Below, piece after piece: positions 1-64,000 of a DNA stretch of 64,000 bases. Position 1 is the first letter of the stretch. Every line of letters starts with the position of its first letter. Origin of the DNA: Lysobacter soli (GTDB lineage: Bacteria; Pseudomonadota; Gammaproteobacteria; Xanthomonadales; Xanthomonadaceae); contig NZ_QTJR01000007.1 in assembly GCF_003382285.1 (NCBI RefSeq), forward strand, positions 1 through 64,000, in the 5' to 3' direction. Made by a program: the position numbers and the translations under genes. Below the pieces are notes generated by a model that was given only the letters and a program-made list of their open reading frames with translations, did no database searches and had not been told where the DNA came from.

Positions 1-799
1 GCAGCACGTTCGCCACGCCAGTCCAGCCGATGACAGGCGAGATCGGAATCGGGTAGCCCGCGGCGCGGATCGCGGCAACGCCGGGAACGTTCTGCGACGC
101 CATCGTCACGATGAAGAGCGGCAGTGCGATGCCCACGATGGCGCCGACCGACCACGTCGGCGCAACGAACACCGGGCGCGCGAGTTCGAGCGAGAGTCCA
201 TCCATCCGCAGCAGGCCTGCGGCGGCGGCGTACGCGATGCCCACGAGCAGTGTCGCGATGACTGCATATCGCGGCGCGAACCGGCGCATCAGCAGGTACG
301 CCACCAGCATCGCGAGCACGAGCCCCGCCTGCGAACGCAACGCCGCGAACGTCTCGAGGCCGAACCGCAGCAGCACGCCGGCGAGCATGCCGGACGCCAG
401 CGATACCGGGATGCGGCTGATCATCCGTTCGAAGAATCCCGAAAAGCCCGCGACGGCGATCATCACCGCGCACAGCACGAACGCGCCGATCGCGTCGGAC
501 AGCGGCAGCCCCGCCACACTGCCGATCAGCATCGCGGCGCCGGGCGTGGACCACGCGGTCACCACCGGCATGCGGTAGCGCAGCGACAGGGCGATGCACG
601 TCAGGCCCATGCCCAGGCCCAGCGCCCAGATCCACGAGCCGATCTGCGCGGGCGTCGCGCCCAGCGACTGCGCCGCCTGGAACACGATCGCCGCGGAACT
701 GGCGAAGCCCACCAGCACCGTGACGAAGCCGGCGGCGATCGCGGAGGCAGAGAGATCGCGCAGCAGATGTCGTGACGCGCTGTCGGTCGTGGCGTTCAT
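1..799 (-). CDS. benE: BenE-type benzoate/H+ symporter, 3' end outside window
   Basis: Reading leftwards from ATG at 799 the frame stays open for 266 codons to the window edge, so the C-terminal third is missing (the family is near 390 residues). The protein begins MNATTDSASRHLLRDLSAS and then alternates hydrophobic helices with short loops. The helix FVTVLVGFASSAAIVFQAA and the following TAWSTPGAAML match the BenE family of inner-membrane aromatic-acid/proton symporters, whose members import benzoate. Substrate is inferred from family only; no benzoate catabolic genes are visible here. The gene is followed upstream by an unrelated OhrR-like regulator transcribed in the same direction about 100 bp away. 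Confidence 0.82.
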   Translation of the reverse strand, partial: MNATTDSASRHLLRDLSASAIAAGFVTVLVGFASSAAIVFQAAQSLGATPAQIGSWIWALGLGMGLTCIALSLRYRMPVVTAWSTPGAAMLIGSVAGLPLSDAIGAFVLCAVMIAVAGFSGFFERMISRIPVSLASGMLAGVLLRFGLETFAALRSQAGLVLAMLVAYLLMRRFAPRYAVIATLLVGIAYAAAAGLLRMDGLSLELARPVFVAPTWSVGAIVGIALPLFIVTMASQNVPGVAAIRAAGYPIPISPVIGWTGVANVL

Positions 800-904
800 G
801 CGTGCCCCCGGACGTCCATGCGAACCGCCTCGTGCAGGTCGAAGTGCCTGACGCTACAGCACGCGCGGCGCTGCGTCGCGGGTCGTCACATGACGGGTGC
901 GAGT

Positions 905-1360
905 TCAGTCCTGCTGCGCGGAACCGGACATCGCGTCGCGCAGCCGCTGGACCTGCCGGTTGAGTTCGACCAGTTCGTCGGGCGCCATGCCCGAACGATC
1001 CGCCAGCAGTTCGGCCAGGCATCGCGTGCGCGAACGGAGGTCGCGGCCGGCCTTCGTCAGCTGCACGTGGACCTGTCGCTCGTCGCGTGCGCTGCGCTGG
1101 CGTTCCACCAGCCCGGCCTGCTCCAGCCGTTTCACCAGCGGCGTGATCGTGCTGGCCTCCAGCGCAAGCCGCGCGCCGATGCCACTTACGGTCAGGCCAT
1201 CGTCTTCCCACAGCGAACTGAGGACGAGGTACTGCGGATACGTCAGGCCGAGTTCGTCCAGCAGCGGCTTGTAGGCGCGATTAATCGCGATGCTGGCCCC
1301 GTAGAGGGAAAAGCACAGCTGTTCATCCAGCGGGAAAGGCGCTTTCGCTTTGGCGGCCAT
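905..1360 (-). CDS. MarR/OhrR-family peroxide-sensing type regulator
   Basis: A 151-residue winged-helix protein. The N-terminal stretch LDEQLCFSLYGASIAINRAY followed by LGLTYPQYLVL is the OhrR signature, with the single reactive cysteine at residue 16 that in OhrR senses organic hydroperoxides. The recognition helix region reads ASTITPLVKRLEQAGLVER. I chose ATG at 1360 rather than the in-frame ATG at 1396 because GGAG lies eight bases before it. It is divergent from a secreted alpha/beta hydrolase, not from an ohr peroxidase, so its target may be that hydrolase. Repeated palindromes in the shared promoter are likely its operators. OhrR-type sensing is inferred from the cysteine; general MarR function is secure. 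Confidence 0.85.
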   Translation of the reverse strand: MAAKAKAPFPLDEQLCFSLYGASIAINRAYKPLLDELGLTYPQYLVLSSLWEDDGLTVSGIGARLALEASTITPLVKRLEQAGLVERQRSARDERQVHVQLTKAGRDLRSRTRCLAELLADRSGMAPDELVELNRQVQRLRDAMSGSAQQD

Positions 1361-1405
1361 CGGGTGCTCCTGAGCCCGGGGCGATTCGGGCAACATGCCG
1401 AAAGG

Positions 1406-1486
1406 TTACCACGATAAAGAATATCTTGACATTCAAATTTCATGGGTCTAGCCTGTTACTTATCGCGATAACAATTACCGCGATCC
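1406..1486. promoter_or_regulatory. Divergent promoter with repeated 12-bp palindrome (candidate OhrR-like operators)
   Basis: A perfect palindrome TTATCGCGATAA occupies 1460-1471. A near copy, TTACCACGATAA, lies at 1406-1417 and a weaker third, TTACCGCGATCC, near 1475-1486. A TTGACA hexamer at 1426-1431 could be the -35 of the rightward hydrolase promoter, which would place one site just upstream of it and another over the start region, a normal repressor layout. No strong -10 is evident. The regulator and hydrolase start on either side. Confidence 0.55.
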
Positions 1487-1508
1487 ACCACCCGCCGGAG
1501 ATGACGCC

Positions 1509-2300
1509 ATGAACACGCTCGCCCGCTCGCTGTCCGCCGTGCTGCTCGCGCTTGCCCTCCCCGCCGCCGTCCATGCCGCCGAACCGAAGGACGCCGGCGC
1601 CGCCCCCATCCGGAACGTCGTCCTCGTGCACGGCGCCTTCGCCGACGGTTCGGGCTGGCGCGGCGTCTACGACGACCTGACCAGGCGCGGCTACCACGTG
1701 TCGATCGTGCAGAACCCGCTCACCTCGCTGGCCGACGACGTCGCCGCCACGCGACGCGTCCTTGATCGTCAGGACGGGCCCGCGATCCTCGTCGGTCATT
1801 CGTGGGGCGGCACGGTCATCACCGAGGCCGGCGTGCATCCCAACGCCGCGGGCCTGGTCTACGTTTCAGCACTGGCGCCCGATGCGGGCGAAACGACCGC
1901 CCAGCAGTACAAGGGCTTCGCGCCGACGCCCGAGTTCGTCATCGACACGGGCAAGGACGGCTTCGGCTTCATCGAGCTCGCGAAGTTCAAGGCCGGCTTC
2001 GCCCACGACGCCAGCGATGCGGACGCCGCCTTCATGCGCGACTCGCAGGTGCCCATCGCCATGTCGGTCTTCCAGACGCCGCTCACCCAGGCGGCATGGC
2101 GCACGCGCCCGAGCTGGGCGGTGATCGCGACCGAAGACAAGGCGTTCGACCAGGCGATGCTCGTGCACATGGCCAAGCGCATCGGCGCGACGATCACCTA
2201 CACGCCGGCCAGCCACGCGGTTTTCATGACGAAGCCGAAGGTGGTCGCCGACGTGATCGATACCGCGGCAAAGCAGGCGCGCCCGATCGGGAACGACTGA
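1509..2300 (+). CDS. Secreted alpha/beta hydrolase
   Basis: 263 residues with a cleavable signal peptide ending near AVHAAEP (cut about residue 23). The mature part is an alpha/beta hydrolase: oxyanion motif HGAF at 41-44, nucleophile elbow GHSWGG with Ser98, and a late histidine in ASHAVFMTKP. The pattern resembles the EstC/pyrethroid-hydrolase-like group that annotators label 'alpha/beta hydrolase' without a defined substrate. It would act in the periplasm or outside the cell. It is divergent from the OhrR-like regulator, with palindromic sites between them, suggesting direct control. Substrate is unknown; an ester is the usual guess. Confidence 0.85.
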   Translation: MNTLARSLSAVLLALALPAAVHAAEPKDAGAAPIRNVVLVHGAFADGSGWRGVYDDLTRRGYHVSIVQNPLTSLADDVAATRRVLDRQDGPAILVGHSWGGTVITEAGVHPNAAGLVYVSALAPDAGETTAQQYKGFAPTPEFVIDTGKDGFGFIELAKFKAGFAHDASDADAAFMRDSQVPIAMSVFQTPLTQAAWRTRPSWAVIATEDKAFDQAMLVHMAKRIGATITYTPASHAVFMTKPKVVADVIDTAAKQARPIGND

Positions 2301-2424
2301 GCGCGTCGCGCTTCACGTCGCAGGAAGTTCGCGCAACGGAAGCCCGACGGCTGTCGGGCTACCATTCGTCTCCTCGATGATTCCGGCTGCTCGCTACGGG
2401 CGGCGCGCTGCCGATCGGAAGGTG

Positions 2425-3207
2425 TCACGCAGTCGGCACGGTGCCGCCATCGATGGTGTATTCCGCGCCCGAGATGGACTCGGCCCGCGGGGAGACCAGG
2501 AACGCGATGAGATCGGCCACTTCATTCGGCTTGGCCGGGCGCCCCAGCGGAATCCCGCCCAATGCCTGCATGACCATCTTCCTGGCACCTTCATAGTCCG
2601 TGCCCGCGTTGGCCGCGATGCCTCCGAGGAAATCAACCGAAGCTTCCGTCTCCACCCAGCCCGGCGAGACGCGGACCACGCGTACGCCCTTGGGCGTCAC
2701 TTCCTTCGACAACGCCTTGCTGTACGTCGACAACGCCGCCTTGGCCGCCGCATAGGCGATGGTGGCGTCGTGCAGCGGCAGCACGCGTTGTATCGACGTC
2801 ACGTGCAGGATCACGCCCGATCCCTGCGCGATCATCGCCGGCAGCACCGCGCGATCCATGCGCACGGCCGACATGAGGTTCAAGTCGAGCGCCTTGGCCC
2901 ACTCGTCGTCGTCCAGCCTGGCGAAACCGCCGGCCGGCGCAGACGATCCGCCCGCCACGTTGATCAGGATGTCGATACCGCCGAGATGGTGCGCGGCCGC
3001 GTCCACCGCCGCGCGCACGCCGTCGGGCGTCGCAAGATCGGCGGCTACGTAGTGCACATTCTCAATGGGCTGCTTCGGTTGGGACCGCGCGGTCGCCACG
3101 ACGCGTGCATCGAGCCGGGACAGCAGTTCGACCACGGCCGCGCCGATACCCCGCGTGCCGCCGGTGACGACGACGCGCTTTCCCGCCAGTTGAAGATCGA
3201 AGTTCAT
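2425..3207 (-). CDS. Short-chain dehydrogenase/reductase (SDR)
   Basis: 260 residues, the usual length of a classical SDR. The NAD(P)-binding glycine motif TGGTRGIG is at 15-22, the NAG-type motif appears as NVAGG at 83-87, and the catalytic Ser138, Tyr152 and Lys156 (YAAAK) are all present. The C-terminal GAEYTIDGGTVPTA is the conserved family tail. The start overlaps the stop of the upstream SnoaL-like gene by four bases (ATGA type), so the two are translationally coupled. The pair is divergent from a LysR regulator that probably controls it. The substrate cannot be told from sequence. Confidence 0.9.
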   Translation of the reverse strand: MNFDLQLAGKRVVVTGGTRGIGAAVVELLSRLDARVVATARSQPKQPIENVHYVAADLATPDGVRAAVDAAAHHLGGIDILINVAGGSSAPAGGFARLDDDEWAKALDLNLMSAVRMDRAVLPAMIAQGSGVILHVTSIQRVLPLHDATIAYAAAKAALSTYSKALSKEVTPKGVRVVRVSPGWVETEASVDFLGGIAANAGTDYEGARKMVMQALGGIPLGRPAKPNEVADLIAFLVSPRAESISGAEYTIDGGTVPTA

Positions 3208-3533
3208 GGCGAGATCTCCAGCGACGCGATCCTGCCGCGCTCGAGGATGAAGGCGTAACGCAGGTCCACCGGGCTGCCCGGAAAGTTGCCCGATACCCGG
3301 CTGGTGACGAGGTAACGGTGTCCTTGCGTCTGCAGCGTGTGGGGCTGCGCGGTGTAGGTATACCTGGCGGTCGCCTCGTTCTTCCAGGCCTCGATTTCGG
3401 CGGCGCCCGAATGGGTCTTGCCTTCGTCCAGCACGACGCCTTCTTTGGTGAAGCAGCGGGCGACGGCCTGGCCGTCGTGGCAGTCGGCATCGAAGTAGGC
3501 CGCGATCGGCTCGGGCAGGTCCAGGTCTTTCAT
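3204..3533 (-). CDS. SnoaL-like/NTF2-fold protein
   Basis: 109 residues beginning MKDLDLPEPIAAYFDADCHD. The layout (YFDADCHDGQAVARCFTKEG, then GAAEIEAWKNEA and a final beta sheet ending FILERGRIASLEI) is that of the small SnoaL/NTF2-like cone fold, which includes ketosteroid isomerase-like enzymes and many binding proteins. It is the first gene of a two-gene unit with the SDR, overlapping it by four bases. A shared small-molecule pathway is likely but not identified. No obvious catalytic residue can be assigned with confidence. Confidence 0.8.
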   Translation of the reverse strand: MKDLDLPEPIAAYFDADCHDGQAVARCFTKEGVVLDEGKTHSGAAEIEAWKNEATARYTYTAQPHTLQTQGHRYLVTSRVSGNFPGSPVDLRYAFILERGRIASLEISP

Positions 3534-3633
3534 TGCAGTGCTCCGTCGGTGGGGTACGGAGCCAGATTGATGCGTCGTGCCAGGTTAGAGAATCACCTAT
3601 GATCCGATCAGGCTATGTAGCAAACGGTGCACA

Positions 3634-4545
3634 ATGCGCGGGTCTGACTTCGCGGAACTCAAGGCCTTCGTGGCCGTCGTCGATCGGGCCAGCTTCGCCC
3701 GGGCCGCCGATCACCTGGGACTATCGAGATCCGCGCTCAGCCAGACCATTCGCCAGCTCGAATCCAGACTGGGTGTGCGTCTGTTGAATCGCACGACGCG
3801 CAGCGTGTCGCCGACCGAGCCCGGACGCCGCCTGCACGAGCGGATGGCGCCGCTCCTGCGCGACATGGACGACGCCGTCGCACAGGCGGTGGGCGCGAAC
3901 GCGCGCGCCGCGGGCACGTTGTGGATCAACACACTGAGCATGGCGGCGAAGAAGGTGATCGCGCCGCGGCTGGGGCGTTTCGTGCACGCGCATCCCGACG
4001 TCGTTCTCGACATCGTCATCGAAGACGGCCTCAGCGATATCGCGGGCGAAGGATTCGACGCGGGCATCCGCGTGGGCGCGCGGTTGCAGAAGGACATGGT
4101 GGCGGTGCGGCTCACACCGGACTTTGAACTGCTGGCGGTGGCGTCGCCCGACTATCTCGCGAAGCACGGCGAGCCGAAGACGCCCGATGACCTGCATCGC
4201 CACGCCTGCATCAACTGGCGCTTCCCCGGCAGCGGGAAGATCGCGGGTTGGGAGTTCAAGAAGAAAGGCAAGACGGTCGAGTTCTTCGGCGAGGGCATGG
4301 TGATCGCGAACCATCAGGACATCGTCGTGCCCGCCGCGTTGCAGGGGCTGGGCGTGTTGTACGCCTACAACGATGACGAGATCGCCGAAGCGCTGCGCGA
4401 CGGCCGCCTCAAGCGCGTGCTCGCCGACTGGTCGCCGACCGTGCCCGGGCTCTATCTCTATTACTCAAGCCGTCGGCACATGTTGCCCGCGCTGCGCGCG
4501 TTCATCGACTGCCTGCTTGATCGGGATATCGGGCAGGAGAGCTGA
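3634..4545 (+). CDS. LysR-family transcriptional regulator
   Basis: 303 residues, standard LysR length. The N-terminal winged helix is typical (DFAELKAFVAVVDRASFARA, then LSRSALSQTIRQLESRLGVR) and the effector-binding domain begins near residue 90. ATG at 3634 places the helix-turn-helix at the expected distance. The gene is divergent from the SnoaL/SDR pair across 100 bp. That gap holds AGGT-N9-ACCT at 3582-3598, a possible binding dyad. By family behaviour it should regulate the divergent pair in response to an unknown small ligand. Confidence 0.9.
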   Translation: MRGSDFAELKAFVAVVDRASFARAADHLGLSRSALSQTIRQLESRLGVRLLNRTTRSVSPTEPGRRLHERMAPLLRDMDDAVAQAVGANARAAGTLWINTLSMAAKKVIAPRLGRFVHAHPDVVLDIVIEDGLSDIAGEGFDAGIRVGARLQKDMVAVRLTPDFELLAVASPDYLAKHGEPKTPDDLHRHACINWRFPGSGKIAGWEFKKKGKTVEFFGEGMVIANHQDIVVPAALQGLGVLYAYNDDEIAEALRDGRLKRVLADWSPTVPGLYLYYSSRRHMLPALRAFIDCLLDRDIGQES

Positions 4546-4872
4546 CACGCTCGCACGGCACACCTCTGTCGATGTCCGCTTCGGCCTAGCCAGACATCAA
4601 CATCTGCAATGGTCGATATCCGGCAGCACCCACGTCCTGTCGAACAAGGGCCTCTGCGAGCCGTAGATGCGGAAGAGCGCGGGCCCCGGCCACCCCGCGA
4701 CGAGCTAAATGCCTGCTGAAAGCGCGTGCTCGTTTGGCAACCGCGACACGCAGCGCCAATCGGACGCCACACCCACGCGAGAAGCTGCTTTCGTTGCGAC
4801 GAGAACGCCTTCGTGTTGCTGCGCTCTCATCCCCAACCCTCGGCGAACGCCGATCCATCCCAGGACGATTCG
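4546..4872. other. Gap with no supported gene
   Basis: Between the LysR stop and the small secreted protein I see only frames rich in Arg and Ala, typical of antisense noise at this GC content. An AGGA ribosome-binding site at 4862-4865 belongs to the next gene. No convincing promoter, terminator or RNA was recognised. Confidence 0.5.
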
Positions 4873-5175
4873 ATGCATAGATACAACGCCGCTCGACGGC
4901 TCGCCGCATTGTGGCTGTCGCTCGCGCTCGGGAGCGCATGTCTCGCCGCCACGGCAGCGGAATCCGCGTCGCCGCCTACCGGGGACCTCGACGTGGCGAT
5001 GCGCGATTGCGCCGCAGAACAGGGAGTGTCGGCACCCGAACCCGGTCAGCGTCCGGACGACAGCAAGCATCCCAATCGCGAAAGGATGGACGCGTGCCTC
5101 GCTGCAAAGGGCTTCAAGTCCACGGGGAGGGGCGGAAAACGCCCGCGGCCACCAGAGGAAGACGAACTGTGGTGA
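4873..5175 (+). CDS. Small exported protein of unknown function
   Basis: I start at ATG 4873, which has AGGA about eight bases before it and immediately gives a signal peptide (MHRYNAARRLAALWLSLALG, cleaved near LAATAAES). An upstream in-frame extension lacks signal character. The 100-residue product has a mature part with two cysteines in MRDCAAEQG and MDACLAAKGF, 26 to 30 residues apart and likely disulfide-bonded in the periplasm, and a basic, proline-rich tail. Similar two-cysteine exported proteins are common unknowns in Xanthomonadaceae, as far as I recall. No function is assigned. Confidence 0.65.
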   Translation: MHRYNAARRLAALWLSLALGSACLAATAAESASPPTGDLDVAMRDCAAEQGVSAPEPGQRPDDSKHPNRERMDACLAAKGFKSTGRGGKRPRPPEEDELW

Positions 5176-5228
5176 CGAGTCGCGGCGCCTCGTCCTCACC
5201 GAACAAGCGCTGAGGCGTAACGGGCGTA

Positions 5229-6215
5229 GTGCGTTCGTCGTTCGGGCAGCTCGATGTTCCAGCGCATGGCACCGCGGTCGCAATCACAACCGCGGCGATC
5301 GTGCTGTTCCTACTTCAATGGTGGATGACCCCTCGCGCCGTGCCGGTTCGCGAACCGGACGCGGCGATGCAGGCGTTCTTCATCGTTCGCGTAGCTCCGC
5401 GCAAACCGCCGGTTCCGAGCCCGACCGTTGCCGGCGCGATACCGCAGGCGTCGCATGGCATGCCACCGATGGCGCGGGAGCACATCGCAACCAGTCGCGC
5501 GCAGTCGGCACGTCCACTGACCGAGGCGGTTTACGCGGCCGATGGTCAGCTGCGATTGCCCGCGAGCATGGCGATCGATCCACTGAAACCCGTGGGCACA
5601 CCGCCGGGCCTTCGCGATGAACGCGCTGCGCAGGCAGCCAAGGCGCCGTTCGAACGCCGCAATCCCATCGAGTACCGCCCGACCCGCTTCGACAAGTACT
5701 GGGCGACCGACGGCACGCTCGGCGATGTCGCCCTCGAAAAGATCGGCAACAGCCTTCACGGGGTATCGAGCATCGGCCGGTTCGTCCTTGGCGAGGACCA
5801 CCCGGCAGAGGCGAAACCGCCGCCGGACGTGCGCTTCAATCCCGCCTTGCATGAGCGGCCTTCCGATCTCGGCAGCGAAGCGACCGGCGATGCGTACAAG
5901 GCCGCGCCCATCGCGTTCGAGCATGCGCCGGGGCTGAAGGGCGAAGCGAGTCGGCGCATCCGCGCTCGCATCGACGAAGTGCGCCGACGCTTCGCGAGTT
6001 GCGATTCACGGCGAATGCAGGAGCTGCTTGCCCCGGCAGAGGCGAACATGACCGAGCTCCAACATATCGAGCGCGCGATGGCGAACGGCGTCGACCCCGT
6101 GCAGGCCGAGCACCTCATGCCGCGTAGTGCGGACCGCGCCTACGACCTGGCGCGCCGCGCCTTGTGGTATGCCGAAAGGCAACTTGCGCGCTGCGCGGCG
6201 GTGCCTGGGGGTTGA
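5229..6215 (+). CDS. Membrane-anchored protein of unknown function
   Basis: 328 residues from a GTG start at 5229. One hydrophobic segment (AVAITTAAIVLFLLQWWM, about residues 16-33) should anchor it in the inner membrane, leaving a large periplasmic domain. The first half of that domain is proline-rich and probably disordered. The C-terminal third is helical and contains cysteines in RRRFASCDSRRMQELL and AERQLARCAA. It follows the small exported gene on the same strand after 53 bp and may be co-transcribed. I do not recognise a family. The one-helix plus proline-rich layout recalls TonB-like or secretion accessory proteins, but no TonB C-terminal motif is visible. Confidence 0.65.
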   Translation: MRSSFGQLDVPAHGTAVAITTAAIVLFLLQWWMTPRAVPVREPDAAMQAFFIVRVAPRKPPVPSPTVAGAIPQASHGMPPMAREHIATSRAQSARPLTEAVYAADGQLRLPASMAIDPLKPVGTPPGLRDERAAQAAKAPFERRNPIEYRPTRFDKYWATDGTLGDVALEKIGNSLHGVSSIGRFVLGEDHPAEAKPPPDVRFNPALHERPSDLGSEATGDAYKAAPIAFEHAPGLKGEASRRIRARIDEVRRRFASCDSRRMQELLAPAEANMTELQHIERAMANGVDPVQAEHLMPRSADRAYDLARRALWYAERQLARCAAVPGG

Positions 6216-6293
6216 ACGCCGTTGCTACCGGGTGCGGATGGCTTGCCGGTCGGCGACCGAAAGACACCACGCAGAGCCCATGACGCTATGCGC

Positions 6294-6674
6294 TCAGGAC
6301 TCGGGCGCGTTGATCGTTGCCTCGATGCGATGACCGTCCGGATCGATGAGGAAAGCAGCGTAGTAGTGCTCGCCGTATTCGAGTCGCAGGCCCGGGGCAC
6401 CGTTGTCGCGGCCACCCACCTTCAGCGCGTCGAGATGGAACGCCAGGACCGCCGTTCTTGACGGCGCCGCAAACGCCAGATGAAACCCGTCGCCGGGCGG
6501 CTGCGCATTCTTCCGCAACTTCAAACAGAGCAGGTCCTCACCATCGACGAGGCCGTAACCGATAGCGGTTTCGTCCTCGAACACGCGCCTGAATCCGAGC
6601 GCGCCCAAGGCCGCGTCGTAGAACCTTCCCGCAAGGTCGAGATCCCGGACGCCGATGGAGATGTGATGCAGCAT
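6294..6674 (-). CDS. VOC-family (glyoxalase/bleomycin-resistance fold) protein
   Basis: 126 residues starting MLHHISIGVRDLDLAGRFYD, the standard opening of the vicinal-oxygen-chelate fold with the first metal-ligand histidine. The second half ends with EHYYAAFLIDPDGHRIEA, where the conserved DPDGHRIE motif supplies the late metal-binding glutamate. ATG 6674 is preferred to a longer frame because the family begins at this residue. Members include glyoxalase I, dioxygenases and fosfomycin-resistance enzymes; the reaction here is unknown. It stands alone, convergent with the preceding gene. Confidence 0.85.
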   Translation of the reverse strand: MLHHISIGVRDLDLAGRFYDAALGALGFRRVFEDETAIGYGLVDGEDLLCLKLRKNAQPPGDGFHLAFAAPSRTAVLAFHLDALKVGGRDNGAPGLRLEYGEHYYAAFLIDPDGHRIEATINAPES

Positions 6675-6817
6675 GTTCGAAGGCTCTGAATTGAATCGGG
6701 CTCTACTCGCGGAGGCCCCATGCGCACCGTAGCACTGTCCGGTTCGCTGCGATGGCGGCGTTCGATCATGAGTCGCCATGGACGATGAGCGTGGCGCGAT
6801 CGAAAGGAGTGTTCGCG

Positions 6818-9175
6818 ATGTCAGACAGCGCCGACAACAGCCTGTTCCGATTCACGCACCTGCGCGCCGCCAAATCCCGATTCAGGCCCGACACCGGCGA
6901 GTCGCCGACAGGCGCGGCGCCCGCAAGGCGCACGCGCACGGCGCGCGAACGACCGGCCGCTGCGGGGCGCGTCGCGACCGATCCGGTGCGGGAGTCGCAG
7001 GACCTGGTGCGTGCGCAGCGCGAACTGGACAAGCTCGAACCGCTGCGCGATCTGGACCTGTCGTCGGAGCGCGGCATGTTCACGTTGAATGCGGGCGCGA
7101 TCGAGCGCTTGTCGTCGCGCACGAAAGCGACATTGCAGAAGCTGGGCGTGTCCTTGACCGAGGCCAGCATCGGCCAGCTGGTGGCCTCGATCGATGTCGC
7201 CCTGTCGCCGGCGCAGCCCACCGACCAGCCCGGCGAGCCGCCGGTTCCGAGTCCGGAACCCGCACAGCTGCGCGCGGTGGGCGTCGCCGACCTGCTGGTG
7301 GTGAAGCAGCAGATCAAGCGGTACGAAGCCGGCGAGATCGCGCACATCGAGAACCTGCTGGCCGGCGAGTCGAAGGTGCGCACGCACCGGCAGCTGGCAA
7401 GGACCGAAGAGGTCATCAGCACGCTGCGGGAACGCGAACAGGAGAAGGAGAACGAACTGCAGACCACCGAGCGGTTCGAACTCAACAGCGAGACCACGCG
7501 GACGCAGCAGACCGACCACAAGGTCGGCTTCGGACTGTCGCTGTCGGGCAAGTACGGACCCACGGTGGAGTTCGAGAGCAAGCTCGACGTCAGCGACCAG
7601 ACCAGTGAGGAGAACGGCCTCAAGAACTCGGTCAAGTACGCCAAGGACGTCGTGGAGCGCTCGAAGGAACGCATCGTCGAGCGGGTTCGCGAGGAGCGGC
7701 GGCTGACCGTCCTTCGTGAGACCGAAGAGGTCAACGAGCATCGCCTGACCAACGAGCGCAGCGAACATCGCGCAGGCATCTACCAGTTCGTCGACAAGGT
7801 GTACGAGTCGCAGGTATTCAACTACGGGTTGCGGCAGATGTTCGATTTCATGGTGCCCGAGCCGGCCTCGTACATGTGGCACCTGGAGCAGATGCCGCAG
7901 CCGGATCCGGAACTGCCGGTACCACCGGTGCGGCTCGAAGTCGAAGCGCCGGACGCCACCTACGTGCATGAAGGCAATTACCTGCGCCTGGGCGCCCGTT
8001 ACGGAACGCGCGGCCTCAAGGCGCCGCCGCCGATCTTCCTGGTCAGGAGCGCCAGCGTCACCCAGGGCATGGGCAACGATTCGGAGGAGAACCAGCCGCG
8101 CAGTCGCAACCAGATCGAGGTTCCGATCCCGAAGGGCTATCGCCCGGTATGGGCACTGACGACCGTGGTGGGCCTGACCGACGAGGACCCGCACTTCGCC
8201 TTCAGCGTGGGCAACGAATTCGATTACTGGCGACCGGTCGCCACCGGCGAGCGCATCGACGTGCAGGAAGGCAGCCTGCGCTTCTATCGCCCCAATGCGA
8301 ACCGCGTGACGGTGTTCCCGAGCGACGGCGCACTGTTCGCCGACGACGACAAGCTTTACATCCACATCTTCGCGCACGAGACGGCCAACTACAGCGTCCA
8401 TTGCAAGGTCACCTTCCAGCGTCGCGAGGAGGCACTGCGCGAGTGGGCCACGACCACCTACGACGCCATCGCGGAGTCGTACTCGAACGTGCTGCTGAGG
8501 TACCAGCAGGATGTCGAAGCGCTGAAGCAGAAGAAGGATGCGCAGGCCGGCCTCGGCCTGGAATTCGGCAATCCACCGTCCATCAACGAGCGCATCATCC
8601 GGACCGAGCTGAAGAAGCACTGCCTTGCGTTCATCCGCAACGAGCACGCGGGCCTGCTGAACACCACGCACACCGCCGGCGGGTCGATCTATCCGCCGTT
8701 CTTCGACATCGCCGACGCAAAGGCCGATGGCGAATGGGTCCGCTTCTTCGAACACGCCTTCGAATGGGATCAGATCCAGTACGTGTTCTATCCGTATTTC
8801 TGGGCGCGACCGGGCGGCTGGGCCGAGCGCTTCCGCGCGCGCAACATGGATCCGGTGCTGGAGGAGTTCCTCAAGGCCGGCTACGCGCGCGTCGTGGTAC
8901 CGGTCCGCGTCGGATTCGAGGCGGCCGTGTCCTACTTCATGGAGACAGGGCACGTGTGGAACGACGAAGGCGAGCCGCCGATCAACCATCCGCTGTACAA
9001 GCCCATCGTTGAGGAGATCAGGGAACGCACCGGCGGCGATCTGGGCGAAGTGCCGGTGGGCGATCCCTGGGAAACGCGGATGCCCACTGCCGCCGTCCTG
9101 GTGCGCAAGGGCGAGACGCTGCCCGAGTGGGAGCGCGTGTCGCCCCAGGAATGGAAGTGGAAGCCCAAGGCCTAG
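6818..9175 (+). CDS. Large unrecognised protein with charged coiled-coil segment (first of a pair)
   Basis: 785 residues from ATG 6818, chosen because AAAGGAG stands eight bases before it; an upstream in-frame ATG has no such site. There is no signal peptide. After a basic, low-complexity N-terminus, residues about 180-240 and 270-330 are strongly charged and helical (LREREQEKENELQTTERFEL; VVERSKERIVERVREERR). Next comes a conserved-looking segment, GIYQFVDKVYESQVFNYGLR. A beta-rich middle region follows and the final part is aromatic-rich (YVFYPYFWARPGGW). I do not recognise the family. Its partner starts 21 bp downstream, so the two almost surely work together. A structural or assembly role is a guess from size, absence of catalytic motifs and coiled coils. 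Confidence 0.8.
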   Translation: MSDSADNSLFRFTHLRAAKSRFRPDTGESPTGAAPARRTRTARERPAAAGRVATDPVRESQDLVRAQRELDKLEPLRDLDLSSERGMFTLNAGAIERLSSRTKATLQKLGVSLTEASIGQLVASIDVALSPAQPTDQPGEPPVPSPEPAQLRAVGVADLLVVKQQIKRYEAGEIAHIENLLAGESKVRTHRQLARTEEVISTLREREQEKENELQTTERFELNSETTRTQQTDHKVGFGLSLSGKYGPTVEFESKLDVSDQTSEENGLKNSVKYAKDVVERSKERIVERVREERRLTVLRETEEVNEHRLTNERSEHRAGIYQFVDKVYESQVFNYGLRQMFDFMVPEPASYMWHLEQMPQPDPELPVPPVRLEVEAPDATYVHEGNYLRLGARYGTRGLKAPPPIFLVRSASVTQGMGNDSEENQPRSRNQIEVPIPKGYRPVWALTTVVGLTDEDPHFAFSVGNEFDYWRPVATGERIDVQEGSLRFYRPNANRVTVFPSDGALFADDDKLYIHIFAHETANYSVHCKVTFQRREEALREWATTTYDAIAESYSNVLLRYQQDVEALKQKKDAQAGLGLEFGNPPSINERIIRTELKKHCLAFIRNEHAGLLNTTHTAGGSIYPPFFDIADAKADGEWVRFFEHAFEWDQIQYVFYPYFWARPGGWAERFRARNMDPVLEEFLKAGYARVVVPVRVGFEAAVSYFMETGHVWNDEGEPPINHPLYKPIVEEIRERTGGDLGEVPVGDPWETRMPTAAVLVRKGETLPEWERVSPQEWKWKPKA

Positions 9176-9196
9176 CGCCTGTGCGACGGGGCGACC

Positions 9197-11452
9197 ATGG
9201 CACCGGGCATGCCCGCCTTCTACCGTGAAGTGGACGACGCGATCGCGCGGAATCCGCCGGACGTCGACGACCTGCTGGCGCTGCGGGCGCTCTGCATCGC
9301 GGTGGAAGCGGGCGATCGGGCCGCCACATCGGCCGGCTTGCGCGACCTGCTCGGGCGCCGCGGCGTGGAGGACCCGCTGCACGCCATCTCCAGCGAGCTG
9401 TACTGCGCGCTGCTGGCACGCATCCTCGTGCTGGGATGGTTCGACGAGTTCGACCTGCTCATCGCGTGGCCACAGACGTTGTTCGGCACGCGCGACGAAC
9501 GCATCGCCCGCAACTGGGACGGCGTTGTCACCGTCCTCGTGCAGCAGCCGCAATCGGTCGGGCTCCTGACCGGTTCCGACCGCGAAGCGCAGTGGCGCAG
9601 AGCCGTCAACGCGCTGGAAGGCGCGCTTCGCCATTTCGAGACGGTGCGCCTGCCGCCGCCATCAATACTGAGCCCGCTGACGGGTGGCGGCGTGTACCAC
9701 GAGCCGCCCGCCTATCGGGACGTGATGCTGTACCAGCAGCTGCTGGAAGCCGTCGAAGCGTTCTACCGCATCGTGCAGACGTTGTTCCAGCAGCTGTTCG
9801 ACATCGCGCTGGCCAGGCTCGAGCAGGACCACCGTGACGCGGTCGGGATGCGGAAGTTGCAGGCGCTGCAACTCGGGCTTTGGGTGCTGTTGAGCCCGAA
9901 GGACATTCCGAAGGGAATGACGCCCGGAACCGCGCGCGACGCGCTGACCCGGCACAACGACCGTCGCACGATGATCCTCAACCGGCCGATACGTGTCGCG
10001 GAATTCCGTTACGGAAGTGGCCGGCAGCGTCATCGCTTCCTCGACGCGTTCCCCGCCTACGACGCCAGGAGCGTCGTCTTCAATTCGCTGGACCGCGACG
10101 ACACGGAGCGGCCGCACGTGCGCGGCGAGAAGATCGGCAGCCTGCAGGTGTCGCGCGACCGGCAGCTGGCGTACTTCCTGTTCGCCTACGGACACCCGTG
10201 GGATGCCGCGGAGCCGCCGGCACCGGCACACCTTTTCCGCAGCGCGCTGATCGCAGGACGGTTCCGGGGCCGCCTCAGGGTGGTCGACAACGACGAAGTG
10301 GTGGATTTCCTCGTCGCCCTCTTCGACGACATGCTGCGCGATCTCGTCCGGCAGGCATCCGGCACGCCCGACATGGCGAAGCTGGGCCTCAGCGCCTGGC
10401 GCGAGACCGTGGATGCGGCAAGCGCGTACTTCGGCCAGGTGACTGCGCACTCGCGCCTCAACCTGACCGAGGACCCGCCGAACTACCTGACCCACACCTT
10501 CCCGCGCAACCTCGCCGGCCGCCTGCTCCACGATTGCGGTGTCCATGCGGTCCGGCTGGCGTACATCCTGCTGACCGTCCTCGGGCGAATCAACGCGGTG
10601 CACGACAACATCGCCGGAGCGGTGCAGGCACGCTGGGTGCGGCTGCCGCTCCACGTGGGCATGCTGATCCAGACCGAACGTTTCGGCGTGGTCGTGCAGC
10701 ACAACGAATACAGCGCGGTAACCGGCAACGACGAACTGGCCACCACCCGCGCCGCATGGACCCTGGCGCGGCCAGCGCAGGAAGCCGATCCCGCCGATCC
10801 CGGCGAGGCCACGCTGAAGTTCCTGGAAGACCTCACCGCCAACGGGTTCAGCAGCGACCTGGACATGCCGATCGCATCGGCCCCCATCCTTGCACCGGGC
10901 GAGCCCGTCACGGTGGCGTCCATCTGGAACTCGTACCAGGGCAAGGTCGTCCGGTCACAACTGTTCACGCGCCTGGTCGGTGCGAGCAACGCGCCGCAGT
11001 ACCAATTCGACGTGCGGTACCTGCGCCTCTCGGAGCAGGAGCGCGACTGGTACAACGAGCACGTGCTCCGCTTCTGGAACGTCGAATGCTTCGCCATCTG
11101 GCAGACGTGGTCGAGCACCCTCACCCGCGCCCGCATCAGCGACAAGGAATACGAGCAGGCCAAGCGGGCCTACGCGAAGGAACTCAACGAAGCGCTGGAC
11201 CGCGTGCAGGACAGTTACGAAGCGATCATCCGCCCGAAGAAGGACGAGCTCAGTCGCGACCTGCGTGCCGACGGCAAGCTCCTCCTCAAGGGCGTGCGCA
11301 TCGTGTCGGCGGTACGGCTCGAGACGGTCCTGCCTTCGGTCGAGAAGGTCGTCGACCACCTCAACGAGCTTTCCGCGCCTGGCGTGCGCCTGAAACCCGA
11401 TTTCGTCCCGCCGTTCGCCAGGAAGGAGGAAGTGTTGCTGGAAGTGCCATAG
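9197..11452 (+). CDS. Large unrecognised protein (second of a pair)
   Basis: 751 residues, no signal peptide and no membrane segment. The N-terminal half is largely alpha-helical with repeated leucine and alanine stretches (LLALRALCIAVEAGDRAATS). Distinctive segments follow: a middle region ending in FLFAYGHPWD, an aromatic segment with WNVECFAIWQTWSS near residue 630, and a charged helical C-terminus (YEQAKRAYAKELNEALDRVQ). No catalytic motif or known domain is recognised. It begins 21 bp after the preceding 785-residue protein, with the same codon use, so it is part of the resident chromosome or a long-settled insertion. Downstream, an 11-bp inverted repeat (11466-11476 and 11513-11523) may help end transcription. 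Confidence 0.8.
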   Translation: MAPGMPAFYREVDDAIARNPPDVDDLLALRALCIAVEAGDRAATSAGLRDLLGRRGVEDPLHAISSELYCALLARILVLGWFDEFDLLIAWPQTLFGTRDERIARNWDGVVTVLVQQPQSVGLLTGSDREAQWRRAVNALEGALRHFETVRLPPPSILSPLTGGGVYHEPPAYRDVMLYQQLLEAVEAFYRIVQTLFQQLFDIALARLEQDHRDAVGMRKLQALQLGLWVLLSPKDIPKGMTPGTARDALTRHNDRRTMILNRPIRVAEFRYGSGRQRHRFLDAFPAYDARSVVFNSLDRDDTERPHVRGEKIGSLQVSRDRQLAYFLFAYGHPWDAAEPPAPAHLFRSALIAGRFRGRLRVVDNDEVVDFLVALFDDMLRDLVRQASGTPDMAKLGLSAWRETVDAASAYFGQVTAHSRLNLTEDPPNYLTHTFPRNLAGRLLHDCGVHAVRLAYILLTVLGRINAVHDNIAGAVQARWVRLPLHVGMLIQTERFGVVVQHNEYSAVTGNDELATTRAAWTLARPAQEADPADPGEATLKFLEDLTANGFSSDLDMPIASAPILAPGEPVTVASIWNSYQGKVVRSQLFTRLVGASNAPQYQFDVRYLRLSEQERDWYNEHVLRFWNVECFAIWQTWSSTLTRARISDKEYEQAKRAYAKELNEALDRVQDSYEAIIRPKKDELSRDLRADGKLLLKGVRIVSAVRLETVLPSVEKVVDHLNELSAPGVRLKPDFVPPFARKEEVLLEVP

Positions 11453-11630
11453 GAGCTGCGACCAAGCGGCGGCCTTTCAACGAAGCGCGGCCCTCGTAAA
11501 CCGGGCAGGCCGAAGGCCGCCGCCTCCCACCACCCCGGAATACTGTAGAAGGCGGATCAGGGCCCTTCGATACGAGGGGCGATTGCGCAGGCTCGCGCCA
11601 CCATTCGCGGGCACAACCAAGGGGAGAGGC

Positions 11631-13052
11631 ATGAGAAGGATGTGGATGGCGTTGGCGGTGGGCGCGTTGATCGCGGGTCCGGTGGCGGCACAGGTGCCGA
11701 CCGGCAAGATGGGCCCGCTGCGTCCTGACCAGCAACGCTTCTTCGAGCTCTACAAGGAACTGGTGGAGACCGACACCTCGGTCACCACCGGCAGTTGCAC
11801 GCAGGCCGCCGGGCAGATCGCCGCGCGCCTGAAGGCAGCAGGCTTTGCCGACGATCAGATCACGCTGTTCTCGGTGCCCGAGCACCCGAAGGAAGGCGGG
11901 CTGGTCGCCGTCTATCCCGGCACGTCCAGCACGCTGAAGCCGATCCTGCTGCTGGCGCACATCGACGTGGTGGCGGCCAAGCGGGCCGACTGGGTGCGCG
12001 ACCCGTACACGCTGGTCGAGGAGAACGGCTACTACTACGCGCGCGGCATCGCCGACGACAAGATGATGGCCGCGACTTGGGCCGACACGCTGATCCGGTT
12101 CAAGCAGGCCGGCTACAAGCCCGCGCGCACGGTCAAGATCGCGCTGACCTGCGGCGAGGAGACCGACACCGCGTTCAACGGTGCGCAGTACCTGGCCAAC
12201 CACAAACGCGATCTGATCGACGCGGCCTTCGCCCTCAACGAAGGCGGCGGTGGCGATACCGATGGCAAGGGGCACCTGGTCGCACAATCGATCCAGGTGG
12301 GCGAGAAGACCTATCAGGACTACAAGCTGGTCGCCACCAATCCGGGTGGACACAGCTCGCAACCCGTACGCGACAACGCGATCTACGCGATGTCCGAGGC
12401 CTTGCTGAAAGTCGGCGGGCACGAGTTCCCGACCGAGTTCAACGACACCACCCGCGCGTTCTTCGCGCGCGCCGGCGCGGCGCGCAAGGATGAGTTGGGT
12501 GCCGCGATGGCGGCGTTGGCGAAGGATCCCGGTGACGCAAGGGCGGAGGCGATCGTCAACACCGACAAGGGCTTCCACTCGATGCTGCGCACGACGTGCG
12601 TGGCGACGATGATCAACGGCGGGCACGCGGTCAATGCACTTCCGCAGCGGGTCGAAGCCAACGTCAATTGCCGCATCTTCCCCGGCCATACGCCGGCGGA
12701 GATCAAGGACGCGCTGGTCGGGGTCATCGGCAATCCCGCCATCTCGATCGACCTCGCACGCAAGGACAAGCCCCTGGCCAAATCGCCCGCGCTCGATCCG
12801 GCGATCATCGGCCCGATGGAAACGTTGAGCGCGAAGTACTTCCCGGGCGTGCCGGTGATCCCGTCGATGTCGACCGGCGCGACCGATGGACTCTACATGT
12901 CGGCCGTGGGCATCCCGACCTACGGCGTGCCCGGCATGTGGGGCGACCCGGACGGCAATGGCGCGCATGGGCTCAACGAACGCCTCGAAGTGCGCTCGGT
13001 GTATGTCGGGCGCGATTACCTGTTCGACCTGGTCAAGGCGTTGGCGCAGTAA
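11631..13052 (+). CDS. Secreted M20-family zinc metallopeptidase
   Basis: 473 residues; ATG 11631 follows a purine-rich GGGGAGAGGC and gives a signal peptide ending GPVAAQV (about residue 18). M20 features are complete: LLLAHIDVV with the first metal histidine and aspartate, ARGIADDKMMAATW with the bridging aspartate, the catalytic glutamates in TCGEETD, a dimerisation domain starting with NPGGHSSQP, and the late ligand histidine in GNGAHGLNERL. M20 enzymes in this arrangement hydrolyse dipeptides or carboxy-terminal residues. Here export suggests periplasmic peptide scavenging. The gene appears monocistronic and is followed by a clear terminator. Confidence 0.9.
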   Translation: MRRMWMALAVGALIAGPVAAQVPTGKMGPLRPDQQRFFELYKELVETDTSVTTGSCTQAAGQIAARLKAAGFADDQITLFSVPEHPKEGGLVAVYPGTSSTLKPILLLAHIDVVAAKRADWVRDPYTLVEENGYYYARGIADDKMMAATWADTLIRFKQAGYKPARTVKIALTCGEETDTAFNGAQYLANHKRDLIDAAFALNEGGGGDTDGKGHLVAQSIQVGEKTYQDYKLVATNPGGHSSQPVRDNAIYAMSEALLKVGGHEFPTEFNDTTRAFFARAGAARKDELGAAMAALAKDPGDARAEAIVNTDKGFHSMLRTTCVATMINGGHAVNALPQRVEANVNCRIFPGHTPAEIKDALVGVIGNPAISIDLARKDKPLAKSPALDPAIIGPMETLSAKYFPGVPVIPSMSTGATDGLYMSAVGIPTYGVPGMWGDPDGNGAHGLNERLEVRSVYVGRDYLFDLVKALAQ

Positions 13053-13091
13053 CGGAATAGCCGGTCCCCCGACGCGCAAGAACGGAGATAG

Positions 13092-13120
13092 AGGCCCGCC
13101 AACGGCGGGCCTTCTCTATT
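13092..13120 (+). terminator. Rho-independent terminator after the M20 peptidase
   Basis: AGGCCCGCC at 13092-13100 pairs perfectly with GGCGGGCCT at 13104-13112 across a three-base loop, followed by a pyrimidine-rich tract TCTCTATT. It lies 40 bp past the peptidase stop. Confidence 0.8.
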
Positions 13121-13273
13121 GCGACGACGGAAGCACTGCTCGGCGCTGTCGAAGATCCAGCGCGAGCCAACGACATCACCTTCCGCTAACACTAGCGGGA
13201 GCCTCCTATGCCGACCGCCGCCCGGGCGGTCCCTGTGTATTCCCCCGGTTTCCTCTGCTGAAGGAGAAGGTCC

Positions 13274-14797
13274 GTGAATACGAGACTGGCCAGGCTGGCC
13301 GCGATGTCGTTGTGCATGTCGCTGACGTTGTTGACGCTTTCATGCTCCCGCGACGGTGGGCGGCAAACCGAACAAACCGAACAAACCGAAACGGTGCAGA
13401 AGCAGGACGCGCCCGTCCAAGGCCCTGGAGCACTGAGCGACAAGGAAGTGGTCGATATCGCGACCGACGCGTACATCTACGGGTATTCGCTGATCACCAC
13501 CGAAGTCACACGGGTGCAGATGTCGAATGTCGCCAAGGCCGACGCCCTGCACGCGCCGCCTAACCAGTTTGCGAATGTTCCGCGTTATCCACCCGGCGAC
13601 TATCGGGGCGTATCGGCACCGAACGCGGACACGCTTTACTCGGTGGCGTGGGTCGACCTGCGCAAGGAGCCGATGGTCTTCAGTCATCCCGACATGGGCA
13701 AACGCTTCTTCCTGTTTCCGCATTACAGCCTGTGGATGCCCGTCGTCGCGTCGCCAGGCAGCCGCACGATGGGCGGCAAGGCGGCCGACATCCTGATCAG
13801 CGGGCCCGGCTGGAACGGGCAGGTTCCTTCCGGCATGGAACACGTGAAGTCGCCCACGCAACATCTGGTCATCCTCGGGCGAACCTATGCCGACGGCACC
13901 GAAGCGGACTACAAGGCCGTCAACGCGCTACAGGCGCAGTACAAGCTCGTGCCGCTATCGGCGTTCGGCAAGCCGTATACCTACACCGCACCGCCGGTTG
14001 ATCCGAACCCCGGCTTTTCGATGACGGACAAGCCGCAGAAGATCATCGACGAGATGGACCTGTCCACGTACTTCGGGATGATGGCGCGTCTGATGGGCAC
14101 TACCGCACCACCGGCGCCGGAGGACAACGCGATCGTTGCCCGCATGGCGAAGATCGGGCTGGAGCCCGGCAAACCGTTCGACATCGGCAAACTGTCGCCC
14201 TCTGCGCAGGCTGCGCTGAAGGACGTCACCAGGACGGCGCAGCAGAAGATCTTTGCACGGCGGGAGACGTCGGGAACCAAACAGAACGGGTGGTTCATTC
14301 CTGCAGCAGCCGGGACGTACGGAACCGATTATCTCCAGCGTGCACTGATCGCCGCGTTTGGATGGCCTGCCAATCTCCCGGAGGACGCGATCTATCCCTA
14401 CGCGTTGACCGATGGCAATGGCGAAACGCTCAACGGCGCGAATTCGTACACGCTGACGTTCCCGAAAGACCAGACACCTCCGGTCAACGGCTTCTGGTCG
14501 ATCACGATGTACATCGACGATGGAGGCTGGTGGTTCAATCCGAACCCGCTGGACCGGTTCACCATCAGCATGCGCAACAAGCCGAAGTTCAACGACGACG
14601 GCTCGTTGACCTTGTACTTCCAGAACAAGTCGCCGGGCAAGGACAAGGAAAACAACTGGCTGCCGGCGCCGCAGGGCAAGTTCATCCTGATGATGCGCAC
14701 GTACTGGCCGAAGGACACGCCGCCGTCGATCCTGCCGCCGGGCAAGGGCACGTGGCAGCCACCGCCGGTGGTCAAGGCGGCGAATCCGACGTCGTAG
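13274..14797 (+). CDS. DUF1254/DUF1214 lipoprotein
   Basis: 507 residues from a GTG start with AAGGAG seven bases upstream. The signal peptide ends in a lipobox (LLTLSCS), so the mature protein is lipid-anchored at about Cys24. A short TEQTEQTE linker is encoded by tandem 9-bp repeats. The DUF1254 domain runs roughly from 60 to 190 (ATDAYIYGYSLITTEVTRVQ, then NADTLYSVAWVDLRKEPMVF) and DUF1214 covers the end (PPVNGFWSITMYIDDGGWWF). Such two-domain proteins are widespread in the periplasm of proteobacteria and remain without a proven biochemical role. It is followed by an outer-membrane protein on the same strand. Confidence 0.88.
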   Translation: MNTRLARLAAMSLCMSLTLLTLSCSRDGGRQTEQTEQTETVQKQDAPVQGPGALSDKEVVDIATDAYIYGYSLITTEVTRVQMSNVAKADALHAPPNQFANVPRYPPGDYRGVSAPNADTLYSVAWVDLRKEPMVFSHPDMGKRFFLFPHYSLWMPVVASPGSRTMGGKAADILISGPGWNGQVPSGMEHVKSPTQHLVILGRTYADGTEADYKAVNALQAQYKLVPLSAFGKPYTYTAPPVDPNPGFSMTDKPQKIIDEMDLSTYFGMMARLMGTTAPPAPEDNAIVARMAKIGLEPGKPFDIGKLSPSAQAALKDVTRTAQQKIFARRETSGTKQNGWFIPAAAGTYGTDYLQRALIAAFGWPANLPEDAIYPYALTDGNGETLNGANSYTLTFPKDQTPPVNGFWSITMYIDDGGWWFNPNPLDRFTISMRNKPKFNDDGSLTLYFQNKSPGKDKENNWLPAPQGKFILMMRTYWPKDTPPSILPPGKGTWQPPPVVKAANPTS

Positions 14798-14938
14798 GTT
14801 CCACTGCGTCGGCGTGAGGAACAACCGGACGGCCCGGACATGGGCCGTCCTGCACCACGCGGAATCGGAGCGACGTTTTGCTCCCATGTCCGCGATCGAA
14901 AACGTCGGACCATGGGTCCGCGAATGGGAAGCCCGACG

Positions 14939-15685
14939 ATGAGCAACGATTTCCGATCGTTCGCGACTGCTGTCATGGCCCTGTGCATGATGGGCGCGCC
15001 GCTTGCGTCACACGCGGAGGAAAGCGGAGCGTGGGAGTGGACGATCGCGCCCTACCTCTGGGCGCCGAGCATCGCAACAGACCTCCGCACCGGCCAGCCA
15101 CCCGCAGAAACCGATTCGGCATTCTCCGACATCATCGACAAGATCGATGGCGCGTTCCTGATGCATGCCGAGGGACGTGGCGATCACTTCGGTGCGTTCG
15201 CCGATTACATCTTCCTTGGCCTGGCGGACGATAGGCAGTTTCCGCGCATCGCTACCCGGTCCGATCTGGATTCGCAGCTGTTGGAGCTGGCCGCTTTCTG
15301 GAGTCCGGGCGAAGAGCGCTCCCATGGGCTGGATGTGTTCGGCGGTCTGCGTTACGTCGACGTGGACCTCAAGGTCAGGTTCGACCCTGTCAATCCGGTC
15401 TTCTCCCCGTCGGAGCGCAGCATCGACAAGTCCTACAGCGACTTCATGCTCGGCGCACGATACACGTGGGCCTTGTCCGATCGCTGGCAGCTCACGTTAC
15501 GCGGCGACGGCTCGTTCGGCGAAACGGAAGGCACGCACAGCGCCAGCGCGGTAGTCCGATATCACGTGAAGCATGGCGCCTGGATCGTCGGCTACCGATA
15601 CCTGGCGATAGAGGTCGAGACCGGCGGCAACAATACCGATATCACGTTGAGCGGTCCGCTCGCCGGGTTCGAGTTCGCTTTCTGA
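14939..15685 (+). CDS. Outer-membrane beta-barrel protein
   Basis: 248 residues from ATG 14939 (in-frame ATGs at 14909 and 14840 give longer, less signal-like starts). A signal peptide ends near PLASHAEES. The mature protein has alternating beta strands with aromatic girdle residues (WEWTIAPYLWAPSI, GLDVFGGLRYVDVDLKV, YSDFMLGARYTWALSDRWQL) and ends FEFAF with terminal phenylalanine, the BAM recognition signature. Proteins of this size and start are often annotated as 'outer membrane protein' without known cargo. It lies 141 bp after the DUF1254 lipoprotein and may belong to the same envelope unit. Confidence 0.8.
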   Translation: MSNDFRSFATAVMALCMMGAPLASHAEESGAWEWTIAPYLWAPSIATDLRTGQPPAETDSAFSDIIDKIDGAFLMHAEGRGDHFGAFADYIFLGLADDRQFPRIATRSDLDSQLLELAAFWSPGEERSHGLDVFGGLRYVDVDLKVRFDPVNPVFSPSERSIDKSYSDFMLGARYTWALSDRWQLTLRGDGSFGETEGTHSASAVVRYHVKHGAWIVGYRYLAIEVETGGNNTDITLSGPLAGFEFAF

Positions 15686-15798
15686 AACACGTGCCGCCAA
15701 CGCATCACTTCGCGCAAGGGTTGATCCGGGCGCAGCGTTGTATCGCTGAACGGGGGTCCATCAACAAAATGCCGCCGAGCCCGCTTCGATGGCCCGGC

Positions 15799-15823
15799 TG
15801 CCCGCTATCGGCCAGGATCGGAA
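15799..15823. repeat. Degenerate type-b palindrome (TGTCCGCTATCGGCC family)
   Basis: Matches the 25-bp type-b consensus seen at 16127, 16494 and 17159 with about four changes. It contains the TAG stop codon (bottom strand) of the adjacent small gene. Confidence 0.6.
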
Positions 15824-16101
15824 GCCTGCCGCGCGAGTGCAAGTCCTAGCTTCGCGGCTACGCCTTCAATGACCGCCTCGACGGTCGTGAGCACCAGTCG
15901 TTGGTTGTCGCTGTCGCTTTCCAAGACGAACGGGCAGTTTCCCGTGGTTGCTTCCAGCTGCACCTCCGAGCGGGAGGCCGGATGCGTAAAAAACCACACA
16001 CCATCGTCATCGGCGCCAGGATGAACCACCTTCAGCTGGGAAACCTTAAGCGCCGGATACAACTCGACGAGCGTGCGTTCGATCTGATCGATGTCGCGCA
16101 T
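15805..16101 (-). CDS. Small protein of unknown function
   Basis: 98 residues beginning MRDIDQIERTLVELYPALKV. It looks like a small alpha/beta cytosolic protein with a central strand set (GVWFFTHPASRSEVQLEATT) and a helical end. I recognise no family. The last codons (ASDPGR and TAG) are read out of a type-b palindrome, so the repeat contributes the C-terminus. It is the most distal of four same-strand small genes separated by these palindromes. Confidence 0.6.
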   Translation of the reverse strand: MRDIDQIERTLVELYPALKVSQLKVVHPGADDDGVWFFTHPASRSEVQLEATTGNCPFVLESDSDNQRLVLTTVEAVIEGVAAKLGLALARQASDPGR

Positions 16102-16126
16102 CAGCTTTCTCCACTCGCAGGACCAA

Positions 16127-16151
16127 TGTCCGCTATCGGCCAGAAGCGGAC
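16127..16151. repeat. Type-b palindrome, consensus copy
   Basis: TGTCCGCTATCGGCCAGAAG followed by CGGAC; arms GTCCGCT and AGCGGAC pair as a hairpin. It sits between the start of one small minus-strand gene and the stop of the next. Confidence 0.8.
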
Positions 16152-16152
16152 G

Positions 16153-16413
16153 TTAGCCCTCTCGACCTTGTGATGGGCCGCCGAGAGACAACGCCTCATT
16201 CAACAGTTGATAGAGCAGCAGGCAGCCTTCGCTTTCGGACAGTGCGCTTCCGATCTCGGCGAATTGACCTCGCTCCTTGTAGAGCACCTTCCAAGCCGTT
16301 CCGTCCCTTAGGAGGGAGTACGACTCGCTCTCCGATGCGGGGGCGCCAAGTGAGTAAAGCCCTGGGTGAACTCCAGCACGGTGCAATCTCGCTCTCAGCT
16401 CTTCAAGGTTCAT
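16153..16413 (-). CDS. Small protein of unknown function
   Basis: 86 residues from ATG 16413, MNLEELRARLHRAGVHPGLY. An upstream in-frame start would translate the neighbouring palindrome (peptide MSAFDPKRTL) and I regard it as an artefact. The sequence has a 'YSLLRDGTAWKVLYKERGQF' segment, typical of small immunity-like proteins, and an acidic helix 'SESEGCLLLYQLLNEALSL'. I do not recognise a family with certainty. Its TAA stop abuts the type-b palindrome at 16127-16151. Confidence 0.6.
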   Translation of the reverse strand: MNLEELRARLHRAGVHPGLYSLGAPASESESYSLLRDGTAWKVLYKERGQFAEIGSALSESEGCLLLYQLLNEALSLGGPSQGREG

Positions 16414-16434
16414 GCGTAGAGTTTGGGACCGTAG

Positions 16435-16518
16435 TGTCCGCTTCGGGTCGAAAGCGGACATTAGCAGCCCGGCTGTCGGGCGTCCCAGCCGAACGTCCGC
16501 TATCGGCCAGAAGCGGTC
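16435..16518. repeat. 84-bp composite repeat: type-a plus type-b palindromes
   Basis: Type a (TGTCCGCTTCGGGTCGAAAG, then CGGACA) spans 16435-16460 and type b spans 16494-16518, start-to-start 59 bp. The copy at 17100-17183 has exactly the same length and spacing. Confidence 0.85.
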
Positions 16519-16552
16519 ATCGAAGGGATGTGAGCCGAAACCACTCGCTGAG

Positions 16553-17086
16553 TCAGGTCGCGTGCCGAACGACCTTCAGTACACGCGGCCGTTGGGCATC
16601 CATAAACATAAAACAGCGCCCGAAAAGCGCCTTGATTCCAAAGGCATCGAACTTGTTCTGCCCGAGGGGAGTCATGAGCACCTCGTGCCTGGCCAAGGCA
16701 CGTTGATGCTGCGCCTCGATCTCAGTCCAGTTTGCCGCCACGACGTCGCTGAGCACCACGTTCGCCGTGATGTCGTTCTTGTACCCAATTAGGATGTTGC
16801 CATCGTCCATCGCTACCGGCCGCATATCGGGGTGCGCATGAAAGACTTCGTCGAGCGCGGCCAATGCGAAGGCTTCGGCCTGCGCTTCGCTTAAGCCCAC
16901 CGGTAGCAGGACGAACGTTCCATTAGCGAACAAGGCGAAGTCCCGCTTGCCGTCTATGTAGTACCTGACACGGTCTTCGATCGACTCCAAGGGCTGCACG
17001 ATCGAAGGCTGCCAGTCGGGCACCGGCGGGAACTTGGCACTCGGTTCGCTCGGTGGTTGAGCCTTCTTCCTTCGCCATCCAAACAT
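16553..17086 (-). CDS. Conserved-looking cytosolic protein of unknown function
   Basis: 177 residues starting MFGWRRKKAQPPSEPSAKFP. After a basic, proline-rich N-terminus comes a compact domain: RYYIDGKRDFALFANGTFVL, then GLSEAQAEAFALAALDEVFH and a strand segment DDGNILIGYKNDITANVVLS. No catalytic motif is evident and I do not recognise a family. It sits alone between the two 84-bp composite palindromes, with no visible partner gene. Confidence 0.65.
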   Translation of the reverse strand: MFGWRRKKAQPPSEPSAKFPPVPDWQPSIVQPLESIEDRVRYYIDGKRDFALFANGTFVLLPVGLSEAQAEAFALAALDEVFHAHPDMRPVAMDDGNILIGYKNDITANVVLSDVVAANWTEIEAQHQRALARHEVLMTPLGQNKFDAFGIKALFGRCFMFMDAQRPRVLKVVRHAT

Positions 17087-17099
17087 GCGCCCCCCGTAA

Positions 17100-17183
17100 T
17101 GTCCGCTTTGGGTCGAAAGCGGACATTAGCACTGGCGGACGCCCCGTTCCCGCTCCTTTGTCCGCTATCGGCCAGGAGCGGAC
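17100..17183. repeat. 84-bp composite repeat, second copy
   Basis: Type a at 17100-17125 (TGTCCGCTTTGGGTCGAAAG, then CGGACA) and type b at 17159-17183, again 59 bp start to start. The type-b part contains the TAG stop of the next small gene. Confidence 0.85.
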
Positions 17184-17569
17184 AGCGCCCGCTGACGTGC
17201 TTTCACCACGCACATCCGTACACCAAGGGCAGTTCCTGCCATTGCACCCAGTGCCACCGCCAGCCAGTCGATCAGGACCATGATCAGCGGGCTCGCGACC
17301 CAGGCTGACATGAGAAGGCTGAGACCAATATCGAAGAGCGTGTACAGGCACAGCGCCGCGAAGGCCCGGCGAAAGGATTGCGTTAACTCCTCCGTAGCGA
17401 CTGCGAAGAACAGGACGGCCACTGCCGAGCTGGCGGCAACGTTCCCAGCCGCCCAGGTCCGGAGTGCGACCGGCAGGTCGCCAGGTGGCGAACCGCCTTC
17501 GAAGAAGCCAATCACAAAGCCGATCACGACGATGCACGCCGCGTCTCTGACCGCACTTCTCCAGCGCAC
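17165..17569 (-). CDS. Small integral membrane protein
   Basis: 134 residues from a GTG start at 17569 with GAGGAG seven or eight bases before it; a longer frame would read through the type-a palindrome. Four hydrophobic segments are visible: ACIVVIGFVIGFF, VAASSAVAVLFFAVATEEL, AALCLYTLFDIGLSLLMSAW and LIMVLIDWLAVALGAMAGTA. It is therefore an inner-membrane protein. The C-terminal residues LSAPGR and the TAG stop come from the type-b palindrome at 17159-17183. Family and function are not recognised. Confidence 0.65.
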   Translation of the reverse strand: MRWRSAVRDAACIVVIGFVIGFFEGGSPPGDLPVALRTWAAGNVAASSAVAVLFFAVATEELTQSFRRAFAALCLYTLFDIGLSLLMSAWVASPLIMVLIDWLAVALGAMAGTALGVRMCVVKARQRALSAPGR

Positions 17570-17583
17570 AGCGCCCTCCTCAA

Positions 17584-17609
17584 TGTCCGCTTTGGGTCGA
17601 AAGCGGACA
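17584..17609. repeat. Type-a palindrome, lone copy
   Basis: TGTCCGCTTTGGGTCGAAAG followed by CGGACA; same as the left half of the 84-bp composite units. No convincing type-b partner lies 59 bp to the right. Confidence 0.75.
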
Positions 17610-17810
17610 TTAGCATCGCCGCAGCAGGGGGAAGCGGCGATCGTCCCGGCCGGGGTACCTCGCCCGCTTCCGCGCAATGCGAAATCGTCGTCGCCTCGCA
17701 GGAAAATCCTGACGCGTGTTCCCTCGGTTTACCGACAGACCGTCGCGCCTGCGTCTCCAAAGCTGGGGTGGTCCGCCACGGTGGCGGGCATCCCCCGAAC
17801 TGGAGATTCC

Positions 17811-18290
17811 ATGCAGAACCTGATTTCGATGACCCTCTCGCAGATCGAACTGCAAGAGGTCGACGCCGCACTGGAAACGCTGCGCCGCGTGTTCGCGCCG
17901 ATGATCTCGCTTGAAACGCAGCAGCGGCGCGAGCTGACGAAGATGGGCGGCAAGTCCGAAGCCTTCTGCCGGCAGACGCTGACGGTACTGGCGGCCAATC
18001 CGCAGATTGTGCCGCCCAACCTCGGCCTGGCCGAAGCGCAGGCGGACCTGGCCGCACTGGACGCGCTGCGTCCGCGCCTGCTCATGCTGCAACAGCTGAC
18101 CGAACGCGCCGAGGACTCGGTGCTGGCGCTGGGCAGCGACCTGATGCAGGTCGCGCTGGAGGGTTACAGCCTGCTCAAGGTGTCCGGCCGCAGCGAATCG
18201 CTGAAGGGCGCGCGGCAGGCGCTGTCGGCGCGTTTCGCCCGTGGCGGACGCGAGGCGGCACCGGCGACGGAAGCGACGGACCGCACCTGA
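17811..18290 (+). CDS. Conserved cytosolic protein of unknown function
   Basis: 159 residues from ATG 17811, all alpha-helical by eye (MQNLISMTLSQIELQEVDAA, then LRPRLLMLQQLTERAEDSVL). A conserved core reads RRELTKMGGKSEAFCRQTLT followed by ANPQIVPPNLGLAEAQADL. I recall this as a widely distributed uncharacterised family in proteobacteria and acidobacteria but know of no function. It is monocistronic and ends at a strong terminator. Upstream, a long frame through the palindromes is artefactual. Confidence 0.75.
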   Translation: MQNLISMTLSQIELQEVDAALETLRRVFAPMISLETQQRRELTKMGGKSEAFCRQTLTVLAANPQIVPPNLGLAEAQADLAALDALRPRLLMLQQLTERAEDSVLALGSDLMQVALEGYSLLKVSGRSESLKGARQALSARFARGGREAAPATEATDRT

Positions 18291-18331
18291 TCCTCGCGGC
18301 CTTCGCGGCCGCACGATCGCGTTGAAAACGC

Positions 18332-18370
18332 GGCGCGTCGGGCTTGCTGCCCGGCGCGCCTTTTTGTTTT
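18332..18370 (+). terminator. Rho-independent terminator
   Basis: GGCGCGTCGGGC (18332-18343) pairs with GCCCGGCGCGCC (18349-18360) with one G-T pair and a five-base loop, followed by TTTTTGTTTT. It lies 41 bp past the preceding stop. Confidence 0.9.
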
Positions 18371-18441
18371 GGCCGATGTGTGGGTGCGCTGTCCGGCGTT
18401 TCTGGGCATCTCCCTCGGCGTGCGAGGAGGTTGGGCCGGCC

Positions 18442-18733
18442 GTGTGGAGATATTTGCTCGGCGGCCCGAGTTCGGAGCTCGGCGTGCGGAGTTATGTGCT
18501 CGGCGTTCCGAGTTCGTAGCTCGGCGTGTGGAGTTATTTGCTCGGCGTTCCGAGCTCGGAGCTCGGCGTGTCGAGCTATTTGCTCGGCGTTCCGAGTTCG
18601 GAGCTCGGCGCGTGGAGCTATTTGCTCGACATTCCGAGCTCGGAGCTCGGCGTGCGGAGCTGTTTGCTCGGCGTTCCGAGTTCGGAGCGCGGCGTGTGGA
18701 GCTGTTTGCTCGGCGGCCCGAGCTCGGAGCTCG
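18442..18733. repeat. Minisatellite: about seven copies of a 42-bp unit
   Basis: The unit reads roughly TTCCGAGTTCGGAGCTCGGC followed by GTGTGGAGCTATTTGCTCGGCG in two halves, with a few changes per copy. Because 42 is divisible by three and the unit lacks stops, several frames on both strands stay open across it, giving periodic 14-residue peptides. None has a convincing start site or codon signature, so I treat it as non-coding tandem repeat. Copy number is likely variable between strains. Confidence 0.85.
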
Positions 18734-18762
18734 ACAAGGTCATGCTCGGCCTTTCCGCTCTT

Positions 18763-18792
18763 GTAGCCCGGGTAAGCGAAGCGCACCCGGGG
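18763..18792. repeat. Dispersed GTAGCCCGGGTAAGCGAAGC-type palindromic repeat
   Basis: CCCGGGT and ACCCGGG arms flank AAGCGAAGCGC. This sequence is familiar as an intergenic repeat in Xanthomonadaceae genomes. Only one copy is in the window. Confidence 0.6.
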
Positions 18793-19187
18793 ACGCGGTG
18801 CGCGAGACCGCTCCCCACGCGTCTTCGAAGCGTTTCAGCCCGACCACGACAAAGGCTTACACCGAAGTTTGAACTGACGCACATGCGTCGTTGAATCGCG
18901 TGTCATGCGTCGGCAGGCTGAGTGGGCACCGGCACATTCCGGTGCCGGGCTTGGCGGCCCGACTGTCGAAGCGCAAGGCGCCCATCATCCGATCCCCGGA
19001 GCTTTCGTTTTTCCGGACTGATCGCGATGATGGGCTTCGCGTATAGCGCAGGCTCGCCTATGGCGGGCGGCGCGGGGGAGCCGCAAGGCTCGCCGGGTTC
19101 GACATGCCGGTCCGCCAACCTCGCGTCGTCCGTCACCCTGTTTGGCGGCAGGGCCGACGGAATCTCCACTTAAATTGGAATTCCCAC
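18793..19187. other. Gap with no supported gene
   Basis: About 400 bp between the repeats and the next gene. Several frames exist but are Arg/Ala/Gly-rich and lack ribosome-binding sites. Some short inverted GC-rich stretches occur (for example near 19055-19100) but no specific element was recognised. Confidence 0.45.
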
Positions 19188-19541
19188 ATGTCGAAGAAGA
19201 AACGCAGGCGCAGCGAGCGCACCGAAGCACGTTCCCCCGTCAGCCTCTCCATCACCGCCCTACCCTTCGTCGCCGAACGCGAACAGGGCCGCCCCAACTA
19301 CTGGGCCGTCGAACCCGTCGACGAAACCCCGCGCAAACAGATCGAAGCCCAACGCGTCGGCGCTAAGTACGCCGTCCAGTACGCCCAATGGTTGAAAGCC
19401 AACCCCGACCTGGTCGGCATGGGCACCCTCGGCTGGATCGCCGCCGACATCGACTTCCAGGACCCCGACCGCACCGGCTACTGGATCGGCTTCTTTTCCT
19501 GCATCGAACGATTCCTCTTCGACGGAGTAACCGCTGAGTAG
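19188..19541 (+). CDS. Small conserved-looking protein of unknown function
   Basis: 117 residues beginning MSKKKRRRSERTEARSPVSL, a very basic start, then a compact domain with aromatic segments (RPNYWAVEPVDETPRKQIEA; YAVQYAQWLKANPDLVGMGT; TGYWIGFFSCIERFLFDGV). It is cytosolic. No catalytic motif or family is recognised. ATG 19188 is the only sensible start, as upstream codons are arginine-rich noise. It stands alone on the plus strand. Confidence 0.65.
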   Translation: MSKKKRRRSERTEARSPVSLSITALPFVAEREQGRPNYWAVEPVDETPRKQIEAQRVGAKYAVQYAQWLKANPDLVGMGTLGWIAADIDFQDPDRTGYWIGFFSCIERFLFDGVTAE

Positions 19542-19612
19542 TACGGCCGCGGGCCCGCTCACCGTATTAACCCCGGGCGCTTAAAGACCTGGGGATCCGA
19601 TGAATCTGGGGC

Positions 19613-19849
19613 CTAGAGATGGCCACCGAGAGGACAAGCTTTCGCCGGACGCGCTTCGTCGCAAGCGTCGCTCGCTTCACGTCCGTTCAAAGCACCCCAC
19701 TTTTCCGCTGCCTCTCGTAAGGCCCGGTGAACGGCTACCGAGCTGGCGCCGGCGGTCGGGCTATCGTGGTCGCCGCACTGGAAGCATCTGTACTCTTTCC
19801 ACAGAACTAAGGGGACGACGCATGCTTTGCAATGCTCTGGTGTGGTCAT
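19613..19849 (-). CDS. Possible small zinc-ribbon-like protein (doubtful)
   Basis: 78 residues with two CxxC pairs in the N-terminal third (HCKACVVPLVL and YRCFQCGDH), spaced like a zinc ribbon. The rest is low-information. Its start overlaps the start of the plus-strand membrane gene at 19822 by 28 bp on the opposite strand, so both are unlikely to be right as drawn. Kept only because four regularly spaced cysteines are uncommon by chance. Confidence 0.25.
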   Translation of the reverse strand: MTTPEHCKACVVPLVLWKEYRCFQCGDHDSPTAGASSVAVHRALREAAEKWGALNGREASDACDEARPAKACPLGGHL

Positions 19850-20478
19850 TGAATGCGGTTGCCGGGATCTCTTGGCTCGAACTCATCAAGGCAGCGGCGC
19901 CTCTGGCAACGGCCGCTATCGCGTACACGGCCCTTCAGAACTGGCGACGTCAGGATAGGGCGAAGAGAGAAGCCGAGTTTCTCGACCAACTGGTGGAGAC
20001 CACGCACACGTTCGTCGACGAGATGGCAGGACCGCTTACTCACATACGACTGACCAAAGCCGGCTTCGAAGGCTACGAGCCGAGTGGCGGCGTTGAGGAC
20101 ATGGCCACGGCGGGCATGGTGGCCTACATCGCGAAACGTGGCGAAGAAGATTCGAAGCGGATGCTTGGTGCGCTGAACAGTATCCAGCCTACCGCCGCTC
20201 GGCTCACTGCGTTGGCGACAAAGGGGCAGGTGTTCCGCTTCGAGGGATACGAGACGTGCAAGGCAGCCGCGACGCGGCTCGCATTACGGTTCAGCCAAGT
20301 GCAATTGTTTGCTGGGATGATCGGGGCGACGACGTTGAATTGGGAAAATCCTGAGGTCAGGAACGCGTGCCGTATTCTTTTCTCCGCGGACCCAGAGGCT
20401 ATTAGTGATGACCTCAAGGCGAGCCACGTGACGATCCTGGAATTTGCTACGGCTGCCTATCGCCGCCTTTACGGGTAG
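19822..20478 (+). CDS. Membrane-anchored protein of unknown function
   Basis: 218 residues from ATG 19822, with AAGGGGA about eight bases upstream. The N-terminus (WSLNAVAGISWLELIKAAAP then LATAAIAYTALQNW) forms one membrane helix followed by a basic RRQDRAKREAEF, placing the long helical domain in the cytoplasm. The remainder resembles the 'single TM plus coiled helical domain' hypotheticals common beside mobile elements. GC content is lower here than in flanking core genes, consistent with acquired DNA. No function is assigned. Confidence 0.65.
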   Translation: MLCNALVWSLNAVAGISWLELIKAAAPLATAAIAYTALQNWRRQDRAKREAEFLDQLVETTHTFVDEMAGPLTHIRLTKAGFEGYEPSGGVEDMATAGMVAYIAKRGEEDSKRMLGALNSIQPTAARLTALATKGQVFRFEGYETCKAAATRLALRFSQVQLFAGMIGATTLNWENPEVRNACRILFSADPEAISDDLKASHVTILEFATAAYRRLYG

Positions 20479-20560
20479 CCAGGCGACCCATGGGATGACC
20501 AGCTGGTGCACGTGACCCCGAACCATCCGGCCATGTTATAAAGCTCCGTCGAGAGTTCTG

Positions 20561-20632
20561 GGCTGCCTGCCCCTGGCGACAAGACCCCTCGGGCGCTTCT
20601 CGAAAGAGATAGCTGGACTAGGGCAGGCAGCC
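20561..20632. repeat. 12-bp perfect inverted repeat with 48-bp structured loop
   Basis: GGCTGCCTGCCC (20561-20572) is the exact reverse complement of GGGCAGGCAGCC (20621-20632). The loop has further self-complementary parts (for example CTTCTCGAAAGAGA). It lies between two convergent genes, so it may end transcription from both sides, or be a small structured RNA. No T tract follows on either strand. Confidence 0.5.
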
Positions 20633-20639
20633 TCTTCGG

Positions 20640-21296
20640 CTAGTAGTGGTGCACCGTGCCGTGGCGCCACGTCTCGTATTCGTGGCGGACTTTATGGCTG
20701 ATCAGGTCGTAGGCCCTGGCGTCATCGCGCTCCCACTTCCGCTGCATCGCCCAAGTGCAGTAGTCAACAGCCTGCAGGCACGGATCGGCCATGGCAGGAC
20801 AATGATCGGTCTTCCAGTCGATGCGAATGCCATAGAACTGGCGCATCACGTCCTGAATTCCAGCTTCAAAACCTGCCCGGCCCTTCTTCGTACCGAGGCT
20901 CGCTGCGGTGACCAGCATCTCCCGCGCGTCGCCTAGGATCTTCCGGTGCGCGCCGTAAAAGTGGAAGTACCACGCGTGCTGGTAGAACCGATGTTCGGTC
21001 GGCCGGATTTGCCGCTGAGCCTTGGACTTCTCCAGGATAGTGGCTTCGATCGTGAGATCCTCATCGCGCAACAGCTCGAAAACGCGATCACGAACTGCCT
21101 GCTTGTCCTCGGTTGCGTGAAGGCAGTCGCCTACCGGTAGACCCTCCCAAACCAGCTGTTTCCGAAGTCGGAGGAGCTTGGCGCCCAGATCGCAGTTCGG
21201 CACCGTCATCGTGCACAGTATGAAATAGCGACTGGCCCGCCCGTTTCGCATGAAAGCGAAGTCGCCTGCCTCGTCAGCGAACACGTACCTTCTCAT
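20640..21296 (-). CDS. DUF3800 protein
   Basis: 218 residues opening MRRYVFADEAGDFAFMRNGR then ASRYFILCTMTV. The early aspartate in FADEAGDF is the first acidic residue of the DUF3800 pattern, and the C-terminal MADPCLQAVDYCTWAMQRKW provides the later conserved aspartates. DUF3800 proteins are predicted RNase H-fold nucleases or nuclease-like proteins found on mobile elements and defence islands; the reaction is not demonstrated. It lies just outside the left attachment repeat of the island, next to a decayed integrase-type leader, so may belong to an older insertion. Confidence 0.8.
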   Translation of the reverse strand: MRRYVFADEAGDFAFMRNGRASRYFILCTMTVPNCDLGAKLLRLRKQLVWEGLPVGDCLHATEDKQAVRDRVFELLRDEDLTIEATILEKSKAQRQIRPTEHRFYQHAWYFHFYGAHRKILGDAREMLVTAASLGTKKGRAGFEAGIQDVMRQFYGIRIDWKTDHCPAMADPCLQAVDYCTWAMQRKWERDDARAYDLISHKVRHEYETWRHGTVHHY

Positions 21297-21574
21297 CGCT
21301 TCCGACCACTCCCGATTTCCATGGGCACACCTTAGCCGCGGATCGTGTCGGGCGTTGCAGATAAAACTGTGGATAACCCCGGCTTCGGAGGGCAGCCTAA
21401 ATCAGGTGGCGTCGCGCAGCCTGAGACACCGGAATGTTTGCCCGGTCGCGTGTCCCGCCTCGGTGTAATTCCGGTGTAAGCGTGTCGGGAAAATCCGGCA
21501 AGAAACGAAAGTCAGGGAGATCGTCAGCCGGTGGAAAGAGGCGTTTATGGCGGGTTTTCGGCGGGATTTCGTAA

Positions 21575-21617
21575 TGGGCCCACCAGGATTCGAACCTGGA
21601 ACCAAGGGATTATGAGT
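21575..21617. repeat. Left attachment repeat (attL), tRNA 3'-half copy
   Basis: Identical over 43 bp to 40964-41006: it runs from the discriminator base through the T arm to the anticodon CAT. Sequence diverges right after the anticodon and no CCA is encoded, so this copy is not a tRNA gene. Confidence 0.9.
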
Positions 21618-22066
21618 TCGTCGCGAACTACATATCTCTTTGATTCTTTAGCAATCCTAAGGCTAATCAATGAAACACCAATCTCCCAGCGAATCATCAA
21701 CTTACGCTCTTTAAGCGCACATCACGTGTCCGTTGCAATGTACCCGAGGTGTACCCAACGGCCGGGCGCTTCTGACCAACCAAACCGCCTAAGGTCCTCG
21801 CGTCGCTGATCACGGCACACACGTCCGTTATCGGCCTGGAGCTGACGCTCGCCCTCCGCAGCCTGGCCGGTCCTCACGGAGCAAGGCCGACTGTGTAGAA
21901 CCTGCTTGCCGTTGGGCTAGTCGGCCATGGAGGCAAGCCCTCACAGCTGTGGGCAGCGACATCTAGCGAGCCTGCGCGCGTCGTCAGTTATCGGCGTTGC
22001 CGGGCGAAGTAATGGTAGATAGGCTGAACGAGGACGATCGCTGCCCGAACTGGCATTGAGGAAGTG
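21618..22066. other. Island left end without a supported gene
   Basis: About 450 bp. A GTACCC-type doublet (GTACCCGAGGTGTACCC near 21740) resembles the sequence between tRNA and integrase at 40893-40912, possibly an integrase arm site or remnant. A degenerate type-b palindrome (CGTCCGTTATCGGCC) is at about 21825. GAGG at 22058-22061 is the ribosome-binding site of the next gene. Confidence 0.4.
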
Positions 22067-22555
22067 ATGCTCACGGCTCCTTGGCAGAAGCTATATCTTC
22101 ACAAAGGCCTCGCGTGCGAGTTCCTCGGTGTCTTCTCCCGTTTCGAGTACGCCCTCAAAGCCGGCGGTTTCGCCAAGTCGAGCCCCCCCGGATATGCCGA
22201 GCCCGATTGGTTGGCCTTTGGTCGGTCTATTGCTAACCGCTTCGATCCCACTGCTACACCGGAGCTGGATGCGTCGGTTAGTTACCTGATGGCTCACCCG
22301 CCGCTACGCCAGACGTGGTCTGCAGCAGCGGGCCTATCCTGGTCCGCCATCCCGATCACAGCCAATGCTTCCCAAGCAGCGCGCCTTATTGCTTACGTCC
22401 GTTGTATCCGGAACAACTTGTTCCACGGGGGCAAGTTCTTAGCGCCCCAAGCCGGATCACCCGATCGGGATTTGCAGTTGGTCCACTGTGCCTTAGTCGT
22501 CCTCGGCGGATTCGCGACTGCTAGCGGCGCTGTCGAACAGGCTTACCACCAGTAG
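22067..22555 (+). CDS. HEPN-like protein (possible RNase) of the island
   Basis: 162 residues, all helical by eye. The motif RNNLFHGGKF near residues 115-124 matches the RN-x3-H signature of HEPN domains, many of which are RNases in toxin or phage-defence systems. GTG 22064 or ATG 22067 could be the start; GAGG precedes both. No adjacent antitoxin or nucleotidyltransferase partner is present. The HEPN reading rests on this one motif and helical content, so the activity is a proposal. Confidence 0.6.
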   Translation: MLTAPWQKLYLHKGLACEFLGVFSRFEYALKAGGFAKSSPPGYAEPDWLAFGRSIANRFDPTATPELDASVSYLMAHPPLRQTWSAAAGLSWSAIPITANASQAARLIAYVRCIRNNLFHGGKFLAPQAGSPDRDLQLVHCALVVLGGFATASGAVEQAYHQ

Positions 22556-22725
22556 AGCCATTGGGCCTCGGGTCACCTGCCAGATCGTCGCTCGTCGATG
22601 CAGCGAGGGAGGTTTAGATGGTGGCGTAGACGCTTAGGTAGAAGCGGAGAGGCGAGAGGCCCCCGCCCCATGGCCGCTCGTCGGCAAAGTCTGGAAGGGG
22701 GTCTTCTCCCCGCACTCCCGCTATG

Positions 22726-22740
22726 GTACGTTTTTCGTAC
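22726..22740. promoter_or_regulatory. GTACG-N5-CGTAC palindrome, candidate XRE operator
   Basis: GTACGTTTTTCGTAC lies 32 bp upstream of the first gene of the plus-strand operon. Short GTAC palindromes of this spacing are typical for XRE-type autoregulators, and the operon's second gene is one. Confidence 0.5.
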
Positions 22741-22771
22741 ATCCATTGTGCGATTCCGGGAAGGGCGAAGA

Positions 22772-23053
22772 ATGGGCGACAAGAAGCAGGAAATTGAGGC
22801 ATCCCTGGGGCGGTTCTGGGATGAAATGGCGATTGAGCTAGGCGAGGACCCCCAAGACACAGGGGCCTTGGTCGGCGCGCCCCTGGATTCCTTGACCGCG
22901 ATGGAGGCAATGCTCGAAATCGACAAGCTGCTCAATCGGAAGATTCCAGCCGATACCGTCATCCGCAAGGGCGGATACGAGTCGAAGGAGCAATTCGTCG
23001 AGCATTTGACCGCGGAGGTCCTCAAGTACGTCGCGGAGCATGCCGATGACTAG
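22772..23053 (+). CDS. Acyl-carrier-protein-like protein
   Basis: 93 acidic residues from ATG 22772 (a longer frame is arginine-rich noise). The segment LVGAPLDSLTAMEAMLEIDK puts Ser40 in a DSL motif at the position where acyl/peptidyl carrier proteins are phosphopantetheinylated, followed by a helix and a final amphipathic helix (YESKEQFVEHLTAEVLKYVA). It could instead be a serine-containing helical adaptor that only resembles a carrier. No acyltransferase or synthetase is nearby. It is the first gene of a tightly packed operon, overlapping the XRE gene. Confidence 0.6.
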   Translation: MGDKKQEIEASLGRFWDEMAIELGEDPQDTGALVGAPLDSLTAMEAMLEIDKLLNRKIPADTVIRKGGYESKEQFVEHLTAEVLKYVAEHADD

Positions 23054-23408
23054 CCATGAGAAAGATGTCCAGCGGGCCGAGATGGCGGAGCGGCTGCGAC
23101 AGTCCCGCGAGTATGTCGGACTGTCCCAAGAGGAAGTCGCGAGCGCCTTGGGGATATCACGACCAGCAGTGACTCACATCGAGTCAGGCAATCGCAAAGT
23201 CGAAGCAACTGAACTAAGCATCCTGGCGCGTTTGTACCGAAGAACCTTGGAGTACTTGCTGACAGGAAGAGAGCCAGCGCCGCAAGGGCCAGAACAGTTG
23301 GTTTTCCTGGCGCGGGCGATCAAGGGACTGTCAGAGCGCGATCTTGATGAAGTGGCGCGATTTGCAGAGTTCTTAAAGCAATCAAGCAAGGCAAGCCGAA
23401 AGGAGTAG
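23040..23408 (+). CDS. XRE-family transcriptional regulator
   Basis: 122 residues (or 120 from ATG 23046). The helix-turn-helix is textbook: LSQEEVASALGISRPAVTHI then ESGNRKVEATELSILARLY. The C-terminal part (ERDLDEVARFAEFLKQSSKA) is helical. It overlaps the preceding gene by 14 bp and is followed after 3 bp by the ImmA/IrrE protease. XRE plus ImmA pairs are a known switch: the protease cleaves the repressor on a signal, as in ImmR/ImmA of ICEBs1. The GTACG palindrome upstream of the operon is the likely operator. Confidence 0.9.
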   Translation: MPMTSHEKDVQRAEMAERLRQSREYVGLSQEEVASALGISRPAVTHIESGNRKVEATELSILARLYRRTLEYLLTGREPAPQGPEQLVFLARAIKGLSERDLDEVARFAEFLKQSSKASRKE

Positions 23409-23411
23409 GGA

Positions 23412-24431
23412 ATGCTCCCTCACATCAGGAACGCCGTCAGCCGCGCCACCGAGATCTATCATGACTCTGGTGCCAAGGCCCGTGTGGAGCAGGATGGGTA
23501 CACGCGGGTAGACCCCTTTCTGATCGCGGGAGGAGAGGGCGTTCCTGTCCTGCTTCGCCCCTTGGAAAAGCTGCTTGGTGCGTTCATCCGGGAGGATGTG
23601 TCCGGGATCCTGGTCAATTCTGAGCGATCGGCGGGCCTGATCCACCTGACGTGTGCCCACGAGCTCGGACACTACTTCATGGGCCACGACACGACTGGTG
23701 ACGAGACCATGGATTTCGGTCCCAGGGCGGCGCACGTGGAGCAGGAAGCGGACTGGTTTGCGTATCACCTGCTGGCCTCCCGAGGCGTGCTCGCCAACAT
23801 CATGCGACGCAAGCACTGGAGTGTTCAGTCGCTGAAGAATCCCTTTGTTCTCTACCAGCTTTCGCTGCGGCTCGGAATTAGCTATACGGCTACGGGCTGG
23901 TCACTTGTGCGTCAGAAGATCTTGAACGCCGACCAGGTTAAGGACCTGCTGAAGGTTCAGCCCATCGAGATCAAGCGCGCCCTCCTTGAAGAGCGTGAGT
24001 TCGACTCCCGTAAAGAAGTCTGGCTGCTCGACGAAAGCGACCGCGCCAGCGTCCTTGAACCGCGCGCGGATGACCAAGTCCTGGTTCGCTTGAAAAGCAA
24101 CGCCTCGTCGGGCTACCTGTGGTCCTTGGACGAACTGGCGTCTGAAGGATTTGAGGTCCGTCCGGTCCCGCGCTCGCCCGAGCAGATTCCTGATCCCGAG
24201 CAGCTCGTCTTCGGTGGTGTCGCTACGGCGGAATTCCTGTTGACGCTCGACGAGGCGGCGAAATCGCGGAACGGTGATCCTTTGGTGTTGGCCATGAAAG
24301 AGCAGCGGCCGTGGCTGAAGGGCGCCGAGGCGAACGCGACTTTCGAAACGAGGACGAAATATGAGCAGATTGGGCCGGGGCTTACCCGTGCCGCGAAGCA
24401 GCAGCTGCTAAGGGAGTCGTCGCTCGCGTGA
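23412..24431 (+). CDS. ImmA/IrrE metallopeptidase fused to a chagasin-like (I42) domain
   Basis: 339 residues. The N-terminal half is an M78 (ImmA/IrrE) peptidase: HELGH at 83-87 with a third ligand glutamate in VEQEADWFAYHLL. The C-terminal third, about 215-315, looks like a chagasin-type cysteine-peptidase inhibitor: NASSGYLW at 230-237 matches the first inhibitory loop (NPTTGYxW), FGGVAT near 267 the middle loop, and QRPW at 298-301 the third loop. The next gene, overlapping by four bases, encodes a papain-like peptidase, exactly the class chagasins bind. I infer that this protein both cleaves the regulator and restrains the peptidase. Fold assignment of the C-terminus is by motif only. 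Confidence 0.8.
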   Translation: MLPHIRNAVSRATEIYHDSGAKARVEQDGYTRVDPFLIAGGEGVPVLLRPLEKLLGAFIREDVSGILVNSERSAGLIHLTCAHELGHYFMGHDTTGDETMDFGPRAAHVEQEADWFAYHLLASRGVLANIMRRKHWSVQSLKNPFVLYQLSLRLGISYTATGWSLVRQKILNADQVKDLLKVQPIEIKRALLEEREFDSRKEVWLLDESDRASVLEPRADDQVLVRLKSNASSGYLWSLDELASEGFEVRPVPRSPEQIPDPEQLVFGGVATAEFLLTLDEAAKSRNGDPLVLAMKEQRPWLKGAEANATFETRTKYEQIGPGLTRAAKQQLLRESSLA

Positions 24432-25057
24432 TCATCAAGGAAGAGATCTCACTGCCGCAGGCGGGCAATCCGGCACGGGACCAGGGGCAGCGCCCAACCT
24501 GTATTGCGTTCGCCCTTTCTGAGCTGAACCTGCCATATGCCCCCACGATCGAAGCGCTCAGCCCCGAATACGTCTATCAAGCGGCCGCCAACCTGACGCC
24601 TAATTGGGCTCCGGGTGCCGGTGTCCGCTTGGGTGTCGCCTTGCAGGCGGCATCGTCTGGGCAACCCATCGAGGCGGACTTCCCGTATCAGGCGACCGAG
24701 CCCGCTGCGCCGGTGCCGGCTCCCCCGGCGGGGTTCAGCCTCTACGGCACGGCGCTGGGAGTGCTGCCGCGCGACCTCGAATCGATCGCGGAAGCAATCC
24801 GACGCCAACTGCCTGTTGGGCTCGCCATCAAATTGACCAAGAGCTTCTACGTCCCGAGGGACGGGGTCATCGCCTTCGAACCGGAGTCCGTTCCCAATGT
24901 TCTCCACGCGGTGACAGTCGTGGGGCTTGGCTGGAACGAGGGCACTCCCTATTTCCGCATTCGCAACAGCTGGGGCGATGGCTGGGGGATGCGAGGACAG
25001 GCTTGGCTCTCCGGTGATTACATTCGCGAGCACGCGATCTGTGCGTTTGGAGGATGA
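24428..25057 (+). CDS. Papain-like (C1) cysteine peptidase
   Basis: 209 residues, cytosolic: no signal peptide or propeptide, unlike secreted papains. The active site is complete: DQGQRPTCIAFA with oxyanion Gln19 and catalytic Cys25, HAVTVVGLGW with His160, and RNSWGDGWG with Asn180. A proline/alanine linker lies near 90-102. It overlaps the ImmA/chagasin gene by four bases upstream and the thymidylate-synthase-like gene by four bases downstream, so the three are coupled. An intracellular C1 peptidase beside an inhibitor domain suggests a peptidase held inactive until a trigger. Confidence 0.88.
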   Translation: MIIKEEISLPQAGNPARDQGQRPTCIAFALSELNLPYAPTIEALSPEYVYQAAANLTPNWAPGAGVRLGVALQAASSGQPIEADFPYQATEPAAPVPAPPAGFSLYGTALGVLPRDLESIAEAIRRQLPVGLAIKLTKSFYVPRDGVIAFEPESVPNVLHAVTVVGLGWNEGTPYFRIRNSWGDGWGMRGQAWLSGDYIREHAICAFGG

Positions 25058-25863
25058 CGGTGGCAAAGGTATTCAGTGCCGAACGACTTGTTCCCGCCTG
25101 GCTGGATGCGGCGCGTAGCTTGAACGCAGCTCCCGATCGAACGGATCGCAACTTCGTGCTAGAGATTTCGTCGCCCGCTCGCGTGGAAGATGATGACTTG
25201 CAGGTCATCAATGCGGTCGATGAGACGCTGCGCGCGGGGAAGAGCGGGTTCGGTGTGTTCACCGTTGCCGGAACAATCTTCCCGCAGGGGCTGTATCTCC
25301 GGTCCGGCCGACCGGACTTCTACAAGCGTTACCTCGACTCGATGAAAGCAGGGAAGAAGGAGGGCACATGGGGTACCTACGCGATGCGCATGATGGAGCG
25401 CACTCACCCAAAGTCAAGGAAGGTCATCAATCCGTTGGATACGATCGTGACCAAGCTTCAAGAGACCAAGACCGGGCGGAAGATTAAGTCAGCCTATGAG
25501 CTCGGCGTCCACGACGTAACTGACTTGCTGCATGGCGAGATCGGCTGCGAGCTTCCGATTCACGAGCCCGCGACCGACGGAGGGCGGGCGACCAACATTC
25601 CGTGCCTGAGTCACCTCAGCTTCAAGCTCGATCCAGGGAAGGGCGCCGTCGATCTCACTGCGGTGTATCGATCCCACTACTACGCACAACGCGCACTCGG
25701 CAATCTGGTCGGGTTGAGCCAGCTACTGAACTTCGTCACCAAGGAATCCGGATACGCCCCCGGCGTCTTGACCTGTGTAAGCACCCTGGCGCACCTGGAC
25801 GCTGAGTCGTTTGGAGGCACAGGTGCCGCGACCGCGCTGCTGAAACGCCTGCGCGCACCCTAA
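25054..25863 (+). CDS. Thymidylate-synthase-superfamily enzyme
   Basis: 269 residues, the size of ThyA. Recognisable pieces are in ThyA order: KEGTWGTYAMRMMER (like GxxYGxxWR), NPLDTIVTKLQ (like the DQ helix), IPCLSHLSFKL with Cys184 where ThyA has its catalytic PC-H, and VDLTAVYRSHYYAQRALGNL with Arg206-Ser207 like the RSxD loop. The final GVLTCVSTLAHLD resembles the ThyA GDAHxY strand. It is divergent from housekeeping ThyA and may make a modified pyrimidine (as dUMP/dCMP hydroxymethylases do) or sense nucleotides. It ends the operon, 3 bp from the convergent UDG-like gene. Confidence 0.7.
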   Translation: MTVAKVFSAERLVPAWLDAARSLNAAPDRTDRNFVLEISSPARVEDDDLQVINAVDETLRAGKSGFGVFTVAGTIFPQGLYLRSGRPDFYKRYLDSMKAGKKEGTWGTYAMRMMERTHPKSRKVINPLDTIVTKLQETKTGRKIKSAYELGVHDVTDLLHGEIGCELPIHEPATDGGRATNIPCLSHLSFKLDPGKGAVDLTAVYRSHYYAQRALGNLVGLSQLLNFVTKESGYAPGVLTCVSTLAHLDAESFGGTGAATALLKRLRAP

Positions 25864-25866
25864 CGG

Positions 25867-26538
25867 TTAGAGCAGCGCGACTTGTTGTGCCCGGTTCAAC
25901 GCATTGACTGGCAGCCGATAGAGTTGCTGCATGCCATCCCGAAACTCTCTAACGCCGCCATAGCTGGGGTGGCGAATGGTGATTACTTTGACCCCGAACC
26001 GCTGCGCATAGAACGCGGCGTCCTGACCGATCGCAACGATCTGCCGGATTCTCAGCCACGAGATGAGTGCGTTATTCAGCTCATCCACCTGGTCGAGCTC
26101 ACGCGCCGTGAACCGGCGATTGGTGAAGGGGTTGCCCGGTTCGTGAGGGTGGAACGGAAAGACGTTCCACAGGAGTGGGGGCGTATCGATCGCCCGCAGC
26201 ACCGCCCAGATTTCCGCTGCCGTCCGTTCCGCAACGGCGGGCCCGCGAGTGGCCTGACGAGAATGGCACCCAGGGTAGCGTCGGGCCAGTTCGGGTAGGT
26301 GATACTCGTCGGTCAACGCTAGGCCGGTCCGGCGGCCGCCTCGATAGCCGAGGTCTCGCCCCATCCAGATCGTGTCGACGCCGATCTCGGCCGCCGCCGT
26401 CAGGTAGGTGCGCAGATTCCGCCTTCGTGACTCCGCAGCGTCCGCGCGGTCGTGCACCGGGCAAACGTCCGCGTAGGGGTTGAAAACGTTGTCCAGGCTA
26501 AAGGCGGCGAGTGCTTTTACGAAGGCTGTTGGGGTCAT
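25867..26538 (-). CDS. Uracil-DNA-glycosylase-superfamily protein
   Basis: 223 residues with the UDG fold signatures: WMGRDLGYRGGRRTG near 58-72 (water-activating loop region), LLWNVFPFHPHEPG with Asn125 in the base-pocket position, and IRHPSYGG at 188-195 like the HPSP leucine-loop motif. Cys26 and nearby residues do not form an obvious FeS cluster. It is the last gene of the minus-strand operon and overlaps the MazG-like gene by four bases. Removal or recognition of a modified pyrimidine is the expected chemistry, though nucleobase specificity cannot be read. Confidence 0.82.
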   Translation of the reverse strand: MTPTAFVKALAAFSLDNVFNPYADVCPVHDRADAAESRRRNLRTYLTAAAEIGVDTIWMGRDLGYRGGRRTGLALTDEYHLPELARRYPGCHSRQATRGPAVAERTAAEIWAVLRAIDTPPLLWNVFPFHPHEPGNPFTNRRFTARELDQVDELNNALISWLRIRQIVAIGQDAAFYAQRFGVKVITIRHPSYGGVREFRDGMQQLYRLPVNALNRAQQVALL

Positions 26539-27746
26539 TGCGGTACGGCTGAGTTGGCGGTGCGAAACGACAGTTCGTGACGCTCCATGTCGACCGTGAC
26601 TATTCCACCACGGTGGTGTCTCAGCAGACGAAACACCTCAAATCCCTTCAAGATCGCAAGCTCCCACTGCCAGAGCTTACACCGGTCCACCTCGTAGCCC
26701 TCGACCATGCTCTGGATCTGTTTCAATACGCCGTAATCGAGCTTGCCGGCCTTCACGCCGTCATAGAGTTTAAGGCGCTTGGCGTGGTTGAAAATCCAGG
26801 TGGCAATGCCCTCCTCGATGATCATGGCGCGAGCGCCATCTTCGTTCTCATCGACCTTCTTGACGGACTTGCGCTTGCGCTTCAGCAGGCCTCTGACTAC
26901 AGGAGACCACCCAAGATAGGCGATGTAGGCCAGGTGGAAGACGTCGTGGAAGCGGTAGTCGTCCGCTTCATTGCTGTTGTCGGTTAGACGATCCCCGATG
27001 AAGACGTCATTGAGAAGCTGAAAGACGTATCCATCGCGTTCGACGAACTCGATCTCGAACCGTCTTGGGAACCGCTCATGGGCGGGGTACTTACTTTCAG
27101 GATCGAAGTAGGCCGGGTAAACCTTCTCGTCGCCCGGCCAGCGACTGGAGATCTTGTCGAGGTTGTCGCGTGCGATGCTCTCGGCGCGCAGATCAAAGCA
27201 GCCGCACGTCAGTACCCACTCGGCAAACAGGGTGCCGAAGTACTCTCGCAGCGCCGGTGGGCTCATTGACTGAAACACCGCCAACGACATGTTGGCGAGA
27301 GTTCCGGCAGAGTTGGCCAAGGTGCCCAGTTGCTTAACTCGGTCCAGGTCCGAGCGCTCCTTGTGAGTATCAAGGAGTCCATCGATCTGGCGAAAATTCA
27401 CGGGTTCGGACGCCGGCTGATCGTTTTCCCCAAAGCGCTTCCGCAGACGTCGGATGCAATGGTCGCCCAGTTCGTTGGGCAAAATGCCGAGAAAACCTGC
27501 CGTGCCTACCAGGTACCAAAGCGCGTCCCCAAGTTCTTCCGCGGCCTGGGCGTTCTGCGGGTCCGTCAGTTGGTCGCGTACGGACTTCTTGACCGAGGCG
27601 AGTAGTCCACCGGTTTCCCCGAAGTAGCCGAAACGCAGATTGTCGAACTCGTCAGGAGTGCTCTGGAATCGATTGGTCTCCCGAGCCTTTAGTGCGTACT
27701 CAGGCAAGGAGAGTGGCTGCGGTTGGGGCAATGCGGGCGTCATCAA
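26535..27746 (-). CDS. MazG-like nucleotide pyrophosphohydrolase with C-terminal helical domain
   Basis: 403 residues. The N-terminal 90 residues hold the MazG pattern: FGETGGLLASVKKSVRDQL followed by AAEELGDALWYLVG, with the acidic residues that bind magnesium. MazG-type enzymes hydrolyse (d)NTPs or ppGpp to monophosphate plus pyrophosphate. The long C-terminal part (RFHDVFHLAYIAYLGWSPVV, then EEGIATWIFNHAKRLK) occurs in a known subgroup of larger MazG-like proteins and has no assigned role. It lies 27 bp after the DUF4031 gene and overlaps the UDG-like gene, making one operon. Confidence 0.82.
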   Translation of the reverse strand: MMTPALPQPQPLSLPEYALKARETNRFQSTPDEFDNLRFGYFGETGGLLASVKKSVRDQLTDPQNAQAAEELGDALWYLVGTAGFLGILPNELGDHCIRRLRKRFGENDQPASEPVNFRQIDGLLDTHKERSDLDRVKQLGTLANSAGTLANMSLAVFQSMSPPALREYFGTLFAEWVLTCGCFDLRAESIARDNLDKISSRWPGDEKVYPAYFDPESKYPAHERFPRRFEIEFVERDGYVFQLLNDVFIGDRLTDNSNEADDYRFHDVFHLAYIAYLGWSPVVRGLLKRKRKSVKKVDENEDGARAMIIEEGIATWIFNHAKRLKLYDGVKAGKLDYGVLKQIQSMVEGYEVDRCKLWQWELAILKGFEVFRLLRHHRGGIVTVDMERHELSFRTANSAVPQ

Positions 27747-27773
27747 GCAGTCCTTCGCTTATAGTTAGGGGCT

Positions 27774-28061
27774 TCAGGCGAGTGCCATCTGCGCACTTCT
27801 CCGGAGAATATCCGCTCGGACGCGTTTGCAGCAGGCAATGAGGGTCGCCCGGTCCGCCTCTACTGCACCCATGCGCAATGCCCGATCCCGAACCGCCATG
27901 GTCACGTCGTAGTGCGGGTAGCGCCCCTTGTCCTGGAACCAGCGTCGCTGCAGCCCGAGGCGGGCCGCAAACAAGTGGAGCTCCTCTATGGAGTCGGCCA
28001 CAAGGTGGCACCACTCTTTACCGCGCCAGCGAATGCCTTCCGAATCTACGTAGACCGCCAT
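27774..28061 (-). CDS. DUF4031 protein
   Basis: 95 residues starting MAVYVDSEGIRWRGKEWCHL, then DSIEELHLFAARLGLQRRWF and YPHYDVTMAVRDRALRMGAV. This is the DUF4031 pattern, a small family seen in phages and mobile DNA with unknown activity. The start at 28061 is preferred because the family begins MxVYVD; an upstream ATG gives a non-conserved extension. It is the first gene of the minus-strand operon and is divergent from an XRE regulator across 44 bp that contain the palindromic operator. Confidence 0.85.
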   Translation of the reverse strand: MAVYVDSEGIRWRGKEWCHLVADSIEELHLFAARLGLQRRWFQDKGRYPHYDVTMAVRDRALRMGAVEADRATLIACCKRVRADILRRSAQMALA

Positions 28062-28084
28062 AAGGGCTCGCCAAACCGCAAAAG

Positions 28085-28105
28085 ATGTGCAAATAATTAG
28101 CACAT
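28085..28105. promoter_or_regulatory. Operator 1: ATGTGC-N9-GCACAT
   Basis: A 21-bp dyad placed directly against the ATG (28106) of the XRE gene and 24 bp from the DUF4031 start, so a bound repressor would block both directions. The same dyad recurs inside the XRE gene. Confidence 0.75.
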
Positions 28106-28444
28106 ATGGCTGAACGATTCAAGACACCTGAGGATGCCCTTCGACTGGGGGCCCGGATGCGGGCGGCGCGTTCCGAGGCGAGATTTTCGCTTACATACGT
28201 TGCAGATCAGACTGGTGTTGATCCAGGGCAGATCTCCAAAATGGAGCGAGGGCTAATGGTCACGCTGTCTCCAAATGTGCAGAAAATTTGCACATTTCTG
28301 CACGTGCCTGCTTTTCCGGGGCAGGTGCGGAAGATCGGACTTGGGACCAGGATTGATGCCTTGATTGCAGGGGCGCCAAGCAGTGAAGCGGGAATTGCTA
28401 AGCTGATAGGAGCGATCGAGGAGCTCGTTTGGAGGGGGAGTTAG
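28106..28444 (+). CDS. XRE-family regulator of the minus-strand operon
   Basis: 112 residues. The helix-turn-helix is FSLTYVADQTGVDPGQISKM then ERGLMVTLSPNVQKICTFLH. The ATG immediately follows operator 1, leaving no room for a ribosome-binding site in between, so it may be translated from a leaderless or very short leader message. A second identical-pattern operator lies within the coding region. The C-terminal helices (GIAKLIGAIEELVW) could dimerise. It most likely represses itself and the divergent DUF4031/MazG/UDG operon. Confidence 0.88.
   Translation: MAERFKTPEDALRLGARMRAARSEARFSLTYVADQTGVDPGQISKMERGLMVTLSPNVQKICTFLHVPAFPGQVRKIGLGTRIDALIAGAPSSEAGIAKLIGAIEELVWRGS
28275..28295. promoter_or_regulatory. 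Operator 2: ATGTGC-N9-GCACAT inside the XRE gene
   Basis: Shares arms, spacer length and the AATT core with operator 1, start-to-start 190 bp. This arrangement fits looping or roadblock autoregulation. Confidence 0.7.
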
Positions 28445-28535
28445 CGCCAATAACCCTGTAGCCAATAGCCCGGAGATGGGGCCCCTCTGACCTGCCCTAC
28501 ATAGTATTGCGCTAGAGCTGATAGGTAGTCCGAGT

Positions 28536-28559
28536 GCGGACAGGGAATTTCCTGTCCGC
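28536..28559. terminator. Inverted repeat after the trb genes (possible terminator)
   Basis: GCGGACAGG and CCTGTCCGC form a nine-base stem with a six-base loop just past the TrbJ stop. There is no clear T tract on the minus strand, so termination is uncertain. Confidence 0.5.
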
Positions 28560-28578
28560 CCAGATTGATGTATCCAGT

Positions 28579-29319
28579 CTAGTTGCCGATCTTCAAGGGC
28601 TTTGGTCTCCAGCCCTTGCGAGGATCGTGGTACTTCGTCGCTTCACGAACTGAGGCCTCTTTCGACGCATCAGCCTGCTGATGAGCCGCCATGTAGGTAC
28701 CGCTGGCTTGCATTTGAGCCACCATCAGTTCCCGAAGCTGCTGGAGCTGCGTTATCTGGGCCAGGGCAATCTGGTTTCCAGCATCTACCGCGGCCTTCTG
28801 GCCGTCGGCCGTAGCAACGGCCGAACGCAGCGACGCCAAGGTCTGTTCTTCGGTAAACGCCCCGCGTGCCTGCAGGTTGGCCACGCGTAGTGCGCCCAGC
28901 ACTGAATCGCGAGACGTGTCGCTCCACTCGCGGTAGTCATCGCTATAGTTCGTCGTCGCTTGATAGCCTGGGAATCGCGCCTTGAAGGCCTTTTCGTAAT
29001 CGCTCGCTGTCACCGCAAGCGATCTTCCCTCCCGAATCACATGGTCGAGCCGCGTAAGCGCATCAATGGCCGTACCCAAGTCGCGTGTGTCGAGGCTCTT
29101 GGTATTGCGGAGCATGTTGTCGTACTGCTGCAGCTGCGCTTGGATCTGGCGGACCTCGTTGACGTTGCTCTGCACAGCACGAAGCTGCGTCAAATAGTTC
29201 TGCACGTAGTTGGTCGGGTCGAACACGGCCCACTGCGCCGCTGCCGGCAGGGTGTAGGTGATGCCGGTGCCGGTAATAGCAACCGCGAGGGCCAAAGCAA
29301 CGCTCTTTTGAATCTTCAT
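28579..29319 (-). CDS. trbJ: TrbJ-like conjugal transfer protein
   Basis: 246 residues with a signal peptide ending PAAAQWAVFDP, then the TrbJ/VirB5 opening FDPTNYVQNYLTQLRAVQSN and long coiled-coil helices (VRQIQAQLQQYDNMLRNTKS). TrbJ is a periplasmic minor-pilus or tip-type component of P-type mating channels. It directly follows trbL. The last 30 residues contain REATKYHDPRKGWRPK, nearly repeated at the end of the protein encoded at 30851-31351. The remaining trb genes (B, C, D, E, F, G, I) are not in the window. Confidence 0.85.
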   Translation of the reverse strand: MKIQKSVALALAVAITGTGITYTLPAAAQWAVFDPTNYVQNYLTQLRAVQSNVNEVRQIQAQLQQYDNMLRNTKSLDTRDLGTAIDALTRLDHVIREGRSLAVTASDYEKAFKARFPGYQATTNYSDDYREWSDTSRDSVLGALRVANLQARGAFTEEQTLASLRSAVATADGQKAAVDAGNQIALAQITQLQQLRELMVAQMQASGTYMAAHQQADASKEASVREATKYHDPRKGWRPKPLKIGN

Positions 29320-29334
29320 GGTGGTGATCCTGTT

Positions 29335-30864
29335 TTAGTCGTCGGTGTCAAGGCGGATGGAGACGGCACTAGCCGGCGGCGCCTCAGGCGGAAGCCGAGG
29401 CGGCGCGATTCTGCTGCCCCAATTCGGGTTATTCGGGTCGGGCTGACGAAACTCCGGGCTACCGTCGTCATTCAGTGCGGCCGACTGCTGCGCCGTTAGG
29501 GGCCTCACGGCACCGTCGGGCGCGCTCCCGATGTTGAGCGGCGCGGTTTCGCCTCCATTAGCGGTGACCGGCGCGCCTGCCTTCGTCTCGCGTACCTGTT
29601 GAGCTTGTCCCTGCAGGCTATTCGCAGCACGGGTGCCCATGCTCTCGACGTTACGGCCCCGGCTGTCAGTCGCATTGGGCGATGGCGGCGCTAGGCCAAG
29701 GCCTGCTTTCGCCGCCTGGCCGGCTTCCGATGCTGTTGCGCCAACGGCGTGGCCCAACCCCCTGACCGCAGCACCAATGCCGGACGCTCCGCTTTCCTTT
29801 GCCAGCGAGACGCCGCTCGTCGTCGCCTGGATTGCGCCCTGCGTAGCGGCAGCAATAGCCGATCCTCCGCCGGTTGCCACGGCTGCGCCCATTGCCACTG
29901 CGCCACCTGCCGCAAGGGCCGGCGCGATCGCATCGTTCGGCCCCAGCGACACCGCCCCATTGACCAGACTGCCAGCCACTTTTGGAATCGACCACGCCAA
30001 CGCGGCAAAAACCGCCGAGCCGACCAACAGCTGCAACACCTGGCGCAGCACGGCATCCGGCGTGCCCTGCGTGAGCGAGGCTGGCCAGCTGGTAACGAGC
30101 TGCATGCCAAAGCCGATTACGACGTTGAGCATGAACAACTGCGTGCCCGCACCGATCATGTAGCTGAGGTAATTCTTGGGAATGTCCCGGGTGAAGGAAA
30201 TTCCGCCAAAACCCAGCAGCAGCACTCCGCCGTACATGACCATGTAAAGCTCGATCACTCGGACCAGATACAGAATTCCCACGATTGCGAAGCACGCGAG
30301 GATGCCCATGCCGGCGAGAGCGAGCGGCAAGCCGAAAGCGGCTGTGTCGCCCCATCCCATTGCGCCGATCGCGTCGAAGGTTCGGAAGCACGCGTCGAAC
30401 CCGAGAACGACAATGCCGGAAGCGGAGAGTTCACCTAGACCCGTGACAGCCGCGCCGCTCTGGATGAAATACCCGATGAACTGCAAAAGCAGCTGTGGAC
30501 CGTGAGTGACCACCATCATGAAGAATCCGAGCTTTAGGATCTCCATCGCAAAGCGCGTTATCAGCGTGGTGATATTGCCGTCACCGTTCAGCATCTGCTT
30601 GGTGAAGAACATAATGATGCTGAGGACCGCCAACAGACCAAATAGCCTGGACGCGTACGGTTCTAGTACCGCCTGCATCGCCTTTGCCTGCTGCATATAG
30701 AACGCGGCAATGTCATCGAACATACCCATGCTCGGCGCGATCTGTTGCGCAGTTGCCGCCGCCGAAAGGAACAGGACGACTACGGCCAAACCGCCTGCGA
30801 GGATCGCCACGCGGGCACGACCTTGCACCGCCCGCGTCGGGGGCATCGGTTTAACGGGCTTCAT
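29335..30864 (-). CDS. trbL: TrbL-like conjugal transfer membrane protein
   Basis: 509 residues from ATG 30864, chosen because AAGGA stands eight bases upstream; a longer start at 30891 overlaps the preceding gene more. After a signal or anchor segment (VAILAGGLAVVVLFLSAAAT) come five to six membrane helices (for example LLAVLSIIMFFTKQML, FGLPLALAGMGILACFAIVG, IELYMVMYGGVLLLGFGG) and a long glycine/alanine-rich hydrophilic tail. This is the TrbL/VirB6 layout, the inner-membrane core of the mating channel. It lies between the TrbK-position gene and trbJ. Confidence 0.87.
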   Translation of the reverse strand: MKPVKPMPPTRAVQGRARVAILAGGLAVVVLFLSAAATAQQIAPSMGMFDDIAAFYMQQAKAMQAVLEPYASRLFGLLAVLSIIMFFTKQMLNGDGNITTLITRFAMEILKLGFFMMVVTHGPQLLLQFIGYFIQSGAAVTGLGELSASGIVVLGFDACFRTFDAIGAMGWGDTAAFGLPLALAGMGILACFAIVGILYLVRVIELYMVMYGGVLLLGFGGISFTRDIPKNYLSYMIGAGTQLFMLNVVIGFGMQLVTSWPASLTQGTPDAVLRQVLQLLVGSAVFAALAWSIPKVAGSLVNGAVSLGPNDAIAPALAAGGAVAMGAAVATGGGSAIAAATQGAIQATTSGVSLAKESGASGIGAAVRGLGHAVGATASEAGQAAKAGLGLAPPSPNATDSRGRNVESMGTRAANSLQGQAQQVRETKAGAPVTANGGETAPLNIGSAPDGAVRPLTAQQSAALNDDGSPEFRQPDPNNPNWGSRIAPPRLPPEAPPASAVSIRLDTDD

Positions 30865-31351
30865 GGGTCGCATCCTTGTCGCCTTTGGCATTCACTTCAC
30901 CGCTGAGAATGTCGATTCCCTTGGGCTTCAATCCCTCGCGCGGATCGCGGTACCTCGTCGCCTCGCGAATGCTCGCCTGCGCTTCCTCGGTCGACTTGGC
31001 CTGCTGTTCGCTAGCCAGCGTGGCGCGCGGCGGTTCGTGCGTCGTTTCCTGGCTGCAACCGATCGTGGCAAGCAGTGAGGCCACCATAAGGCCCAGCGCG
31101 CCGTAACGCTGCCATTCGGTGCTGACCAAGCACCCAACGGTGACGATCACGACTGCGGCGAGGAAAGCGAAGTGGACGAAGCCCAGCAGCACTCCGCCCA
31201 GCACTGCCAGCGGCGCAATGACGCTGCAGACGAAAGCGAAGCGATCGCGCTTGTTGGGGAATTGAGCCATCCAACCCGCCCAGCGCGGGCGGCCGATGAC
31301 GCGGAACTCCGCGTCGATGATGTCAATGTCGCACGGTGAAACTCGGCGCAT
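30851..31351 (-). CDS. Membrane protein at the TrbK position, with TrbJ-like C-terminal tail
   Basis: 166 residues from ATG 31351 with AGGAG upstream. The N-terminal part is cytoplasmic (MRRVSPCDIDIIDAEFRVIG). Three hydrophobic segments follow, the last ending LLATIGCSQ, which looks like a lipobox placed in mid-protein (about residue 105). The final 45 residues include REATRYRDPREGLKPK, closely matching the TrbJ tail. TrbK in other systems is a small entry-exclusion lipoprotein between trbJ and trbL, so this may be a TrbK-like protein fused to an extra membrane domain. It overlaps trbL by 14 bp. Confidence 0.6.
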   Translation of the reverse strand: MRRVSPCDIDIIDAEFRVIGRPRWAGWMAQFPNKRDRFAFVCSVIAPLAVLGGVLLGFVHFAFLAAVVIVTVGCLVSTEWQRYGALGLMVASLLATIGCSQETTHEPPRATLASEQQAKSTEEAQASIREATRYRDPREGLKPKGIDILSGEVNAKGDKDATHEAR

Positions 31352-31692
31352 AGCCGTAGCTCCTGAGTAGAGGGGTAGGGATAGATGCCATCGGCGCCAC
31401 AAGGACGGCGATTGGGCGTTCGATAGGTGCTTCAGCTCAGACGGCATCCCCTTCCGTGGGTAGCCCCGGTCAACCCCGACTGCACCACTTCGGGCGAAGC
31501 GTCGCGAGCGTCGCTGCTCGCTGTCTTCTATTGAGATTCTTTGAGTGGCGCACTTAGGCGATAACACTCGGGTGCAGGCGAAACGGTGGAGCGCTATCGG
31601 CTAGACAGGTTCGCGCCTGCCGTCGCCTTAGGGACTCGCCCTACCTAGAGATTTTTGACTTTTCGTCAAAAAGGAAGGTGGAGTCGCGCCGA
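31352..31692. other. Intergenic stretch with one TTTTTGAC palindrome
   Basis: About 340 bp upstream of the TrbK-position gene. It holds the palindrome at 31652-31672 and a long imperfect stem (GCAGGCG near 31576 with CGCCTGC near 31616). An oriT or promoter is possible, but no nic-site consensus was recognised. No gene is supported. Confidence 0.4.
31652..31672. repeat. TTTTTGAC-N5-GTCAAAAA palindrome, copy 1
   Basis: Perfect eight-base arms, just past the 3' end of the ribbon-helix-helix-like gene. Two more copies lie upstream of that gene. Confidence 0.75.
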
Positions 31693-32136
31693 TCAACTAC
31701 TTGCACCAGCTCCCTCCTCTTCCGCCTCCGCCAGGTCCGACCAAAGCCCCTCCCCTCCCTGCAACTGGGCGACCACCCTCCTGGTGAACTTCCGATGGCG
31801 GTCGACGGCGGATGCAGCAGCAGGGTCACGCGCGGAATCGGGCAAAGGCGGTGTGTGCAGTAGGTATGTCTCCGCTAGGACGTTGATCATGGCCATTGCC
31901 AGGTGGAGATCGTTTCGCACCAGCCTCACGTCCTTCATCAGGCGGGTCAGCGAGCCAACGACACGCTTCTCCAACCCTGAAAGCTCGTCCATCTGCTGGT
32001 CATGCTTAATGAAGCTCTGGAGAGCCGTACGCACTGCCGCGCTTTCGAGGATGCCGCGCTCTTTCGCTACGTCCCTGACTCGGTCCCTCAAACTCGACGG
32101 AACTCGATAGGAGACTCGCTCCTTCGCCCCGCTCAT
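31693..32136 (-). CDS. Ribbon-helix-helix-like DNA-binding protein
   Basis: 147 residues from ATG 32136 (GTG 32148 is an alternative). MSGAKERVSYRVPSSLRDRV then RDVAKERGILESAAVRTALQ is the short strand-helix-helix of CopG/MetJ-type proteins, found in relaxosome accessory and plasmid control proteins. The C-terminal part is helical and acidic-ended. It is flanked by three copies of one palindrome (31652, 32273, 32329), which are the natural candidates for its binding sites. A role in transfer or copy control is inferred from this context. Confidence 0.65.
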   Translation of the reverse strand: MSGAKERVSYRVPSSLRDRVRDVAKERGILESAAVRTALQSFIKHDQQMDELSGLEKRVVGSLTRLMKDVRLVRNDLHLAMAMINVLAETYLLHTPPLPDSARDPAAASAVDRHRKFTRRVVAQLQGGEGLWSDLAEAEEEGAGASS

Positions 32137-32272
32137 TGCGTCCGCCACTTGTCGGACGACACTACTTCCGGCGTCTGACGACGTGACCTGCTTGGCAGGC
32201 GGGCTACAACGCTAAACATCAAGTACATGTCTGACACCCTTTATGTTCCACTACTTTTTGGTCTCGAGATGC

Positions 32273-32350
32273 TTTTTGACGATTCGTCAAAAAGGGCCCC
32301 ACCCAAGTGCTCTCGACGCTCAGCAGTTTTTTTGACTTTTTCGTCAAAAA
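32273..32350. repeat. TTTTTGAC/GTCAAAAA palindromes, copies 2 and 3
   Basis: Copy 2 at 32273-32293 has a five-base spacer and copy 3 at 32329-32350 a six-base spacer. Starts are 56 bp apart. They lie 125-215 bp upstream of the ribbon-helix-helix-like gene. Confidence 0.75.
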
Positions 32351-32370
32351 CCTCGGGCGCTCAAGGCACA

Positions 32371-32868
32371 TCACGCGAAGCGCTCATCCTTCTGTGGCAG
32401 CCGCCCTCGCCAGGCGAGCAGGCGACGCCCATGCCGATCACAGATGTCGATGAACCAATAGTCTGGGCATGCCGCCAGCAGATCGGTCACTCCGTCGATG
32501 TCCTCATCTGGGAACTGTGGATCCGCACTGATCAGCACCCGGTCATCCGCATCAAAGGGACATTGAGAAGAGCGAGAATTGGGAACTAACGCCTCCAGCG
32601 CGCCGAGCGCCTCTTCTACGCTCATCCCCTCCGCATGAGCGGCTCCAATCAAGAGCCTGGCGCTCTCGAGGCACTCAGCCGGAGAACTGAAGCAGATCAC
32701 CTCGTCATGCGAGATCTGCAGCAGGAACCCGTTCGGAGACTGTGCGACGAGAATTCCCGGCTTCCCGTCGAAGGTGGCGGTGCCAAGGAGACTGCCGCCA
32801 TGGCGTGTTCGGCGTGGTTTGTTCCGCTTCTTCTTAGCCACAGTCGCACCCGCAGTACAGTCGCTCAT
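32371..32868 (-). CDS. Island protein of unknown function
   Basis: 165 residues if started at ATG 32868, which overlaps the preceding small gene by 35 bp; a later start in MSDCTAGATVAKKKRNKPRR is possible. A basic N-terminus is followed by a beta-rich stretch (GTATFDGKPGILVAQSPNGF, LLQISHDEVICFSS) and an acidic end (FPDEDIDGVTDLLAACPDYW). I recognise no family. It is the last of four consecutive minus-strand genes starting with the excisionase-like protein. Confidence 0.55.
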   Translation of the reverse strand: MSDCTAGATVAKKKRNKPRRTRHGGSLLGTATFDGKPGILVAQSPNGFLLQISHDEVICFSSPAECLESARLLIGAAHAEGMSVEEALGALEALVPNSRSSQCPFDADDRVLISADPQFPDEDIDGVTDLLAACPDYWFIDICDRHGRRLLAWRGRLPQKDERFA

Positions 32869-33049
32869 CAAGGCTCTGGTCCATCCCACACCACTGACGG
32901 AATCGATCGTGGGCATCCAACAGCCCGAGCATTAGCCCTTCGGCCAACTCATCAAGTGTCCCAGTCGCTCCATCGACGTCTCGCACGTAGCACGAATACT
33001 TCGCGATCAGGATGATCGTCTCGGGGTCTTCGATTCGGATCGTTATCAC
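32834..33049 (-). CDS. Small island protein of unknown function
   Basis: 71 residues, MITIRIEDPETIILIAKYSC then a helical segment LDELAEGLMLGLLDAHDRFR and a cysteine-containing tail (LYCGCDCG). It overlaps the replication-type gene upstream by four bases, so it is likely real and translated in coupling with it. No family or function is recognised. Confidence 0.5.
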   Translation of the reverse strand: MITIRIEDPETIILIAKYSCYVRDVDGATGTLDELAEGLMLGLLDAHDRFRQWCGMDQSLDERLYCGCDCG

Positions 33050-33762
33050 GCAGCAGCTCCGCTAAGCAGCTCGCCGATCACCCGCAAGTGGCCGCGGGCT
33101 ACTTCAGGGCTACTAATCCTGATTGGAGCGCCGCGGACAGGATCGGGCGCGCGATCAGCAGAGGCCGGTGTTGCGCTGGTACGAAGTGGCGAGCCACTCG
33201 GAGGTCCAAACTTGCCCTGTCCAATTTTCTGTGCGACCCCCGCCAGATACGCGGCTGCCGTGGTCTCGATGCGACCCCGATCGATCGCTTTGCTGAGGGC
33301 GGTTTCAGCCGCTTGGCGGAAACCAGGGTCAATCGTACGAAGGATCGATTGAATCTCTGGCGACCACGTTCTGTGCCTCGGGATTGTGGGTAGTTGTTGT
33401 TCTGATATGGATGTTTCTTTTGTTCGGGCGTCCCGCTGTCGCCCTCCCCGGTGACGCTTGGACACCGCCTGAGCGCCGATACCCTGAAAGAGTAAGTGGT
33501 AGAGATTCGATGTCTGTCGCCCGGCAACGATCTGAGCACTCCGGGCCAACAGCTTCATACTTTCCAGCCATGCGATGGCCCGCTGCACGGTCCTTTCGCT
33601 CAGCCCGGTCATGTGAGCGAGCTTCGGCACACCGGGAAATGCCTTCTTTGCACCGTTCGCCCGATGCATCAAGGCTAGGTACACCGCCTTCGGGTTCGGT
33701 GGGAGGTCAAGCTCGTAGAAGGCATTTCGTTCCGCGAACAGGATCCTTGCCTTGTCACACAT
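33046..33762 (-). CDS. Replication-type winged-helix protein
   Basis: 238 residues from ATG 33762, MCDKARILFAERNAFYELDL. The segment PPNPKAVYLALMHRANGAKK, then PGVPKLAHMTGLSERTVQRA and IAWLESMKLLARS is a winged helix of the HTH_36 type seen in plasmid and phage replication-initiation proteins. The C-terminal half is proline/arginine-rich with a helical tail. It overlaps the excisionase-like gene upstream by eight bases. Role in replication of an excised island is inferred. Confidence 0.7.
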   Translation of the reverse strand: MCDKARILFAERNAFYELDLPPNPKAVYLALMHRANGAKKAFPGVPKLAHMTGLSERTVQRAIAWLESMKLLARSAQIVAGRQTSNLYHLLFQGIGAQAVSKRHRGGRQRDARTKETSISEQQLPTIPRHRTWSPEIQSILRTIDPGFRQAAETALSKAIDRGRIETTAAAYLAGVAQKIGQGKFGPPSGSPLRTSATPASADRAPDPVRGAPIRISSPEVARGHLRVIGELLSGAAA

Positions 33763-34018
33763 GACGGCTCCCTCCAACCGCTCCCGTCGGTTGGGCGCCA
33801 ATCAATCGAGTGACCTGATCGGTGCGAAAGTAGACGCGGCGACCGATCGTGAACTTCGCGCCGGATAGCATCCTGGACGCCTCGCTCTCCCTTCGCGCCA
33901 TCATTGCGCGTAGCCCATTGGTCGTACGGCTCAACATCTCCGCGACCTGGGGATACGTCATCAAGGGGCCATATTTCTCGAGCGCCCACTCGTGAACGGA
34001 TGTAACTACCTTCGTCAC
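33755..34018 (-). CDS. Small excisionase/AlpA-like DNA-binding protein
   Basis: 87 residues from GTG 34018, with AAGGAG seven bases upstream (an ATG four bases inside that window is too close). The helix-turn-helix segment is LMTYPQVAEMLSRTTNGLRA, ending with KFTIGRRVYFRTDQVTRLIG, the 'xx-GRRVxFRxxDV' end typical of MerR-like excisionases and AlpA regulators. It heads the minus-strand replication-type unit, so it could direct excision or its transcription. Confidence 0.7.
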   Translation of the reverse strand: MTKVVTSVHEWALEKYGPLMTYPQVAEMLSRTTNGLRAMMARRESEASRMLSGAKFTIGRRVYFRTDQVTRLIGAQPTGAVGGSRHV

Positions 34019-34323
34019 TGCATGTCTCCTTGCGTTGAAGTGCATCAGGAGAATCAGTAACGCTTCGGCGCGCTGCAATAGCTGTAACGTGCTGAAAACA
34101 ATAGAGTTTGATATATTTATATCAGACTTGAGCTATGCATCTTTCTGAATTGAAAGAGGGATCGGCGTCAGCGTGAAATCATGAACAATTCGTAAATTTG
34201 CGCCAGATGCGCTGTCGCCACAGAGCAATTGCTCGTCCGATTTAACCATTGTGCGCGAATCTACGTCCGTTAGCGGTGTCAGCGTGTCACCCCTCTGTCA
34301 CTTACTCGAGAGCGAAGCATCCT
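34019..34323. promoter_or_regulatory. AT-rich divergent promoter region with TGATATA palindrome
   Basis: The lowest-GC stretch of the island. TGATATA-TT-TATATCA at 34109-34124 is a perfect dyad about 90 bp upstream of the excisionase-like gene and could be an operator or an origin element. No other gene is supported. Confidence 0.5.
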
Positions 34324-34530
34324 ATGAGCGGGATCAAGTTGTCGTCTGAGCAAGTGTTGGCGTATGTGGAAGCAAGCCTTCGTATAGAAGGAATGAAGCT
34401 CCCTGACGATGCGCGTGGCCTAATCGAGCGGATGCTTAGGGGCGAGATAACCTACGAAGAAGGGCGCGAAGAAATACTCGCGGCGGCACGCGCGCGACTA
34501 TCGGCTCGAAACGAGCGACCGAGGCAGTAG
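34324..34530 (+). CDS. VbhA-like antitoxin without a Fic toxin
   Basis: 68 residues, MSGIKLSSEQVLAYVEASLR then IEGMKLPDDARGLIERMLRG and EITYEEGREEILAAARARL. The spacing of the IEGM segment, the LRGEIT turn and the final helix matches VbhA-type antitoxins that inhibit Fic AMP-transferases through an inhibitory helix. The following gene is a membrane protein with no HxFx(D/E)GNGR motif, so no Fic partner is present here. Either the toxin was lost or the protein acts on a Fic protein elsewhere. Confidence 0.65.
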   Translation: MSGIKLSSEQVLAYVEASLRIEGMKLPDDARGLIERMLRGEITYEEGREEILAAARARLSARNERPRQ

Positions 34531-34630
34531 GTGGGACGGGATCCACTGCCACGCTGTCGCGGAGCAGAATGAGTTCTGAGAGACCTCGCAAGAGGCGCTA
34601 CCATCCGCCGGAAAGGGGAGCGGCTAGGGG

Positions 34631-35335
34631 ATGGGAATGGACGGAATCGGAACGGATTCGAAGACGGCGCCGCGATCGGAGCGGGGGCCGTTAACCTACA
34701 AATGGCTCCATGAACGCGTACAGACGTATATCACCGAGAGTCATCAGCCGACCTCATCCCGGATGGAGCGCTGGTCTTTGTGGTTCGGGCTCAGCATGGC
34801 CGGCGTCGGTTTGACAGTCCCTTCGCTCATTCACTCGATTTGGCCAGCAGCGGTGCTTCCGCTGGCGCTGGTCTGTCTGGTCGCGGAGGTAACGGGCCTT
34901 GGCCTATCGGTAGGGCTCATGCTCAGGCGTGAGCTACCGCGATTCATGCGGCCCCGCGAGAACCATGCGGCGGAGATGGATGCTGATTTCGTCAAATGGC
35001 AGGCCTTGGTGGCCGAGTTACGGAGGTATACGCGCCAGGAACGCGAGTCGCGTCTAGCCTTCGTGACCGCACTGCGCCACAACATGGGCGAACGGATGGG
35101 TTTGCTGCTTGGCGGAATTCAGCGTCTCGGCGTTCTACCGCTACTAATCGCCCTCTACCTGCAGTTTCGCAATTGGGAGTGGGGCGACTGGGCCGGCGCG
35201 TTCGATGTCAATCTGCTCGCGGGACTACTCATCTGGGCGATGCTCCTTCTGTACGCGGCCGGTTGGCTGTTGGTCGGCCTTCGCACCCGACTCGATTCGT
35301 ATGTAGGACTGCTCGAAACCTCCTTACGGGACTAG
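34631..35335 (+). CDS. Island membrane protein of unknown function
   Basis: 234 residues with four predicted membrane helices in two pairs: WSLWFGLSMAGVGLTVPSLI and AAVLPLALVCLVAEVTGLGL, then LGVLPLLIALYLQF and LLAGLLIWAMLLLYAAGWLL. The central loop (about 100-160) is charged and cytosolic (RQERESRLAFVTALRHNMGE). Four-helix proteins with such a middle domain are found among effectors of unrelated defence systems, but nothing specific supports that here. It starts about 100 bp after the antitoxin-like gene. Confidence 0.65.
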   Translation: MGMDGIGTDSKTAPRSERGPLTYKWLHERVQTYITESHQPTSSRMERWSLWFGLSMAGVGLTVPSLIHSIWPAAVLPLALVCLVAEVTGLGLSVGLMLRRELPRFMRPRENHAAEMDADFVKWQALVAELRRYTRQERESRLAFVTALRHNMGERMGLLLGGIQRLGVLPLLIALYLQFRNWEWGDWAGAFDVNLLAGLLIWAMLLLYAAGWLLVGLRTRLDSYVGLLETSLRD

Positions 35336-35435
35336 ACCTGGAGATGGCGGGGTCTGCTTCCGACGCAGCGGACTAGAAAAGCACTTCCCGATTGTTAGCG
35401 GACTTGGACCACCTACCGGTGCAGGAGGCAGACGG

Positions 35436-36050
35436 ATGGAAATGGCACGAGCAGCCGAGCTGCTGGGGCATCTAGCCGATGTGGTGGATCACCCACCGCA
35501 CGATGATTCCGAACGCCTCCTCCTAAGCCGAACTCTCGCGATTACCTCGCTCCATTTCGCCGCCTCGGTTCGGAATCTGTGCGACGCCGAACTGCCGATA
35601 GGGGCGGCTGCAGTGCTCCGAAGTCAGTTCGAGGCTGTGCTCAGAGCCATCTGGGTCCTGTATCGGGCGAACGATGGGCAGATAGAGCGGCTTACGTCGA
35701 CCCTGTCGATGGAATCCCAGCAAGCCACCAAGAACATTCCTCAAGTAGCAGAAATGTTGGAGATGCTGGAGAAGATTCCTCAACTCGCGAACCTGATAGT
35801 CGCGTTACGCGAGTTCAAGGACAGTTCTTGGATGCCGCTGAACTCGTTCGTCCATTCCGGCATCCACGCCGTGCACTGGACCCGCTTTGAACCTCCGCAG
35901 GCTTTGGTCGAGCAAATGTTCCGCAGCAGCAATGGCCTTGCGGTACTGGCGTGTCAGCATCTCGCTATCCTCACAGGACGCCTTGGCCTCCAGAACGAGG
36001 TGATTGCCGCATGTGCGGCTTACTCGAGCTGTCTGCCCCACCGCAGGTAG
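35436..36050 (+). CDS. DUF6988-like protein
   Basis: 204 helical residues; AGGAGG stands seven bases before ATG 35436. The segments LHFAASVRNLCDAELPIGAA, AAVLRSQFEAVLRAIWVLYR and LNSFVHSGIHAV follow the DUF6988 pattern, a family common in mobile DNA and resembling the fold of HEPN-type proteins. Without a clear RxxxxH the nuclease function is unsupported. It is the last small gene before the restriction enzyme. Confidence 0.7.
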   Translation: MEMARAAELLGHLADVVDHPPHDDSERLLLSRTLAITSLHFAASVRNLCDAELPIGAAAVLRSQFEAVLRAIWVLYRANDGQIERLTSTLSMESQQATKNIPQVAEMLEMLEKIPQLANLIVALREFKDSSWMPLNSFVHSGIHAVHWTRFEPPQALVEQMFRSSNGLAVLACQHLAILTGRLGLQNEVIAACAAYSSCLPHRR

Positions 36051-36355
36051 TCGGTGGTGTAGCCGACGACAGGCCAGTGTCCGTATTCGCGTGAAGGCAC
36101 GTTGAGGGGCTCCGGCCCGTCCGTGGAACCGAACGGTCGTTCCAACCTCCACGAACGCCATGTCTTCGTGCCGGTGAGCGTGAGACCGCGCGCTAGCGAT
36201 GGGCGCCGGACACTTCTGCAATGGCGGTACCGGTCTGCGCCAGGGCGCACCCCGACCCTTGCTACTCGTGAGCCATCCCTTCGCAAGGGCGCGACAACCC
36301 TGCCGTGAGTTCTCCGTCTTCACGTACCCTATTGCCATCACCTGAGGGATGACGG
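36051..36355. other. Gap before the restriction-modification gene
   Basis: About 305 bp. One minus-strand frame (36286 to 36020) ends in an aromatic-rich stretch (WRLERPFGSTDGPEPL, then REYGHWPVVGYTTDYL) but overlaps the preceding gene and has no visible ribosome site; I leave it unannotated. The promoter of the restriction gene must lie here. Confidence 0.4.
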
Positions 36356-39300
36356 ATGAGCAAGCTTGACGCGATGCGTACCTACCTAGCCTCTGTGGAG
36401 CAGGCCCTTAAGACGGGCCAAGCCAGCGAGCACACCCACCGCCCGGCGCTCGAAGCGCTGCTTGAGGCGCTCGGGGGGCCGGAAGTAGACGCCATCAACG
36501 AGCCGCGCCAGATCAAGTGCGGCGCGCCGGACTTCATCATCGTCCGCGGCACCGTGCCGCTGGGCCATGTCGAAGCCAAGGACGTCGGGCTGGACCTTGC
36601 CAAACTGGAGCGCGGCGAGCAGCTCACCCGCTATCGCGAATCGCTCGGCAACCTCGTCTTTACCGACTACCTTTCCTTCCGCTGGTACTTAGATGGCGAA
36701 CTTCGCCTGACTGCTGATCTGCCGCGCCCCGCCGCCAATGGCCGCATCCGCTGGAATGACGACGCGGCGTCCGCCACCGTGCAGTTGCTGGACCAGTTCC
36801 TGCTTGCCGATATCCCCCTCAAGTCCACACCTCAGGACCTTGCTACCCGCATGGCGGGCCTGGCCAAGCTAATCCGCAGCCTGATCGAGCAGACCTTCAA
36901 GGCTGAGGGGGAGCAAGGCGAATTGCATGGCCAGTTGCAGGCCTTCCGACAAGTCCTAATCGAATCGCTGACCGTCGAGCAATTCGCCGACATGTACGCC
37001 CAGACCTTGTGCTACGGCCTGTTCGCGGCGCGCTGCAATGCACCGTCCAAGGGGTTCACACGTCAGATCGCGGCGAGCGCGCTGCCAAAAACCAATCCCT
37101 TCTTGCGCAAGCTGTTCAACTCCATCGCCGGCCCGGACCTGGACGAGCGCATTGCTTGGGCCGTGGATCAACTGGCGGAGCTGTTGGCACGTGCCGACAT
37201 GGACGAGATCCTGTCCGACTTCGGCAAGCGCACGCGCCAGGAAGACCCCGTAGTGCACTTCTACGAGACGTTCCTCTCTGCCTACGACCCGAAGATGCGC
37301 GAGGCGCGAGGCGTGTACTACACGCCGGAGCCAGTGGTCGGCTACATCGTGCGCAGCGTGGATGCATTGCTTAAGCGCGACTTTGGAATGAAGGAAGGCT
37401 TGGCCCATGCGAAGAAGGTCAAGCTCAAGCGCCCGAAAGTACAGGGTAAGGGTGAGGAGACCTATGAAGCGCACCGTTTGCAGATCCTCGACCCAGCCAC
37501 CGGTACAGGCACCTTCCTCTACGCAGTAATCGCGAGGATCCGCGAGCACTTCGATGGGAACGCGGGAGCGTGGCCGGGCTACGTGGCCGAGCACCTGCTG
37601 CCGCGCTTGTTCGGCTTCGAGTTGCTGATGGCGCCGTACGCCGTGGCGCACATGAAGCTGGGGCTAGAGTTGGAGCAATCCGGATACGACTTCTCCAGCG
37701 ATCAGCGCCTGGGTGTGTTCCTCACTAATTCATTGGAAGAAGCGCACGAACTGACCGGCTTGCCGCTGTTCACTCAATGGCTGGCCGAGGAGTCGCGTGC
37801 GGCGGCGAACGTGAAGCGCGATGCGCCAGTGATGGTGGTGTTAGGCAATCCGCCGTACTCGGGACATTCGGCTAACACCGGCGACTGGATCGCCGGATTG
37901 CTCCGTGGTTACGACGCCCTGAACAAGCGCGCGACCGAGAACTATTTTGAGGTGGACGGCAAGCCCCTAGGTGAGCGCAACCCAAAGTGGCTCAATGACG
38001 ATTACGTGAAGTTCATCCGTTTTGCGCAGTGGCGCATCGAACAAACCGGACACGGCATCCTCGCCTTTGTCACCAACCACGGCTACCTCGACAACCCGAC
38101 CTTTCGTGGGATGCGCGAAAGCTTGATGCGCGGTTTTGACGAGATCTACTTGCTGGACCTGCACGGTAATAGCAAGAAGAAAGAAAAGACACCGGACGGT
38201 GAAAAAGACGAGAACGTCTTCGACATTCAGCAGGGCGTGGCAATTGGCATCTTCGTACGCCGAGAGGGCTCGCAGCGCAACGGCGGTCACTTAGCCCGAG
38301 TGCATCACTCCGATTTGTACGGGCTTCGCCAAGACAAGTACGCAACACTTGACGCGCTCGACCTTAGCAACACCGACTGGATTGAGCTGGCACCGGTGAG
38401 TCCGAGCTACTACTTCGTCGCCGAGGATGGCGACCTTCGTCAGGAGTATGGCCAAGGTTGGTCTATCACTTCTCTGATGCCTGTAAACGGCGTTGGCATC
38501 GTGACTGCGCGAGATGAACTAACAATCCGCGAGTCAGGCGACGAAGTATGGGACGTCATCAATGATTTTTGCTGCCTCTCTTCCGAAAGCGCTCGTGAGA
38601 AGTACGCGCTGGGTAAGGACTCACAGGACTGGAAGGTGGCCCTAGCGCAGAGTGATATTAGGGACTCAGGCCCAAGTCGGACCGCCGTTGCGCCCATTCT
38701 TTATAGGCCGTTTGATGCTCGCTATACGTACTTTACCGGCAAGCCGCGCGGATTCATTTGTCGCCCCCGTTCGGAGGTCATGAAGCACATGCTTAGGCCG
38801 AATGTTGGCATCATCACGGCGCGCAGCAACAAGTCGGGTGCGGTCGATCATTTCCTTGCTTCAGCTCTCATGACTGAGGCAAAAACCGGCGAGAGCACAA
38901 CACAATCCAGCTTTTTCCCCCTTTGGCTCTATCAGGCTGACTCAGCAGATTTGTTGGAGCAGGGATCAACAGGAAAAAGCGCCAACTTGGCGCCTGATTT
39001 TCTACGGGCGTTGCACGAGGTAATTGGCTACACCCCTTCCCCCGAGAACACGCTCGCTTGGATGTACGCTGTACTCTACACCCCCTCCTACCGAAGTCGC
39101 TACATCGAGCTTCTACGCCGCGACTTCCCGCGTATTCCGCTCCCCCCAGGCCGCGATCTCTTTGACCGCTTCGTCGCCATTGGTGGCGAATTGATCGCGC
39201 TCCACACGATGGAGCAGAAACAGCCGCGTATTAGCCGCTTCGATGTCACCGGAAACAACGAGGTGGTCAAGTTACGCTGGGTTCCCGGCAACGACGGCAC

Positions 39301-39550
39301 GGGCCGCGTCTACATTAACGAGGCACAGTACTTCGGTGGCGTGCCGCAGGGCGTGTGGGACACCCACATCGGCGGCTACCGGGTGGTCGAAAAGTGGTTG
39401 AAGAGCCGTAGAGGTCGTCAGCTAAGCTTTGAGGACGTCATGCACTACCACGAGGTTGTCGCTGCCCTTGCTCGCACGCTAGAGCTTCAGTCGGAACTTG
39501 ATTCCATAGTGGACGCATACGGGGGCTGGCCACTGCGCCAGCGCACATAA
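36356..39550 (+). CDS. Single-polypeptide restriction-modification enzyme (type IIG/ISP-like)
   Basis: 1064 residues in one chain. The N-terminus has a PD-(D/E)xK nuclease: APDFIIVRG at 57-65 and HVEAKD at 71-76. A helical linker follows. The methyltransferase core carries motif I (LDPATGTGTFLYAV, near 380) and motif IV (VVLGNPPYSG, near 495), the N6-adenine class. GVYYTPEPVVGYIV precedes motif I as in type I/IIG methylases. The last 400 residues should be the target-recognition domain. No helicase motifs (Walker A, DEAH) are seen, unlike translocating type ISP enzymes of about 1500 residues. It would methylate host DNA and cut unmodified phage DNA. Confidence 0.87.
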   Translation: MSKLDAMRTYLASVEQALKTGQASEHTHRPALEALLEALGGPEVDAINEPRQIKCGAPDFIIVRGTVPLGHVEAKDVGLDLAKLERGEQLTRYRESLGNLVFTDYLSFRWYLDGELRLTADLPRPAANGRIRWNDDAASATVQLLDQFLLADIPLKSTPQDLATRMAGLAKLIRSLIEQTFKAEGEQGELHGQLQAFRQVLIESLTVEQFADMYAQTLCYGLFAARCNAPSKGFTRQIAASALPKTNPFLRKLFNSIAGPDLDERIAWAVDQLAELLARADMDEILSDFGKRTRQEDPVVHFYETFLSAYDPKMREARGVYYTPEPVVGYIVRSVDALLKRDFGMKEGLAHAKKVKLKRPKVQGKGEETYEAHRLQILDPATGTGTFLYAVIARIREHFDGNAGAWPGYVAEHLLPRLFGFELLMAPYAVAHMKLGLELEQSGYDFSSDQRLGVFLTNSLEEAHELTGLPLFTQWLAEESRAAANVKRDAPVMVVLGNPPYSGHSANTGDWIAGLLRGYDALNKRATENYFEVDGKPLGERNPKWLNDDYVKFIRFAQWRIEQTGHGILAFVTNHGYLDNPTFRGMRESLMRGFDEIYLLDLHGNSKKKEKTPDGEKDENVFDIQQGVAIGIFVRREGSQRNGGHLARVHHSDLYGLRQDKYATLDALDLSNTDWIELAPVSPSYYFVAEDGDLRQEYGQGWSITSLMPVNGVGIVTARDELTIRESGDEVWDVINDFCCLSSESAREKYALGKDSQDWKVALAQSDIRDSGPSRTAVAPILYRPFDARYTYFTGKPRGFICRPRSEVMKHMLRPNVGIITARSNKSGAVDHFLASALMTEAKTGESTTQSSFFPLWLYQADSADLLEQGSTGKSANLAPDFLRALHEVIGYTPSPENTLAWMYAVLYTPSYRSRYIELLRRDFPRIPLPPGRDLFDRFVAIGGELIALHTMEQKQPRISRFDVTGNNEVVKLRWVPGNDGTGRVYINEAQYFGGVPQGVWDTHIGGYRVVEKWLKSRRGRQLSFEDVMHYHEVVAALARTLELQSELDSIVDAYGGWPLRQRT

Positions 39551-39778
39551 CCGGTCCACACGGCGGCTTAAGACGCGCCGCATGCTGTGTAGGGGGGCGA
39601 TTCAGTCCGGCGGATACGAAGTTGCCTTGGCAGCGTGTAGTTAATGCCGCGCATCAAAGCGCTTGCTTTGAGCGAATAGCATCCTTGCGGTCGGACGTAG
39701 TCACTGGGAATCGAGCTTAGGCCGCCATGAGAAGTACACGATGTGTCGACTTCAAGGCGGCCCAACCCGTGCCGTAGT

Positions 39779-40873
39779 TCACGTCGCAGGGTTCGACGGA
39801 CCACGCCTTTCGTCCAACCGATCCACGAGATCCTCGGCGCGCAAATGAGTGTATCGCTTAAGCATCTGCATCGACTTATGCCCGCTGATGGCGGAAACTT
39901 CCTGATCGCTGAAGCCAGCCTCAACGAACCGACTTACCGCTTCGTGGCGAAGGTCGTGAAAGCGGAGGTCGTCGATACCAAGCTGCCTTTTTAGCTCGGT
40001 CCAGGCCTTGTTGAAGTTGTAGGCGCGACGCCTCCCGTCACGCCCAGGTTCCCCGAAGAACACAAGATCGCATCCCTTCGGGCGCGTCGGATTCTCGACC
40101 GCGCTCCGCAGGGCCGCTACGGCAGCCTTCGACAACGGGACCGTACGAGCACCGTCGTTCTTGGTCTGCGTCAGGCGCGCGATTCGGCGCTCTAGGTCGA
40201 CCTGTCGCAGCTTTAGGCCGCTGATCTCCCCGGAGCGCATCCCAGTCTCGATAGCTACGCGAAAGATCCACCCCAACATGGGATTCGAGTAGTTGGCCAG
40301 CGCCGCTGCGAGGTCCTGCTCTTCAGTCGTGGTGAGCCGCCTATCGCGCCCGGCCCCTATACGTGGCTTGCGGATGTTCGCAACAGGATTCTGGATGAGT
40401 CCAAGCTGCCACTCCTTGATGGCGATGGTGAATAGATGGCTCAACAAGGCAAGCTCAAGCCGAACAGTGTTGGGCTTGATGGTCGTCTTTGGCGCATTTC
40501 TTCTTGCGCTGTAAGCGCGCGCGGACAGCCGCTCATCTCGGTAGCGAGCGACGAGATCGGGTGTGATAGCGGCGAGGGAGTAATCCCCAAAGAACTCTCG
40601 AAGCGGCTTAGCCTTCAGGATCTCAGCCTGTTGGGTCGCCGGCTTCTTACTAGGAGTCACCTCTGCCAAGTAGCGATCGAGCGCCGAATGGAAGGTGAGG
40701 CGTTCCGACGAGCTCCGCCGAATGTAGACGCCGCGAACCATCTCGTCTTCGGTCCGGCGAGCCCAATCCTCGGCATCTCGCTTCGTGCGAAACGTCTTGG
40801 CTACGGTAGGCCACCCGTGCTTACGGATGACTGCCTTCCAGCTTCCCTTTGGGTTCTTTACGAACGTGGCCAC
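39779..40873 (-). CDS. Tyrosine recombinase integrase
   Basis: 364 residues from GTG 40873 (a longer frame reads into the tRNA gene and is rejected; the exact start is uncertain). The N-terminal arm-binding segment VATFVKNPKGSWKAVIRKHG and a core-binding domain precede the catalytic domain with Arg in ETGMRSGEISGLK, HDLRHEAVSRF, and the HKSMQMLKRYTHL end providing histidine and the nucleophilic tyrosine. It lies immediately inside the right attachment site and reads away from the tRNA, the usual arrangement. It should recombine the 43-bp repeats. Confidence 0.92.
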   Translation of the reverse strand: MATFVKNPKGSWKAVIRKHGWPTVAKTFRTKRDAEDWARRTEDEMVRGVYIRRSSSERLTFHSALDRYLAEVTPSKKPATQQAEILKAKPLREFFGDYSLAAITPDLVARYRDERLSARAYSARRNAPKTTIKPNTVRLELALLSHLFTIAIKEWQLGLIQNPVANIRKPRIGAGRDRRLTTTEEQDLAAALANYSNPMLGWIFRVAIETGMRSGEISGLKLRQVDLERRIARLTQTKNDGARTVPLSKAAVAALRSAVENPTRPKGCDLVFFGEPGRDGRRRAYNFNKAWTELKRQLGIDDLRFHDLRHEAVSRFVEAGFSDQEVSAISGHKSMQMLKRYTHLRAEDLVDRLDERRGPSNPAT

Positions 40874-40960
40874 AGTCCAGGCGCGCGAAATTGGTGTACC
40901 TAGACTGTACCCAGCATCTGGAGGGAGTTCCAGCAGATCCGCTGGAGGCCTTGCAATTAC

Positions 40961-41036
<76 letters not shown>

Positions 41037-41105
41037 GTGGGCTGCGGAGTTTAGCAGCCGACGGGGCTGGGCCGGCGCGCGAGGGTTCGCGCGCCGGCGG
41101 GCTTT

Positions 41106-43460
41106 TCAGCGGCTGGACATCGAGTACGGGCGCTGCGACGGGTCGGTCGCCCAGGTCTTGTTCGGCTGCGCCTGCATGGTGAAGCGCAGTTCGCCGCCCG
41201 CCATGATCTCGTCGTGGCGAAGGAACGCGCGCTCCAGCGGCTTGCCGTTGAGCGTGGCGGTACCGATGTAGAGGTGCGCGTCGTCCAGGCCGTCCGCGAT
41301 GACGGTGAAGCGCTTGCCGTTCGGCAGGTTCAGCGTGGCGCGCGGCATGAACGGACGGCCGATGACGTACTCGTTGCTGCCCGGCGCGACGGGATAGAAG
41401 CCCAGCGCGGTGAACACGTACCACGCCGACATCTGGCCGAGGTCGTCGTTGCCGGCGAGGCCGTCGGGGCGCGGCGCGTACTGCGTCTTCATGATGTTGC
41501 CCAGGCGCGCCTGCGTGCGCCACGGCTGGCCGGCGTACGCGTAGAGATACGCGACGTGGTGGCTCGGCTCGTTGCCGTGCGCGTACCAGCCGATCAGGCC
41601 GGTGATGTCTTCCATGTGTTCGAAGATCTTCGGATCGACCTTCGCGTCGAACACCGCGTCCAGGCGCGCGAGCAGCTTGTCTTCGCCACCGTGCGCGGCC
41701 GCGAGGCCGGCGACGTCCTGTGGGACGTACCACGAGTACTGCCACGCGTTGCCTTCGGTGTAGTCGGTGCCGTAGCCGCTGGCGCTGGGGTCGAAGGGTT
41801 CGCGGAAGCTGCCGTCGCGCTTGCGTGCGCGCATGAAGCCGGTGGATTCGTCGAACGCGTGCTGCCAGTTGGTGGCGCGCTTGCCGAATTGCTTGGCGAC
41901 GTCGTCGCGGCCCATCTCGCCGGCCATACGCGAGATGGTCCAGTCGTCGAACGCGTATTCCAGCGTCTTCGATGCGGCTTCGCCTTCCTCGTCGATGGGC
42001 ACGTAGCCCAGCTGCATGTATTGCGCGATGCCGTCGTACGGGCCGTAGCTGGCGCTGGCGACCATCGCGTCGAGCGCTTCGTTCGCGTCGTAGCCGCGAA
42101 TGCCCTTCATGTACGCATCGGCGATCACCGGCACCGCGTGGTAGCCGATCATGCACCACGTCTCCAGACCGTGGAACGCCCACACCGGCAGCACGCCGTA
42201 CGCGCTTGCACGGCGCGAGGCGAGCAGCGAATTGACGAAGTCGTTGGTGCGCTGCTCCGGCTGCACGATCGTCAGCAGCGGATGCAACGCGCGGTACGTG
42301 TCCCACAGCGAGAACGTGGAGTAATGGGTGAAGCCCTTCGCCTGGTGCACGGCGTTGTCGGGGCCGCGATAGCGACCGTCGACGTCCATGAACAGCGACG
42401 GCCCCATCAGCGTGTGATACAGCGCGGTGTAGACGCTGCGCCGCATCGGTTCGGGCGCATCGACATCGAGCGCAGACAACGCCTGCGTCCACTGCGCCTT
42501 CGCATCGGCACGCACTGCGTCGAAGTCGAAGCCGGGCACTTCGGCGTCGAGATTGGCGATGGCGCCTTCCTCGCTCACCGGCGAGATCGCGACCTTCACG
42601 ATCATCGAATCGCCCTGCGCCGCGGCGAAATCCAGCGCGCCGACAAGCTGGCGTCCTTCGATCTGCGCACGCTGGCGCGGGTCCTTCTCGCCCGGCGGCG
42701 GGAAGCCCTTGTAGACGACGTTCTCTTCGGTGTCGTGGAACTGATGGCCGCTCACCGGCTTGGAAAAGCGCATCGCGAAGTACAGCTGGCGACCCGGCGC
42801 CCAGCCGCGCGTTTCGCGGAAGCCCGTCAGCGTGCCGTCGGGGCGCAGGCGCAGTCGCGACCACTGCACCTTGCCGGGGTAGTCGTACATGCTGGTGCGC
42901 AGGTCGACGAGCACGTGCGCGGGTTTGCCCTTCGGGAACGTGTAGCGATGCACGCCGACGCGCGGGCTCGCCGTGAGTTCGGCGCGGATGCCGTAGTCCT
43001 GCAGCGTCACGGCGTAATAGCCGGGTTCGGCGCGTTCGTCCTTGTGGTCGAAGCGCGAGGTGTAGCCGCTGCCGGGCTTGTCGACGTCGCCGCGTTCGAG
43101 CTTCACCTCGCCGGCGATCGGCATCACCAGCACGTCGCCGAGATCCGAATGTCCGGTGCCGGAGAAGTGCGTGTGCGAGAAGCCGACGATGGTGTGGTCG
43201 TCGTAGCGATAGCCCGCCGCCCAGCCGTAGCCTTCCTTGCGCGATTTGATCTGCGTGTCGGGGCTCAGCTGCACCATGCCGAAGGGGACCGTCGCGCCCG
43301 GGAAGGTGTGGCCCTCGCCGCCGGTGCCGATGAAGGGATCGACCGAGGCATAGGCCTTCGCGCCCGCGCCGCCGGGCGTGGCTGCGGCCGCAAGCCCGCT
43401 GGCGAGCGCCAGCGCGGCGCCGGCCAGACGCAGTGAATGGGAACGGGCACGACGGGACAT
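41106..43460 (-). CDS. GH92 alpha-mannosidase, exported
   Basis: 784 residues with a signal peptide ending GLAAAATPG. Family GH92 hallmarks are clear: SVDPFIGTGGEGHTFPGATV then PFGMVQLSPDT at the start, HYSTFSLWDTYRALHPL in the catalytic (alpha/alpha)6 domain, and GNDDLGQMSAWYVFTALGFY near the end with the catalytic acidic pair. GH92 enzymes are calcium-dependent, inverting exo-alpha-mannosidases that remove terminal mannose (often alpha-1,2) from glycans. It is divergent from the LacI regulator, sharing a promoter region with two operator copies, and supplies mannose to the isomerase and kinase of the cluster. Confidence 0.94.
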   Translation of the reverse strand: MSRRARSHSLRLAGAALALASGLAAAATPGGAGAKAYASVDPFIGTGGEGHTFPGATVPFGMVQLSPDTQIKSRKEGYGWAAGYRYDDHTIVGFSHTHFSGTGHSDLGDVLVMPIAGEVKLERGDVDKPGSGYTSRFDHKDERAEPGYYAVTLQDYGIRAELTASPRVGVHRYTFPKGKPAHVLVDLRTSMYDYPGKVQWSRLRLRPDGTLTGFRETRGWAPGRQLYFAMRFSKPVSGHQFHDTEENVVYKGFPPPGEKDPRQRAQIEGRQLVGALDFAAAQGDSMIVKVAISPVSEEGAIANLDAEVPGFDFDAVRADAKAQWTQALSALDVDAPEPMRRSVYTALYHTLMGPSLFMDVDGRYRGPDNAVHQAKGFTHYSTFSLWDTYRALHPLLTIVQPEQRTNDFVNSLLASRRASAYGVLPVWAFHGLETWCMIGYHAVPVIADAYMKGIRGYDANEALDAMVASASYGPYDGIAQYMQLGYVPIDEEGEAASKTLEYAFDDWTISRMAGEMGRDDVAKQFGKRATNWQHAFDESTGFMRARKRDGSFREPFDPSASGYGTDYTEGNAWQYSWYVPQDVAGLAAAHGGEDKLLARLDAVFDAKVDPKIFEHMEDITGLIGWYAHGNEPSHHVAYLYAYAGQPWRTQARLGNIMKTQYAPRPDGLAGNDDLGQMSAWYVFTALGFYPVAPGSNEYVIGRPFMPRATLNLPNGKRFTVIADGLDDAHLYIGTATLNGKPLERAFLRHDEIMAGGELRFTMQAQPNKTWATDPSQRPYSMSSR

Positions 43461-43502
43461 GGGCGCTCCTGGAGTCGGAATCGGACGCGGGCGGGCCGCA
43501 AA

Positions 43503-43518
43503 TTTGGATCGGTCTAAA
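43503..43518. promoter_or_regulatory. Mannan-cluster operator O1
   Basis: TTTGGATCGGTCTAAA, an imperfect dyad centred on CG, 43 bp before the GH92 start. It is the exact reverse complement of O2. Confidence 0.75.
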
Positions 43519-43603
43519 CGCCGGACCGTACCACGGCTGTGCGTCCGGCCTCATGCTGCAGCGCAGGATTGCGCCGGGCGGCTGCCTTCCGCAGGATGCC
43601 CGA

Positions 43604-43619
43604 TTTAGACCGATCCAAA
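43604..43619. promoter_or_regulatory. Mannan-cluster operator O2
   Basis: TTTAGACCGATCCAAA, 19 bp before the LacI ATG. Starts of O1 and O2 are 101 bp apart, suited to looping by a LacI tetramer or to independent control of each direction. Confidence 0.75.
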
Positions 43620-43638
43620 TGCCGGAGCCTGCCCGTCC

Positions 43639-44679
43639 ATGTCCCTCCCCGCCGCGCGCGGCCGCGTCACGCTGACCGACATCGCCGACGCCTGCGACCT
43701 GTCGCGCGCGACGGTGTCGCTGGTGCTGCGCGGCAGCCCGCTGGTGAACGCGCAGACGCGGGCGCGCGTGGAGGCCGAGCTCAAGCGGCAGGGTTACGTC
43801 TACCACCGCGGCGCGGCGAACCTTCGGCGCAAGGCGTCGAACACCGTCGCGCTGGTGATCAACGACCTCTCGAACCCGTTCTTCGCCGAGTTCGCGGCCG
43901 GCGTGGACGAAGCGCTCGGCGCCGCCGGTTACGTCACGCTGCTGGGCAGCACGGGCGAGTCGAGCGAACGCCAGCAGGCGGTGCTCACCTCGCTGCTCGA
44001 ACACGACCCGGCCGGCATCATCCTCTCGCCCGCCGAAGGCAGCGATGCGGCGCGGCTGCGTCCGCTGCTCGCGTCGCGCACGCCGATGCTGGTGTTCAAC
44101 CGCACGCTTGGCGACGAATGGGATTACCTCGCGCTCGACAACGCACGCGGCGCGCGCCTGGCGACGGAACACCTGCTCGCGCAGGGCCATCGCCGCATCG
44201 CGTTCTTCGGTGGACATGGCGAGTCGAGTTCGTGCTCGGAACGGCGAAAGGGATGGCATGCCGCGCTGACGGACGCGGGCATCGCGCCGGAGCCGCAGTG
44301 GATCGTCGAATGCGCGCCGACGCGACTGGAAGCCGCGCGGCAGACCGGCGCGCTGTTCGTGCGCGATCCCGCACCGACGGCGGCGGTCTGCTACAACGAC
44401 GCCGTCGCGCTGGGCTTGATCGCAGGCCTTTCCACGCGCGGGCGACGTGCCGGGCATGACTTCGCGGTCACCGGCTTCGACGACATTCCCGAAGCCTCCG
44501 TAAGCGCGCCACCGCTGACGACCGTCGCGGTCGATCCGCGCGCGCGCGGCCGCCAGGCGGCTGAGTTGATCCTGCAGCGTCTGCAGAATCCGTCCACGCC
44601 CGCCATCACCACCATCGCGCCCGTGCAGTTGCATGTGCGCGCGAGCAGCCAGTCCACCTTGTCCGGAGATGCCGCATGA
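43639..44679 (+). CDS. LacI-family regulator of the mannan cluster
   Basis: 346 residues. The DNA-binding domain reads VTLTDIADACDLSRATVSLV then LRGSPLVNAQTRARVEAELK, with the hinge helix NLRRKASN, and the periplasmic-binding-protein-like sensor domain follows (VALVINDLSNPFFAEFAAGV). It heads the plus-strand operon and is divergent from GH92. Operators O1 and O2 are at both starts. A sugar from mannoside breakdown is the likely inducer; which one cannot be read from sequence. Confidence 0.92.
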   Translation: MSLPAARGRVTLTDIADACDLSRATVSLVLRGSPLVNAQTRARVEAELKRQGYVYHRGAANLRRKASNTVALVINDLSNPFFAEFAAGVDEALGAAGYVTLLGSTGESSERQQAVLTSLLEHDPAGIILSPAEGSDAARLRPLLASRTPMLVFNRTLGDEWDYLALDNARGARLATEHLLAQGHRRIAFFGGHGESSSCSERRKGWHAALTDAGIAPEPQWIVECAPTRLEAARQTGALFVRDPAPTAAVCYNDAVALGLIAGLSTRGRRAGHDFAVTGFDDIPEASVSAPPLTTVAVDPRARGRQAAELILQRLQNPSTPAITTIAPVQLHVRASSQSTLSGDAA

Positions 44680-44749
44680 GCGGTCGCCCCCTGCCCCATC
44701 GCGCTGCCACAGCGGCGTTCATCCCGACGATCGCGGCGGCGACGCGCGC

Positions 44750-45745
44750 ATGATCGCAGCCGTGCAACGCAAGGCGATCGTATGTTTCGGCGAGGCGCTG
44801 ATCGACTTCCTCGCGCTTCCCGCGCTGCCGGGCAACCCGCGCCATTTCGTCGAGTACGCCGGCGGCGCGCCGGCCAACGTCAGCGCCGCGGTCGCGCGCA
44901 TGGGCGGCAACGCGCGCTTCGTCGGCATGCTCGGCGTGGACATGTTCGGCGAGTTCCTGATGTCGCAGTTGCGCGCCTTCGGCGTGGATACGCGCTTCAC
45001 CGCGCACACCAGCGCGGCGCGCACCGCGCTGGCGTTCGTGTCGCTGGACGAGGAAGGCGAGCGCAGCTTCAGCTTCTATCGACCGCCCGCGGCGGACCTC
45101 CTGTTCCGCGTCGAACATTTCCGCACCGAATGTTTTCTCGATGCGGCCGTGCTGCACGTGTGCTCCAACAGCCTGACCGAAGCCGACATCGCGCAGACCA
45201 CCGTCGCCGGCATGCAGCTGGCGCGCGAACACGGCGCGCTGGTGAGCATGGACCTCAACCTGCGGCCCTCGTTGTGGCCGGAAGGTGTGGATCCCGCGCC
45301 GCGTTTGTGGGAAGCGCTCGCCGAAGCCGATATCGTCAAGCTGTGCCGCAGCGAGGCGGATTTCCTGATCCGCCGCGCGGGGCATCACGACGCGATGCTA
45401 CAGCGCCTCTGGCAGGGGCATGCGCGACTGGTGCTGATCACCGACGGCGGAAAGCCGGTGCGCTGGTACACGCGCGCCGCGAAGGGCGAGGCACCGACGT
45501 TCCGCGTTTCCGCGGTCGATACCACCGCCGCAGGCGATGCCTTCGTCGCCAGCCTGCTGCTGCGGCTGGTGGAACTGGGGGTGGACGCGGGCAACTTCGA
45601 GGACGCGATCGCTAACGAGACGACGATCGTCGACGCATTGCGCCACGGCGCCGCCGCAGGCGCGCTGACGGCGACGAAACACGGCGCGTTCGCCGCGATG
45701 CCGACGCGCGAGGACATCGAAACCCTTTTCCGGAACGACGCATGA
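44750..45745 (+). CDS. PfkB-family sugar kinase (probable fructokinase)
   Basis: 331 residues from ATG 44750; longer in-frame starts overlap the regulator and lack conservation. PfkB motifs are complete: CFGEALIDFLALP at the start, YAGGAPANVSAAVARMGGNA (sugar-binding), and DTTAAGDAFVASLLLRL with catalytic Asp and the anion-hole glycine. With a mannose isomerase next to it, phosphorylation of fructose to fructose 6-phosphate is the natural reading, though ribose- or ketogluconate-type PfkB kinases look alike. The stop overlaps the isomerase start by four bases. Confidence 0.9.
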   Translation: MIAAVQRKAIVCFGEALIDFLALPALPGNPRHFVEYAGGAPANVSAAVARMGGNARFVGMLGVDMFGEFLMSQLRAFGVDTRFTAHTSAARTALAFVSLDEEGERSFSFYRPPAADLLFRVEHFRTECFLDAAVLHVCSNSLTEADIAQTTVAGMQLAREHGALVSMDLNLRPSLWPEGVDPAPRLWEALAEADIVKLCRSEADFLIRRAGHHDAMLQRLWQGHARLVLITDGGKPVRWYTRAAKGEAPTFRVSAVDTTAAGDAFVASLLLRLVELGVDAGNFEDAIANETTIVDALRHGAAAGALTATKHGAFAAMPTREDIETLFRNDA

Positions 45746-46971
45746 CCACCCTGCACACGACGGCACCCGACTTCCGCAGCGACGCCTTCCTGCGCGCGCA
45801 CATCGCCGACACGATGGCGTTCTACCATCCGCACGCGATCGACCCGAAAGGCGGCTTTTTCCATTACTTCCGCGACGACGGCAGCGTCTACGACGCCTCG
45901 CATCGCCACTTGGTGAGCAGCACGCGATTCGTCTTCAACTATGCGATGGCAGCGCGCGAGTTCGGCAACGCGGAGTACCTGGACACCGCGCGCCACGGCC
46001 TGCGCTACCTGCGCGACGTGCATCGCGATGCATCCACGGGCGGCTACGCGTGGACGATCCGCGACGGCGTTGCCGAAGACCGCACGAACCACTGTTACGG
46101 CGTCGCGTTCGTGTTGCTGGCGTATTCGACCGCATTGAAGGCCGGCATCGACGATGTGGTGCCGTGGATCGACGAGACCTGGCAGTTGCTGGAGTCGCGC
46201 TTCTTCGATGCGGACGCAGGGCTGTATCGCGATGAAGCCGACGCGGAGTGGAACTTCTCCGACTACCGCGGGCAGAACGCGAACATGCACATGTGCGAGG
46301 CGATGCTCGCCGCGTACGAGGCGACGAAGCAATCGCGTTTCCTCGACCGAGCATTGCTGCTCGCGGACGGCATGACGCGACGCCAGGCCGCGAAGGCCGG
46401 CGGGCTGGTCTGGGAACACTACGATCGCGACTGGAACGTCGACTGGGATTACCACCGCGACGATCCGAAGCATCTGTTCCGTCCGTGGGGCTACCAGCCG
46501 GGCCATCAGACCGAATGGGCGAAGCTGCTGGTCATCCTCGACGGCCACCTGCGCGAACGCGGCGCTCCCGCCGACGGTCTGATCGACACCGCACGGCATC
46601 TCTTCGACACCGCCGTGCAGCGCGCGTGGGATACGGAGTTCGGTGGGCTCGCGTACGGCTTCGGCCTGGCGCCGGAGTTCGCGGTGTGCGACGACGACAA
46701 GTACTTCTGGGTGCAGGCCGAGTCGCTGGCCGCGGCCGCGCGACTTGCCGACGCGACGGGCGACGTCGCCTATTGGGACTGGTACGACCGGCTGTGGGCG
46801 TACTCGTGGCAGTATTTCGTCGATCACGAGCATGGCGCGTGGTATCGCATCCTCGATCGCCGGAACCGCAAGTACAGCGACGAGAAGAGTCCCGCCGGCA
46901 AGACCGATTACCACACCATGGGCGCGTGCTACGACGTCCTGGCCGTCCTTCGTCATCGCGGAGAGAACTGA
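45742..46971 (+). CDS. AGE-family D-mannose isomerase
   Basis: 409 residues of the N-acylglucosamine 2-epimerase fold. The mannose isomerase subgroup signatures include NYAMAAREFGNAEYLDTARH, ENxDRDW-type EHYDRDWNVDWDYH and PWGYQPGHQTEWAKLLVIL with the catalytic histidine, and DYHTMGACYDVLAVL at the end. It should interconvert mannose and fructose in the cytoplasm. Overlaps of four bases upstream and three downstream (ATGA) show translational coupling with the kinase and GH47 genes. Confidence 0.9.
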   Translation: MTTLHTTAPDFRSDAFLRAHIADTMAFYHPHAIDPKGGFFHYFRDDGSVYDASHRHLVSSTRFVFNYAMAAREFGNAEYLDTARHGLRYLRDVHRDASTGGYAWTIRDGVAEDRTNHCYGVAFVLLAYSTALKAGIDDVVPWIDETWQLLESRFFDADAGLYRDEADAEWNFSDYRGQNANMHMCEAMLAAYEATKQSRFLDRALLLADGMTRRQAAKAGGLVWEHYDRDWNVDWDYHRDDPKHLFRPWGYQPGHQTEWAKLLVILDGHLRERGAPADGLIDTARHLFDTAVQRAWDTEFGGLAYGFGLAPEFAVCDDDKYFWVQAESLAAAARLADATGDVAYWDWYDRLWAYSWQYFVDHEHGAWYRILDRRNRKYSDEKSPAGKTDYHTMGACYDVLAVLRHRGEN

Positions 46972-48353
46972 TGCGCCTGCACGCTGCGTTGCTGTCCCTG
47001 CTGCTGGTTCCCACGCTCGCCATCGCCGCCGAACCCGCGACGAAAGGCGCGGAGTCGTCCGCGTCGTTCAGCGACAAGCGCGCCGCACGCAGCGCGGAGG
47101 AAGTGAAGGCGCAGTTCCTGCACGCGTGGCGCGGCTATCGCGAGTACGCGTGGGGTCACGACGGCCTCAAGCCGCTCAGCAACATGCCGCACGACTGGTA
47201 CGGCGAGTCGCTGCTGATGACGCCGGTCGATGCGCTCGACACGATGATCCTGATGGGCCTGGACCGGGAGGCGGCGGAGGCGCGCGAACTGATCGCGACG
47301 AAGCTGTCGTTCGATCGCGACCTGGACGTGAAGCATTTCGAAGTGGTGATCCGGCTACTCGGCGGCCTGCTGTCGGGCTACCAGCTGACCGGCGACCAGC
47401 GCCTGCTCGCGCTTGCGAATGATCTGGGCACGCGTTTGCTGCCGGCGTTCGATTCGCCCACGGGCCTGCCGTACGTCTACGTCAACCTGCGCACCGGCAA
47501 GGCGCACGGCAACGAGAGCAATCCGGCCGAGGCCGGCACGCTGTTGCTGGAGTACGGCACGCTCAGCAAGCTCACCGGCAACCCGGTGTTTTATGAGAAG
47601 GCCAAGCGCGCGCTCGTGGAAACCTACAAGCGTCGTTCGAAGATCGGCCTGGTCGGCGAGCGTTTCGACGTCACCACGGGCGAGTGGATGAACAAGCGCA
47701 GCCACGTCGGCGCGCGCATCGACTCGTACTACGAGTACCTGTGGAAGTGCTGGACGCTGTTCGGCGATGAGGACTGCCACGCGATGTGGAAGGAGAGCAT
47801 CGCCGCGGCCAACCGCTATTACCCGGAAGAAGTCGACGGCGCGCTGTGGGTGGGCCACGTCGACATGGACAGTGGTGAACGCGTGGCCAGCCGGTACGGC
47901 GCGCTCGATGCGTTCTGGCCGGGCCTGCTGGCGTTGTCGGGCGATGTCGCGCAGGCGCGCCGCCTGCAGGATTCGTCGTTCGCGATGTGGCGCAAGTGGG
48001 GCATCGAGCCGGAGGCGTACGACTATCGCAAGGGTGAAGTGACGTCGGCGGGTTATCCGCTGCGTCCGGAGATCATCGAATCGGCGTGGTACCTGCACCG
48101 CCTCACCGGCGATGCGAAGTACCGCGCGATGGGGCGCGAGATGTTCGACGACTTCGTCCGCTACACGCGCACCGATTCGGGCTTCGCGGCGCTCGACAGC
48201 GTGATCACGAAGGACAAGGACGACGACATGGAAAGCTTCGTGCTCGCCGAGACCTTCAAGTATTTCTACCTGCTGTTCGCGCCGCCCGAAACGCTGGATC
48301 CGTCGAAGGTGGTGCTGACCACCGAAGCGCATCCGCTGCGGCGGACGTGGTGA
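46971..48353 (+). CDS. GH47 class I alpha-1,2-mannosidase, exported
   Basis: 460 residues with a signal peptide ending LAIAAEPA. GH47 features: EEVKAQFLHAWRGYREYAWG, DALDTMILMGL, FEVVIRLLGGLLSGYQLTGD, SYYEYLWKCW, RPEIIESAWYLHRLTGD and the late TTEAHPL that supplies the calcium-binding threonine of the family. GH47 enzymes trim alpha-1,2-mannose with inversion and are mostly eukaryotic; bacterial members are few. Its start (ATGA) overlaps the isomerase stop. Together with GH92 it should strip mannan or high-mannose glycans outside the cytoplasm. Confidence 0.92.
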   Translation: MRLHAALLSLLLVPTLAIAAEPATKGAESSASFSDKRAARSAEEVKAQFLHAWRGYREYAWGHDGLKPLSNMPHDWYGESLLMTPVDALDTMILMGLDREAAEARELIATKLSFDRDLDVKHFEVVIRLLGGLLSGYQLTGDQRLLALANDLGTRLLPAFDSPTGLPYVYVNLRTGKAHGNESNPAEAGTLLLEYGTLSKLTGNPVFYEKAKRALVETYKRRSKIGLVGERFDVTTGEWMNKRSHVGARIDSYYEYLWKCWTLFGDEDCHAMWKESIAAANRYYPEEVDGALWVGHVDMDSGERVASRYGALDAFWPGLLALSGDVAQARRLQDSSFAMWRKWGIEPEAYDYRKGEVTSAGYPLRPEIIESAWYLHRLTGDAKYRAMGREMFDDFVRYTRTDSGFAALDSVITKDKDDDMESFVLAETFKYFYLLFAPPETLDPSKVVLTTEAHPLRRTW

Positions 48354-48356
48354 GGA

Positions 48357-48824
48357 TCACTCGATCACGCCGGCCAGCGCGAGCCCGATGACGATCGGTA
48401 CCAGCACCACCAGCACGGCGAGGCAGCACAGCAGCCCGACGCCGACGGCGCGCCAGTTCGAGTAGGTGCGATCGCTCGCCTCGTACTCCGCGATGCGATC
48501 GCCCTGGAAGCGCTTCGCGATATGCGAGGCGGCGAACAGCTGCGGGATCGTGAAGACCATCGCCGGCACGTTTTCGGGCAGGACGTACACGAGTGCGAGC
48601 ACGAGCGCGCACGCGATGGCGCCGTAGGTCAGTGCCTGGCGCGCACGCGCGTGATCGCCCAGCGCGCGGTAGTTGCGCGACATCAGCCAGCCGGTCGCCA
48701 GTGGCGTGCCCATGAACGTGCCCAGCACAATGCCCGATACCCGGTACAACCGGGCGCCTGCCGCGGGCACCGCGACTGCCACCGACGCCGTGGCCGGGCT
48801 GCGGTACGGATTCGTGTCTTCCAT
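48357..48824 (-). CDS. Small membrane protein of unknown function
   Basis: 155 residues from ATG 48824 with GGGGA upstream (ATG 48836 also possible). The MEDTNPYRSPAT opening is a familiar N-terminus of Xanthomonadaceae membrane proteins. Hydrophobic segments include ALTYGAIACALVLALVYVLP, MVFTIPQLFAASHIA and VGVGLLCCLAVLVVLVPIVI. It is convergent with GH47, with only 3 bp between stops. No function is assigned. Confidence 0.75.
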   Translation of the reverse strand: MEDTNPYRSPATASVAVAVPAAGARLYRVSGIVLGTFMGTPLATGWLMSRNYRALGDHARARQALTYGAIACALVLALVYVLPENVPAMVFTIPQLFAASHIAKRFQGDRIAEYEASDRTYSNWRAVGVGLLCCLAVLVVLVPIVIGLALAGVIE

Positions 48825-48948
48825 CGGATTCCCCATGCATGACCGCCCCCCGCGGCCGGATCCGAGCTTACCGCCAGCGTCACGCTGCTGACAGCACGCT
48901 GTCAGTCTGTCCCGTTCATGCTGGGCGTCCCAATCGAAGGAACCTCGC

Positions 48949-49335
48949 ATGGACACGAAGACCAACGACATCGCCGCAGTGGCCAACCGCCTCGTCGAAC
49001 TCTGCCGCACCGGCCAGTACGACCAGGCGCAGCAGGAGCTTTACGCCGAGCATGCCGTGAGCATCGAAGGCGCCGGGCAGGACGCGGACTCGATCACGCG
49101 CGGCATGGCGGCGATCCGCGAGAAGGGCAAGCAGTGGGCCGACAACCTCGTCGAGGTGCACGGCGGCAGCGTGAGCGATCCGGTCATCGCCGATGGCTGG
49201 TTCAGCGTCGCGATGGGACTGGACGCGACCTACAAGGACATGGGCCGCGTGGCGATGAAGGAAATCGCGGTGTACCAGGTGCGCGACGGCAAGATCACGC
49301 ACGAACAGTTCTTCTACAACACCGACAAGTCGTAA
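48949..49335 (+). CDS. SnoaL-like/NTF2-fold protein
   Basis: 128 residues: [40 protein letters not shown], then strands ending [17 protein letters not shown]. This is the SnoaL-like cone fold found in many stress-linked or metabolic proteins of unknown ligand. It is preceded by its own promoter region and followed after 37 bp by a tiny zinc-ribbon gene on the same strand. No catalytic residues can be fixed. Confidence 0.82.
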
Positions 49336-49372
49336 CGCAGCGGGCCGGGCCGATCGCCCCGCGGAGGTCGCC

Positions 49373-49519
49373 ATGAACGCGAAGTCGTCCACGCCTCCCA
49401 CGAACAACGGCTGGAAGACGTGCAGCCGCGGTCACAAGTACCGCGGCGCCGGGCCCTGCCCGATCTGCTGGCCCGGTGGCGCGAAAAGGCGCGCATCCAA
49501 AACGACGAAGCCCCGCTGA
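49373..49519 (+). CDS. 48-residue zinc-ribbon-like protein
   Basis: GGAGGT stands six bases before ATG 49373. The product [20 protein letters not shown] continues with [20 protein letters not shown] and a basic end. The C-x3-H ... C-x2-C pattern suggests one bound zinc. It ends inside the terminator shared with rpoD. The strong ribosome-binding site makes it likely to be expressed; function is unknown. Confidence 0.65.
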
Positions 49520-49531
49520 GCGGGGCTTCGT
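49505..49531. terminator. Bidirectional terminator between the zinc-ribbon gene and rpoD
   Basis: ACGAAGCCCCGC (49505-49516) and GCGGGGCTTCGT (49520-49531) form a 12-base stem with loop TGA. On the minus strand a CGTTTTGG tract follows, which suits termination of rpoD. Confidence 0.8.
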
Positions 49532-49557
49532 GGTGACACATCAGCGGTGTTGCCGCG

Positions 49558-51417
<1,860 letters not shown>

Positions 51418-51491
51418 GTGCTGCGCCACCGCGCTAATGGGAAGGGATGGGAACGTTCCAGTATATCAGGCCGGACCGGTCGGGTTGGCCT

Positions 51492-51932
51492 TCAGGACCG
51501 CAGGAGGAAGGTGACCGGGCCGTCGTTGACCAGGCTGATCACCATATGGGCACCGAACCGCCCCGTTTCCACCCCCCCGGAATGTTTTTGCCTGCAGATG
51601 CCGACCAGTCGGCTGAACAACGGTTCAGCCACCTCCGGCGCCGCGGCCGTGCTGAAGCCCGGGCGCATGCCGCTGCGGGTGTCCGCGGCCAGGGTGAACT
51701 GGCTGACCAGCAGCAGGCCACCGCCGGTGTCGGCCAGGCCCAGGTTCATTCGGCCACCCTCGTCGGCGAATACACGGTATCCGAGCAGGCGGTCGGCCAT
51801 CCGCGCGATCTGGGCGTCGCCGTCGCCAGGCTCGACGCCCACCAGCGCGAGCAGGCCGGGGCCGATCGCCCCCACGACTTCGTCGTCCACCCGGACGCTG
51901 GCTTCGTTCACGCGCTGGATCAGGGCGAGCAT
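51492..51932 (-). CDS. dtd: D-aminoacyl-tRNA deacylase
   Basis: 146 residues starting MLALIQRVNEASVRVDDEVV, which is the DTD N-terminus. The two catalytic cross-subunit motifs are present: LLVSQFTLAADTRSG and, at the end, SLVNDGPVTFLLRS (family consensus N-x-GPVT). DTD removes D-amino acids and glycine from mischarged tRNA as a dimer. An upstream in-frame ATG adds a non-conserved 20 residues and is rejected. It lies 75 bp upstream of rpoD in the same direction. Confidence 0.95.
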   Translation of the reverse strand: MLALIQRVNEASVRVDDEVVGAIGPGLLALVGVEPGDGDAQIARMADRLLGYRVFADEGGRMNLGLADTGGGLLLVSQFTLAADTRSGMRPGFSTAAAPEVAEPLFSRLVGICRQKHSGGVETGRFGAHMVISLVNDGPVTFLLRS

Positions 51933-52026
51933 GGGGTTCCGTGGCGGGTGGATGGAGCGCCGATGCTGTGGGCCGCGGCACTGCGGGGTCAACCGGCGCC
52001 GACGATGCCCCCGTTAGACTGAATGG

Positions 52027-52959
52027 ATGAACCGTTTCGCCGCACGCCTGCTGTACTTCGTCGCCGCCCTGATCGGCCGCCTGCCCTGGCCGGTGCTGCT
52101 CCGCATGGGCGACGCGCTGGCGGCGTGGTGGCGCTGGCGCGACGTGCGCGAAAGTCGCGTCGCGCGGATCAACCTCGAACTCGCCTACCCCGACCTGCTC
52201 CCCGCCGAGCGCGAAACGCTGCACGCGGCGATCCTGCGCACGACCGCGCGACAGGTGCTGGAAACCATCCGCCTGTGGACCCGCCCGCACGCCGAGAACC
52301 TGCGACTGCTGCGCGAGCAGCACGGCACGGCGCTGATGGACGAAGCCATCGCCTCCGGCCGGGGCGTCATCATCGCCGCGCCCCACCACGGCAACTGGGA
52401 ACTGCTGAACCAGTGGCTGGCGTGGCGCACGCCGCTGGCGATCCTCTACCGCCCGCCGGAGTCGGAAGTCGTCGAACACTTCCTCAACCTCGTGCGTGCC
52501 GACCATGAGCAGCCGGACGCAGGGGAGCGCGTCACGCAGGTCCGCGCCGAAGGCCCGGCGATCCGGCAGCTGTTCAAGCGCCTCAACGATGGCGGCGTCG
52601 TCGGCATCCTGCCCGACCAGCAGCCCAAGGCCGGCGACGGCGAGTTCGCGCCGTTCTTCGGCGTGCAGGCGCTGACGATGACGCTGCTGGGGCGGCTCGC
52701 CTCGCGCACCGGTGCCACCGTGCTGTTTGCCTGGTGCGAGCGCGTGGACACGCACGCCGGCCATCCGGGCTTCGCGCTGCATATCCAGCGCGCGCCGGCA
52801 GAAGTCTCGGATCCGGATCCGAAGATCGCCGTGGCCGCCCTCAACGCCGCGGTCGAGGCGATCGCCCGTCGCGATCCCGCGCAATACCAGTGGACCTACA
52901 AACGCTATACGCTCAGGCCGCCGGGTTCGGGGGAAGAGAACCCGTACTGGAACCGCTGA
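52027..52959 (+). CDS. Lipid A biosynthesis acyltransferase (LpxL/LpxM family)
   Basis: 310 residues, normal family length, with an N-terminal membrane segment (LLYFVAALIGRLPWPVLLRM). The acyltransferase motif APHHGNWELLNQW provides H-x4-E, and GVVGILPDQQPK is the conserved downstream motif. It transfers an acyl chain from acyl-ACP to the lipid A precursor at the inner membrane; primary or secondary chain specificity is not decided here. It is divergent from dtd and is followed by two PH-domain membrane genes. Confidence 0.92.
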   Translation: MNRFAARLLYFVAALIGRLPWPVLLRMGDALAAWWRWRDVRESRVARINLELAYPDLLPAERETLHAAILRTTARQVLETIRLWTRPHAENLRLLREQHGTALMDEAIASGRGVIIAAPHHGNWELLNQWLAWRTPLAILYRPPESEVVEHFLNLVRADHEQPDAGERVTQVRAEGPAIRQLFKRLNDGGVVGILPDQQPKAGDGEFAPFFGVQALTMTLLGRLASRTGATVLFAWCERVDTHAGHPGFALHIQRAPAEVSDPDPKIAVAALNAAVEAIARRDPAQYQWTYKRYTLRPPGSGEENPYWNR

Positions 52960-52997
52960 CGGCACGCGCCGTCGCGAACGCGCAACGGAGCGACCCG

Positions 52998-53504
52998 ATG
53001 GCCGACCACGACGAAGCCGCCGCGGCGGCCACACCGCCCGCCGACTGGCATCCCCTGCCCGGCCGCGCGCGGCTGCCGAGCATGCTCACGCCGATGCTGC
53101 CCTTCGCCATCCCGGGGCTGGTCGCGGGCTTCGTGCTGGCGGGCGTGTTCGACCTGTGGCTCGCGCCGCCCTTGCTCGCGCTGGTCGGACTGGCCACCGG
53201 AGCGTGGATTGGCCTGAAGCACTATCGAAGCACCTTCTGGCGGCTGGACGCCGACGGCCTGGCCGTGCGTCGCGGCCGGATGTGGCAGCGCGAAACCCGC
53301 GTGCCGGCCACGCGCGTGCAGCACCTCGACATCAAGCGCGGCCCGCTCCAGCGCCAGCGCAACCTCGCGACGCTGATCGTGCACACCGCCGGCACGCGCC
53401 ACAGCGCGGTCACCGTGCCCCATCTGGATGCCGGCGACGCCGAGCGCCTGCGCGACCTGCTCGCTCGTCCCATCGAAGCGAACGATGCCGATGACGACGC
53501 CTGA
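52998..53504 (+). CDS. Bacterial PH-domain membrane protein (YdbS-like)
   Basis: 168 residues. Two hydrophobic segments (MLPFAIPGLVAGFVLAGVFD and LLALVGLATGAWIGL) are followed by a bPH2 domain: STFWRLDADGLAVRRGRMWQ then RETRVPATRVQHLDIKRGPL, the 'R-x-P-x-x-RVQH' pattern typical of YdbS/YdaT-type proteins. Its end overlaps the YdbT-like partner by 20 bp. Pairs like this are common; roles in envelope stress or export are suggested, not shown. Confidence 0.88.
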   Translation: MADHDEAAAAATPPADWHPLPGRARLPSMLTPMLPFAIPGLVAGFVLAGVFDLWLAPPLLALVGLATGAWIGLKHYRSTFWRLDADGLAVRRGRMWQRETRVPATRVQHLDIKRGPLQRQRNLATLIVHTAGTRHSAVTVPHLDAGDAERLRDLLARPIEANDADDDA

Positions 53505-54990
53505 CGCGCCGTCGCCCGGCGCCGCCCCGGACGCGACGGCCGAGCGTCGCCTGCACCCGATGTCTTGGCTGTTCGTGCTGGTGCAGCAGCTGAAGCAGTT
53601 CGTGCTGCCGCTGGTTGCGCTGCTGGTGTTCGGGCGCGGCGACCGCAATGAGCTGTGGCCGTTGATCGGCGTCGCGGTGCTGGTCGTGCTCTCGCTGTGG
53701 CAGTACTTCACCTATCGCTATGGCGTGGCCGGCGACCGGCTGGTGGTCCGCAGCGGCCTGTTCGAACGCAGCCTGCGCGTGATTCCGTTCGCGCGCATCC
53801 ACAACGTCGCGCTGCAGCAGTCGGCGTTGCACCGCGTGTTCGGCGTGGCCGAAGTGCGCCTGGAATCGGCCGGCGGCAGCAAGCCCGAAGCGCAGATGCG
53901 CGTGCTCAAGCTCGAAGACGCGCTCGCGCTGGAAGCGCTGGTGCGGCACCGCGGCGCGACGGCCATGGAGAGCTCCAGCGAACCCGAATCGACCACGCTG
54001 CTCGCGCTTCCCTTCGGCGAGATCGTGCGGCTCGGGCTGGTGTCGAACCGCGGGCTGGTCGTCGTCGCGGCAGCGTTCGCCGCCATCGTGCAGATCAGCC
54101 AGCGCGCGGTGATGGACACGTTCCGCTCGGTCGGCAAGTGGCTGTTCGGCTTCGCCGGCGAGCATCACTTCGGGCTGACACAGTACGTCGTGTCCGCGCT
54201 GGCGCTGGTGCTGTTCGCCATCCTCGTACTGCGCGGGTTCTCGATCCTGCTCGCTTTGCTGCAGTACCACGGTTTCCGCCTGAGCGAGATCGGCCGTCGG
54301 CTGACCGTCGAACGCGGCCTGCTGGCGCGCTGGCGCACCAGCGCCTCGCGCCGGCGCATCCAGGCCTGGACGCTGACTGAGGGCACGCTGCATCGCCTGT
54401 TGAAGCGCCGCAGCCTCGACGTCGACACCGCCGTCGCCGAGGAACACCAGCAGCAACGTGCGTTGCGCGAACTGGCGCCGATCGCGACGCCGGCCCACTG
54501 CGACGCGCTGATCGAACACCTGCTACCGCGCGCAGGCTGGACGCAGCTGGACTGGCGCGAGTTGCCCGCGTCGAACTGGTGGCGACTGGTGTTGCCGACG
54601 ATTCCGGTCGTCATTGCGATCACCATCGCCGCGAGCTGGCGCTTTGGCGCATGGGGCCTGCTGGCGCTGGCGTGGCTGCCGTCGGCGGCGTTCGCCGCGC
54701 ATCGTCGCGCGCGACGCATGGCGTACGCGGCCAATGCGGAGATCGTCGCCGTGCGCGAAGGCTGGTGGACGCGCCACTGGCGCTTCGCCGAACTGGACAA
54801 GCTGCAGGCGCTGCAGCTCACGCGTTCGCCGCTGGATCGCCGCTGCGGCACCGCGACCCTGCATCTGGACACCTCGGGCGCAGGCGCGCTGTCGCCGCCG
54901 CTGCGCATGCGCTTCCTGCCGCACGAGGACGCGCTGGCGCTCTACGCATCGCTGTCGCGGACGCTCGCGCGGCGGCCTCTGCGTTGGTGA
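53485..54990 (+). CDS. Multi-bPH2-domain membrane protein (YdbT-like)
   Basis: 501 residues from ATG 53485 (ATG 53491 also possible). Hydrophobic pairs alternate with bPH2 modules: first YFTYRYGVAGDRLVVRSGLF then RVIPFARIHNVALQQSALHR; second LLQYHGFRLSEIGRRLTVER then SRRRIQAWTLTEGTLHR; third EIVAVREGWWTRHWRFAELD then KLQALQLTRSPLDRRC. Repeats place PH modules on the cytosolic face. It is the partner of the preceding YdbS-like protein, with overlapping reading frames. Confidence 0.88.
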   Translation: MPMTTPDAPSPGAAPDATAERRLHPMSWLFVLVQQLKQFVLPLVALLVFGRGDRNELWPLIGVAVLVVLSLWQYFTYRYGVAGDRLVVRSGLFERSLRVIPFARIHNVALQQSALHRVFGVAEVRLESAGGSKPEAQMRVLKLEDALALEALVRHRGATAMESSSEPESTTLLALPFGEIVRLGLVSNRGLVVVAAAFAAIVQISQRAVMDTFRSVGKWLFGFAGEHHFGLTQYVVSALALVLFAILVLRGFSILLALLQYHGFRLSEIGRRLTVERGLLARWRTSASRRRIQAWTLTEGTLHRLLKRRSLDVDTAVAEEHQQQRALRELAPIATPAHCDALIEHLLPRAGWTQLDWRELPASNWWRLVLPTIPVVIAITIAASWRFGAWGLLALAWLPSAAFAAHRRARRMAYAANAEIVAVREGWWTRHWRFAELDKLQALQLTRSPLDRRCGTATLHLDTSGAGALSPPLRMRFLPHEDALALYASLSRTLARRPLRW

Positions 54991-55003
54991 TCCGGCGCGC
55001 GTA

Positions 55004-56059
55004 TCAGCCCGGCAACAGTTCGCGCATCGCGTTCCAGGAACGCCAGAAGCGGCGCCACGGGCGCGCCTTGCGGCGGCGTTGCGGGCGTAGCGTTCCGTCG
55101 ATCAGCGCCTCGACGGCGTCGAGCACGCGATCGGACGCGCGCCCATCGCGCGAGGGATGGAGCGTGTCGGCATAGGCATTCGTTGCTTCGAGACGGGCTG
55201 CGGGCGACGACAGCGCCGTGCGCAACGCCGCGTCGATGTCGTCGGCGCTCGCGACGTCATGCATGAAAGGCTGTGGTTTGCGATGACGCACGGTCACCAC
55301 GGGCTTGCCGAGCAGCGCCATTTCCTCCGCGACGGACGTCGTGTCGCACACCAGCGCATCGGCGGCGTGGAGCATGTCGATCAGGTGTTCGGAATCGAGG
55401 TACACCGCGTTCGGCCCGGCCAACCGGCGGTAACGTTCGATGCGCTCCGGCGGCGACATGGGGTGCAGCGTGAGCAGCCAGTAACGATCGCCGCGCGCAA
55501 CGAGGCGCTCCATGTGTTCGAAGCACTCGCCGGAGCAACTGAGCGGATCGTTGAAGGTGGACGCGAACATCGCGACCGGCCGCCCTTCTGCGGCTTCGCG
55601 CAGCGCCAGCGCCGCGCCGGACATGCCGCCGAACAGCGGGTCCAGCTTCGGCCAGCCCGTCTCCACGACGAGGAAATCGCCGTGTCCGCGCGCCTGCGTC
55701 TGCATCGGGCCGGTCGTCGCCGGGCCGTGCGTGCAGTACAGGTCGAACAAGCCCTGCACCCGATGATGACCGTGCGCCGGATCGCGCTTGTGCAGGTTCA
55801 GCCCATGGAACAGCTGGACCTGCCAACCGGGAAAGAACGGAGGAATGCGATGCACCGTCGCGAACACGGCCTGCGGCGCGAACGCCTTCAGCGTGCGGCG
55901 GCTGGTCAGGCGTGGTTCGTCCGGCGCCAGGCGCGCGGCCATCGCGTCGCTGGCGACCCACGCCACGTCATGTCCACGCGCAAGCGCCTCCCGCGCGAGC
56001 GGGCGCAGGATCGGCAGGGAGTACGGCTCGGACGCCAGCAACACTAGGCGATGCGGCAT
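55004..56059 (-). CDS. CDP-glycerol glycerophosphotransferase-like protein (copy 1)
   Basis: 351 residues with the GT-B-like layout of this family: GLNLHKRDPAHGHHRVQGLF then DLYCTHGPATT, FLVVETGWPKLDPLF, YWLLTLHPMSPPE, and the donor-site motif CDTTSVAEEMALLGKPVVTV. Gram-positive relatives (TagF) polymerise teichoic acids; in Xanthomonadaceae similar proteins sit with LPS-core genes and may add glycerol phosphate or an unrelated group. A paralogue starts 3 bp upstream. Substrate is inferred only by family. Confidence 0.8.
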   Translation of the reverse strand: MPHRLVLLASEPYSLPILRPLAREALARGHDVAWVASDAMAARLAPDEPRLTSRRTLKAFAPQAVFATVHRIPPFFPGWQVQLFHGLNLHKRDPAHGHHRVQGLFDLYCTHGPATTGPMQTQARGHGDFLVVETGWPKLDPLFGGMSGAALALREAAEGRPVAMFASTFNDPLSCSGECFEHMERLVARGDRYWLLTLHPMSPPERIERYRRLAGPNAVYLDSEHLIDMLHAADALVCDTTSVAEEMALLGKPVVTVRHRKPQPFMHDVASADDIDAALRTALSSPAARLEATNAYADTLHPSRDGRASDRVLDAVEALIDGTLRPQRRRKARPWRRFWRSWNAMRELLPG

Positions 56060-56062
56060 CGT

Positions 56063-57115
56063 TCAGCCCAGGCCCCAGTAGCCCATGCGCTGGCGGATCT
56101 GCAACGCGCGTAGTCGCGCCGCGAGGGGCTTGGCCTTCAGGCGTCCCAGCTCGCCGCCGAGCAGCGCGTCGGTCGCGGCGATCACCCGTTCGGACGAACG
56201 CCCGTCGCGATACGGATGGATCGCATCGGCATAGTCCGCCAGTGCAGCCTTGAGCGCATCGTCCGGCGCGAAGGCGCGCGCGAGCATGTCCGGCAGCCGC
56301 GCGGCGTCGTCGAAATCGAGCATGTGCGGTTTCGGCGCGCGATTGCGGAACGTCACCACGGGCTTGCGCTGCACCACGAACTCCGACACCACCGACGTCG
56401 TGTCCGCGACGAGTACGTCCGCGGCGCGCTGGGCGGTGACGAGCTGTTCGGTCTCGAAGAACGTCGCGTTGGGACCGGCCAGCGCGCGGTAGCGTTCGAA
56501 CAGCTCCGGCGCGCATTTCGGATGCAGCGTGAGCAGCCAGTAGCGGTCGCCGCGCGCGACTTCCGCCGCGATGCCGTCGAAAAGGTGCGGCGCCGCGCTC
56601 AGGCGCTCGGTGAAAGTGGAGGCGAACATCACCACCGGCCGGCTGCCGGCGGGGGCGCGCATCGCGGCGGCGGCGCCCGCGTCGTCGCGGAACAGCGGGT
56701 CCAGTTTCGGCCAGCCGGTTTCGACCACGGCGAAGTGGCCGGCCTGCGCGGCCAGTTCCCGGAACGGCGCGGTCGTCGCCGGCCCCTGTGTGCAGTACAG
56801 GTCGAACAGGCCGCGCACGCGGAAGTGGCCGCGTTCGTCGGAGCGCTTTTCGACGTTGAAGCCGTGGAACAGCTGGACCTTCGCGCCGGAAACGAACGTC
56901 GGCACCCAGTTGGCCGCGCTGAACACCGCACGCGGTTTCAGCGCGACGGCTTCGCGCAACCCCACCGTGCGCACCGGCGCCGGCAACCGCGCACCACTCG
57001 CGCCGTCGACGAACCACGCGTGCACGGCATGCCCCGCCGCGTCCAGCGCCTGCGCCAGCGGTTGCAGGATCGGCAGGGCGTAGCGCTCGGTGGCGAACAG
57101 CAGGTAATCGGCCAT
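56063..57115 (-). CDS. CDP-glycerol glycerophosphotransferase-like protein (copy 2)
   Basis: 350 residues from ATG 57115, MADYLLFATERYALPILQPL. It is clearly homologous to the downstream copy: GLFDLYCTQGPATTAPF, VVETGWPKLDPLFRDD, YWLLTLHPKCAPELF, DTTSVVSEFVVQRKPVVTF. The two copies differ in the first 80 residues, where acceptor binding is expected. Its start overlaps the stop of the glycosyltransferase gene upstream by one base, so three genes form an operon. Confidence 0.82.
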   Translation of the reverse strand: MADYLLFATERYALPILQPLAQALDAAGHAVHAWFVDGASGARLPAPVRTVGLREAVALKPRAVFSAANWVPTFVSGAKVQLFHGFNVEKRSDERGHFRVRGLFDLYCTQGPATTAPFRELAAQAGHFAVVETGWPKLDPLFRDDAGAAAAMRAPAGSRPVVMFASTFTERLSAAPHLFDGIAAEVARGDRYWLLTLHPKCAPELFERYRALAGPNATFFETEQLVTAQRAADVLVADTTSVVSEFVVQRKPVVTFRNRAPKPHMLDFDDAARLPDMLARAFAPDDALKAALADYADAIHPYRDGRSSERVIAATDALLGGELGRLKAKPLAARLRALQIRQRMGYWGLG

Positions 57116-58167
57116 CAGCGGTCCGGTGGTGGAAGCGAAGGCGACGCCGGGCGTCGCCAGGCGATTATCGCGTCGGCCACGCCCGGCCGGCCACCGTGAC
57201 GCACGCGCGGCTGCGCGGCGAATACCGCCTGCAGGCGCATGCGGAAGGCGCGATCGTTCTCGAGGAAGCGCGCACGCGCCGCTTCGCCGAGGCGCGCGCA
57301 CGCCGCCTCGTCCATCGCCAGCACCTGCATCACGGCCGCTTCCACGGCCTCGACGTCGACGTGGTGGCGGACATCCAGGCCCAGGCGCTCGCCGGGCCTG
57401 CAGGGCAACAATAGCCCGCACTCCGGCCCGACCAGCTCGTTCATCGGCGCCGCATCGGTGGTGATCACCACCGCTTCCACGCTCATGGCCTCGGCGATGT
57501 AGTGGCCGTACCCCTCCGCTTCCGAAGGACACAGGTGGAACCGGTGCGCGTTCTGCAACCGGCGCAGCTCGTCGTCGTCGAGGTGGCCGACGCGGTGGTC
57601 GACATTCGCGGCCGACACGCGCAGGCGCGCCTTGCGCGCGCACTGGACGACCGTCAGGCGCGGCCATTCCGGGTGGCGGCGCCATGCTTCCAGCACGACC
57701 TGCGTGCCCTTGGCCGAACTGCGACCGGCCAGGTGGAAGAACGCCCGCTCGCGCGGCACGGCGCGATCGAGGCGATCGGCGCTGGTGAAGCCGGTATACG
57801 TCGTGGCGCAGCCCAGGCGCTGGAAGATCTCGACTGCGTGGCGGGACTTGCACAGCACCCGGTCGAAGCGCGGCAGCAGCGCGGTCCACGACGGCCGGAA
57901 CCATTCGGGATTGGGCATCAGCAGGTTGCTGCGCGCCGTCGCGAGGACAGGTTCGTAGATGCGCTCCACGGACAGCTGCGCATCCACGGGCCCCGCCAGG
58001 CGCGTGGCCAGGCAGAGGCGCCACTGCGCCAGGCGGTTTCGCAGGCGGCTGTTACCGAGCCCCACCGTCGCGACCTCGTGGCCGTGGCGCAGGACATCGC
58101 CGATCAGACGCAGGTCGCGACTCAGGCCGGCGCCGTTGTCGCGGGTGATCACGCGCAGCTTCCCCAA
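57115..58167 (-). CDS. Glycosyltransferase family 4-like protein
   Basis: 350 residues of GT-B type. The C-terminal donor domain carries HLCPSEAEGYGHYIAEAMSV then EAVVITTDAAPMNELVGPEC, the E-x7-E pattern of GT4 enzymes. The N-terminal half (MGKLRVITRDNGAGLSRDLR) is variable as expected for acceptor binding. It overlaps the downstream glycerophosphotransferase-like gene by one base. Transfer of a sugar to LPS core or a surface glycan is the likely role. Confidence 0.87.
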   Translation of the reverse strand: MGKLRVITRDNGAGLSRDLRLIGDVLRHGHEVATVGLGNSRLRNRLAQWRLCLATRLAGPVDAQLSVERIYEPVLATARSNLLMPNPEWFRPSWTALLPRFDRVLCKSRHAVEIFQRLGCATTYTGFTSADRLDRAVPRERAFFHLAGRSSAKGTQVVLEAWRRHPEWPRLTVVQCARKARLRVSAANVDHRVGHLDDDELRRLQNAHRFHLCPSEAEGYGHYIAEAMSVEAVVITTDAAPMNELVGPECGLLLPCRPGERLGLDVRHHVDVEAVEAAVMQVLAMDEAACARLGEAARARFLENDRAFRMRLQAVFAAQPRVRHGGRPGVADAIIAWRRPASPSLPPPDR

Positions 58168-58331
58168 GCTCGCCCCCCGGCTTCATCCCCGGGTCCATTC
58201 ATCGGCAGCCCGGGGTCCATCCCCGGCCCCATTCTGCGTGGAACGCGCGGCCTTGCAAGCGACCTGCGACCGTCGCGAATCGGGACCGTGAAGGCGCTCA
58301 CGACTTGTGGCGAGGGGTTGCCGGCTGCACG

Positions 58332-59177
58332 ATGACGCCCACTGGAACCCGGACCGCCGCCATCAACGCTTCGCCCGCCCCCGCAGACGCACGCCATGAC
58401 GCACCGGCGCTGTCGGCCTGCATCATCGCGTTCAACGAAGCCGACCGCATCGCCGACTGCATCGCCTCGCTCGCCTTCTGCGACGAGATCGTCGTGGTGG
58501 ACTCGCATTCGACCGACGCGACGGCGCAGATCGCCGCCGACCTGGGTGCGCGCGTGATCCAGCGGCCGTTCGACGGTTTCCGCAGCCAGAAGCAGTTCGC
58601 CATCGAACAGGCCGCGCATGACTGGGTGCTGTGCCTGGATGCGGACGAACGCGTCGGCGATGCGCTGCGGACGTCGATCGAGGCCGAACGTGCGCGCGGT
58701 TTCGAAGGCGCCGCTGGTTACCGCTTCGCGCGACTGAGCGAGTATTTCGGCAAGTTCCTGCGCCACGGGAACGCGTATCCGGATCGCGTGCTACGCCTGT
58801 TCGACCGCCGCCGCGGCGGCTGGCGCGGTAAGCGGGAAGTGCACGAGGCGGCGAGCGTCGACGGCGCCGTGCGCACGTTGACCGGCGACCTCATCCATTA
58901 CCCGTACCGCTCGCTGCAGGCGCAGCTGCAGAAAACGCAACGTTACGCGCGCATGATGGCCGAGCACGACTTCGCGCGCGGCAAGCGCGCGACGCTAGGC
59001 AAGCTGGTGCTGTCGCCGGCGTGGCGGTTCTGGCGCGGTTACCTGTTCCGCGGCGGCTTCCTCGACGGCTGGCACGGCCTGGTCTACGCCTACGTCCGCG
59101 CGAACTACGTGCGGCAGAAAACCATCATGTTGTGGCTGTTGCAGAACGGCCGCCCGATCACCGATCCAAGCCCATGA
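58332..59177 (+). CDS. Family 2 glycosyltransferase, WaaE/KdtX-like
   Basis: 281 residues. GT-A features: LSACIIAFNEADRIADCIAS, VVVDSHSTDATAQIA, WVLCLDADERV (the DxD-type acidic cluster), and the conserved HEAASVDGAVRTLTGDLIHY. The C-terminal amphipathic part (LSPAWRFWRGYLFRGGFLDG) is found in LPS-core beta-1,4-glucosyltransferases of the WaaE/KdtX group. ATG 58332 is the first sensible start. The stop overlaps the next glycosyltransferase start by four bases. Confidence 0.88.
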   Translation: MTPTGTRTAAINASPAPADARHDAPALSACIIAFNEADRIADCIASLAFCDEIVVVDSHSTDATAQIAADLGARVIQRPFDGFRSQKQFAIEQAAHDWVLCLDADERVGDALRTSIEAERARGFEGAAGYRFARLSEYFGKFLRHGNAYPDRVLRLFDRRRGGWRGKREVHEAASVDGAVRTLTGDLIHYPYRSLQAQLQKTQRYARMMAEHDFARGKRATLGKLVLSPAWRFWRGYLFRGGFLDGWHGLVYAYVRANYVRQKTIMLWLLQNGRPITDPSP

Positions 59178-60037
59178 ACACTTCACAGACTCCACGCGTC
59201 AGCGTCGTCATCTCCACCTACAACTGGCCGCAGGCACTGGAACTCGCGCTGGAAGCACTGTCGCGCCAGACGATGCTGCCGCACGAGGTGATCGTCGCCG
59301 ACGACGGTTCGCGCGACGACACGCGCCAGATGCTCGAACGCCTCGCGCGCGACTACCCCGTGCCGCTGCGCCACAGTTGGATCGAGGACAAGGGTTTCCG
59401 CCTCGCGCTGGCGCGCAACCGCGCGATTGCCGCGACGACGGGCGATTACGTGCTGATCCTGGACGGCGACATGCTGCCGCATCCGAAGTTCGTCGAGGAC
59501 CAGGTACGCGCCGCGGAGCGCGGCAGCTTCGTGCAGGGCATGCGCGTGCTCACCGACGAAACCGGGCGCGACCGGCTGCTCTCGCGCGAAGTGCGCCAGC
59601 TGGGTTTCTTTGACCGCGGACTGACGCGACGTCGTCACACGTTGCGCATTCCCGCGCTGGCCGCGCTGTCGCTGCGGGTGACGCGCAACCAGAAGACCAG
59701 TTCGATCAAGGGCTGCAGCCAGGCGTGGTGGCGCGACGACCTGATCGCGCTGAACGGCTTCGACGAGCGTTACGAAGGCTGGGGCCGCGAGGACAAGGAC
59801 CTGGCCGTGCGGGCGTTCCACCACGGCCTGATGCGTCGGATGCTGCGCTTCGGCGGGCTGGCGACGCACCTGTACCACCGCGAACGCCACGAGGACGGCG
59901 CGAGTCCCAACGATCCGCTGCTCGCCGATACGAAGGCGACGAAGCGCGTGCGCAGCCCGCTGGGGCTGGACCGGCACCTGGAGGAGTTCGCGAACCAGCC
60001 GTTGCCCGACCTGCGCGAACAGGTGCGCGCCGGCTAA
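59174..60037 (+). CDS. Family 2 glycosyltransferase with galactosyltransferase-type C-domain
   Basis: 287 residues. VSVVISTYNWPQALELALEA and VIVADDGSRDDTRQML form the nucleotide-binding half; LILDGDMLPHPKFVED has the DxD; GFDERYEGWGREDKDLAVRA is the Glyco_transf_7C motif. Such enzymes add hexoses during polysaccharide or LPS synthesis. It is coupled to the WaaE-like gene by an ATGA overlap. Its stop overlaps the convergent ArnT-like gene by four bases, so the two operons meet without any spacer. Confidence 0.9.
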   Translation: MNTSQTPRVSVVISTYNWPQALELALEALSRQTMLPHEVIVADDGSRDDTRQMLERLARDYPVPLRHSWIEDKGFRLALARNRAIAATTGDYVLILDGDMLPHPKFVEDQVRAAERGSFVQGMRVLTDETGRDRLLSREVRQLGFFDRGLTRRRHTLRIPALAALSLRVTRNQKTSSIKGCSQAWWRDDLIALNGFDERYEGWGREDKDLAVRAFHHGLMRRMLRFGGLATHLYHRERHEDGASPNDPLLADTKATKRVRSPLGLDRHLEEFANQPLPDLREQVRAG

Positions 60038-61722
60038 CGGCAGCCCGTCGCGGCGTCACCCGGCACGAGCGTCCAGCCGCGCCGGTTCGCATTGCCCAGG
60101 TGCTGCGTGCGCGACGCGTCGATGCACGGCGCGAGCGCGACGTCCTGCACGAGCAGCCAGCGCGTCGTGGGCGCTTCGCGCTGCCAGCGCAGGCCACGCT
60201 GCATCTGCTCGTCGAAATCCACCTTGAAGCCGAATTCGGCGACGCGGCGATCGGCCATCAGCAGGTTCTGCTCGCGCCATGCGACCAGGCCGAGTTCGGC
60301 GTCCGGACCGATGCGCCTTCCGACGTCGGTCATCAGGCCACGCGCGGACGAGGAATCGTTGAGCAGCGGCGCGAGCATGAGGCCGAACGCCACCCACACG
60401 CCCGACAGCATCGCGACCGTCGCCGCGAACGGACGGCGGCGGCCGGCGAACAGCAGGCAAAGCACGCCCCACACGCCCACCGCGGTGATGCACATCGCCA
60501 GCGCGGTCGATTCGGCCTCCAGGCCACGCTCCTCGACGAAGCGGCGTTCGAAGCCCGGATCGCCGAGCCACATCGCCAGTCCGCCCAGCAGCATCGCGAT
60601 CGAGAACACCGCCGTGAAGCCGAACGCGGCGCGACGCACACCCACCTTGCGCATCAGTCCCGGCAGCAGCGGACCAAGCGCCAGCGCCATCATCGGCAGC
60701 GCCGGCAGGATGTACATGTCGCGTTTGCCGGACGGAATGCTGAAGAACACGATCACCAGCGCCCACCACGCCAGCGGTAGCAGGTAGCGCGGATCGCGAC
60801 GGCGCAGGCGGCGACGCCACGCGGGTATCGCCCACGGCAGCGCGAGCACCGTCGGCAGCCACATCGTCGCCATCACTTCGATGAAGTACCACAGCGGCTG
60901 GCCGTGGTCCCACGACGCGCCGTAACGCTTGGCGGTCTGGCGAAGGAGGATGTCGTCGACGTACGCGCGATATTCCGGGCCGGCGTGGCCGATCGCGGCG
61001 ATCAGCATCGGCACCAGCCACACGCACGCGGCGAGCACGAATGCGAGCGGACCGAGCCAGAAGCGCGCATCGCGCACGTGGACCTTCACGTTCCAGCCGC
61101 GCAATGACGCAAAACCCGCCGGCACGAGCACCAGCAGCGCGAGGATGCCCACACCCTTGCTGATCACGCCCAGCGCCGCGGCGGCCCAGCCGAGCATCCA
61201 CATCGGCCAGTTCGGCCCTTGATTGCGCGCGGTCTGCAGGACGTGCCGCAGCAGGCCGTAGTTGCCCAGCGTGATCCAGAACACGACCAGGGGATCGATC
61301 TGCGCCTTCTTCGCCTGCCAGGTGAACTGCAGCGCGAACAGCAGCGCATAGCCGGCATAGAGGCCGACGCGGCGCGTCCACAGCCGCTTGCCCAGGTCGA
61401 CCACGCACCACAGCGTGCCCAGCGCGGCGAGCAGCGACGGCAGCAGGAAGGCGACGCGCCAGTTGCCGAAGATCGTGTAGGCGATCGCTTGCAGCCACAT
61501 GAAGACCGGCGGCTTGTCCGAATACAGCTCGTGGCCGCGATGCGGGAACAGCCAGTCGCCGCTTTCGACCATCTGCTTCGCCACGAGGGTGAAGCGCGGT
61601 TCGTCAGCCGGCCACGGATCGCGCAGTCCCAATCCGGCGCCGAGCACGAGCAGGGCGATGATCCAGAACAGCCAGGTGTCGCGGGAGCGGGGGTCGGTCA
61701 GCGGGCGCGGGGTCGGCAGCAT
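60034..61722 (-). CDS. ArnT-like membrane glycosyltransferase (GT39/GT83 family)
   Basis: 562 residues from ATG 61722, with about 11-12 membrane helices. The periplasmic loop after the first helix has GLRDPWPADEPRFTLVAKQM with the acidic pair and WLFPHRGHELYSDKPPVFMW, the PMT/ArnT catalytic signature. ArnT moves aminoarabinose from undecaprenyl phosphate to lipid A; related enzymes move other sugars, so specificity is open. The C-terminal domain is periplasmic. It lies between LPS-type glycosyltransferases and rsmB. Confidence 0.87.
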   Translation of the reverse strand: MLPTPRPLTDPRSRDTWLFWIIALLVLGAGLGLRDPWPADEPRFTLVAKQMVESGDWLFPHRGHELYSDKPPVFMWLQAIAYTIFGNWRVAFLLPSLLAALGTLWCVVDLGKRLWTRRVGLYAGYALLFALQFTWQAKKAQIDPLVVFWITLGNYGLLRHVLQTARNQGPNWPMWMLGWAAAALGVISKGVGILALLVLVPAGFASLRGWNVKVHVRDARFWLGPLAFVLAACVWLVPMLIAAIGHAGPEYRAYVDDILLRQTAKRYGASWDHGQPLWYFIEVMATMWLPTVLALPWAIPAWRRRLRRRDPRYLLPLAWWALVIVFFSIPSGKRDMYILPALPMMALALGPLLPGLMRKVGVRRAAFGFTAVFSIAMLLGGLAMWLGDPGFERRFVEERGLEAESTALAMCITAVGVWGVLCLLFAGRRRPFAATVAMLSGVWVAFGLMLAPLLNDSSSARGLMTDVGRRIGPDAELGLVAWREQNLLMADRRVAEFGFKVDFDEQMQRGLRWQREAPTTRWLLVQDVALAPCIDASRTQHLGNANRRGWTLVPGDAATGCR

Positions 61723-61787
61723 CCGCGGATGATATCCGCCGGATGTTGTCGGAACGTCGGAGCGTTCCGACGTGCCGGGTGGCGCGC

Positions 61788-63107
61788 TTACGCCGGGCGC
61801 TTGCGCAGCCGCGCGTAATAGAAGCCGTCGTAGCCGAGCTCGCCCGGCAGCCGCTGACGGCCCACGCCGGCCGCTCGGCCAAAGCGGTCGTCGAGCGGTT
61901 CGGCGACCGCGTTCGGCGTGCGCGAGAGGAACGCTTCGACCTGCGCTTCGTTCTCGGCCTTGAGGATCGAGCAGGTCGCGTACAGCAGCACGCCGCCGGG
62001 TGCGACCGTGGTCCACAGCGCATCGAGCAGGCGCGCCTGCGTCGCGGTGAGCGCGTCGAGATCGGACGCACGGCGATGCTGTAGCACATCCGGCTGGCGA
62101 CGCACGATGCCGGTCGCCGAACACGGCGCATCGAGCAGCACCGCATCGAACGGCACGCCGTCCCACCATGCGGCGGTTTCGGCCGCATCGACCGCGGCGA
62201 GCTGGATGCTTCCGCCAAGCTTCAACCGCGTCAGGTTTTCCTGCACGCGGACGAGCCGCTGAGCGTCGATGTCGATGGCCGACAGGCGCAACGTCGCGTC
62301 GCGTTCGAGCAGGTGCGCGGCCTTGCCACCGGGCGCGACACAGGCGTCGAGCACGCGCGCGCCGGCGCCGGGCGACAGCGCCTCGACGACCAGCTGCGCG
62401 GAGGCATCCTGCACAGACACTTCGCCGTCGCTGAAGCCCGGCAACGCGGCGACTGCAACGGGCGAATCCAGACGCAAAGCGTCGGGCGCGTTGTCGTCGG
62501 GCTGCGCGGGAATGCCGGCGTCCTGCAGGCGCTGCAGGTACGCCGCGGGCGTGCCGCGGCGGCGGTTCACGCGCAGCCACATCGGCGGCTCGGACACGCT
62601 CGCGTCGAGGATCGCGGCTTCATCCTTCGGCCAGTCGGCGGCGATGCGTTCGCGCAGCCACGCCGGCCAGTGCGCGTGCGCGTCGCCGGCCGGAATGCCT
62701 TCGCGTTGCGCGCGACGAAGCAGCGCGTTGACCAGCCCGGCCTGGTGCGTGCGGCCGATCGCACGCGCAGCATCCACCGTGGACGCGAGGGCCGCATGCG
62801 CCGGCAGTTTCAGTGGATCGAGCTGCGCGAAGCCGGCGAACAGCAACGCCTTGAGTTCGCTATCGCGATAGCCCAGCGGCTTGCTCATCCACGCCGACAG
62901 CGCCGATTCGAAACGCGCCGGCTGGCGCAGCACGGCGAAGCAGATCGCTTCCACCAGCGCGCGATCGCGCGGGTCGGGCAACGTCGGCAGCGCCTGGGCA
63001 AGTTCGGCCTTGAGCGAGCGTCCGTGATGGAGCACCGCATCGAGCACGCGCGTGGCGATCACGCGAGGCTGCACGCCGGGCGACTGCATGCGATGGGGAT
63101 GCTTCAT
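61788..63107 (-). CDS. rsmB: 16S rRNA (cytosine-967-C5)-methyltransferase
   Basis: 439 residues. The N-terminal NusB-like RNA-binding domain ([20 protein letters not shown]) is followed by the Rossmann methyltransferase: [20 protein letters not shown] binds AdoMet, [20 protein letters not shown] holds the release cysteine, and [20 protein letters not shown] the catalytic cysteine. This is the RsmB/Sun type. It lies 7 bp downstream of fmt, the conserved fmt-rsmB arrangement of proteobacteria. Confidence 0.95.
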
Positions 63108-63114
63108 CGGTACC

Positions 63115-64000
63115 TCAGCGGACCAGGTCGCGACGACCGTTAAGGTAATCGGCGGCGGTGATCGCCTTGCCGCCGTCGCGCTGCAGCACGCGGATGCGCA
63201 GCACGCCGACACCGCACGCGATATCGAGCCCGTCGCGCGATGCGCGCAGCAACTTGCCCGGCGCGGCATCGTGCGCTTCGTCCAGTGCGATGGCGCCGTG
63301 CAGGCGCAGGCGTTCGCCGGCGACACTGGCTTCGGCCATCGGCCACGGATTGAACGCGCGCACCTTGTCAGCCAGCGCGCGCGCCGGCTGCGACCAGTCC
63401 AGGCGCGCGTCGTTTTTGTCGAGCTTGTGCGCGTAGGTGACGCCTTCCTCCGGCTGCGGCTGCGGCACCGGATGGATGTCCGCCCGCAGCAGTCCGAGGC
63501 CGTCGGCCAGCACCTGAGCGCCGAGTGCCGAAAGGCGGTCGTGCAGCTGTCCGCCGGTCTCGTGCTCGCTGATGTCGATCGCCTGCGAGAGCAACACCGG
63601 CCCGGTGTCCAGGCCCTTCTCCATCTGCATCAGGCAGACACCGGTACGCGTGTCGCCGGCCTCGATCGCACGCTGGATCGGCGCGGCGCCGCGCCAGCGC
63701 GGCAGCAGCGAGGCGTGCACGTTCCAGCAGCCGTAAGTCGGGATATCGAGCACCGACTGCGGCAGGATCAGGCCGTAGGCGACGACGATCATCAAGTCCG
63801 GCTGCAGCGCGCGCAGCGCTTCCTTCGACGCGGCGGACTTGAAGTTCTCCGGCTGCATCACCGGGATGCCGCGCAACAACGCCTCGCGCTTGACCGGCGA
63901 CGGCGTGAGTTCGCGTCCGCGCCCGGCCGGGCGGTCGGGCTGCGTGTAGACGGCGACGACCTCGCCCTTCTGCGCGGCGGCGCGCAGGCAGGGAACGGCG
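63115..64000 (-). CDS. fmt: Methionyl-tRNA formyltransferase, 5' end outside window
   Basis: The frame is open to the right edge, giving 294 visible codons with perhaps 15-20 missing at the N-terminus (the family is about 310). Visible motifs: [20 protein letters not shown] near the start, the formyl-folate site [38 protein letters not shown], and the C-terminal tRNA-binding domain ending [18 protein letters not shown]. It formylates initiator methionyl-tRNA. rsmB follows 7 bp later. Confidence 0.95.

Follow-up and report, generated by a model that had tools for sequence, protein, structure and literature searches.

What could be the function of a gene block in which a repressor, peptidases, a peptidase inhibitor domain and proteins resembling thymidylate synthase (TS), MazG and uracil-DNA glycosylase (UDG) are brought together? 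Such a block lies in the window, i.e., the whole analysed stretch of 64,000 nucleotides from Lysobacter soli. The nine-gene block of the original prediction is borne out, as all nine open reading frames (ORFs) were confirmed at 22772-28444, where they constitute two convergent operons and XRE2, and the set is conserved in most of the 80 genome loci listed. The features of the block and of its island are the following:

22725-22741, + strand: XRE1 operator GGTACGTTTTTCGTACA, two mismatches to the family consensus TGTnnGAnnnTCnnACA
22772-23053, + strand: ACP-like protein, 93 aa, with a DS(L) serine and a GGY motif
23040/23046-23408, + strand: XRE1, CapH-like repressor (capH E 1.6e-13; HTH_31 1.8e-13)
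23412-24431, + strand: ImmA/CapP-like M78 metallopeptidase with a C-terminal chagasin-like (I42) domain (M78 7.7e-9)
24428-25057, + strand: papain-like C1 peptidase (Peptidase_C1 E 2.3e-13)
25054-25863, + strand: TS-like protein, probably nucleotide C5-modifying (TIGR03283 1.2e-12)
26538-25867, - strand: SMUG1-like UDG (predicted fold)
27746-26535, - strand: MazG-type NTP pyrophosphohydrolase with a MazG_C domain (MazG_C 2.8e-76)
28103-27774, - strand: DUF4031 protein (E 2.6e-26), start at 28061 more likely
28086-28104: XRE2 operator, palindrome TGTGC-N9-GCACA in the DUF4031/XRE2 gap
28106-28444, + strand: XRE2 (HTH_31 7e-7), which probably controls the minus operon
28276-28294: second copy of the XRE2 operator, a palindrome within xre2
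21575-21617: left attachment site, an exact 43-bp repeat of the 3' part of tRNA-Met
36356-39547: Type ISP enzyme on the island
39782-40972, - strand: tyrosine integrase of the island (E 1.1e-31)
40964-41006: right attachment site, exact 43-bp repeat in tRNA-Met(cat) (40961-41036)

The coordinates agree with the layout proposed earlier. The two operons converge with 3 bp between the TS stop (25863) and the UDG stop (25867), 4-bp overlaps join ImmA to C1, C1 to TS and MazG to UDG, and the ACP/XRE1 overlap amounts to 8-14 bp. The predicted integrase-bounded island with a restriction enzyme was also delimited: the integrase, the Type ISP enzyme and the att repeat were located, and both operons are carried on an island of 19.4 kb that is situated at tRNA-Met and flanked by the exact 43-bp repeat. 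Family assignments made initially by motifs gained profile matches (M78, Peptidase_C1, MazG_C, DUF4031, TIGR03283), and each XRE has, as was proposed, a palindromic operator of its own, since both operators were found again in relatives.

The head of the plus operon bears on how the block may be controlled. The 180 bp ahead of the ACP gene were searched for the closest match to a fixed operator pattern, used in place of an upstream-palindrome scan that was noisy (first 45 rows). Of 87 loci, 52 have an exact XRE1 operator there and 71 have one with at most one mismatch, a level reached by 6 of 1642 control stretches; the pattern was derived from part of the loci later scored with it. The PADLOC models of CapH and CapP match XRE1 (1.6e-13) and ImmA (4.2e-12), respectively. 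The zinc site of ImmA (HExxH and the third Glu) is intact in 98-99% of 96 sequences, and the window protein carries HELGH at residue 83, NASSGYLW at 230, FGG at 267 and RPW at 299. A gene of an HTH repressor followed by an M78 gene is a common arrangement, with XRE near TS in 75 and ImmA in 76 of the 80 genome loci listed. By sequence, XRE1 and ImmA resemble the CapH/CapP type, through which immune operons respond to DNA damage. Not every cassette has such a switch, since TS, HMUDK and MazG occur without XRE or ImmA matches in three loci (L057, L063, L064).

The first gene of the operon encodes the ACP-like protein, whose match to PP-binding (E 0.04) falls under the Pfam cut-off, as does the I42 domain of ImmA (8.6e-4). 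Both signals are weak in the single sequence, yet key residues are conserved in relatives. D39 and S40 of the ACP-like protein are the only invariant columns in a 16-row alignment, and across 87 relatives Ser is kept in 100%, Asp in 93% and GGY in 93-100%. A PPTase or AcpS gene is present within the locus in 23 of 96 TS loci. ACP counts are lower bounds, as the profile misses annotated ACPs in L006, L009, L017 and L018.

Chagasin loop motifs are NxTTG-like, FGG and RPW. Such motifs and the papain Gln-Cys-His-Asn site are both present in the window proteins, the four papain-site residues being kept in 98-99% of 90 C1 peptidases. A recognisable chagasin domain and C1 occur together in 89 of 96 ImmA rows; five TS-linked rows, plus two further cassettes, have neither, one exception is a split ImmA and one row has no TS link. 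Judging from domain content, ImmA probably carries a domain that inhibits the papain-like peptidase encoded in the same cassette. Seven cassettes that have TS, MazG and HMUDK are devoid of C1, so that the peptidase appears to be an optional layer. In C1-less cassettes ImmA retains a C-terminal stretch, unrecognised by a profile built from C1-bearing loci only, which may be a degenerate chagasin-like domain.

The last gene of the plus operon encodes the TS-like protein. Its score against the TIGR03283 thymidylate synthase profile (47.8 bits) does not reach the curated cut-off of 174.55. Cys184, Arg206 and Asn217, i.e., the catalytic cysteine, the phosphate arginine and the base-reading asparagine, are conserved in 99% of 97 sequences, and the His207/Tyr209 deoxyribose site of ThyA is not retained in the family; with this site lost, the enzyme could act on something other than dUMP. 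The AF2 model (pLDDT 88) has as its nearest solved folds 9iqc and 9iqu (dCMP hydroxylase) and MilA, although (d)CMP hydroxylase/hydroxymethylase exceed ThyA by only about 2 Z units. The fold and the Cys, Arg and Asn are held in common with the dCMP hydroxylase AfhB, the CMP hydroxymethylase MilA and ThyA, at 10-17% identity. From general knowledge of TS, the conserved Asn suggests a uracil rather than a cytosine nucleotide. Taken with the model, the protein is probably a nucleotide C5-modifying enzyme. It is not an ordinary thyA, as the host thyA lies elsewhere (G000:C4) and the TS-like family differs from it. A PDB sequence search with the TS alignment profile gave thymidylate synthases with E values of 0.2 or above, and PDB searches with a single UDG or TS sequence were uninformative. 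A dTMP kinase gene, detected in rhizobia by Pfam scan and P-loop pattern, lies directly upstream in 5 of the 80 listed loci (assigned by the P-loop pattern) and also near a Haloarcula cassette; with the Haloarcula protein as query, a search recovered no protein but the query. A dCTP deaminase gene is found near TS in 7 of the 80.

The glycosylase candidate of the minus operon has no UDG profile match in Pfam, and its plasmid relatives are annotated as uracil-DNA glycosylase. An AP_endonuc_2 match (E 0.0026, under the Pfam cut-off) was overruled by the modelled UDG fold. For the AF2 model (pLDDT 93.7) the best solved fold is SMUG1, with Z 18.2 and 2.6 A over 188 residues. Ten SMUG1 entries (Z 16.9-18.2) are followed by SMUG2 (15.4), family 4 UDG (13.8), UdgX (13.1) and UNG (9.0). 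According to this prediction the window glycosylase is closest to SMUG1 (Z 17-18 over about 190 residues, about 20% identity); a PDB sequence search with the UDG alignment profile found no SMUG1 chain, only weak matches including the UDG TM0511 (E 1.1). RDLG (D62) and RHPS (H190) are 97-100% conserved in 67 sequences. SMUG1 has the catalytic residues Asn85 (motif I) and His239 (motif II); set against these motifs, the motif ARDLGYRGGRRTG (family form) presumably places Asp at the position of Asn85.

Another feature of the family is the alternation at this position. Among 95 TS loci, UDG is present in 61 and HMUDK_hel, a 5-hmdU-kinase-type helical protein, in 26, and never both; the window cassette has UDG and lacks HMUDK. 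A quick TS tree requires at least six changes between the two, three of them forced by well-supported branches. The same pair recurs in a second context, that of TIR-Nmad2 genes, with MazG-UDG in L013-L015 and HMUDK in L125. Judging from gene content, UDG is interchangeable with HMUDK_hel across cassettes. In the stretch read around HMUDK genes on Mycobacterium, Erythrobacter and Acinetobacter plasmids no cassette was found.

MazG of the window matches a MazG-like pyrophosphatase profile (1.7e-34) and has the AEELGD motif, the acidic residues of which are kept in 93-97% of 91 sequences. DUF4031 lies near TS in 20 of the 80 listed loci. Across L025-L044 (20 loci), an XRE gene takes the same position beyond it in 18, and the remaining two, L035 and L036, end at a contig edge. 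Of 22 loci, the window among them, 10 have the XRE2-type palindrome close to DUF4031, and in the other 12 it was not found; two copies about 190 bp apart occur also in L027, L028 and L043, and L025 has the inner copy alone. From this arrangement, XRE2 is the probable regulator of the minus operon. No exact XRE1 operator was present ahead of the MazG-UDG operon in UDG-type loci. The window's MazG-UDG operon has its own regulator.

How firmly do the two operons belong together? Near the TS-like gene in the 80 listed genome loci (of 130 TS loci; L078, with no TS profile match, was left out) there are ImmA in 76, C1 in 76, ACP in 75, MazG in 70 and UDG in 51, and chance neighbourhood is ruled out by this recurrence. 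The cassette is kept in 20 of 21 TS plasmid records (15 by sequence, the others by match coordinates); UDG adjoins in 14 of the 21 and HMUDK_hel takes its place in 6, one record (H20) being outside this assessment. The TS core at E < 1e-20 was found in 4 of 398 genomes of the phylum, all four with MazG and either UDG (2) or HMUDK (2). The expectation that the operons co-occur is thus upheld from the TS side, whereas from the UDG side the outcome is mixed: by coordinates among the matches listed, TS lies beside the UDG gene in 14 of 45 plasmid records, or in 14 of 28 once identity is restricted to at least 45% (five UDG records stand outside the listing), and 3 of 5 genomes with a UDG profile match have no TS match (G479 being outside the locus reading). 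UDG stands alone, without the TS core, in L012 and L151, and elsewhere with TIR genes. Since UDG is often found apart from TS, its substrate does not have to be what TS makes.

Twelve of the 21 TS plasmid records are conjugative. Relatives of the cassette were found in eight bacterial phyla (genome scan), on plasmids from actinobacteria and cyanobacteria, and on a single plasmid from an archaeon; the family is widespread yet uncommon where sampled. Some copies reside in ordinary chromosome, as gyrB accounts for 3 of the 136 flanking ORFs. A PADLOC scan matched 198 families in 136 flanking ORFs vs 13 in 103 control ORFs, a comparison that counts families rather than proteins (several Septu PtuA/PtuB models can match one protein) and gives weak support, since the controls come from the window's own taxonomic family and differ in taxa from the flanks; beforehand, 8 of an initial 144 flanking ORFs had been dropped for excessive length or near-identity to another ORF, and 17 of an initial 120 control ORFs because of a size cap. 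A tblastn search with TS or UDG in 50,697 phage records gave no match at E 1e-5, and phage-borne DNA hypermodification was rejected on this ground; a scan of viral contigs gave one IMG/VR contig (L024) with the TS-HMUDK form. The sequence itself shows which genes are present and how far they and their active sites are conserved, and likewise the operators, the exchange between UDG and HMUDK_hel and the mobility of the window's island.

From these observations it is quite possible, though short of probable, that the block is a mobile, DNA-damage-inducible defence cassette whose agent is a uracil nucleotide substituted at position 5; the likeliest candidate is 5-hydroxymethyl-dUMP. We infer its substrate, its trigger, the succession of events and a defensive role as follows. 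At rest, XRE1 would sit on the operator over the promoter and keep the plus operon low. Single-stranded DNA of an invading, replicating element would activate ImmA, as with CapP, and ImmA would cleave the CapH-like XRE1. The TS-like enzyme would turn dUMP into a 5-modified form; kinases of the host or of the cassette would bring this form to the triphosphate, and replication would insert it in place of T. The SMUG1-like glycosylase, substituted in other lineages by HMUDK_hel, would then excise the modified base, leaving abasic sites and breaks in new DNA, and MazG could trim the pool, either of dTTP or, as a safety valve, of the modified dNTP. The same trigger could free a second protease, the papain-like peptidase held by the ImmA inhibitor domain. 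Published texts report that SMUG1 removes U and 5hmU (PMC13230825) and promotes 5-hmdU toxicity in mammalian cells (PMC12699328). The complete make-and-excise form of this immunity, in which ssDNA is sensed, a 5-modified deoxyuridine nucleotide is made, incorporated and turned into lesions by the glycosylase or HMUDK_hel, and the sensor-caged peptidase is a second output, is more doubtful and, as a whole, rather unlikely; if true, prokaryotes would be employing 5-hmdU/SMUG1 cytotoxicity in a programmed manner, and the effectors would form a class of their own that is new. ACP and the peptidase stand outside what the modified-uracil model explains.

Other readings share out the same enzymes differently. 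The glycosylase or HMUDK_hel could attack the 5-modified uracil of phages themselves, with the TS-like protein and MazG adjusting or monitoring the pool. Phages with 5hmdU-derived bases are known (PMC6449724), UDG/MazG accompanies TIR-Nmad2 genes without the TS core (L013-L015), and UDG stands by itself in L012 and L151; the 99% conservation of TS-like site residues in 97 sequences argues for catalysis, however, and the dTMP kinase upstream in 5 of 80 listed loci points to nucleotide making, so that we consider such foreign-DNA surveillance unlikely. The peptidase could instead be the toxin of a toxin-antitoxin or abortive system, caged by the chagasin domain of ImmA, with the nucleotide enzymes sensing or shaping the trigger. 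This would fit the joint occurrence of domain and peptidase in 89 of 96 ImmA rows and the intact active sites of both, but seven cassettes with TS, MazG and HMUDK dispense with C1, and it is decidedly unlikely.

A hypermodified base, of the kind that phages install in their DNA, could also protect the element's own DNA from restriction, with HMUDK_hel as a pathway step and UDG clearing unfinished intermediates. HMUDK_hel is named for a 5-hmdU DNA kinase, ACP might serve as an acyl carrier together with PPTase/AcpS, and the cassette sits on plasmids and an island. Such self-modification is nevertheless very unlikely: a DNA polymerase or transferase was not recognised in the cassette, the 50,697 phage records hold no match, though L024 has the TS-HMUDK form, a damage-triggered repressor-protease switch is ill-suited to constant self-marking, and an excising glycosylase next to a base maker would harm self DNA. 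Among these readings, the modified-uracil defence cassette is the one that we favour.

The earlier interpretation was supported in part; the CapH/CapP type, the SMUG1 likeness and the UDG/HMUDK_hel swap had been missed. Its statement that no such system is described has become weaker, since TS, 5-hmdU-kinase, MazG and UDG defence domains are already published (PMC13092281). According to the sections covered of the DefensePredictor report, TS, dNMP kinase, 5-hmdU DNA kinase and NMAD domains occur in validated E. coli defence, and MazG, MazG-C and UDG are found in further defence systems that are predicted there; Burroughs et al. 2015 (nucleotide-centric conflict systems, 10.1093/nar/gkv1267) are cited for predicting several such domains (PMC13092281). 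Relatives of the cassette share TS, HMUDK_hel and MazG with this domain list; in the same sections TS, dNMP kinase, 5-hmdU kinase and NMAD are not placed in one system, the terms "acyl carrier" and "ImmA" are absent, and no mechanism of a TS system is given (PMC13092281). The cassette, if the proposed mechanism is true, would account for the TS and 5-hmdU-kinase domains in defence, and it would allow SMUG1-type toxicity as a bacterial weapon to be tested directly.

In the open-access literature searched, a CapH/CapP-like switch, an inhibitor-linked papain-like protease and a possible modified-uracil pair were not found described together. CapP is reported to be activated by ssDNA and to cleave CapH at immune operons (PMC13373217). 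Like CapH/CapP of CBASS and other immune operons, the cassette has XRE and M78 genes near the operon head and a conserved palindromic operator; unlike them, it has the ACP gene first, a chagasin-like domain on the peptidase and nucleotide enzymes downstream. It links a CapH/CapP-like switch, a protease with its inhibitor fused to a partner, and a possible pair that makes and erases a modified uracil.

The two convergent operons claimed at 22.7–28.4 kb of the window are both present, and their products were assigned by profile scans. XRE1 matches the CapH model (1.6e-13, PADLOC), ImmA matches M78 (7.7e-9) and CapP (4.2e-12; Pfam, PADLOC), the papain-like peptidase matches C1 peptidases (2.3e-13, Pfam), the thymidylate-synthase-like protein (TS) matches TIGR03283 (1.2e-12, NCBIfam), and the MazG and DUF4031 proteins match MazG_C (2.8e-76) and the DUF4031 domain (2.6e-26), both in Pfam; XRE2 was also recognised (Pfam). 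The ACP and chagasin (I42) assignments fall under the Pfam cut-offs in the single protein, and their key residues are kept across relatives.

A TS-family scan of an 84,980-species collection gave 130 relatives, and for 80 of them the genes lying within 6.5 kb of TS were counted (locus L078, which has no TS profile match, was left out). ImmA and C1 were each found near TS in 76/80 neighbourhoods, XRE and ACP each in 75/80, MazG in 70/80, the SMUG1-like uracil-DNA glycosylase (UDG) in 51/80, the 5-hmdU-kinase-type helical protein (HMUDK_hel) and DUF4031 each in 20/80, PPTase in 12/80, dCTP deaminase in 7/80 and AcpS in 6/80. The set is a conserved cassette. With search patterns built from proteobacterial sequences, TS loci were found in 8 phyla, Pseudomonadota accounting for 69/80. 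Among the 136 flanking ORFs, six were phage-type integrases, three gyrB and a few transposase or T4SS genes. Within the phylum, the TS profile matched 12/398 sampled genomes at E 1e-10 and 4/398 at E < 1e-20; all four of the latter carry MazG, two with UDG (the window's own genome and G561, whose UDG gene is interrupted) and two with HMUDK. The remaining 8 of the 12 have E values of about 1e-11 to 1e-13, with TS in far longer frames, and among 250 genomes of the order a solid match was found in the window's own genome only. Weak TS matches such as L150:738-4741 show a TS-like domain in a frame of ~500–790 aa, most of them in one genus; L150, the sole such locus inspected, has a dCTP-deaminase-like gene nearby and represents a different TS context.

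On plasmids, TS was matched in 21 of 72,556 records, typed in PLSDB as 12 conjugative, 1 mobilizable and 8 non-mobilizable. By match coordinates UDG adjoins TS in 14/21 of them and HMUDK_hel takes its place in 6/21, including Streptomyces, a cyanobacterium and Haloarcula, this status covering 20 of the 21 records. The expected co-occurrence of the two operons was borne out from the TS side, where UDG or HMUDK is nearly always present, and was weaker from the UDG side: by listed coordinates TS adjoins UDG in 14/45 UDG plasmid records (14/28 at ≥45% identity), the TS core is present in 2/5 genomes matching the UDG profile, and UDG stands without cassette partners at L012 and L151. The TS core therefore nearly always comes with UDG or HMUDK, but UDG also works outside it. 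Cassette genes decay in places; in a Sphingomonas plasmid cassette (L005:7265-7993) a stop codon splits the C1 frame in two. In a Nioella genome (L088:9744-12338; L149 is apparently the same contig) ~1.4 kb of inserted DNA interrupts the UDG gene. A large metallophosphoesterase adjoins some cassettes (L008:10810-12990, L023:8846-11017, L097:11786-14026), and a TS-like second half of this protein is detected in L008 with Pfam (E 0.0012) and in L023, L082 and L097 with the TS profile.

The window cassette had been placed on an integrase-bounded island with a restriction enzyme, and the 43-bp repeat, the integrase and the Type ISP enzyme all lie there. The repeat is exact, its left copy lying at 21575-21617 and its right copy (40964-41006) in the 3′ portion of tRNA-Met, and between the copies are found the cassette, TrbL, a TrbJ-like candidate and the first two of the following genes:

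35436-36047, DUF6988 protein, inside the island
36356-39547, Type ISP restriction-modification enzyme, inside the island
39782-40972, integrase gene, adjoining tRNA-Met

A defence role for the DUF6988 domain was newly implicated by DefensePredictor (PMC13092281). With DUF6988 and the Type ISP enzyme alongside the cassette, the island looks like a small defence island. TrbL and the possible TrbJ-like gene (a weak DUF4141 match) occupy 28579-30891, directly past XRE2, and on this ground the island may be a decayed integrative conjugative element. A DUF3800 protein (20640-21296) lies just beyond the left attachment site. A tRNA-Pro called by ARAGORN at 18521-18618 falls in a repetitive stretch and is probably false.

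Residues of the active sites are widely kept. TS Cys184, Arg206 and Asn217 are 99% conserved (n=97) and align with Cys146, Arg166 and Asn177 of ThyA (E. coli numbering); ThyA His207/Tyr209, in contrast, are not kept. The C1 Gln, Cys, His and Asn (n=90) and the ImmA HExxH (n=96) are 98–99% conserved, the ACP Ser 100% (n=87) and the MazG acidic residues 93–97% (n=91), therefore the cassette enzymes look active, as judged from these alignments. The UDG motifs RDLG and RHPS are nearly invariant (97–100%, n=67), and by comparison of motifs D62 and H190 may be counterparts of the SMUG1 catalytic residues. The latter are reported as N85 and H239. The predicted UDG model (pLDDT 93.7) is closest to SMUG1 (Z 18.2, 2.6 Å, 188 residues), followed by SMUG2 (15.4), family 4 (13.8), UdgX (13.1) and UNG (9.0); SMUG1 is described as removing U, 5hmU and 5FU (PMC13230825). 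The predicted TS model (pLDDT 88) matches 9iqc, a riboflavin-dependent monooxygenase with dCMP (Z 17.3, 3.5 Å, 206 residues), the dCMP hydroxylase AfhB (9iqu; 17.0) and the CMP hydroxymethylase MilA (16.8), which are tied, and their lead over ThyA (15.1) is suggestive only.

What the TS product might be is hinted at by the gene beside it. Among 95 TS loci, 61 carry UDG, 26 HMUDK_hel, none both and 8 neither, and in four of these eight the contig stops just past TS or MazG. A quick TS tree requires at least six UDG/HMUDK label changes, three of them forced by well-supported branches. The interchange recurs in a second setting, the plasmid TIR-Nmad2 systems:

L013:3754-6669, TIR-Nmad2 with MazG-UDG
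L014:3752-6645, TIR-Nmad2 with MazG-UDG
L015:3773-6666, TIR-Nmad2 with MazG-UDG
L125:3835-5963, TIR-Nmad2 with HMUDK

The strongest indication of a 5-modified uracil is this filling of one slot by two unrelated modules, one similar to a 5hmU glycosylase and the other owing its name to an activity on 5hmdU in DNA. The nucleotide helpers beside cassettes agree with this indication: dTMP kinase lies directly upstream of ACP on the same strand in L048–L051 and L065 (five Thymidylate_kin matches, assigned to loci via the P-loop pattern) and also near the Haloarcula cassette, and the dCTP deaminase pathway yields dUMP. In L057, L063 and L064, TS, HMUDK and MazG are present with no XRE or ImmA matches in the vicinity; the enzyme core may also occur in a form that lacks the regulators.

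The original prediction gave each XRE regulator its own palindrome, and both patterns recur among relatives. The 17-bp palindrome TGTnnGAnnnTCnnACA upstream of ACP is exact in 52/87 loci and, with at most one mismatch, present in 71/87 versus 6/1642 control stretches, the pattern having been derived from part of the loci it scored. The window copy (22725-22741) has two mismatches, yet contains a perfect 5+5 palindrome. The XRE2 palindrome TGTGC-N9-GCACA lies near DUF4031 in 10/22 loci, and the window carries it twice. For the 17-bp palindrome, a divergent acpS is the closest gene to an exact copy in 9 loci, with ACP on the other side in 8 of them, an arrangement that ties ACP activation to the switch. 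CapP proteases are described as activated by ssDNA, with CapH cleaved at immune operons (PMC13373217), and by analogy we infer that the ImmA/XRE1 pair acts likewise.

The C1 peptidase and the chagasin domain go together. Scored with a chagasin profile trained on C1-bearing loci only, 89 of 96 ImmA rows have both, five TS-linked rows have neither, one (L042, where ImmA is split) has C1 without the domain, and one has no TS linkage; two further C1-less cassettes (L147, L148) likewise lack the domain. The C-terminal stretch of the C1-less proteins may be a degenerate chagasin version, and the five are mostly actinobacterial or cyanobacterial, therefore they represent few independent events. On the simplest reading of these sequences, the sensor protease ImmA would bear an inhibitor of its partner C1 peptidase.

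In the proposed mechanism, invader ssDNA would activate ImmA, XRE1 would be cleaved, and the TS-like enzyme would make a 5-modified dUMP, which would enter DNA via its triphosphate; excision of the modified base by the SMUG1-like enzyme would then leave lesions that halt the invader, and perhaps the host too, with MazG lowering dTTP or policing the modified dNTP. A mammalian precedent for 5-hmdU toxicity is reported, sensitivity dropping on SMUG1 knockdown (PMC12699328). This whole chain, from ssDNA trigger to lesions, is put forward tentatively, at somewhat under an even chance; for the cassette as such, some kind of role in defence or conflict is considered probable.

The original prediction put forward no described system with this gene set. 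Searches of open-access literature likewise found no paper on the set; defence domains of TS, 5-hmdU kinase, MazG and UDG type are already published. In the available text of DefensePredictor (PMC13092281), TS and 5-hmdU kinase are among the newly validated defence domains, listed as domains with joint or separate systems left unstated there, and systems with MazG, MazG-C, aGPT-Pplase and UDG are predicted, citing Burroughs 2015. The cassette is therefore best described as a well-defined variant within an emerging kind, and its proposed mechanism is testable and as yet unproved.
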